From: Desulfobacterales bacterium
GTDB lineage: Bacteria > Desulfobacterota > Desulfobacteria > Desulfobacterales > UBA11574
NCBI GenBank assembly: GCA_030145345.1
Contig: JAQYVT010000027.1
Span: 1 to 32,899, forward strand
Length of the DNA stretch: 32,899 nt
Direction of reading: 5' to 3'
Below the pieces are notes generated by a model. That model did not search any database and was not told the origin of the DNA. It worked only from the letters and a program-made list of their open reading frames with translations. Of this stretch, positions 1-32,899 are shown piece by piece (positions within the stretch are counted from its first letter, which is position 1; each line of letters starts with the position of its first letter). The position numbers and the translations under genes are program-made.

Positions 1-1685
1 TCCAAGGTTTCCACCCAACCGCTGAAGGTATCTTTGCGTACGGCTTCAAGGAGTGCCGGATTGTAAATAGGGAGATACGGAACATCCGCCATGATGATTT
101 TCTGCATCTCGAAAATCAGTTTTTGGCGAAGTTTCCGATTCATCTCACTTGCAGATTCTTCGGCGATACGGTCAAACTCGGGGTTGTTGTATCCGCTGAT
201 ATTCCATCCCCGCTGTTTGTCGTTGGCGGAATGGAAAAAATTTCTCAAATAATCGGGGTCCATGGACAATCTTCCATATCCCAGGATAAAGGCATCAAAT
301 TCGTGCCGCCCTTTAACCTGCTCGAGCAGAGCCCCAAATGCCATGGGTCGGGAAACCGCCGTTATCCCCAAAGCCTTGAGCCATTCCTGTATCATCATAC
401 CGCTCATGGCCCGGTGCGGGTCATAATCGGCCGGTGGCGTTAAAATGGTGATTTTTTTCATCGGTTGACCGTCGGGCATCCGTATCCCTTTGCCGGGGAC
501 GACCCTGCCGCTTTCATCAACGGGGGGTACGTCCCAAGTATATCCCGCCGTGTGAAGGATATGATAGGCCTTTTTAATGCGCTCGTTCCGGTCCATGCCG
601 TCTCCGTAGCGGGAGACATCCGAACAGAACCAGTATCGATTCCCCGACGGGATGATAGAGTCCATACGGGTACCGTATTCCTGGAGGATGCGAGAAATGA
701 TAAACTCCTTGTCAACCAGGACGGCCACCGCTTGTCTCAGGTTCACCTCGCTGAACGGCAGGGTTCTCAAGTTAAAGCCCAAGAAATATAACGCGCTTTT
801 TTTACAGTAAAATATTTTAATGTTCTTCTGCTGCGTTAGGTCCTCGATATATCCGGGTTGAATTCCCCACCAGAACATATCGATATCCCCCTTTTTCAGA
901 GCCAGTACGGCGACATCCGCGGTCCCGTAAACTTTGAAAAGAAGGTCGTTCACATACGGGCCGAGAATTCGACCGCCGATGTTCTGATGAAGGCCGAAAA
1001 AATACCTGTTTTTTTGAAGATGAACATACGTGCCCCGCCGCCATTTTTTTAGGACAAACGGGCCGCATCCCACCGGGGTCTCAATTTTTTGATTGATCAG
1101 GGCCTTCAGTGGTTTTTGCTGGGTTCTGGCCCCTTGGGAAATATGTTCCCATTCTTTTTTGGATACAATCGATGACGTCAGTGTTCGGGTCAAAAATATG
1201 GCTTTCGGTGCCTCAAGATAGAACCGGACGGTGCGGTGGTCCGGAGTTTCTATTTTTTTAATAAATTTCCATGCAGAAAAGTACCGGGGGATTCTAAATT
1301 CTTTTATCAAAGAAGCGGTGAAGGCCACATCGGCGGATGTCACTTCCGATCCATCAGACCATTTGGCGGGTTTAAGGCGGACCGTATAGGAAATCGTTGC
1401 CGGATCATACTCTGGTTTGCCGGACGCCAGCCAGGGTATCAGATTGAGGGTTTCAGGATCCCGCAGATACAACGGCTGATAAATGAGCGACAGGATTTTT
1501 TTGGAATTGGCATCGCTGGCCAGCCAGATGTTGAGGGTTTTCGGTTCTTCGGGGAGTCCGACTTTGAGAAATCGAGCGTCCTTTTTTTCCCCACAGGACA
1601 GAACGGTTAGCAGCACGCCGGCAACCAGGACGGCTGTCCAGGCGGATCCGGAGAATAATTTTCTGATAGAAGCGGTCAATTCCAA
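1..1685 (-). CDS. ABC transporter substrate-binding lipoprotein, peptide/nickel family 5 (partial, C-terminus outside window)
   Basis: The minus strand stays open from a TTG at 1685 to the left edge, giving about 561 residues with no stop. The N-terminus is a lipoprotein signal: basic S-I-R-K, a hydrophobic stretch, then lipobox V-L-S-C with Cys at about residue 31. The mature protein starts like SBP family 5 (G-L-P-E-E-P-K-T-L-N), followed by a typical W-S-D-G-S-E-V-T-S-A-D-V segment near residues 115-127. Near the edge it reads A-L-L-E-A-V-R-K-D-T-F-S-G-W-V, usual close to the C-terminus of oligopeptide/dipeptide binding proteins, so probably only a short tail is missing. It would bind a peptide, nickel-chelate or similar ligand outside the cytoplasmic membrane and deliver it to an ABC permease, which would lie to the left. 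It starts immediately after the GshB-like gene, so translation is probably coupled. The TTG start is inferred; another TTG lies at 1679. Confidence 0.88.
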   Translation of the reverse strand, partial: MELTASIRKLFSGSAWTAVLVAGVLLTVLSCGEKKDARFLKVGLPEEPKTLNIWLASDANSKKILSLIYQPLYLRDPETLNLIPWLASGKPEYDPATISYTVRLKPAKWSDGSEVTSADVAFTASLIKEFRIPRYFSAWKFIKKIETPDHRTVRFYLEAPKAIFLTRTLTSSIVSKKEWEHISQGARTQQKPLKALINQKIETPVGCGPFVLKKWRRGTYVHLQKNRYFFGLHQNIGGRILGPYVNDLLFKVYGTADVAVLALKKGDIDMFWWGIQPGYIEDLTQQKNIKIFYCKKSALYFLGFNLRTLPFSEVNLRQAVAVLVDKEFIISRILQEYGTRMDSIIPSGNRYWFCSDVSRYGDGMDRNERIKKAYHILHTAGYTWDVPPVDESGRVVPGKGIRMPDGQPMKKITILTPPADYDPHRAMSGMMIQEWLKALGITAVSRPMAFGALLEQVKGRHEFDAFILGYGRLSMDPDYLRNFFHSANDKQRGWNISGYNNPEFDRIAEESASEMNRKLRQKLIFEMQKIIMADVPYLPIYNPALLEAVRKDTFSGWVETL

Positions 1686-1686
1686 A

Positions 1687-2685
1687 CTAATCGTTCTTTC
1701 CTTTCATCTCCAAAACTTTCCGTTCCACAAAATCGATGACGTTGGCTTCCAGTTTTACACCATCCAACTTGTTGATACGGGGGATTCCTCCGGGACTGAC
1801 GCAGTTGATTTCCACCAGTTTATCCCCAATTACGTCGATTCCCACAAAATAAAGGCCATCTTTTATAAGACGGTCTTTAATAACCCGGCAGATTTCTTTT
1901 TCCCTTTCCGTAACGGTGTGTTTGAACACATGGGCGCCTGCATGAACGTTGGTCCTGAAGTCTCCTTTCATCGGTTTTCGCCGCATGGCGCCCAGGATCT
2001 CTCCATTCAAAAGCAATATCCGAATATCCCCGTCTTTTTTTACGCTTTCCAGAAATTCCTGAACCATGATCGGCTCTCGTGCCGGGTAATCTTCGTACCC
2101 TTTCACATAATAGTTGATCAGTGAATTCAGATTTTCCTGGTCCCGGATACTGACCTTGATGACTCCCTCCCCGCCGTAGCGCTGCAACGGTTTAACCACC
2201 ATGGCGCCGCCGAAATCATCGATGATTTTTTTCAATCGTTTCGGGTCTCTGGATACATGTGTCATGGGTATGATGCCTGGAAAATTGAGTGTATAGAGTT
2301 TACTGTTGCCAAGAATCTGTCCATTGGTGGAATTGATCATAAAGACCCGGTCATTGACCGGCGAGAGGAACTCCACGGCCTGATAATTGAGCGGCGGGTT
2401 TTTTCTTAGAAAGAGCGCATCAAGTTCGGTCACGGTTTCAAATATGAGATCATCCTTTTTCAGGCATTTTATTGCGGATCGCCAATATTTTTTCATGGAA
2501 AGGTCGGTTGGTACGGTAATGTTGCGCATCCTTGCAACCACTTTGTATTCCCGGATATAGATATCATGGGGCTCGAGAAAATAGACCGTATGGCCCCGCT
2601 GATTGCACTCGTACATGAGTTGACTGGTGGTTTCCATCATCGGATCAATGGGTTCCAATCGATCCATTAAAAAAGCTATTTTCAT
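1687..2685 (-). CDS. gshB: GshB-like ATP-grasp ligase (glutathione synthase family)
   Basis: 332 residues, the usual GshB length. It opens M-K-I-A-F-L-M-D followed by an N-terminal lid domain and an R-R/R-K-N-P-P substrate region. The ATP-grasp core has V-V-K-P-L-Q-R-Y-G-G-E-G, then K-D-G-D-I-R-I-L-L-L-N-G-E, R-T-N-V-H-A-G-A and G-I-D-V-I-G-D-K-L-V-E-I-N-C-V-S-P-G-G, all aligning with E. coli glutathione synthetase motifs. Known family role: ATP-dependent ligation of glycine to gamma-glutamylcysteine. No GshA is visible, and the S-P-T-C-I segment of GshB is S-P-G-G-I here, so the true substrate may differ. ATG 2685 follows the stop of the cyclic-nucleotide-binding gene by 2 nt; an in-frame TTG at 2691 is less likely. 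It is followed directly by the solute-binding lipoprotein. Family certain, substrate uncertain. Confidence 0.87.
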   Translation of the reverse strand: MKIAFLMDRLEPIDPMMETTSQLMYECNQRGHTVYFLEPHDIYIREYKVVARMRNITVPTDLSMKKYWRSAIKCLKKDDLIFETVTELDALFLRKNPPLNYQAVEFLSPVNDRVFMINSTNGQILGNSKLYTLNFPGIIPMTHVSRDPKRLKKIIDDFGGAMVVKPLQRYGGEGVIKVSIRDQENLNSLINYYVKGYEDYPAREPIMVQEFLESVKKDGDIRILLLNGEILGAMRRKPMKGDFRTNVHAGAHVFKHTVTEREKEICRVIKDRLIKDGLYFVGIDVIGDKLVEINCVSPGGIPRINKLDGVKLEANVIDFVERKVLEMKGKND

Positions 2686-2687
2686 TG

Positions 2688-3161
2688 TCAAATCCCTGCG
2701 TTAGAAAGTTCGCGTTTTTCTAATTTTGTGTGGAGGTTACGGATTCGGCCGCTCAATACCTTGCAAATTTCCAGGGCTATTTGTGGATATTCCCGGACAA
2801 GTTCTTTGAATTCCTGTTTATGTAAAAACATAAATCTGCATGTTTCCTCAATCCGGATGCTTACCGATCGAACCGCATCTTCAAAGAGGGCCATCTCACC
2901 AAAATAATCACCGGCTTTGATTCGATCGATCTCAATCTCGTTTATTCCGCCCAGATCCTTAATCACCGACACCTCTCCTTTGACCACAAGGTACATGGTG
3001 TCTCCGACGGTTCCTTCTTGAATGATGATTTCACCCGGCGTGCAGTCGATCTCTTCGGCGACCGATGCGATGGCGGCAAGTTCGCTCACCGACAGGCTTT
3101 CAAATATATCGATGCCTCTCAAAAGCATAATCTTGTCCGAAATCGTGACGTCATCCGCCAT
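2688..3161 (-). CDS. stand-alone cyclic-nucleotide-binding (CNB) domain protein
   Basis: 157 residues, almost entirely one CNB domain (about residues 14-130). Visible marks are L-R-G-I-D-I-F-E-S-L at the start, the glycine turn Y-L-V-V-K-G-E-V, and the phosphate-binding cassette F-G-E-M-A-L-F-E-D-A-V-R-S-V with both the Glu and the Arg that contact cyclic phosphate in known CNB proteins. There is no DNA-binding helix-turn-helix, no kinase domain and no membrane segment, so it looks like a soluble sensor acting on a partner. ATG 3161 was chosen because GGAGGAAGGAGG lies just upstream; it overlaps the end of the HEAT-containing carrier by 11 nt, which implies translational coupling and suggests the carrier as partner. 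The C-terminus (R-I-R-N-L-H-T-K-L-E-K) may form a short helix. Confidence 0.9.
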   Translation of the reverse strand: MADDVTISDKIMLLRGIDIFESLSVSELAAIASVAEEIDCTPGEIIIQEGTVGDTMYLVVKGEVSVIKDLGGINEIEIDRIKAGDYFGEMALFEDAVRSVSIRIEETCRFMFLHKQEFKELVREYPQIALEICKVLSGRIRNLHTKLEKRELSNAGI

Positions 3162-5910
3162 GCTGTCCTCCTTCCTCCGCGTGTTGATCGATGATCCTCT
3201 GGGCCATCCCGCGTATAAATTTATTTTCAGACAAGGTAAATTCCAGTACGACATCATGATCGATCTGCTCAGATTTGTTATCGTGCATCAAATTCAGCGT
3301 CAATGCTGTCGTTACCCAGTCCTGATCTGTGAGCAGGTGCGAAAAAAAATTTTTTTCTTCGGAATCTAATTCGATGAGATCAAAGTTCTTCCTTCCGGCG
3401 TTAAGGTTTTCTTGGGGAGAAGAGATTTCCATAAGGGGCAACATTATTTTAAACAAGCGGTTGTCCACCATATCGTCCAGGGCTTCTATTGCGTTGGAAC
3501 GTTTACGGGCATCTGAAGATAATAATCCCCGGTAGATAATTTTTATTTGCCCGGATGGGTCCTGAACGGCCAGGACACGCAGAATGTTTTCGATTCTAAG
3601 CTGCATTTTTTCGTTAAAATGATCGATGAGAAGGTTTCGAGAAGGGTTCTCGGGGCAAGCCTCGAGACTCACGGTATTCGCCAGGTATTGATAACTTTCC
3701 TTGACCTGATTTTGTGCGAACCGGAAAATATCCAGATCTTTAATATCCAAAGACTCGAGTAAATCGAATATACCTTTTCTGACCTTGCGGTTGGGAATGA
3801 CCAGCGATTCAACCAGCAGTTGAGTATTTTGATGCGGGGCTGTTTCAATCTTTTTTTTGGCAAGTTCGTAAATATTTTCGTCGGAATCGGCCATCATCGA
3901 AATTGTTTTTCTTAAAAGCGCATCGTCATCGATTTCAATGACCGCCAGTGCCGCCCGACGCACCTTCTTCGAACTATTTGACAGATAGGGCAGGGCCCGA
4001 TCATTGAGTTCCGGAGCTCTAAGGGCATAAAGCCCATTTAAAATATCCGGCCAAACCGGCTCATTTTCTTTGTCCGCCAGCATCTCTTTGAGACTGTCGC
4101 AAAAAGAGATGTCCGCTGATCCGCCGGCAGCGATGATGCCCGCCTTCCTCTGGGCCAAATCCTCTGAACGGAGCCAGGAAGCGATGGTCGAACTGTATTT
4201 TTCCGGTGTTCGGCGATAGAGTCCTATGAGCGCATGGGCTTTAATTTCAGGATGTTTACTGTTGAGAAAGGGTTCATAATCGAATGCGGCGGAAGATTCA
4301 GTATCGAGCCGGTTTGCAGCTTTAACAGCGGCTGCGATAATATCCGGATTTTTTTCAGACGCTGCCAGACCCACCAACACATCCGCGGCCTCTTTCCCGG
4401 CCTGGGGAGACAGAAATTCTAATAGATCTGCCCGGGCGCTGCCCTTCTGATGTTTCAGCGCGGTCAAAAGATGCTGATCAAGATTTTTTATTCCCAGGGA
4501 TTTAAGCAGGCGGGCATACCAAAGGGAGCGATTTCCCCGGGCGTCGAGAAACGCCTGAACCAGCTGGGACTCTATTTTTCCCCCGCTGAAAATTTGTTGC
4601 ATGTCCGTTTCCTCCAAGGCCTTCAAATCGAACATGTCTTTTGATATGAGGTCGAGAAGGATTTTTGAATACTTCCTTTTTAACGCAAAGACCGAGGCAA
4701 GCCACGCAGCTGCAAATGGGATGGCAAGCAGGGACAAATACTTGGGATGGAACAGTTTTTCGGAAATTAATATCATACCGGATCCCATGAGCAATGCGAT
4801 TCGCACCACCGTGCCTCTGAGAAAGGGCCTTAACATAGAACGCAAGGATGTGGGAATCAGCCCCATCAAGATATTTCTGGCAGGGTTATTGATGGTTGTT
4901 CTCAGAATCATGGTGGACATCCGGGCATACATGGCCGAAAAGATGTCGAACCTGAACAAAAAGGCCAGAAACGCCAAAATATAATTGGCGGGATGAAACA
5001 TCAATGCCACCGGCAGCCCCCAACGACCGTATATGCGGCCGACAAACAAAAGAATAAACAGACTGATGGCGTTTAGAGACCCGCGAAACATGCCGAAAAA
5101 ATGTATCATACCCGATTCGGTGGCATACTGTGCATTCACCGCAAAGTTGAATTGATAATTCATTATGGGAATGATGACGTTGGGAAGAAAGGTCAATAAG
5201 ATTAAAATCTTGATCAGTGAGGACTCCTTCATTAAAGGGATAATCTTTTTGAATTCCTCAATGATGTTGCCCCGGGACGTCGATTTTTTGGCTTTTTCAT
5301 CACTAAATAAAAGTGTGGGATAAACTTTTCCCATTTGTCTGACGACAACGGCCCCGATCAGGGTGGTTCCCATGTAGATAAGCAGAAGGTTGTCGAGTGT
5401 AACGGCCTTGGCCAGAAACGGTGTGCCGAAACTTCCGAGCATTGTACCGATGACGCCGCCGGCTGTAATCAGAGGAAAAAGTCGTTTGGACTGTCTTGTA
5501 TTGAAAAGATCGTTGGCCATGTTCCAGAACAAAAGCCCAAGTAACGCCTCATACTGGGCTTTTAGCATAAATAGCGCCGGATAGATCAGATCAAAGCCAA
5601 AAGGGATTAAAAACCGTATTCCTGCGACTGAAAGGCCGCAGAATATAAAAAGGTGAGATAAAATGCGTGCGCCCGGAACTCTACCCATGATTCCGGTCAA
5701 CACCCCCATGAGAAAAAAGAGGGCGATTGAATTGAGCATATACACAATGGGGAGATATTCGACGCCGAAACGCTTTAGAAAAGCGGTTTCGGCATAATTG
5801 TTCAAGATGACGTTGGCGCTGCGCAAAAGGAAGAAAAGAAGAAATATCCACAAGAACAGGTGGATTTCATCTTCAAAAATCTTTAGCCATTTGCCGACTA
5901 ATTTCAGCAT
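3151..5910 (-). CDS. ATP/ADP-translocase-like (NTT/Npt) membrane carrier with C-terminal HEAT-repeat region
   Basis: 919 residues from ATG 5910 (or 920 from GTG 5913). Residues 1 to about 415 form some 11-12 hydrophobic segments. A segment near residues 130-160 (A-N-D-L-F-N-T-R-Q-S-K-R-L-F-P-L-I) matches the signature of nucleotide transporter (NTT) carriers, where K-R-x-(Y/F) is conserved. Residues from about 430 to 900 are soluble and rich in alternating helical units with repeated A-A/L-L and D-x-x-x-R patterns, as in HEAT/armadillo repeats. Known NTT carriers exchange ATP/ADP or import nucleotides; free-living bacteria also have NTT relatives with extra HEAT or CNB domains, whose substrates are mostly unknown. 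The start overlaps the stop of the preceding gene (TGATG), and the end overlaps the CNB gene by 11 nt. I infer a carrier controlled by the CNB protein through the HEAT region. Confidence 0.85.
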   Translation of the reverse strand: MLKLVGKWLKIFEDEIHLFLWIFLLFFLLRSANVILNNYAETAFLKRFGVEYLPIVYMLNSIALFFLMGVLTGIMGRVPGARILSHLFIFCGLSVAGIRFLIPFGFDLIYPALFMLKAQYEALLGLLFWNMANDLFNTRQSKRLFPLITAGGVIGTMLGSFGTPFLAKAVTLDNLLLIYMGTTLIGAVVVRQMGKVYPTLLFSDEKAKKSTSRGNIIEEFKKIIPLMKESSLIKILILLTFLPNVIIPIMNYQFNFAVNAQYATESGMIHFFGMFRGSLNAISLFILLFVGRIYGRWGLPVALMFHPANYILAFLAFLFRFDIFSAMYARMSTMILRTTINNPARNILMGLIPTSLRSMLRPFLRGTVVRIALLMGSGMILISEKLFHPKYLSLLAIPFAAAWLASVFALKRKYSKILLDLISKDMFDLKALEETDMQQIFSGGKIESQLVQAFLDARGNRSLWYARLLKSLGIKNLDQHLLTALKHQKGSARADLLEFLSPQAGKEAADVLVGLAASEKNPDIIAAAVKAANRLDTESSAAFDYEPFLNSKHPEIKAHALIGLYRRTPEKYSSTIASWLRSEDLAQRKAGIIAAGGSADISFCDSLKEMLADKENEPVWPDILNGLYALRAPELNDRALPYLSNSSKKVRRAALAVIEIDDDALLRKTISMMADSDENIYELAKKKIETAPHQNTQLLVESLVIPNRKVRKGIFDLLESLDIKDLDIFRFAQNQVKESYQYLANTVSLEACPENPSRNLLIDHFNEKMQLRIENILRVLAVQDPSGQIKIIYRGLLSSDARKRSNAIEALDDMVDNRLFKIMLPLMEISSPQENLNAGRKNFDLIELDSEEKNFFSHLLTDQDWVTTALTLNLMHDNKSEQIDHDVVLEFTLSENKFIRGMAQRIIDQHAEEGGQHGG

Positions 5911-6752
5911 CACCGAAGATCCCTGACCAGTCTGAAGCCGGTGGTTCTATACCGGGTCGCCGGATGTCCAAAAGACCGGTTGGCCGACCGGCATGAATGA
6001 CCGTGTTTAAACCAGCTCCCGCCACGGCGTATCCGCATGGTTCCTGAATCCGGGCCCTTGGGATCGGTTACCGGAATTTTGCCGTAATCTCCATACCAGT
6101 CCATGCACCATTCCCAGATATTGCCGTGCATATCATACAACCCCCACGGGTTGGGCCGGTAGCTTTTTACCGGTGCCGGCTGATCGATCTCTAAGCCGAT
6201 GGATTGTATATAAAGCTGGCAAACATCGTATTTGAGACTGTTGTTTCCATACATGGCCTTTTCACAATCGATGGTGTCTCCCCAGATAAAAGCGCTTCGG
6301 GTGCCGGTCCTGGCGGCGTATTCCCATTCCGCCTCTGTGGGGAGCCGATATTTTCCCTCGCCCAGCCGGTTTAGGCGTTTTATGAATTCCATACAGTCGA
6401 ACCAGGAGACCTGGGTAACCGGCATGTTATCAGAACCTTTTCGGCGCACCAACAAGCGCTTTTCCATAAGGGATCGCCATTGTTTTAACGTAACTTCGGT
6501 GGTCTGCATGTAGAATGGCCTGGTGATGGAAACCCGGTGCTGGACTTCAGAGCTGCCTCGATAGGGTTCATCCGGAGGGCTGCCCATGGTGAAAGTCCCG
6601 GATGGTATCAGGGTAAATTCCATCTCCAAAGAATTGGTCAATGTTTTTTCGAAAGCAAAAACGGAAACAGAAAAAAAGATGCTGCTTAAAACGATTAAAA
6701 GGCATACGGAAAAGGTTGAAAAGTTTTTCAACGGTGTGGTTCTTCTGCTCAT
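5910..6752 (-). CDS. exported formylglycine-generating-enzyme-like (SUMF1/FGE-sulfatase fold) protein
   Basis: 280 residues. The N-terminus has basic residues, then a hydrophobic stretch ending V-S-V-F-A-F, a likely Sec signal peptide with cleavage near residue 33. The remainder is a single FGE-sulfatase domain: F-T-L-I-P-S-G-T-F-T-M-G-S, T-E-V-T-L-K-Q-W, P-V-T-Q-V-S-W-F-D, R-L-P-T-E-A-E-W-E-Y-A-A-R, G-L-Y-D-M-H-G-N-I-W-E-W and the closing T-G-F-R-L-V-R. In true formylglycine enzymes the G-G-S segment carries two catalytic Cys five residues apart; here the first is Lys249 and only Cys254 remains, so sulfatase activation by the usual copper chemistry is unlikely. It is the first gene of the minus-strand operon, facing the divergent regulatory region. 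Probably a periplasmic FGE-fold protein of unknown role. Confidence 0.85.
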   Translation of the reverse strand: MSRRTTPLKNFSTFSVCLLIVLSSIFFSVSVFAFEKTLTNSLEMEFTLIPSGTFTMGSPPDEPYRGSSEVQHRVSITRPFYMQTTEVTLKQWRSLMEKRLLVRRKGSDNMPVTQVSWFDCMEFIKRLNRLGEGKYRLPTEAEWEYAARTGTRSAFIWGDTIDCEKAMYGNNSLKYDVCQLYIQSIGLEIDQPAPVKSYRPNPWGLYDMHGNIWEWCMDWYGDYGKIPVTDPKGPDSGTMRIRRGGSWFKHGHSCRSANRSFGHPATRYRTTGFRLVRDLR

Positions 6753-6840
6753 TGCAACACCATGAATTATTTAGGGTCAATTTTTTGTGCCGCCTTAATG
6801 AGAACTTCTCAACTTTAATTAATTTATGCCTTTTAAGTCA

Positions 6841-6863
6841 AACAGTTTTGTGAAAACACTGTT
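6841..6863. promoter_or_regulatory. operator-like inverted repeat upstream of the minus operon
   Basis: Arms AACAGTTTT and AAACACTGTT are complementary over 9 positions with one mismatch around a short centre containing GTGA. It lies about 90 bp before the formylglycine-enzyme-like gene and about 385 bp before the cyclase. The dyad is seen directly; binding by a regulator is inference. Confidence 0.4.
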
Positions 6864-6924
6864 AATACGGGCTGTTTGATTTTGATTGATTTTTAATAAT
6901 ATGTTCCAGTAGATGTTGATTATT

Positions 6925-6965
6925 TTTATCAGTATTTCTTATTTTTCTTGCGTTTATCAGTATTT
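6925..6965. repeat. two 13-bp direct repeats TTTATCAGTATTT in the divergent region
   Basis: The sequence TTTATCAGTATTT occurs at 6925-6937 and again at 6953-6965, 28 bp start to start. Exact repetition in a non-coding control region suggests paired binding sites, though the AT-rich background makes chance more likely than usual. Confidence 0.55.
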
Positions 6966-7247
6966 TTCGTGATATTTCGTTTAAATTGACAGCCGCTATG
7001 AAATGGGTTGGATATTTACGAATGGGGTGTGCGCCAATGAGGGGCGTTTGCTCAATGCCGAATAATTAATGAACTCCTTAGCAATATAAGGCCTGCCCGC
7101 AACGCTCTCGCCGGTGAGGGGGATGGATCGGCCGCTCAAAAAAGAAAATTCCGACGGCTTGCTACAGAAAGATCCGAACAAAAATTGCTCATTTATGAAT
7201 TGGAAACTTAACGTGCCTATTTAACAATTGTGGATGGACACTAACTT

Positions 7248-9320
7248 ATGAAAACCCTGACCGGTAAGTTTATTGTTTTTATTATCATTCCGGTTGTATT
7301 CATATTGTCGGCGTTATCGCTGTCAAGCTATCTGCTGGTGCATAAACTTCTGATCGATCAGATGAAGATATCCGGGCAAAATTTCCTCCGGGCCTCAGCT
7401 GAACAGGTTTCAACTCGAATCGTTCAGATTCAATCCACACTCGAGTTAATGGCAATCACCGAAAGGTTGGAAGCGAAAAATGATTCGGAGCGGCACCGTC
7501 TGTTTGTCGAGATCAAGGATCTGCTCGGCGGAGCAACGACTTCGATATTCCTGGGATTTCCGGATGGAAAGTTTGTTCGGGCAAAAACCACACCGCTGCC
7601 CCAGGATTATGACCCCCGAACCAGACCGTGGTATCTGGGTGCCTTGGGTCTGCCCACCGGCGTTATGGAAGGTGTGACAGAACCTTATCTGGATGCCGGC
7701 ACCGGGCGTCCCACCATCACCTTATATCATAAAGTCGTCAATCATGCCGGTGGATTGATGGGCGTTCTCGGAGTGGACGTGGATATCGAATCAGCATCTC
7801 GCAGCTTGATGGATAACCTTCCCATTCTTGAAAACGGTCAAAATATATTGGTCGACGCCAACGCCGTGGTCCTCCTTCACCCGGACAAAGACATGATCGG
7901 TTCGGATATCGGTATTACCGGTGTAGAATTGGACGAGCAGTTGTCCGAGGATATTAAACAAACGGAAATTCAATACAAACAGTATCTGGGCAATTACTTG
8001 AACGAACAGCGGTACCTGGGATTTCATCGCGTTCAAAACGCTCCCATCTGTTTTGTTTTAAGTGTTCCGGCCAAGACCGTCTTAAAACCCCTCGATAAAC
8101 TAACCCTTCAAATGGCGGCATTGTGTATATCGCTGATTATGGGACTATTGCTTCTGTTAATTGTGGTGACACGACGTATTTCACGACCGATTATGGATCT
8201 GACGAACTCGGCGATCCAAGTGACCGAAACGGGGCCTTACCGTGATGCTATAGACGTAAAAAGTCGGGACGAAATCGGGCAATTAACCGCAGCATTCAAC
8301 GAAATGATGGAAGGATTGCGCCAGAGGGATTTCATCCGGGACACCTTCGGCCGGTATGTCACCAAAGAAGTGGTGGAAGAACTTTTGGACACATCAGATG
8401 GTCTTAAATTGGGCGGTGAAATCAGAGAAGTAACGATTATGCTCAGCGATCTGAGGGGGTTCACCCCCCTTTGTGAACATTTAAATCCTGATCAGGTCAT
8501 TGAAGTTCTAAACGGTTATTTAAGCCGAATGTCCAAAATTATCGGCCAATACAAAGGCACCATCAATGAGTTTATCGGCGATGCCATTCTGACGTTTTTC
8601 GGTGCACCGATCAAATATGGTGACGGCCCGGCTCGGGCAGTGGCCTGTGCGTTGGCCATGCAGCTGGCCATGGAAGGGATAAACAGCGAAAACAGCGAGA
8701 AGGGACTCCCCCCGCTGTTCATGGGCATCGGCATCAATACCGGTGAGGTCATCGTCGGAAATATCGGGAGCAAAGAACGCGCCAAATATGGCGTTGTTGG
8801 GCACAATATCAATTTAACATCGCGGGTAGAGGGGGCTACGTTAGGGGGGCAGGTTCTGATTACACCGTCTACTTACGAACAGGTAAAGGATATGGTGGTC
8901 GTTCGCGGGGTCCAGCCGGTAAGATTTAAGGGTGTCGAAGAAGATATCGATCTCTATGATGTGGTCGGTATTAAAGGATCCTATAATTTAAGGTTGCCGG
9001 ACCGGATCGAACACGCAGAACCTTTGAAGACACCGATTCCGGTTATCTTGCATAAAATGCATGGAAAAAAGACGGGATCATCCGGGTTGAGTGCAGAACT
9101 GACGCATTTTTCAACCCCGTGGGCAACGGTCCTTGTTGCCGAAAAAATCGCCCCTCTGCAAGAGATACGGATCGATTTTACCGGTGATGGAGAAGAAGAT
9201 AGGATTTATTTGTATGCAAAAGTCGCTGCCGTAGCACAACAGGACGACCGCCATTCACATTCAACACAAATTACCTACCTCACCCCCATGGTAACCAAGT
9301 TTATCGACGGTTTTTCGTGA
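7248..9320 (+). CDS. membrane class III nucleotide cyclase with dCache sensor, HAMP and CHD domains
   Basis: 690 residues. A first membrane helix (about residues 8-32) is followed by a periplasmic dCache-like sensor (about 35-280) containing D-P-R-T-R-P-W-Y and G-V-L-G-V-D-V-D. A second membrane helix (about 286-308) leads to HAMP (R-R-I-S-R-P-I to E-M-M-E-G, about 309-365) and a class III cyclase domain (about 395-560). Metal-binding Asp401 (S-D-L-R-G-F-T) and Asp445 (F-I-G-D-A-I-L), and transition-state Asn522 and Arg526 (N-L-T-S-R), are present, so it should be active. The purine-selecting positions are unusual: Glu441 where adenylyl cyclases have Lys, and Gly515 where they have Asp or Thr. 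About 100 residues after 585 form an extra domain, possibly PilZ-like. No clear Shine-Dalgarno sequence precedes ATG 7248. It is divergent from the operon carrying the cyclic-nucleotide-binding protein. Confidence 0.9.
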   Translation: MKTLTGKFIVFIIIPVVFILSALSLSSYLLVHKLLIDQMKISGQNFLRASAEQVSTRIVQIQSTLELMAITERLEAKNDSERHRLFVEIKDLLGGATTSIFLGFPDGKFVRAKTTPLPQDYDPRTRPWYLGALGLPTGVMEGVTEPYLDAGTGRPTITLYHKVVNHAGGLMGVLGVDVDIESASRSLMDNLPILENGQNILVDANAVVLLHPDKDMIGSDIGITGVELDEQLSEDIKQTEIQYKQYLGNYLNEQRYLGFHRVQNAPICFVLSVPAKTVLKPLDKLTLQMAALCISLIMGLLLLLIVVTRRISRPIMDLTNSAIQVTETGPYRDAIDVKSRDEIGQLTAAFNEMMEGLRQRDFIRDTFGRYVTKEVVEELLDTSDGLKLGGEIREVTIMLSDLRGFTPLCEHLNPDQVIEVLNGYLSRMSKIIGQYKGTINEFIGDAILTFFGAPIKYGDGPARAVACALAMQLAMEGINSENSEKGLPPLFMGIGINTGEVIVGNIGSKERAKYGVVGHNINLTSRVEGATLGGQVLITPSTYEQVKDMVVVRGVQPVRFKGVEEDIDLYDVVGIKGSYNLRLPDRIEHAEPLKTPIPVILHKMHGKKTGSSGLSAELTHFSTPWATVLVAEKIAPLQEIRIDFTGDGEEDRIYLYAKVAAVAQQDDRHSHSTQITYLTPMVTKFIDGFS

Positions 9321-9426
9321 AACTGGGGGCTTCATTATAAAATTATGTATCATCTCTCGATTAGGTGTAGCAAATTAGGGATAAAATAAGTGTGTCATCT
9401 CCAACTAAGTACTTTTAATCTCATAG

Positions 9427-9459
9427 GGTTCGAGGATTCAAGGATTCAAGGGTTCGAGT
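9427..9459 (+). repeat. short tandem GGATTCAA / GGTTCGAG repeats beside the decayed gene
   Basis: Four consecutive octamer-like units read GGTTCGAG, GATTCAAG, GATTCAAG, GGTTCGAG. After the decayed gene, 9566-9615 carries CCTTGGATCC, CCCTTGATTC and CCTTGGACC, the same kind of unit in opposite orientation. The pair brackets the remnant as imperfect inverted flanks. Confidence 0.55.
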
Positions 9460-9463
9460 GAAA

Positions 9464-9579
9464 ATGCTAAAGAATTACAAAGAAGTGAGTTGGGCACACT
9501 AAAAAAAGACATCGCAGAAATCGAAAGAATGTTAAAGGTGTTGATGAAGTCTTTAGAAAACAAACCCTTGGATCCTTGA
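9464..9579 (+). pseudogene. internally deleted four-helix-bundle (S23/intervening-sequence protein family) gene
   Basis: ATG 9464 opens M-L-K-N-Y-K-E, the usual first residues of this family, then a frame change and a stop follow within 12 codons. The next frame reads L-K-K-D-I-A-E-I-E-R-M-L-K and continues K-S-L-E-N-K-P-L-D-P to TGA at 9577-9579, which matches the family's C-terminus. Roughly 75-80 residues of the normal ~120 are missing and the two ends are out of frame. Recognition rests on my memory of the family's terminal sequences. These genes are found as 23S rRNA intervening sequences and as scattered copies in many bacteria. Confidence 0.6.
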
Positions 9580-9615
9580 CCACTGGCACCCTTGATTCAT
9601 CAAATCCTTGGACCC

Positions 9616-9640
9616 TCTTCTCCAACTAAATTGGAGAAGA
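9616..9640 (+). other. perfect 10-bp hairpin in the leader of the RimK-like gene
   Basis: TCTTCTCCAA pairs fully with TTGGAGAAGA around a 5-nt loop CTAAA. It lies 30 nt before the RimK-like start and does not cover its ribosome binding site (AGGTGAG, 9661-9667). There is no U-run after it, so a leader or mRNA-stability hairpin is as likely as a terminator. Confidence 0.6.
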
Positions 9641-9670
9641 ACCAATATTATTCATCAGAAAGGTGAGAAT

Positions 9671-10555
9671 ATGGGCATCAACATAGGCATCATTACCGCC
9701 GAAGGCTATGAATACCCCCCCACAAAGCGGTTGTCAGAAGCGGCGGCCCAAAGAGGTCATCGTTTGATTGTGGTGGATCCGCTACAGGTGTGGGCCATCT
9801 TAGAGGGCGGCGATCCCGGCATGGTGGGGATCCCGAATATTGGAATATTGGATGTTGTTTTGCCCCGGCAGGGTTCGACCGTAAACGATTCCAGTCTGGC
9901 CCTGGTCCCCCATTTCCGCCAGATGGGGATTCCCCTGGTCAACAACCTGGATGCCATCCGCCTTGCAAAAGATCAATTTCTCACCCTTCAGGCGTTATCT
10001 GCCGCTCAACTGCCGATTCCGGATACCGGACTCATCAACTCCAATGAGGGCTTTGGATCCGTTTTGGCCCGATTGGGAGGGTATCCGGTGGTGGTTAAAC
10101 AGGTCAGCGGCCGTGTGGGAGAGGGGGTCTTTCTGGTTGACACGGAACACAAAGCAAGGTTGATCCTTCATAATAATCTTGAGCCCGGCAAAGGCATGTT
10201 GGTACAAAAATTTATTCCTCCCGATAACCGGCAGGATATCCGCGTTTTGGTCATCGGCGGTGTTGTCGTCGGCGCCATGAAACTCAAACCTAAGGCAGGA
10301 GACTTCAGGGCCAATTTTCATTTAAGCAAGAAAAGCTGGCCTGTGGACCTTGCAACCGAGTGGGAGAATATTTCATTGAAGGCTGCAGATGTCCTTGGGC
10401 TTGAAATCGCCGGCGTCGATTTAATTGTGGACCCCTATGGAAAGGTCTGGGTTATCGAAGTCAATTATACGCCCGGATTTACCGGCCTCGAAGCAGCCAC
10501 CGGACTGGATATCGCCGGCCGAATCATAGATTACGTTGCGGAAACCTATGGATAA
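9671..10555 (+). CDS. RimK-like ATP-grasp ligase (alpha-L-glutamate ligase family)
   Basis: 294 residues from ATG 9671, chosen because AGGTGAG lies 3-9 nt upstream; an in-frame ATG at 9608 would run back through the leader hairpin. Motifs follow RimK order: L-P-R-Q-G-S-T-V-N-D, A-K-D-Q-F-L-T-L-Q-A-L, P-V-V-V-K-Q-V-S-G-R-V-G-E-G-V, Q-D-I-R-V-L-V-I-G-G, K-A-G-D-F-R-A-N-F-H, and G-V-D-L-I-V-D through E-V-N-Y-T-P-G-F-T-G-L-E with A-T-G-L-D-I-A-G. Family members add glutamate or similar amino acids to a carboxyl end (ribosomal protein S6, coenzyme F420, lysine-biosynthesis carrier). The acceptor cannot be told from sequence; no carrier-protein gene is seen nearby. A second ATP-grasp gene starts 28 nt downstream, suggesting a two-ligase unit. 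Confidence 0.88.
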   Translation: MGINIGIITAEGYEYPPTKRLSEAAAQRGHRLIVVDPLQVWAILEGGDPGMVGIPNIGILDVVLPRQGSTVNDSSLALVPHFRQMGIPLVNNLDAIRLAKDQFLTLQALSAAQLPIPDTGLINSNEGFGSVLARLGGYPVVVKQVSGRVGEGVFLVDTEHKARLILHNNLEPGKGMLVQKFIPPDNRQDIRVLVIGGVVVGAMKLKPKAGDFRANFHLSKKSWPVDLATEWENISLKAADVLGLEIAGVDLIVDPYGKVWVIEVNYTPGFTGLEAATGLDIAGRIIDYVAETYG

Positions 10556-10583
10556 GGGTCGTCTCTTATATTGAATAGGAAAT

Positions 10584-11963
10584 ATGATGTCTGAGATTTA
10601 TTTTTCTAATTATCAATTGGAAGAAGACACCCATTATTTTTTGTATATCGGATCCATAAAAAATTACGGGCCAAACATTTTTCTTAAGGAAGCACTTTCT
10701 AAAATTTACAACCGAAAGATTGATTTTATTTCAATCATCCAGGATATTTTGGCCCAATACCCCTATCCCAACCTGATGGTTATCAATCCACGGGTGGATG
10801 AATTTTCGCGCATACATGGTCGAAAAGGAAGCTGTAGAATACCGATCAAAAAATTCTTGTCCAGCGTCTCAAGCAACGATCAAGTTAAAGAATTGGTGCA
10901 AAATTTACTTGAGAGACAGAAAAAACTATACATCTATATGTACCAGAGCATGCCGGAAATGAACTTCGACCAATTGCCCGGTGTTTCCATAATTGGTCCT
11001 GACAGTAAAATATCCGACAGACTGAACAGCAAGATATTCCAATACGCAGCCTGTAAAAATCTTCTCCCCATGGTGGACTATCGAATTTGTAACGGGTTGG
11101 ACGAACTTCTAACGACAACGGATCAACTCTGGTCAACCTGGACGGAAGGTATTTTTGTCAGCGAGGAATACAGCTCCGGCGGATTGAAAAGCATCGTTGC
11201 ATACCGTCGTGACGATATCTTTGAAAGATTTAAGGATAAAAAACAAAACTATCTTATCAGTCGATTCATCCCCCACGACCATGACCCCACGGTTCTGGGT
11301 GTGGTCGCCAATGAAAATGATGTCTATATCGCTGGCGTTGCGGATCAGTTTATTGAGAACGGGACTCAGTTCGTCGGTTCCATCTTCCCGACGATACTAA
11401 ATAAAGGGTGTGTGTCCAAACTTGAAAAACATACACGCAAGATCGGGAAATGGCTGGCCCGGGAAGGTTTTCGCGGCATGTTCGGCTGCGATTACCTGGT
11501 GGACCCCGGCGGGCACATTTTTTTTCTTGAAGTAAATGCCCGCAAACAGGGAACCGTCATGGAGTTTTGCTGTGTACTTGAAAATAACTTGCCCGAAGGA
11601 TCGGCCATGCTTCCGGAACTGGAGTATTATGCCGTTCAAAAAGAGAGATTTCCGAAAAATATCCAAGAGATGTTAGAAAATCCAAATAACATCCACTGGG
11701 GAACGTACAATTACAAAATCCATCATTCGGTGAATACCTGCGCGACGATTCCCCATAACGGGCAAGAACGTGAATCTTTTAAAAAAATTGCAGAAAACCA
11801 GCTGAAAAAAGATGTTTTAATTATGGATCATATCGGCGGCGGTTTTATCGTGGCGGACGGCTCTTTTTTTGCCCGTATTGTTGCATTGGGAAAGGATCGT
11901 TCAAGTGTTATAGACGGCCTTGAGCAGGCAAAAAAGACCATTGAGTCGACCATCGGAGAATAA
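10584..11963 (+). CDS. orphan ATP-grasp-domain protein
   Basis: 459 residues. The N-terminal ~150 residues (opening Y-F-S-N-Y-Q-L-E-E-D-T-H-Y-F-L-Y-I-G) match nothing I recognise. The middle is an ATP-grasp fold: a D-S-K-I-S-D-R-L-N-S-K-I-F lead-in, G-I-F-V-S-E-E-Y-S-S-G-G, N-Y-L-I-S-R-F-I-P-H-D, and the metal/ATP motif C-D-Y-L-V-D-P-G-G-H-I-F-F-L-E-V-N-A-R-K-Q-G-T at about 308-330. The C-terminal part (V-A-D-G-S-F-F-A-R-I-V-A-L-G-K-D-R) resembles the closing domain of biotin-carboxylase-like ligases. ATG 10584 and ATG 10587 are both possible; AGGA at 10577-10580 favours 10587. It lies between the RimK-like gene and queA with 28-nt gaps on both sides, as in one transcript. Substrate unknown; not part of known queuosine synthesis. 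Confidence 0.8.
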   Translation: MMSEIYFSNYQLEEDTHYFLYIGSIKNYGPNIFLKEALSKIYNRKIDFISIIQDILAQYPYPNLMVINPRVDEFSRIHGRKGSCRIPIKKFLSSVSSNDQVKELVQNLLERQKKLYIYMYQSMPEMNFDQLPGVSIIGPDSKISDRLNSKIFQYAACKNLLPMVDYRICNGLDELLTTTDQLWSTWTEGIFVSEEYSSGGLKSIVAYRRDDIFERFKDKKQNYLISRFIPHDHDPTVLGVVANENDVYIAGVADQFIENGTQFVGSIFPTILNKGCVSKLEKHTRKIGKWLAREGFRGMFGCDYLVDPGGHIFFLEVNARKQGTVMEFCCVLENNLPEGSAMLPELEYYAVQKERFPKNIQEMLENPNNIHWGTYNYKIHHSVNTCATIPHNGQERESFKKIAENQLKKDVLIMDHIGGGFIVADGSFFARIVALGKDRSSVIDGLEQAKKTIESTIGE

Positions 11964-11991
11964 TCATTTAAAAAAGGAAAACCGGCGCGAC

Positions 11992-14162
<2,171 letters not shown>

Positions 14163-14202
14163 AAATTCGTTAAAAGTTCGTTCCGGGGACGTATCAAATT
14201 TG

Positions 14203-14243
14203 ATGGTCTCGTAAAACATCCGTTTTGCTCGTTCAGTGACCAT
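14203..14243 (+). terminator. nested hairpin after tgt, possible terminator
   Basis: ATGGTC (14203-14208) pairs with GACCAT (14238-14243). Inside, GTAAAAC (14211-14217) pairs with GTTTTGC (14222-14228) around ATCC. There is no long U-run afterwards, so termination is uncertain; it may instead be a dispersed repeat, since CTCGTAAAA also starts the hairpin at 15856. Confidence 0.4.
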
Positions 14244-14474
14244 TTGGGGGCGCTTCAAAATTTTCACACAAAGAGCTTGCAAATTTTATTATAACATTTA
14301 TATATTAAAAAGGTTAAGCAAGTCATAGGATTTTTTGATAATTGTTGGATACGATTCTTTTTTTTAGACCCACTTTTGCCCGGGTTTTATCCACCCCTCC
14401 AAGATCGAAACGTTTGTTAACCGAATCGGCGGATTGCGGCACTGCTTTTTCAGAGGTGTGAAACTCAGGTTCTT

Positions 14475-14619
14475 AGAAGCCATCTCAAAATAAAGATTTT
14501 GGTTCAAGATCAAGGCGGAGCCGAGTTTTAACCCGCAGGCATACTTCAAGTATGTCCAGGACTTAAAACAAGGTTCCAACGCAGAGATTGGGCCAAAAGA
14601 TTATTTTGAGATAGCTTCT
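14475..14619. mobile_element. 145-bp MITE-like foldback element with 27-28-bp terminal inverted repeats
   Basis: The left end (14475-14502) begins AGAAGCCATCTCAAAATAAA and the right end (14593-14619), read in reverse, begins AGAAGCTATCTCAAAATAAT; they match over about 27 positions with few differences. The interior is also roughly self-complementary and centres on CATACTT-C-AAGTATG. It has no coding capacity. I recall very similar AGAAGCTATCTCAAAATAA-type repeats in other Desulfobacterales genomes, but cannot verify that here. Confidence 0.7.
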
Positions 14620-14620
14620 A

Positions 14621-14626
14621 TATAAT
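14621..14626 (+). promoter_or_regulatory. candidate -10 box for the aminotransferase gene
   Basis: A perfect TATAAT lies immediately outside the right end of the foldback element, 28 bp before ATG 14655. No good -35 is seen at 16-18 bp spacing; anything at that position would lie inside the element. A start near 14633 would leave a leader of about 22 nt including AAGGG. Confidence 0.35.
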
Positions 14627-14654
14627 TTCCGAGAAATCAATATAAGGGTTTAAC

Positions 14655-15836
14655 ATGACCATTGCCAAGCATATCAAAACAACATTATCCGGATCTTCTT
14701 GGATCCGTAAAATGTTTGAAGAGGGCGCACGCCTAAAAGCGGAACACGGGGTTGAAAATGTGTTTGATTTCAGTCTCGGCAATCCCAACCTGAAACCCCC
14801 GGAAAAATTTCAAGCGGCGCTCAACGACGCTGTGCTGTCTTCAAGTTCGGAAGGCCATGGATATATGCCGAATGTGGGTTATCCCCATGTTCGCAAGTCT
14901 GTGGCGGATTTTCTTTCCAGGGAGGAACAGGTTCAGGTTTCGGAAAATGACGTGATCATGACCTGTGGTGCTGCCGGCGCTCTGAACGTTATCCTGAAAG
15001 CAATTCTCGATCCAGGCGACGAAGTTATTACGCCGGCCCCCTATTTTGTCGAATATAAATATTACGCGGACAATCATGGCGGAAGTCTAAGAACCGTTTC
15101 GACCAAACCCGATTTTTCCCTGGATATCGGGGCGATTTCCGATGTCATTGGCGAAAAAACAAAGGCCGTGCTTATCAATTCACCCAACAATCCCACCGGC
15201 CAGGTGTATTCAAAAGAGAGTCTCGATGAACTCGGAACGCTTTTAAAAGAAAAAGGGGAAAAACTGAACCGGACCCTATACCTCATCGCAGACGAACCGT
15301 ACCGCAAGATCGTTTATGATGGATATACGGTTCCCAGCATCTTTAAAAGTTATCGAGAGAGCATCATCGCCACCTCATATTCTAAAGACATTTCGATCCC
15401 CGGTGAGCGAATCGGTTATCTGGCGGTCAATCCCGAAGCGTCATTTAAGGGGGAACTGATAGACGGCATGGCGCTGACCAATAGAATACTGGGGTTTGTC
15501 AATGCACCGGGCCTGATGCAGCGGGTTGTGGCATCCCTTCAAGGGGCGAGTGTGGACATTTCCGTTTATGCCCGAAAAAGAGACCTTTTGTGCCATGGCC
15601 TTGCAGATTGCGGATACGATTTCGTTAAACCCTCGGGTGCTTTTTATCTTTTCCCGAAAACGCCGATTTCTGATGATGTAAAGTTCGTAAAAGCCCTTCA
15701 GGAGGAACTGATTCTTGCGGTGCCCGGAAGCGGTTTTGGCGGACCCGGCTATTTCAGAATTGCGTTTTGCGTGGACGATCCTACCATCATAAATGCCATG
15801 CCGGGGTTTAAGCGTGTAATGGAAAAATTTAGGTAA
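14655..15836 (+). CDS. PLP-dependent class I/II aminotransferase (aspartate-aminotransferase fold)
   Basis: 393 residues. It has fold-type I landmarks: S-L-G-N-P-N near the N-terminus, G-H-G-Y-M-P-N-V-G-Y-P, C-G-A-A-G-A-L-N-V-I-L-K-A, N-S-P-N-N-P-T-G-Q-V-Y, I-A-D-E-P-Y-R-K, and Lys244 in S-Y-S-K-D-I-S-I-P-G-E-R, which should form the Schiff base with PLP. Near the C-terminus G-P-G-Y-F-R-I-A-F-C contains the carboxylate-binding Arg. It transfers an amino group between an amino acid and a 2-oxo acid in the cytoplasm; substrate cannot be set from sequence. AAGGG at 14645 supports ATG 14655. It is separated from the epimerase gene by 88 nt holding a hairpin, so it may or may not belong to the propionate operon. 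Confidence 0.92.
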   Translation: MTIAKHIKTTLSGSSWIRKMFEEGARLKAEHGVENVFDFSLGNPNLKPPEKFQAALNDAVLSSSSEGHGYMPNVGYPHVRKSVADFLSREEQVQVSENDVIMTCGAAGALNVILKAILDPGDEVITPAPYFVEYKYYADNHGGSLRTVSTKPDFSLDIGAISDVIGEKTKAVLINSPNNPTGQVYSKESLDELGTLLKEKGEKLNRTLYLIADEPYRKIVYDGYTVPSIFKSYRESIIATSYSKDISIPGERIGYLAVNPEASFKGELIDGMALTNRILGFVNAPGLMQRVVASLQGASVDISVYARKRDLLCHGLADCGYDFVKPSGAFYLFPKTPISDDVKFVKALQEELILAVPGSGFGGPGYFRIAFCVDDPTIINAMPGFKRVMEKFR

Positions 15837-15855
15837 ATTGGAAGGAGATGAACTC

Positions 15856-15902
15856 GTAAAAAGTCTGATTTTCCTCGCTGTCGCTCACAAAAGACTTTTT
15901 AC
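15856..15902 (+). repeat. 11-bp perfect hairpin between aminotransferase and epimerase genes
   Basis: GTAAAAAGTCT (15856-15866) pairs exactly with AGACTTTTTAC (15892-15902) around a 25-nt pyrimidine-rich loop. It ends 9 nt before the AAAGGAGGT ribosome binding site of the epimerase gene. It shares CTCGTAAAA with the hairpin after tgt, which suggests a dispersed repeat family; a role as attenuator or processing site is open. Confidence 0.55.
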
Positions 15903-15924
15903 CAAGCCGTCAAAGGAGGTTTTT

Positions 15925-16326
15925 ATGAAAATATTAAAGGTAGACCATATCGGAATAGCCGTAAACAGCATCGAAGATGGTAAAAGTTTATGGATGGATG
16001 CCCTTGGGCTTGCCTTCGAAGGTACCGAGACCGTAGAAGAGCAGAAAGTCACCACAGCCTTCTTCCCGGTGGGAGAAAGCGAAGTGGAGCTTCTGGAATC
16101 GACGGCGCCTGACGGGCCGGTTGCCAAATTCCTCGAGAAAAAAGGGGCAGGGGTGCATCATGTGGCCTTCCGTGTAGAGAATATTGAAGAAGCCCTGGCA
16201 GAGTTAAAGGAGAAAGGGATACGTCTTATTGATGAAAAACCGAGAAAAGGCGCAGGCGGCGCAAAAATTGCTTTTTTACACCCCAAAGCCACCAACGGCG
16301 TCCTGGTAGAATTGTGTGAAAGGTAA
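15925..16326 (+). CDS. mce: methylmalonyl-CoA epimerase
   Basis: 133 residues, the usual size, of the vicinal-oxygen-chelate fold. It interconverts (S)- and (R)-methylmalonyl-CoA. Visible are metal-ligand candidates His8 (K-V-D-H-I-G-I-A-V) and the His pair in G-V-H-H-V-A-F-R-V, plus a C-terminal Glu in V-L-V-E-L-C-E, together with G-A-G-G-A-K-I-A-F-L-H-P. ATG 15925 was chosen because AAAGGAGGT sits 5 nt upstream and the family starts there; a longer frame from 15838 would translate the hairpin. It is followed 44 nt later by the mutase gene, the next enzyme in the pathway. Confidence 0.95.
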   Translation: MKILKVDHIGIAVNSIEDGKSLWMDALGLAFEGTETVEEQKVTTAFFPVGESEVELLESTAPDGPVAKFLEKKGAGVHHVAFRVENIEEALAELKEKGIRLIDEKPRKGAGGAKIAFLHPKATNGVLVELCER

Positions 16327-16370
16327 TCGGCGTCTAACGATTTTTTAAAAAGTAAGAAAAGGAGAACCCC

Positions 16371-18500
16371 ATGTCTGAACATCCTGACTTGCAGAAATGG
16401 AAAGATCTTGCCACCAAGCAGCTCAGAGGAAGGCCCCTTGAAGATTTGAACTGGAAGACCCCTGAGGGAATTCCGGTCAAACCCCTCTATACCGAAGAAG
16501 ACCTTAAGGGGATGGAACATGTGAACACCCTTCCGGGTTTTTCACCGTATGTAAGGGGCCCCATGGCCACCATGTATGCCGGAAGGCCCTGGACCGTCCG
16601 CCAGTATGCGGGGTTTGCCACAGCCAAAGAGTCGAATGAATTTTATCGGAAAAACGTGGCCGCCGGTCAGACCGGACTTTCAGTGGCCTTTGATCTTGCA
16701 ACCCACAGAGGATATGATTCGGACCATCCGAGGGTTGTGGGGGATATCGGCAAAGCCGGGGTGGCTGTGGATTCCGTGGAGGATATGAAGATTCTCTTCG
16801 ATCAGATTCCGTTGGACAAGATAACGGTTTCCATGACCATGAACGGGGCGGTTCTGCCGGTCATGGCCGGATACATCGTTGCGGCGGAAGAGCAGGGCGT
16901 AAAGCAAGAGCAGCTGGGCGGAACTATTCAGAACGACGTTTTAAAGGAATACCTGACCCGAAACACCTATATCTATCCGCCTGAACCGTCCATGCGGATC
17001 GTATCCGACATTATCGGATACTGTTCCAAAAACATGCCCAGATACAATACGGTCAGTATCAGCGGTTATCACATGATGGAAGCCGGGGCCGACTCTGTTC
17101 TTCAGACGGCATTTACCCTTGCCGACGGGCTCGAATATGTTAAGGCCGCCCTGGCCGCGGGATTGGACATCGATGCATTTGCGCCGAGACTTTCGTTTTT
17201 CTTTGGCGTTGGCATGAATTTTTTCATGGAAATCGCTATGTTGAGAGCTGCCCGTTTTTTGTGGCACGAAATCATGAGCCGGTTTAACCCGAAAAACCCC
17301 AAATCGCTCATGTTGCGAACCCATGTCCAGACATCAGGCTGGAGCCTGACCCAACAGGACCCCTACAACAACATCATTCGAACCACCCTGGAGGCGCTGG
17401 CGGCAGCGTTGGGCGGAACCCAGTCTCTGCATACCAATTCCTTTGACGAGGCGGTGGGTCTTCCCACCGATTTTTCCGCCAGAATTGCCAGGAATACCCA
17501 GATTGTCATTCAGGAAGAGTCTCAAATCTGCCACGTGATCGATCCCTTGGGCGGTTCTTATTATGTAGAGGCATTGACCGACGGAATCATTAAAGCCGCC
17601 AGAAAAATTATCGAAGAAGTCGAGGAAATCGGCGGAATGGCCAAAGCCATTGAAACCGGCATGCCGAAGATGCGGATAGAAGAAGCGGCCGCCAGGAAAC
17701 AGGCCCGCATCGACCAGGGGAAAGATGTCATTGTGGGTGTCAACAAATATCAAATCGAAGAAGAACCGCTGGAAGATATTCTCGAGGTTTCAGAAGCCGT
17801 TCGAAACGAACAGATCGCAAAGTTAAAGGGGATAAAAAGAAAACGGAATGAAGATGAAGTCCGAAGAACACTGGCGGCCATAACCCATGCCGCCGATTCC
17901 GGAGGGAATCTCTTGGAAGTCTCTATTCCCGCCGTACGGGCACGGGCCACTGTCGGCGAAATTTCAGATGCAATTGAAAAGGTCTTCAACCGGTTCGTGG
18001 CCACGACCCAGTGTATATCCGGAGCATATGCCGAAGAATATGCCGACAGCGAAATCTTTAAATCCATACGTAAGAGAACCGATGAATTTCAGGAAAAGAA
18101 CGGACGAAGACCGCGGATATTGGTAATCAAGATGGGACAGGACGGTCATGACCGGGGGATAAAGGTAATTGCTACGGCATTCGCTGATCTCGGATTTGAC
18201 GTGGACATTGGTCCCATGTTCCAGACACCGGAAGAAGCCGCCCAGATGGCGGTTGAGAACGACGTGCATGTTGTGGGCGTGTCGAGCCTTGCCGCAGGGC
18301 ACAAGGCCCTGGTGCCTCAGCTTATCGAGTTTCTCAAAGAAAAAGGCGGTGAAGAAATTAATGTGGTTGTGGGCGGCGTCATTCCTCCGGCGGATTACGA
18401 ATTTTTGTATCAAGCCGGAGCAAAGGGTGTCTTTGGGCCAGGAGCCGTGGTCACCGATTCGGCAAACAAGGTTTTGAATGTTCTTGAGCGACAAAAATGA
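16371..18500 (+). CDS. mutB: methylmalonyl-CoA mutase, cobalamin-dependent catalytic subunit
   Basis: 709 residues containing both the catalytic barrel (about 30-560) and the C-terminal B12 domain (about 577-705). It rearranges (R)-methylmalonyl-CoA to succinyl-CoA through an adenosylcobalamin radical. The sequence shows the substrate-binding T-V-R-Q-Y-A-G-F, the [12 protein letters not shown] segment with the active-site Tyr-His pair, and the base-off cobalamin motif D-G-H-D-R-G with His593 as the lower axial ligand. G-V-S-S-L-A-A-G-H and G-G-V-I-P-P complete the B12 site. The ribosome binding site is AAAGGAGAA. The stop overlaps the start of meaB (ATGA). A full-length protein of this type can be active as a homodimer; no small subunit is seen. 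Confidence 0.97.
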
Positions 18501-19489
18501 TATCCGATGATCCCCAATTTTATGTTCAAGGGGTGCTGAAGTTGGATCGGCGCGTGCTTGCAAAGACCATTACCTTGATCGAAAGTTCTCTTTCTGAGCA
18601 TCAAGACCTGGCTCGGACGATTATCGATCTGCTGCTTCCATACACCGGCAAGGCCATACGCCTTGGGATTACGGGGGCGCCGGGTGTCGGAAAAAGCACG
18701 TTCATCGAAAGCCTCGGCACCATGCTGGTAAAAAAAGGGCATCGTGTGGCAGTGCTTGCCGTTGATCCAAGCAGTAAAAGGACCCGCGGAAGCGTACTCG
18801 CAGATAAAACACGCATGGAAAAGCTGTCCATCGAGGGAAATGCATTTATCCGCCCATCGCCTTCGGGGGGAACGTTGGGGGGTGTTGCAAGAAAAACCCG
18901 GGAGACAATGATTGTTTGTGAAGCCGCCGGTTTTGATGTTATGATTGTTGAAACCGTGGGTGTCGGCCAGTCTGAAACCACCGTCGCCTCCATGGTCGAT
19001 TTTTTTCTGCTGCTGATGATTTCAGGCGCAGGCGATGAACTTCAGGGAATAAAAAAGGGCGTTCTTGAACTGGCGGATGCCGTTGCAGTTAACAAAGCAG
19101 ACGGAGACAATGTTGGACGGGCGGAAATGGCTAGAAGACAGTACGAAACAGCGCTTCATTTTTTAGCACCTTATTCGCCCAATTGGACACCGCCGGTATT
19201 GACCTGCAGCGCCATAGAAATGATCGGCATTGATAAAATTTGGGAGTCCGTGTTGGCGCATCACAAAAGACTTACGCTTACCGGAGAGTTGCAGGCCAAC
19301 CGAAAAAAACAAGCAGTGGAGTGGATGTGGTCCCTTGTAAAAGAAGGCTATAGAAAACGTTTTTATCAAAATCCAGAAGTGAAAAAATTGCTTCCTGAGA
19401 TCCTAAAGGAAGTAGAGAGTGGTAAAACTTCATCCACATTGGCTGCAGCCCGCTTGCTTTTTTTGCTTGACAATAACCCTTCTGTTTAA
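18497..19489 (+). CDS. meaB: methylmalonyl-CoA-mutase-associated GTPase MeaB (ArgK family)
   Basis: 330 residues. MeaB is a G3E-type GTPase chaperone that gates cofactor loading and protects the mutase from inactivation. P-loop G-A-P-G-V-G-K-S-T is near residue 60, followed by [11 protein letters not shown], the switch regions with [10 protein letters not shown], and the guanine-specificity motif N-K-A-D. Its ATG overlaps the mutase stop by 4 nt, so the two are translationally coupled, matching their physical partnership. The C-terminal ~50 residues are the usual dimerisation arm. Confidence 0.96.
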
Positions 19490-19501
19490 AATCAAAAGGG
19501 A

Positions 19502-19510
19502 TGGTATAAT
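19502..19510 (+). promoter_or_regulatory. extended -10 promoter candidate TGGTATAAT
   Basis: TGG-TATAAT matches the TGnTATAAT extended -10 form, which does not need a good -35. It lies 21 bp before the ABM-protein start, so transcription would begin close to the AAAGGAGGA ribosome binding site. It could give the downstream carboxyltransferase genes their own transcript. The short leader makes it tentative. Confidence 0.3.
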
Positions 19511-19531
19511 CAAAGAAAGGAGGATTGCAAC

Positions 19532-19819
19532 ATGGCAGTTAAAATAATCATTAAACGAATTGTTCCCAAAAACAAGGCTGAAGCCCTAAAGCCGCTTCTT
19601 CAGAAACTTAGAAATCTGGCCATGCAACAACCCGGTTACATTTCAGGGGAAACCTTCAAAAGAATCGACCGTCCCGGGGAGAGTCTGGTGGTCAGCACCT
19701 GGCAGTCCATGGACAACTGGCGGGAATGGGTCCTCAGCGATGAGAGACAGGGAACCCAGGAGAAAATTGACCATCTGCTCGGAGAAAAAAGCGAGTATGA
19801 GATCTATACGTATGATTAA
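19532..19819 (+). CDS. small antibiotic-biosynthesis-monooxygenase (ABM) domain protein
   Basis: 95 residues, one dimeric alpha/beta-barrel (ferredoxin-like) ABM domain. Diagnostic pieces are K-I-I-I-K-R-I-V-P, Q-Q-P-G-Y-I-S-G-E-T-F and the W-Q-S-M-D-N-W-R-E-W segment that follows the central strand. AAAGGAGGA precedes ATG 19532. Known ABM proteins include quinol monooxygenases, haem-degrading enzymes and many without activity. No cofactor residue can be singled out. Its place between the mutase/MeaB pair and the carboxyltransferase suggests a role connected with propionate metabolism, but this is inference only. Confidence 0.85.
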   Translation: MAVKIIIKRIVPKNKAEALKPLLQKLRNLAMQQPGYISGETFKRIDRPGESLVVSTWQSMDNWREWVLSDERQGTQEKIDHLLGEKSEYEIYTYD

Positions 19820-19915
19820 ACAGCGAAATTTTCAATAGATCTAAAGATTGCTTAGCAGAAACCTTAGGATTAAAAAGGCAGACCATTGCAATCCTCTATT
19901 TGATTTTTTATAAGC

Positions 19916-19969
19916 GGTGGTTTATTGACCGGATGCCGAATGTCGCATCGGACCACCTAAAGGTCAATA
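19916..19969 (+). ncRNA. candidate structured leader (pseudoknot or alternative hairpins) before the 12S carboxyltransferase gene
   Basis: Three pairings are visible. GGTGGT (19916-19921) pairs with ACCACC (19952-19957); GATGC (19932-19936) pairs with GCATC (19945-19949); TATTGACC (19923-19930) pairs with GGTCAATA (19962-19969). The first and third cross each other, so they are either alternatives or an H-type pseudoknot with a hairpin in its loop. The structure ends about 10 nt before the GAAAGGA ribosome binding site and 24 nt before ATG 19994. Regulation is inferred from position; no known riboswitch class was recognised. Confidence 0.4.
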
Positions 19970-19993
19970 TCAAAAGATGAAAGGAATTTGGTA

Positions 19994-21547
19994 ATGGGTA
20001 TTATTGAAGATAAAATTAAGGATCTAAAAGAACGCGAAGCAAAGATCCTGCAGATGGGCGGCGAAAAAGCGGTTGCCAAACAGAAAGGGCAGGGGAAGCT
20101 CACCGCCCGGGAGAGACTGGACATCTTTTTTGATTCAGGCACATTTCGGGAAATCGACATGTTTGTGAGTCACCGATGTGTAAATTTCGGCATGGAAAAG
20201 ATTGATATCTCGTCCGACGGGGTTATAACCGGTCATGGTCTTGTGGACGGCCGACCGGTTTTTGCCTTTGCCCAGGATTTTACGTCCAGGGCCGGCAGTT
20301 TGGGCGAAATGCACTCAAAAAAGATTTGCAAGATTATGGATATGGCGCTCAAGGCCGGGGTTCCGTTTGTGGGCATGAATGATTCCGGTGGGGCCAGGAT
20401 CCAGGAAGGTGTCGATTCCCTTTCCGGATACGGCCAGATTTTTTACCGAAATTCCATGGCTTCGGGGGTCATTCCCCAGATTTCAGCGATTATGGGACCC
20501 ACAGCCGGAGGCGCCGTCTATTCGCCGGCCATGACGGACTGGATTTTTATGGTCAAAAATACCAGCTATATGTTTATTACCGGCCCGGATGTTATAAAAT
20601 CCGTTACCGGTGAGAAAATCACCTTTGAGGAACTCGGCGGTGCCATGGCCCACAACGAAAAGAGCGGCGTGGCGCATTTTGCCTGCGAAAGCGATGCGGA
20701 CGCCATCCATCAGATCAAAAGGCTTCTCTCTTATCTGCCCTCAAACAACATGGAAGATCCGCCCATGGTCGATACGGGTGACAATCCCCGGCGCACCGAT
20801 CCGGCATTGGACACCATTATTCCGGACAACCCCCACCAATCTTATGATATGAAGGATATCATCCGTTCAATTGTGGACAATGGTGAATTTTTCGAGCCCC
20901 ATGAGTACTTTGCCCAGAATATCATCGTCTGCCTGGCGCGGCTGAACGGGAGAAGTGTCGGGATTATCGCCAATCAGCCCCAGGTTCTTGCCGGGTGTCT
21001 GGATATCAATGCCTCGGACAAGGCCACCCGTTTTATCCGTTTTTGTGATGCCTTTAATATTCCGATGCTGACCATAGCCGATGTCCCCGGGTACCTTCCC
21101 GGGAGTGAGCAGGAGTGGAATGGGATTATTCGCCACGGCGCAAAGCTTCTCTGGTGCTATTCAGAGGCCACCGTTCCCAAAATGCTTTTGGTTACGCGAA
21201 AGGACTACGGCGGGTCTTATCTTGCCATGTGTTCTAAAGATTTAGGTGCTGACATGGCATTTGCATGGCCCACCTCAGAGATAGCGGTAATGGGTGCTGC
21301 AGGGGCTTGCAATGTCATTCATCGGAGGGCCATCAAAGGCGCCGAAGACCCCGAGGCCAAGCGCAAGGAGCTGATCAGTGAATACGAGGAACTCTTTTCA
21401 AATCCTTACTGTGCCGCCAGCCGGGGTTTTGTGGACGCGGTGATCGTTCCGAGCCAGACACGGCCGCGTCTGATCGATGCTTTGGAGATCATGTGCAGCA
21501 AAAGGGAGGTCCTCCCGCCGAAGAAACATGGGAATATTCCGATGTAA
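19994..21547 (+). CDS. methylmalonyl-CoA carboxyltransferase, 12S / MmdA / PccB-type subunit
   Basis: 517 residues with both crotonase-like carboxyltransferase halves (about 20-260 and 280-510). It moves CO2 between a biotin carrier and propionyl-CoA/methylmalonyl-CoA. Family segments are G-K-L-T-A-R-E-R-L-D, N-D-S-G-G-A-R-I-Q-E-G-V, the oxyanion loop G-P-T-A-G-G-A-V-Y-S-P-A, G-P-D-V-I-K-S-V-T-G-E, P-Q-V-L-A-G-C-L-D-I and A-D-V-P-G-Y-L-P-G. ATG 19994 is preceded by GAAAGGA; a TTG at 19988 is less likely. The same family serves propionyl-CoA carboxylase, Na+-pumping methylmalonyl-CoA decarboxylase and Propionibacterium transcarboxylase. The nearby 5S-biotin fusion, and absence of a biotin carboxylase or membrane beta subunit, favour the transcarboxylase role. 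Confidence 0.93.
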   Translation: MGIIEDKIKDLKEREAKILQMGGEKAVAKQKGQGKLTARERLDIFFDSGTFREIDMFVSHRCVNFGMEKIDISSDGVITGHGLVDGRPVFAFAQDFTSRAGSLGEMHSKKICKIMDMALKAGVPFVGMNDSGGARIQEGVDSLSGYGQIFYRNSMASGVIPQISAIMGPTAGGAVYSPAMTDWIFMVKNTSYMFITGPDVIKSVTGEKITFEELGGAMAHNEKSGVAHFACESDADAIHQIKRLLSYLPSNNMEDPPMVDTGDNPRRTDPALDTIIPDNPHQSYDMKDIIRSIVDNGEFFEPHEYFAQNIIVCLARLNGRSVGIIANQPQVLAGCLDINASDKATRFIRFCDAFNIPMLTIADVPGYLPGSEQEWNGIIRHGAKLLWCYSEATVPKMLLVTRKDYGGSYLAMCSKDLGADMAFAWPTSEIAVMGAAGACNVIHRRAIKGAEDPEAKRKELISEYEELFSNPYCAASRGFVDAVIVPSQTRPRLIDALEIMCSKREVLPPKKHGNIPM

Positions 21548-21560
21548 TTAACCGCTGAAT

Positions 21561-21616
21561 ATTGACGATTTAAGCTTTAGGAGCTTTTTTCAAATATCCA
21601 ATATTTCATCGTCAAT
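21561..21616 (+). promoter_or_regulatory. 9-bp inverted repeat enclosing a small hairpin and T-run, before the small subunit gene
   Basis: ATTGACGAT (21561-21569) pairs perfectly with ATCGTCAAT (21608-21616). Inside lies AAGCT-TTAGG-AGCTT (21572-21586) followed by T's to 21590, a weak terminator-like hairpin. The outer 3' arm directly abuts GGAG. The layout could allow alternative folding, but the inner stem is only 5 bp. Confidence 0.4.
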
Positions 21617-21632
21617 GGAGAATGGTGAAACT

Positions 21633-21848
21633 ATGGAAGAACGCAAGAAGATCGCAGCCGCAAAAGCTGCAGTGTTGAACTATATCATAACAGAGGAAGA
21701 GGCGATCTGTATTCAGTCTATGGCCGCGCCTGGGGTTAAGCCGGCTCCGGTTCCATCTGCTGCCGGGCCGGTGAGACTTTGGGGCGCCAGCGGCCGACAG
21801 GCCCAGATGCAGATGCGCAACTTGATGCAGATGAGAACCTTTAAATAA
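21633..21848 (+). CDS. small protein between the carboxyltransferase subunits (candidate transcarboxylase small subunit)
   Basis: 71 residues from ATG 21633 (GGTGA 4 nt upstream); ATG 21615 would add six residues. The N-terminal half is a charged helix (E-E-R-K-K-I-A-A-A-K-A-A-V) with T-E-E-E-A, the middle is a Pro/Ala linker, and the C-terminal tail is L-W-G-A-S-G-R-Q-A-Q-M-Q-M-R with N-L-M-Q-M-R. A W-x-x-x-G-R-Q-x-x-M-x-x-R tail reminds me of small OadG/delta-type proteins encoded beside biotin-dependent carboxyltransferases, but there is no membrane helix here as OadG would have. The gene sits between the 12S and 5S-biotin genes, the usual place for such an assembly subunit. Coding status is supported by context; function is inferred. 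Confidence 0.65.
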   Translation: MEERKKIAAAKAAVLNYIITEEEAICIQSMAAPGVKPAPVPSAAGPVRLWGASGRQAQMQMRNLMQMRTFK

Positions 21849-21932
21849 GATCGCTTCACGGTTTTATATAAAGCGGTGTTGCAGCGTTTAAATAGGAATA
21901 TAAAAAAATATTGATAAGAGGAGAACCTTAAA

Positions 21933-24005
21933 ATGAGTGATCACAACCAGGTGAAAATAACGACCATGGATTACAGCAAGGACAGGCCGGCGGCTGAAAA
22001 TCCCGTTAAGATACAAGACCTGACCCTGCGCGACGGTCATCAGTCTCTGTTTGCCACCCGGGGGCGGACCGAGGATATGATTCCGGTTGCCGAAAAAATG
22101 GACGAGGTCGGGTTTTGGGCCGTAGAAACATGGGGCGGCGCCACCTTTGATACCATGCACCGGTTTTTAAATGAGGATCCATGGGAAAGGCTCCGGACAT
22201 TAAAACGGTACATGACCAAGACACCTTTTTCCATGCTTTTAAGAGCACAAAACCTTGTGGGCTACAGAAATTATGCCGATGACGTTGCCCGGGCATTTGT
22301 TGAGCGGACCTGTGAAAACGGCATGGATATATTCAGGACATTTGATGCCCTGAACGACTATCGTAACTTCGAAACGGTGGTCCGCGTTATTAAAGAATGC
22401 GGTAAACATTTCCAGGGCTGTATCTGCTATTCCATGACCGAGCCGCGACTGGGCGGCGAAGTTTACGATATCGACTACTATGTCAACAAGGCCAAAGATC
22501 TGGAAACCATGGGGGCCGACAGTATCTGTTTAAAGGATATGGCAGGGCTGATTGCCCCCTATGATGCGTATGAAATTATCAAAGCCTTAAAGGCGGCGGT
22601 GAAACCGCCCATTCATCTTCACAGCCATTTTACTTCCGGGATGTCTCCCATGAGCCATTTGAAGGCCATCGAGGCCGGCGTCGATATCATCGACACCTGC
22701 ATGTCGCCGTATGCCTATCGGACATCTCATGCTGCTGTAGAACCGCTGGTGATGACACTTCTGGGAACCAACCGCGACACAGGATTGGATATCAAACAAC
22801 TGGCGGAAATCAACGAAATACTGGAAAAGAAGGTGATGCCCAAATACAAGCATCTGCTGGACGATTCCAAGGTATCCGTCATCGATATCAGTGTGCTGTT
22901 GCACCAGACGCCGGGCGGGATGCTTTCGAACCTGGTGAACCAGTTAAAAGAAATGGACGCTTTGCATAAGATCGATGAGGTTTACAAAGAGCTCCCCAGG
23001 GTCAGAAAAGAACTGGGGCAAATACCCCTGGTAACCCCCACCAGCCAGATTGTTGGCATACAGACCGTCAACAATGTGCTCTTTGACGATGAAAAAGAGC
23101 GCTACAAGATGATTACCGGCCAGGTCAAAGATCTGTGCTTTGGTTTATACGGCAAGACCGCCATACCCATAGATCCTGAGGTTCAAAAGAAAGCACTGGA
23201 TGGCTATGAAAGGGGAGAAGAACCGATTACCTGCAGGCCTGCCGAGATTTTAGAGCCTGAACTCGAACCGGCCCAAAAAGATACCGAGGGTCTGGCCCAG
23301 GATTTGGACGATGTTATTTTGTATGCCCTTTTTCCGGTTACAGGGAAACGATTTTTGAAGTGGAAATACGGCAAGGAAGATCCGCCTCCGGAAGTCAGGG
23401 CCCGGACTCTGGAACAGATCAAAGAAGAAGAAGATCTGGTTAAACTGGCAAAACTCGGTCGGCTGGTTAAAAAAGTCGAAAAGAAAGGCCCCCCCAAGAC
23501 CGATGCTCTGCGGACATTCAACGTGTTCGTGGATGACGAATACTTTGAAGTCGGCGTGGAAGAACCCGGTGGATCGCCGATGATCAGTTATGTCCAACAA
23601 ATGCCGGCCGGAGTTCCGGTTTCAGCGCCGGCACCTGTCTCCCCTGCAGCAGCGCCGGCCCCGGCGCCATCCAAACTGGCAGCACCTGCAGCGCCGGCCC
23701 CGGCGCCATCCAAACCGGCAGCACCTGCAGCGCCGGCCCCGGCGCCACCCAAACCGGCAGCGCCTTCGGCTCCCGCACCTGCCGACGTTGAAGGCACACC
23801 TCTGAAAGCGCCGATGCCCGGGATGATCGTTAAATATTCAAAGCAGGTGGGAGATGCGGTCAGCAAAGGGGATACGGTGGTCATCCTCGAGGCCATGAAG
23901 ATGGAAAATGCCCTTCAGGCGCCTGCGGACGGGACCGTCAAGGCGATTAATTTTTCCAGCGGAGATTCCGTAGCCAAGGATGATGTGCTGTGTGTTATTG
24001 GCTGA
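21933..24005 (+). CDS. 5S-type carboxyltransferase fused to biotin carboxyl carrier domain (transcarboxylase / OadA / PycB family)
   Basis: 690 residues. Residues about 20-300 are the TIM-barrel carboxyltransferase with metal/substrate motif D-L-T-L-R-D-G-H-Q-S, Lys201 in C-L-K-D-M-A-G-L (carbamylated in relatives) and metal ligands His230 and His232 (L-H-S-H-F). A PYC_OADA domain follows to about 500. A Pro/Ala linker with three 13-residue repeats (about 574-612) connects to the biotinyl domain, where E-A-M-K-M-E-N carries the biotin on Lys656, 34 residues from the end as expected. It transfers CO2 between carboxybiotin and pyruvate/oxaloacetate. The 12S gene lies upstream, so together they equal the 12S, 5S and 1.3S parts of transcarboxylase. 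The ribosome binding site is AGAGGAGAA. Confidence 0.94.
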   Translation: MSDHNQVKITTMDYSKDRPAAENPVKIQDLTLRDGHQSLFATRGRTEDMIPVAEKMDEVGFWAVETWGGATFDTMHRFLNEDPWERLRTLKRYMTKTPFSMLLRAQNLVGYRNYADDVARAFVERTCENGMDIFRTFDALNDYRNFETVVRVIKECGKHFQGCICYSMTEPRLGGEVYDIDYYVNKAKDLETMGADSICLKDMAGLIAPYDAYEIIKALKAAVKPPIHLHSHFTSGMSPMSHLKAIEAGVDIIDTCMSPYAYRTSHAAVEPLVMTLLGTNRDTGLDIKQLAEINEILEKKVMPKYKHLLDDSKVSVIDISVLLHQTPGGMLSNLVNQLKEMDALHKIDEVYKELPRVRKELGQIPLVTPTSQIVGIQTVNNVLFDDEKERYKMITGQVKDLCFGLYGKTAIPIDPEVQKKALDGYERGEEPITCRPAEILEPELEPAQKDTEGLAQDLDDVILYALFPVTGKRFLKWKYGKEDPPPEVRARTLEQIKEEEDLVKLAKLGRLVKKVEKKGPPKTDALRTFNVFVDDEYFEVGVEEPGGSPMISYVQQMPAGVPVSAPAPVSPAAAPAPAPSKLAAPAAPAPAPSKPAAPAAPAPAPPKPAAPSAPAPADVEGTPLKAPMPGMIVKYSKQVGDAVSKGDTVVILEAMKMENALQAPADGTVKAINFSSGDSVAKDDVLCVIG
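23652..23768 (+). repeat. three 39-bp tandem repeats encoding the Pro/Ala linker
   Basis: Units begin GCGCCGGCCCCGGCGCCA at 23652, 23691 and 23730 and are nearly identical, with more changes in the third. Each encodes 13 residues rich in Ala and Pro. It is a flexible hinge for the swinging biotin arm; copy number may vary between strains. Confidence 0.85.
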
Positions 24006-24022
24006 AACAATCGAATATTGAA

Positions 24023-24076
24023 GATTGAAATGACGCTAAGCTGGCAAGCATTTTTTTTCTTTGTCATTATTCAATC
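24023..24076 (+). promoter_or_regulatory. inverted repeat with internal T-run before sucC
   Basis: GATTGAAATGAC (24023-24034) pairs with GTCATTATTCAATC (24063-24076) as 5+7 bp with a 2-nt bulge. Between them lies a GC-rich GCTAAGCTGGCAAGC stretch followed by eight T's. The inverted repeat lies 15 nt before the AGGAGG of sucC. Its plan resembles that of 21561-21616. Confidence 0.4.
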
Positions 24077-24105
24077 CCCAATTTTGAAATAGGAGGTTCA
24101 GGATC

Positions 24106-25272
24106 ATGAAGATCCACGAATATCAGGCAAAAGAGTTGTTCAAAAAATACAACATCCCTATTCCGGAGGGCGGCGTGGCGTTCAAGCCGGAAGAAGCCCG
24201 GGGGATCGCCGAAAACCTGGGCCGATTTCCGGTGGTTGTAAAAGCCCAGATCCATGCCGGCGGCCGGGGTAAAGGCGGCGGTGTTAAACTTGCAGGGTCC
24301 GTGGATGAAGTTGGGAGCATCGCCGGCGATATCGTCGGAATGAACCTGGTGACACACCAGACCGGTCCTGAAGGGAAGACGGTCAGAAAAGTGCTCGTGG
24401 AGCAGGGGCTGAACATTGCAAAAGAGCTCTATCTGAGTATTATTCCGGACAGAGCGACCGCCAAGGTCGTTGTTATGGCCAGCGAGGCCGGTGGAATGGA
24501 TATCGAAGCGGTGGCTGCTGCAACTCCTGAAAAGATCATCAAGGTGTACATCGATCCCCTGGTGGGTATCCAGCCCTATCACTGCCGTCAAGCGGCCTTT
24601 GGTCTGAAGCTGCCCCCAACGGCAATGAAACCGTTTGTTTCAATGCTTGGAAATCTTTACCGGCTGTTTATCGATTACGACTGCTCGCTGGTAGAGATAA
24701 ATCCCCTTGTGTTGACGGCCGAGGAGACAGTGATTGCTTTGGATGCTAAAGTCGATTTTGACGACAATGCCCTGTATCGCCATAAGGATATCCTGGATTA
24801 CCGTGATATTGACGAAGAAGACCCTCTGGAGGTCGAAGCCTCCAAGTTCAATCTCAACTACATCAAACTGGATGGCAACGTCGGGAATATGGTGAACGGC
24901 GCGGGTTTGGCAATGGCGACCATGGATATCATCAAGCTTGCCGGCGCCGAGCCGGCAAACTTCCTCGATGTGGGTGGCGGTGCCAGTGCCGAGATGGTTG
25001 AGAACGGCTTTCGAATCATGCTCGGTGACGAGAATGTCAAAGGAATTCTGATCAATATTTTTGGCGGGATTTTGCGCTGCGACGTGCTGGCAAAAGGCGT
25101 TGTCAGTGCGGCGGAAAAAATCGGAATCAGTGTCCCTGTGGTGGTACGGATGGAGGGGACCAATGTGGAAGAGGGCCGGAAAATTCTAGCCGAATCCGGG
25201 CTCAATCTGATTACCGCTGCCGATATGAAAGATGCGGCAGAGAAAGTTGCCCAGCTGGTCACCGGTCACTAG
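24106..25272 (+). CDS. sucC: succinyl-CoA synthetase, beta subunit
   Basis: 388 residues, standard SucC length. It binds the nucleotide and, with SucD, interconverts succinyl-CoA + NDP + Pi and succinate + NTP + CoA. It opens [12 protein letters not shown], followed by the ATP-grasp segment [32 protein letters not shown], and the C-terminal half with [14 protein letters not shown] and [14 protein letters not shown] is 9 nt before ATG 24106. Downstream of the mutase and carboxyltransferase genes it supplies the step between succinyl-CoA and succinate. Nucleotide preference (ADP or GDP) cannot be read with confidence. Confidence 0.97.
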
Positions 25273-25347
25273 GCGTCATTTCAAAACCGCCCATTGGTTT
25301 TTGTAATGCGCTAATTTCGCGGAGTGTATTCCCGCGATCTGTCAAGG

Positions 25348-25391
25348 GTCATCGGATATTAACAAATGACCGATGACCGATGACAAATGAC
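25348..25391 (+). repeat. 8-bp inverted repeat and four 7-bp tandem repeats before sucD
   Basis: GTCATCGG (25348-25355) pairs with CCGATGAC (25370-25377). Overlapping its right arm are four heptamers AAATGAC, CGATGAC, CGATGAC, AAATGAC (25364-25391). They end about 11 nt before the GAGGAA of sucD. Hairpin or slippage-prone microsatellite; function unknown. Confidence 0.6.
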
Positions 25392-25412
25392 AAAAATATC
25401 GAGGAATGAAGA

Positions 25413-26285
25413 ATGAGCATATTCGTTGACAATAATACACGTTTGTTGGTCCAGGGAATTACGGGGAAGGAAGGGCAGTTTCACGCACGCCAGTGTATTG
25501 CATACGGCACAAATGTGGTTGGCGGTGTTACGCCGGGCAAAGGCGGCCAGAAAATGGACGATGTGCCGGTATTCAATACCGTTGGAGAGACTGTCGAACA
25601 GACCGGGGCCAATTGCAGCATGATTTTTGTCCCCCCGGCATTTGCTGCCGATGCCATCATGGAGGCGACAGACGCAGGTGTTGAAATTATCGTTGCCATC
25701 ACCGAAGGCATTCCGGTTATGGATATGATGAAAGTTAAAAATTACATGGCGGGTTCGGGGTCCCGACTCATCGGTCCCAATTGTCCGGGGATCATTACAC
25801 CGGGCCAGTGCAAGGTTGGAATCATGCCCGGGCCGATCCATACCCCCGGCGGACCCATCGGCGTTGTTTCCAGATCCGGAACCCTGACCTACGAGGTGGT
25901 GCACCAGTTAACCGCCCAGGGAATCGGGCAGACCACCTGTATCGGTATCGGCGGCGATCCGGTCAACGGCACGAATTTCATCGACTGCCTGGATGCATTT
26001 GAAAAAGATTCCGAGACCACGGGGATCGTTATGGTCGGAGAGATCGGCGGGACTGCCGAAGAGGAAGCATCTGAATTTATAACCCGGCATGTCACAAAAC
26101 CGGTGGTGGGATTTATTGCCGGCCTGACGGCACCTCCCGGGAGACGCATGGGGCATGCAGGGGCCATTGTCAGTGGCGGCAGCGGAACCGCCCAGGGAAA
26201 AATTGATGCAATGAAGGCCGCGGGAATTCATATCTGTGAGAATCTCGGCACCTTTGGGGAGTTGTGTGCAGAGGTTTTTTCATAA
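25413..26285 (+). CDS. sucD: succinyl-CoA synthetase, alpha subunit
   Basis: 290 residues, the usual SucD size. It carries the CoA-binding Rossmann domain ([21 protein letters not shown]) and the phosphohistidine His248 in [29 protein letters not shown] and [10 protein letters not shown] are all intact. It pairs with SucC 140 nt upstream; the spacer contains repeats. Start ATG 25413 follows GAGGAATGAAGA. hypA begins 20 nt after its stop. Confidence 0.97.
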
Positions 26286-26305
26286 TATCATGGAAATGTT
26301 TATAT

Positions 26306-26674
26306 ATGCATGAAATGGGTATTGCGATGCAGATTGTTGAGATTGCCATCGCTTCAATACCTGGGGATCTGGAAAATGCACGGATTGACAGGGTCAATCT
26401 GAAAGTGGGAAAGCTGGCAGCCGTCGTCCCCGAAAGCCTTCATTTCTGTTTTCAAATTGCAGTCCAGGATACCCCCCTGCATCATGCGGATCTCCATATA
26501 GAAGAAATTCCGGTTGTGGCAAGATGCGCCGATTGTCATGTACAGTGGACCGTTCGCGAACCGGTGTTTAAATGTGGACAATGCAGCAGCGGTTCTGTGG
26601 AGATTATCTCCGGCAGGGAACTGGATATCATTTCCATCGAAGTTGTCGATGAGGACACCACAGATGCCGATTGA
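26306..26674 (+). CDS. hypA: hydrogenase/urease nickel-insertion accessory protein HypA
   Basis: 122 residues from ATG 26306. It starts M-H-E-M-G-I-A, and the His2-Glu3 pair right after Met is the nickel-binding end in HypA, which fixes the start. The zinc site is two C-x-x-C pairs (C-A-D-C and C-G-Q-C). HypA delivers Ni2+ to [NiFe]-hydrogenase precursor proteins with HypB. The gene lies 20 nt after sucD without a strong ribosome binding site and overlaps hypB by 11 nt. No hydrogenase structural gene or hypC-F is in the window. Confidence 0.94.
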   Translation: MHEMGIAMQIVEIAIASIPGDLENARIDRVNLKVGKLAAVVPESLHFCFQIAVQDTPLHHADLHIEEIPVVARCADCHVQWTVREPVFKCGQCSSGSVEIISGRELDIISIEVVDEDTTDAD

Positions 26675-27434
26675 TATGTATAAAACCCAGCGATATTACC
26701 ACCACAAAGATTTCCGAAAGCATAGCCATTTTCATGCCGGCAAAGGTGTTGCCACGGAGGGCAAGAAACGGGGGGCCCGGGAAATAAAGATCGTCCGTAA
26801 GGTACTGGACGTAAATGATGCCATCGCTCAGCAGAATCGCGACATGTTTGCTGAAAAAGATGTTTTTGTCGTTAATGTCATGAGTTCGCCGGGATCCGGA
26901 AAGACCGCTATTCTCGAAAAAACACTGTCGCATATCATGCAGGATGTGAGAAGTGCCGTGATTGTGGGAGATATCTGCACCTCCAACGATGCCGACCGGC
27001 TGGCTGTCAGCGGTGCACCGGTGGTGCAAGTCAATACGGATGCCTTCGGGGGTGACTGTCATCTGGCGGCCCATGTGATTAAAACAGCGGTGGATAACTT
27101 TAACCTGGATGAAATTGATCTGTTGATCATCGAAAATCTTGGGAATCTGGTGTGTCCGGCCGAGTTTGACATGGGCGAGAATTTGCGGGTGGTCGTTCTC
27201 AGCGTCACCGAAGGAGAGGACAAACCTTTAAAGTATCCGCTGATGTTTCGGGTGTGCCATGCGGCGCTGCTCAATAAAATAGATTTACTTCCCCATCTTG
27301 ATTATGACCGAAACGCCGCAGTTCAAAATATCCATAAGGTCAATCCCCAAATGCCGATTTTTGAAATATCCGCGAAGACGGAAGAGGGCTTTGATTCCTG
27401 GATCGAATGGCTGATGCAAAAGATTCATGGATAA
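26664..27434 (+). CDS. hypB: hydrogenase nickel-insertion GTPase HypB
   Basis: 256 residues from ATG 26664 (GAGG 9 nt upstream); ATG 26676 is an alternative. A short His-containing N-terminal stretch (H-H-K-D-F-R-K-H-S-H-F-H) may bind nickel. The G domain shows P-loop S-S-P-G-S-G-K-T at about residue 74, G-D-I-C-T-S-N-D-A-D-R, the Cys-His metal site in G-G-D-C-H-L-A-A, I-I-E-N-L-G-N-L-V-C-P and N-K-I-D-L-L-P. GTP hydrolysis drives nickel transfer with HypA. It closes the long plus-strand run that starts with the epimerase or aminotransferase; a hairpin follows. Confidence 0.96.
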   Translation: MPIDMYKTQRYYHHKDFRKHSHFHAGKGVATEGKKRGAREIKIVRKVLDVNDAIAQQNRDMFAEKDVFVVNVMSSPGSGKTAILEKTLSHIMQDVRSAVIVGDICTSNDADRLAVSGAPVVQVNTDAFGGDCHLAAHVIKTAVDNFNLDEIDLLIIENLGNLVCPAEFDMGENLRVVVLSVTEGEDKPLKYPLMFRVCHAALLNKIDLLPHLDYDRNAAVQNIHKVNPQMPIFEISAKTEEGFDSWIEWLMQKIHG

Positions 27435-27481
27435 AGCTTTATCTTCAAGTTTAACCCCCTTGAACTGAACCGCCATCGCAT

Positions 27482-27503
27482 TCCCTGCAGCTTGCTTTAG
27501 GGA
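27482..27503 (+). terminator. hairpin after hypB, possible terminator
   Basis: TCCCT (27482-27486) pairs with AGGGA (27499-27503), with GCA/TGC stacked inside around GCT. It begins about 48 nt after the hypB stop. There is no U-run, so it is a weak candidate for transcript end. Confidence 0.3.
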
Positions 27504-27952
27504 GTCTCAATTCTTCGGATTATGATTCCGATTATAAACCTTAACTTTTTGGAAATTGAAGCGTCAGTCTATATTGTGAATATAAGAGCGGCTTGGGGTG
27601 GAACAAAATTATACGAGATATAGTGTTTAGGGGATGATCTGGTTTTCATAAAAGTGCTGAAACTGAGCACCAGGTATGTTTTTATTATCACATCAGTTTG
27701 GAATCATAAGATATCTGGACTTCTTGCAAGATATCAAATGTGGGCAGCCACTATAACCACTATAAATTGATACCAAATGGCCGTGTTTATATGAAGAAAG
27801 ATATGGCATCCTTAACCCATGCCATGCCTCTTTTTTACTTCTATAAATATTGCGGCCATAATTCCTTTATGTTACCTAATACTAAATGCAGTGCTCTCTC
27901 AAATCAATTTAAAATATAGCCAAAAACAGGGAAATCCTATTTGGAAGCCCAA

Positions 27953-27981
27953 TTGAAAAAGGTTCATTAAGAAGATAGTAT
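27953..27981 (+). promoter_or_regulatory. sigma70-type promoter candidate for the sucrose operon
   Basis: TTGAAA (27953-27958) and TAGTAT (27976-27981) are separated by exactly 17 bp. Transcription would start near 27988, leaving a short leader of about 18 nt before ATG 28006 that includes AAGGGG. The -35 matches consensus at 5 of 6 positions and the -10 at 4 of 6. Confidence 0.45.
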
Positions 27982-28005
27982 CATTTAAGATGAATAAGGG
28001 GTTTT

Positions 28006-28905
28006 ATGATCTGTGTTGTCGGTGAAATTTTATTCGATGTGTTTCCGTCTTACAAACGCTTGGGGGGTGCTCCCTTTAATTTTGCCTTTCACCTGAAAAA
28101 TCTCGGCTTTCCCGTTCGATTTATCTCGAGAATCGGAAATGATCCCGACGGCAAGAAAATCCTGAGTCTGTTGGAGAGGTATCGATTCGACCTGAGTGAT
28201 ATTCAGTTGGATGATATTCACCCCACCGGAACGGTAAGGGTCAAACTTGACAAGTATGGCGTGCCGCAATTCCGGATTACTTCCAATGTGGCTTACGATT
28301 ATATCGAGTTTATTCCGGAAGTTCACCGGAAATTAATCCGTCAAGCCGAGTTGGTTTATTTCGGTTCTTTGGCGCAGAGATCTCAACACGGTTTTGAGAA
28401 TGTACAAAAAATCATTGCCTGTAAAGCGTCATTGGCTGTTGGTTTTTATGACCTTAATCTGCGGCCGGATTGTTATAATGATCGATTGATTTCCGAATCT
28501 CTTTTACGGGCAAATGCATTAAAGTTAAACCAGGAGGAGCTTGAGGAACTGAAACGGCTCATGATGTTTGAAAAAAACAGCCGCAGTTTTGTTCAACATC
28601 TGCTGGATGCGTATGGACTGAACATCATATCATTGACCAAAGGTCATGAAGGAAGCGATCTATATACCAGAAACGGTAATTTCAGCATTGACGCGGCAAA
28701 GCCGGAAATGGTTGCCGATTCTGTTGGTGCCGGTGATGCTTATGCAGCAATGCTTGCTGCAGGTCTTATTAAAAATATGCCGCCGGAGATAATAATACAA
28801 AATGCCTCTGCCTTTGCGTCATCGATCTGTGAGATAAAAGGGGCAATTCCCGGGACAGAAGCTTTTTACGAGCCATTTCAACCGATGTTCGCTGAAGGAG
28901 AGTAA
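28006..28905 (+). CDS. PfkB-family carbohydrate kinase, probable fructokinase
   Basis: 299 residues. It opens with the sugar-kinase strand I-C-V-V-G-E-I-L-F-D-V-F and G-G-A-P-F-N-F-A-F-H, and ends with the ATP/anion-hole motif D-S-V-G-A-G-D-A-Y-A-A, in which Asp244 is the catalytic base. This is the ribokinase fold with fructokinase-like spacing. It would phosphorylate free fructose to fructose-6-phosphate in the cytoplasm. The next two genes make sucrose from UDP-glucose plus fructose-6-phosphate and split sucrose into glucose-1-phosphate plus fructose, so fructokinase is the expected third enzyme. AAGGGG precedes ATG 28006, and the sucrose-phosphate synthase starts 1 nt after its stop. Substrate is inferred mainly from context. 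Confidence 0.9.
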   Translation: MICVVGEILFDVFPSYKRLGGAPFNFAFHLKNLGFPVRFISRIGNDPDGKKILSLLERYRFDLSDIQLDDIHPTGTVRVKLDKYGVPQFRITSNVAYDYIEFIPEVHRKLIRQAELVYFGSLAQRSQHGFENVQKIIACKASLAVGFYDLNLRPDCYNDRLISESLLRANALKLNQEELEELKRLMMFEKNSRSFVQHLLDAYGLNIISLTKGHEGSDLYTRNGNFSIDAAKPEMVADSVGAGDAYAAMLAAGLIKNMPPEIIIQNASAFASSICEIKGAIPGTEAFYEPFQPMFAEGE

Positions 28906-28906
28906 A

Positions 28907-31093
28907 GTGACGACTCAAAGCCTATATATTCAATTGTTCAGCATTCACGGTCTGCTGAGGTCCGAAAGTTTGGAGCTTGGCCGTGATGCAGACACCGGTG
29001 GACAGATAAACTATGTCATTGAACTCGGGCGCCACTTAAGCCGGGTCAAAGAGGTTAAAAGGGTCGATCTTTTCACCCGGCTGATTGTGGACAAAAAGGT
29101 TTCTGAAGACTACGCCCGACCCATTGAAAAAGTAAATAAGAAATTCCGGATCGTTCGAATTCAGTGCGGCGGCCGCAAGTATTTCCGCAAGGAACTTTTA
29201 TGGCCTCACCTGGACGAATATATTGACAAGACCATTAAATTCATCAAACGTGAAAATGCCATTCCGGATATTGTACACGGTCATTATCCGGATGCCGGGT
29301 ATGTGGCCATGCAGATGTCACGCATTTTCGGAATACCTTTTGTGTTTACCGGTCATTCCCTGGGCAGGGCCAAAAAACAAAAGCTCCTGAACGAAGGTGC
29401 GAAGGAAACGGAGATCAACAAAAAATACAAGATTGACCACCGAATTGCCGTTGAAGAAGAACTGCTGAAAAATGCGGACCTGATTGTCGCAAGCACGACT
29501 CAGGAAGTTAATGACCAGTATGGCATGTATCAACACGTTGATCTGCCTGATTTTCAGGTTATACCGCCGGGGCTTAATCTCGACAAATTTTACCCCTATT
29601 ATCACGATATTCTACCTGAAAGTGAAAAGTCCGAAGCGGAGATGTATGCTCAGGCCTCTATTTTACAGGAGTTGAACCGTTTTTTTATCCAACCTGACAA
29701 ACCGCTGATCCTGGCTTTATCTCGACCGGATGAACGTAAAAACATTTCCGGGCTTGTTAAAGCTTACGGCGAAGACCGAGAACTTCAATCCATAGCCAAT
29801 CTGGCAGTTTTTGCGGGGATTCGGAAAGATATAGAGACAATGGAAGAAAACGAGAGAGATGTACTGACCCGTATGCTGCTGCTCATGGACAAATATGATC
29901 TATACGGTAAGATGGCGATTCCCAAAAAGCACGACTTCGAATTTGAAGTTCCGGAGCTGTATCGTGTGGCTGCAAGCAAGAGGGGTGTGTTTGTCAATCC
30001 GGCATGGACGGAGCCTTTTGGCCTGACCCTGTTGGAGGCATCCGCCACCGGCCTTCCTGTCGTTAGCACACAGGACGGCGGACCCCAGGACATTATTGCC
30101 AACTGCCAAAACGGCATCCTGGTAGATCCGAACGATACGCGAAAAATTGCTGCCAGTATCAGACAAATTCTCACCGATGACGAAAAGTGGGATCGATATT
30201 CGAAAAACGGTATCATGAAGGTTCGAGATTACTACACCTGGGAACGCCATGCTCAAAGATATACCAAAGAAGTAAAACAGCTCGCAGCAGTACAAAAAAC
30301 CTCGGACATGCAGGTCGCCGTCCCTTCGGATTCGATCGGAAAACGATTGGTCAAGCTCAACTATTTTTTAATTACCGACATTGATTTCACGCTGATCGGC
30401 GGAAACAATGGCCATCTTCAAACTCTGATCGAATTGCTCAAAGAACATCGAATGTCTATCGGCTTCGGCGTTGCCACCGGCCGCGATGTAACATCCGCCG
30501 TTAAATTTTTGAATGAACACGGCGTGCATCATCCCGACGTGATCATTTCATCGGTGGGTTCAGAGATCTATTATGGCAAGGCATTGCAGTATGGGCAGGG
30601 ATGGGAGACTCACATATCGAACCAATGGGACCGGGAAAAGATCGTCACGCTTCTCGAACGTTTCGGTTTTTTGAGATACCAGGAGGAATCGAACCAGAGT
30701 CGATTCAAAATAAGCTATTATATGGCCCCCGGTAAAGATAGGATGGCCAAGATCCACGATCTGTTGTCCAAAAACAAATGCCGCTACTGCCTCATCTATT
30801 CCGGCCAGAAGTATCTGGATATCCTTCCATTCCGGGCTTCCAAAGGGAAGGCTATCCGGTATTTGAGTTACAAGTGGGAAATCCCTCTGAAAAACTTACT
30901 GGTTTGCGGGGATTCCGGCAACGATGAGGAAATGCTTCGTGGAGAGCCTCTGGCCGTCGTTGTAGGTAACTACAGAAAAGAGCTTGAAAAATTAAAAGGC
31001 GCCAGAAATGTTTATTTTGCCGAAAGAGAATACGCCGGCGGAATCCTCGAAGGGATTGAAAAATATGGGTTTATCGAAAAAGCAAGGGGTTGA
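28907..31093 (+). CDS. sucrose-phosphate synthase with C-terminal sucrose-phosphate-phosphatase-like HAD domain
   Basis: 728 residues from GTG 28907 (GGAG 7 nt upstream). Residues about 5-470 are a GT4 glycosyltransferase: D-A-D-T-G-G-Q-I-N-Y-V at the donor/acceptor cleft, G-H-Y-P-D-A-G-Y, G-H-S-L-G-R, and E-P-F-G-L-T-L-L-E-A-S-A near residue 365. This makes sucrose-6-phosphate from UDP-glucose (or another NDP-glucose) and fructose-6-phosphate. Residues about 485-725 are a HAD phosphatase of the SPP type: D-I-D-F-T-L with Asp491 and Asp493, S-K-G-K-A, and G-D-S-G-N-D. All four HAD motifs look intact, so the protein may be bifunctional and release free sucrose. Length is like cyanobacterial SPS. 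It is followed 5 nt later by the sucrose phosphorylase gene. Confidence 0.92.
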   Translation: MTTQSLYIQLFSIHGLLRSESLELGRDADTGGQINYVIELGRHLSRVKEVKRVDLFTRLIVDKKVSEDYARPIEKVNKKFRIVRIQCGGRKYFRKELLWPHLDEYIDKTIKFIKRENAIPDIVHGHYPDAGYVAMQMSRIFGIPFVFTGHSLGRAKKQKLLNEGAKETEINKKYKIDHRIAVEEELLKNADLIVASTTQEVNDQYGMYQHVDLPDFQVIPPGLNLDKFYPYYHDILPESEKSEAEMYAQASILQELNRFFIQPDKPLILALSRPDERKNISGLVKAYGEDRELQSIANLAVFAGIRKDIETMEENERDVLTRMLLLMDKYDLYGKMAIPKKHDFEFEVPELYRVAASKRGVFVNPAWTEPFGLTLLEASATGLPVVSTQDGGPQDIIANCQNGILVDPNDTRKIAASIRQILTDDEKWDRYSKNGIMKVRDYYTWERHAQRYTKEVKQLAAVQKTSDMQVAVPSDSIGKRLVKLNYFLITDIDFTLIGGNNGHLQTLIELLKEHRMSIGFGVATGRDVTSAVKFLNEHGVHHPDVIISSVGSEIYYGKALQYGQGWETHISNQWDREKIVTLLERFGFLRYQEESNQSRFKISYYMAPGKDRMAKIHDLLSKNKCRYCLIYSGQKYLDILPFRASKGKAIRYLSYKWEIPLKNLLVCGDSGNDEEMLRGEPLAVVVGNYRKELEKLKGARNVYFAEREYAGGILEGIEKYGFIEKARG

Positions 31094-31098
31094 ACACA

Positions 31099-32547
31099 AT
31101 GACCATTCAAAACAAGGTTCAATTGATAACGTATCCGGACAGTTTGGGCAAGAATCTAATAGAGCTTCACTATGTGCTTCGTAAATATCTGACCGATGCC
31201 ATCGGCGGTGTTCACATTTTACCCTTCTACCCGTCATCGTCCGACAGGGGTTTCGCGCCATTGACCTATGATGATGTAGACCCGAATTTCGGAACATGGG
31301 ATGACGTGAACAAAATCGGAGAAGATTTTGATTTAATGATCGATTTCATGGTCAACCACATTTCCAGACAATCTCTTTTTTTTCAAGACTATTTGGAAAA
31401 TGGCGAAGCTTCCGAGTATGCGGATATGTTTTTAAGTTTCAACAGACTCGTACCGGGCGGCGAAATCAGTGATGAGGATCTGGCCAAAGTCTATACACGG
31501 AAACCCCGTCCACCTTACTTGGTTATCGAACGTGCCGACGGGTCCAGAGAGAAAATATGGTGCACATTCGATTACGAACAGATTGACCTGGATCTGCAAT
31601 CTCCTAAGACCAGGGAAATTTTTCGAAATTTTTTGATACGTCTGGCACGCAGCAATGCTAAAGTCATACGGATTGATGCTTTCGCTTATACCACGATCAA
31701 AATCGGAACCAATTGCTTCTTTTTAGAACCGGAGGTTTGGGATCTTTTGGGGTGGTTGAACGATTTCGTTTCCGCATTCAATAAAGACATTCTGCCTGAA
31801 GTTCACGAACACTATTCCTATCAGCTTAAACTCGCCGAAAGAGGGTATTGGGTATATGACTTTTGTCTTCCTATGCTGGTATTGCACACGCTGTACCACC
31901 ACAGTAATCAAAGGTTGGTCAACTGGCTTAAAATCTGCCCCCGAAAACAGTTCACCACTTTAGACACCCATGACGGTATCGGCGCGGTAGACGTTGCTGA
32001 TCTGCTCAGTCAGGACGAAATCGATCGCACAATAGAAGGCTTGTATGAAAAAGGATCCAATCTAAAAAGGATTTACTCCGGACCCGATTATCAAAATCTG
32101 GATGTTTATCAGGTGAACTGTACCTATTATTCGGCCCTGGAGTGCAATGACGATTCATATATCGCAGCACGAACCATACAGTTTTTCACTCCGGGTATAC
32201 CGCAAGTGTATTACGTCGGTCTTCTTGCAGGTGAAAACGATATCGAACTGTTGGAAAAAACACAGCTTGGGCGAAATATCAATCGACACAATTATACTCT
32301 GGAAGAAATTCATGAAGCTTTTAAAAAGCCGGTTGTCCGGCGTTTGCTTCGTCTCATGAAATTTCGAAATTCGTATCCGGCTTTCGATGGGGAATTCCGT
32401 ATCGAAGACTCGCCCGAAAATCAGATGGTGATGACCTGGGCACAGAACAATTATCAAACAACCGCTGCAATTGATTTAAATGATTACCATGTAACGATTA
32501 CTTATTTTGACCCGGAATCCGACACTTCAAAGCAATTTGAGGTTTAG
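31099..32547 (+). CDS. GH13 sucrose phosphorylase (subfamily 18 type)
   Basis: 482 residues from ATG 31099 (AAGGGG upstream); an in-frame TTG at 31090 is unlikely. It aligns along its length with Bifidobacterium sucrose phosphorylase: K-V-Q-L-I-T-Y, G-G-V-H-I-L-P-F-Y-P, nucleophile Asp193 in R-I-D-A-F-A-Y, acid/base Glu234 in L-P-E-V-H, stabiliser Asp292 in L-D-T-H-D-G-I-G, and D-V-Y-Q-V-N-C-T-Y-Y-S-A-L. The reaction is sucrose + phosphate to glucose-1-phosphate + fructose, cytoplasmic (no signal peptide). Close relatives act on sucrose-6-phosphate or glucosylglycerate; the context with sucrose-phosphate synthase leaves sucrose or sucrose-6-phosphate as best choices. It ends the three-gene operon; no clear terminator is seen after it. 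Confidence 0.92.
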   Translation: MTIQNKVQLITYPDSLGKNLIELHYVLRKYLTDAIGGVHILPFYPSSSDRGFAPLTYDDVDPNFGTWDDVNKIGEDFDLMIDFMVNHISRQSLFFQDYLENGEASEYADMFLSFNRLVPGGEISDEDLAKVYTRKPRPPYLVIERADGSREKIWCTFDYEQIDLDLQSPKTREIFRNFLIRLARSNAKVIRIDAFAYTTIKIGTNCFFLEPEVWDLLGWLNDFVSAFNKDILPEVHEHYSYQLKLAERGYWVYDFCLPMLVLHTLYHHSNQRLVNWLKICPRKQFTTLDTHDGIGAVDVADLLSQDEIDRTIEGLYEKGSNLKRIYSGPDYQNLDVYQVNCTYYSALECNDDSYIAARTIQFFTPGIPQVYYVGLLAGENDIELLEKTQLGRNINRHNYTLEEIHEAFKKPVVRRLLRLMKFRNSYPAFDGEFRIEDSPENQMVMTWAQNNYQTTAAIDLNDYHVTITYFDPESDTSKQFEV

Positions 32548-32772
32548 CCGTACCCCATCAAAAATGAAAAGGAAACAGCAGCTGGACAACGCCTGAAATA
32601 CTTCTTATCAACACGATCTCATGGACCGTGTAATCGCCGCTAAACCTGCCGTTAACGAATCCACGCATAGCTAACTTGAAGGTTCATTTTTTGAAGCCCG
32701 AAATTTCCATTATTTTGGCAAGAAATCTTCAATCCGAAAACTTTGATATCTGCAATAACATCCAACTATCAA
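32548..32772. other. intergenic region at right end
   Basis: 225 bp between the phosphorylase stop and the possible right-edge gene. I see no terminator hairpin with U-run, no promoter of quality and no gene. Confidence 0.5.
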
Positions 32773-32899
32773 GTGCCTGATTTTTCTGTGATAATAATAC
32801 CGTATCACCAAGACATGGTTGCGGCGATTCCTGCTATATCTGACAGATTTGTGAGGTCTAAAAATTGCTGTATCATCGTTTTTTCAAAAGAGGTAGATC
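32773..32899 (+). CDS. possible start of an unidentified gene, cut by the right edge
   Basis: From GTG 32773 the frame stays open for 42 codons to the window end and reads V-P-D-F-S-V-I-I-I-P-Y-H-Q-D-M, a beta-strand/turn pattern seen at the start of many alpha/beta proteins. The frame is open from about 32695, so an upstream start is possible. There is no Shine-Dalgarno sequence before GTG, and no family is recognised. Chance is a real alternative. Confidence 0.25.
   Translation, partial: MPDFSVIIIPYHQDMVAAIPAISDRFVRSKNCCIIVFSKEVD

Follow-up and report, generated by a model that had tools for sequence, protein, structure and literature searches.

Does a cyclic nucleotide control a carrier of the NTT family in a Desulfobacterales bacterium and, if it does, which nucleotide is used and what is carried? 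This question is raised by a stretch of DNA of 32,899 nucleotides (contig JAQYVT010000027.1 of assembly GCA_030145345.1), referred to here as the window. It holds an NTT carrier with a HEAT region, a free protein with a CNB domain and a membrane class III cyclase within a few genes of one another. A reading made from the sequence only had proposed that an external ligand sensed by the cyclase could control the carrier through the CNB protein. Its observation was confirmed, and its interpretation is partly supported.

Organization of the locus

The carrier operon lies on the reverse strand and is tightly coupled. Its first gene (5910-6752) encodes a SUMF1/FGE-like protein of 280 residues with an FGE-sulfatase domain and an N-terminal signal-like segment. 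The NTT-HEAT carrier follows (3151-5913, 920 residues), and its start, GTG at 5913 or ATG at 5910, overlaps the stop of the FGE-like gene. Next come the gene of the free CNB protein (2688-3161, 157 residues, ATG at 3161 and stop at 2688), a glutathione-synthetase-like ATP-grasp ligase (1687-2691, start ATG at 2685 or TTG at 2691) and an OppA-type solute-binding protein (3-1685; Pfam SBP_bac_5, 198.9 bits), which is cut by the window edge; in relatives, genes for OppB, OppC and two ABC ATPases come after it. The carrier and CNB genes overlap by exactly 11 nt (3151-3161), as the sequence-only reading had said, and AGGAGG stands just 5' of the CNB ATG; the domains of both proteins are borne out by Pfam. 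The same domain is obtained from a longer mechanical ORF for the CNB protein that starts at 3257. The remaining junctions of the operon are overlaps of a few bases or gaps of 1 nt.

A divergent intergenic region of 495 bp (6753-7247) separates the operon from the gene of a dCache-HAMP-class III cyclase on the forward strand (7248-9320), a protein of 690 residues with a PilZ-like C-terminal tail. The cyclase had been described as the divergent neighbour of the carrier; the divergence is correct and the adjacency is not, since the FGE-like gene (6752-5910), which had been omitted, stands between them. Two further genes follow the cyclase on the same strand. One encodes a RimK-type ATP-grasp ligase (9608-10555; NCBIfam rimK_fam, 198.3 bits against a cut-off of 143.4). 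The other encodes a second, divergent ATP-grasp protein of 459 residues (10584-11963; Pfam ATP-grasp_3, 28.8 bits), which has weak matches to amino-acid ligases of the LdmS/BesA type and is present only in the closest relatives (L002, L003 and L109).

Farther along the window, genes for methylmalonyl-CoA mutase, MeaB, a carboxyltransferase, an oxaloacetate-decarboxylase-like protein and succinyl-CoA ligase form a propionate/succinate pathway block (16371-26285). A sugar kinase, a sucrose-phosphate synthase/phosphatase fusion and a sucrose phosphorylase are encoded consecutively at 28006-32547, which suggests that this sulfate reducer uses sucrose as a compatible solute.

The carrier

By profile and by predicted fold, the carrier is a member of the NTT family. 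Its ORF matches the Pfam TLC family (PF03219) with 28.2 bits against a cut-off of 21 (30.2 bits in the genome scan) and HEAT_2 with 39.8 bits. A phmmer search with a single NTT sequence matched no solved NTT structure; a profile of the transmembrane part recovered AtNTT1 (9j3j, E 1.2e-4), in an alignment spanning 155-369 of the 9j3j chain, whose numbering is not tied to the precursor numbering used for the nucleotide-binding residues K155, E245 and K527 of AtNTT1. An AlphaFold model of a fused homologue (L007) shows 12 transmembrane helices and, besides these, a solenoid of HEAT repeats and a CNB domain. It is a single monomer with a pTM of 0.51 and the sole source of the CNB-HEAT geometry used here. 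The model resembles the ATP/ADP translocators AtNTT1 and C. pneumoniae NTT1 (9j3l, 9j3n), with TMt values of 0.71 and 0.70 respectively and about 13% identity, and its other parts match CRP, SthK and PKG in the fold search. The carrier thus would share its fold with these two proteins; it differs from them in the added HEAT arm and CNB domain, in its free-living anaerobic host and in the low identity. Within the membrane helices of the modelled homologue, the polar or charged residues N38, E41, K46, R47, E121, N130, D134, R139, N247, N254, H309, R333, R360 and R368 are invariant or nearly so. Such conservation inside the helices is expected of a carrier and argues for a role in transport.

The CNB protein and the published family

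The free CNB protein matches cNMP_binding (PF00027) with 71.6 bits and keeps both E89 and R98 of the phosphate-binding cassette, in the motif FGEMALFEDAVRSV. With phmmer it matches structures of PKA, PKG and CRP, and the PKA and PKG domains are closest by sequence. Neither this similarity nor the cassette residues discriminate between cGMP and cAMP. Among 60 NTT-HEAT loci surveyed in the order and phylum of the window (Desulfobacterota), the CNB domain was fused to the carrier in 49 loci, encoded by a separate neighbouring gene in 11 and lacking in none. The proposed link between carrier and CNB therefore holds in 60/60 loci, and the suspicion that close homologues of the carrier might usually occur without a CNB neighbour was not borne out.

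This core is already known. The family description of 2017 by Major, Embley and Williams (PMC5381601) reports NTT-HEAT-cNBD fusions as well as NTT-HEAT genes with a cNBD gene next in line; both states occur in bacteria, Deltaproteobacteria included, and a single origin is given for the NTT-HEAT family. The same paper proposes that cAMP, the product of adenylate cyclase, could tune transport. At that date, no cyanobacterial NTT fusion had a functional characterisation. The window locus follows the family pattern, with HEAT after the NTT domain and the cNBD as the next gene: the three domains and their order are identical to those of the published family, where the cNBD is likewise fused or next (PMC5381601). 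The statement of the sequence-only reading that it knew of no described system of this make-up is therefore not supported. Compared with the passages of PMC5381601 consulted, the window locus adds the cyclase association, the prediction of a guanylyl-type enzyme, and the ligase, Opp and FGE neighbourhood.

A carrier with a cytosolic CNB domain is also found in the sperm sodium/proton exchanger SLC9C1 (8pd9), which appears in the fold search and works alike. That protein has another transporter fold and a voltage sensor and is without HEAT repeats, and there is no kinship beyond the CNB domain.

The window cyclase and its predicted product

The window cyclase carries dCache_1 (47.2 bits against a cut-off of 45), HAMP and Guanylate_cyc (93.4 bits) domains in Pfam. 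Its class III catalytic residues are present, namely the metal-binding D401 and D445 and the transition-state residues N522 and R526. The purine-selection pair is E441 and G515, that is, E in place of K at the purine site and a residue other than D at the second site, as expected of a Cya2-like guanylyl cyclase. The catalytic domain matches the guanylyl cyclase Cya2 of Synechocystis (2w01) with 206 bits. Cya2 has the same E-G pair (PMC4215837), and its E488K exchange switches the substrate to ATP (PMC5995499). The two enzymes differ in their N-terminal parts, CHASE2 in Cya2 and dCache-HAMP in the window protein. The C-terminal extension of Cya2 is structurally uncharacterised (PMC5995499), whereas the tail of the window type, modelled on a homologue (L030), matches PilZ domains, best 5vx6 and then 4xrn and Alg44.

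The window cyclase also matches, with 331 bits, the profile of a cyclase family termed A1, and the alignments show that the substrate pair and the tail are common to both. The pair is E-G in most of the A1 cyclases listed and E-A in the A1 copy of the window genome itself. Because the window cyclase and most of the listed A1 enzymes have the pair of Cya2, cGMP is predicted as a better guess for the product than cAMP. In some loci the cyclase near the carrier is of a third type, with a Q-A purine pair and membrane helices, which recurs beside the glutathione-synthetase-like gene in Desulfarculaceae-like genomes (L025, L026, L037, L155-L157 and others).

Recurrence of cyclases near the carrier

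NTT-HEAT has a class III cyclase no more than 10 kb away in 26/60 loci, against 1.5-3.9 expected from the cyclase density of these genomes, an enrichment of 7-17 times in counts that treat the loci as independent. Outside the order of the window, a cyclase is near NTT-HEAT in 8/20 genomes against 0.5 expected, on the same assumption. The associations are spread over about ten families in several different gene orders; the cyclase may be upstream on the same strand, divergent, between the glutathione-synthetase-like and Opp genes, or downstream and convergent, and yet remains near the operon. With CNB in 60/60 loci and a cyclase within 10 kb in 26/60, the carrier-cyclase-CNB arrangement is not chance. 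The proposed link between cyclase and carrier thus stands as a recurrent neighbourhood and as a genome co-occurrence, and falls short as a constant feature: half of the well-flanked loci (16/32) are without a cyclase within 10 kb. In this respect the neighbourhood survey that had been named as a check partly counts against it.

A1 is the dominant cyclase family among these neighbours. Its members are about 480-500 residues long and have what look like two membrane segments at the N-terminus, besides the C-terminal PilZ-like tail. A1 is found in 29/45 NTT-HEAT genomes of the order and in 3/246 genomes without NTT-HEAT (Fisher p 3.5e-25, or 2.9e-21 once five genomes matched to the profile-building loci are removed), figures which, like those for proximity, treat loci as independent, leave shared ancestry uncorrected and so overstate significance. 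A strict A1-type match is absent from the other 16/45. In 15 genomes the A1 gene is on the carrier's own contig, 0.35 to 7.9 kb away; in several others it lies next to Opp genes, on a contig other than the carrier's. Only close relatives (L002, L003, L109) have the window's cache cyclase type beside the operon, and the widely conserved partner is A1 and not this lineage-specific enzyme.

The A1 cyclase of the window genome (L119:8968-10407, contig C184) is convergent with OppD/F and OppC. The same arrangement occurs in the close relative L003 and in the genome of the same genus behind L181. The end of contig C184 that bears the A1 cyclase probably faces the window start, with OppB falling in the gap. 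Given this shared A1-Opp arrangement, the operon cut by the window edge probably continues across the contig gap and has a cyclase on either side.

No description of a cyclase-NTT-HEAT association was found in the literature searched, and a neighbourhood in which cyclases and peptide ligases recur would seem to be new. To the known carrier-CNB core, this analysis adds the association with cyclases, cGMP as the predicted product, and the setting among ligase and Opp genes.

Neighbouring genes and the cargo

The FGE-like protein matches the Pfam FGE-sulfatase domain with 178 bits; its best NCBIfam matches, to GldK and PvdO, are both partial and below cut-off. True FGE has two active-site cysteines. 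The RRGGSWFKHGHSC region of the protein holds only one of this pair, and the protein is named FGE-like only because the other is missing. Likewise, the ligase of the operon (GSH-S_ATP 175.5 bits, GSH-S_N 66.8 bits in Pfam) is called glutathione-synthetase-like only because it stays below the glutathione synthase equivalog cut-offs of NCBIfam (267.3 against 272, and 247.7 against 299).

Within 10 kb of the carrier in the 60 loci, homologues of the glutathione-synthetase-like ligase are found 39 times, FGE-like proteins 35, OppA/SBP5 33, GNAT 32, RimK 28, a PP-loop protein 24 and N-formylglutamate amidohydrolase 11 times. The PP-loop protein (L028:4326-5465; homologues in 24/60 loci) is 380 residues long, with SGGIDS as its PP-loop and with a CGKCEKC motif. 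It accompanies RimK and GNAT in these loci and has no match in Pfam, NCBIfam or the PDB. The GNAT is in some loci fused to a B12-binding radical SAM protein; one such fusion (L009:8393-10669) resembles RiPP C-methyltransferases with 132 bits, below cut-off. In the titles and abstracts of the literature searched, no cluster is described that combines ATP-grasp, GNAT, RimK and N-formylglutamate amidohydrolase genes. A nucleotide cargo is open to question because the neighbours are ATP-grasp and RimK ligases, GNAT, PP-loop and Opp genes, none of them a nucleotide gene, and because the similarity to known carriers is low. Judged from these genes, a peptide-like cargo seems as reasonable as a nucleotide.

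Proposed mechanism and alternatives

Our preferred reading, to which we give an even chance, is that cGMP (or cAMP) gates the NTT-HEAT carrier by way of CNB and HEAT, with the cyclases beside it supplying the signal. The carrier would have the MFS-type NTT fold, and its cytosolic HEAT arm would bear the CNB domain at its end, either covalently or as a translationally coupled subunit. Membrane class III cyclases with a predicted guanylyl cyclase activity would convert an envelope signal into cGMP; binding of cGMP (or cAMP) to the CNB domain would shift the HEAT arm and thereby open or close the carrier. What is carried is probably connected with the ATP-grasp, RimK and Opp genes around the carrier and may be either a nucleotide or a small compound resembling a peptide. 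Gene content, CNB adjacency or fusion, cyclase recurrence, active-site residues and folds are observed; which ligand binds, whether it gates the carrier, what is moved and in which direction are inferred. The complete version of this model, in which guanylyl cyclases control the carrier through CNB-HEAT, the cargo is a peptide-like product of the ATP-grasp, RimK, GNAT and PP-loop enzymes, and Opp recovers it, is unlikely to be right in all its parts.

Several other explanations share pieces of this evidence. The carrier may move what the local ligases make, either a conjugate of an amino acid or a small peptide-like molecule, which Opp retrieves, while CNB and cyclase time its release; the neighbourhood counts and the GNAT-B12 radical SAM fusions point this way, and we consider it a tentative possibility. 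Against it, there is neither a known export partner nor a known product, the glutathione-synthetase-like ligase could merely supply a thiol or another peptide, and NTT carriers of known cargo move nucleotides or NAD. The NTT fold and family fit the proposal of PMC5381601, by which the CNB domain senses cAMP made from ATP and tunes ATP/ADP exchange to the energy state; cAMP receptors are among the CNB relatives. We regard an ATP/ADP carrier under cAMP control as improbable here, given the E-G guanylyl-cyclase pair of the neighbouring cyclases, the lack of an obvious extracellular ATP source for free-living sulfate reducers, the dominance of amino-acid ligases and Opp genes in the neighbourhood, and the weak sequence resemblance to carriers with proven ATP transport (about 13% when the structures are matched). 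The same divergence from proven carriers, together with a HEAT region large enough to bind partners, would suit an NTT domain that transports nothing and acts as a membrane receptor or scaffold from which CNB-HEAT signals to other proteins. The (nearly) invariant polar and charged residues inside the membrane are carrier-like and make such a role quite improbable.

Two explanations concern the cyclase itself. That it is a chance neighbour could be argued from the restriction of the cache type to L002, L003 and L109; this is very unlikely and was disfavoured, since cyclases are 7-17 times enriched near NTT-HEAT and the window cyclase has its E-G pair and PilZ-like tail in common with the recurrent A1 family. 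A cyclase paired with a CNB effector also recalls the Pycsar anti-phage systems, and PADLOC Pycsar models match the CNB protein (52 bits) and the cyclase (67 bits). The cyclase belongs to another subfamily, with 206 bits to Cya2; the PycC matches are weak, a TIR or small transmembrane killer effector is absent, and many families keep the operon next to metabolic genes. A defence role, scarcely credible on these grounds, was rejected.

Gating of the carrier by a cyclic nucleotide would have consequences beyond this locus. To our knowledge, bacterial cGMP signalling has few described effectors besides transcription factors. The recurring cyclase neighbour is a likely source of the signal and makes the control idea of 2017 testable, corrected to favour cGMP over cAMP. 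The conserved ligase and Opp genes provide a first lead on the cargo of a widespread carrier family that reaches Chlamydiae and oomycetes.
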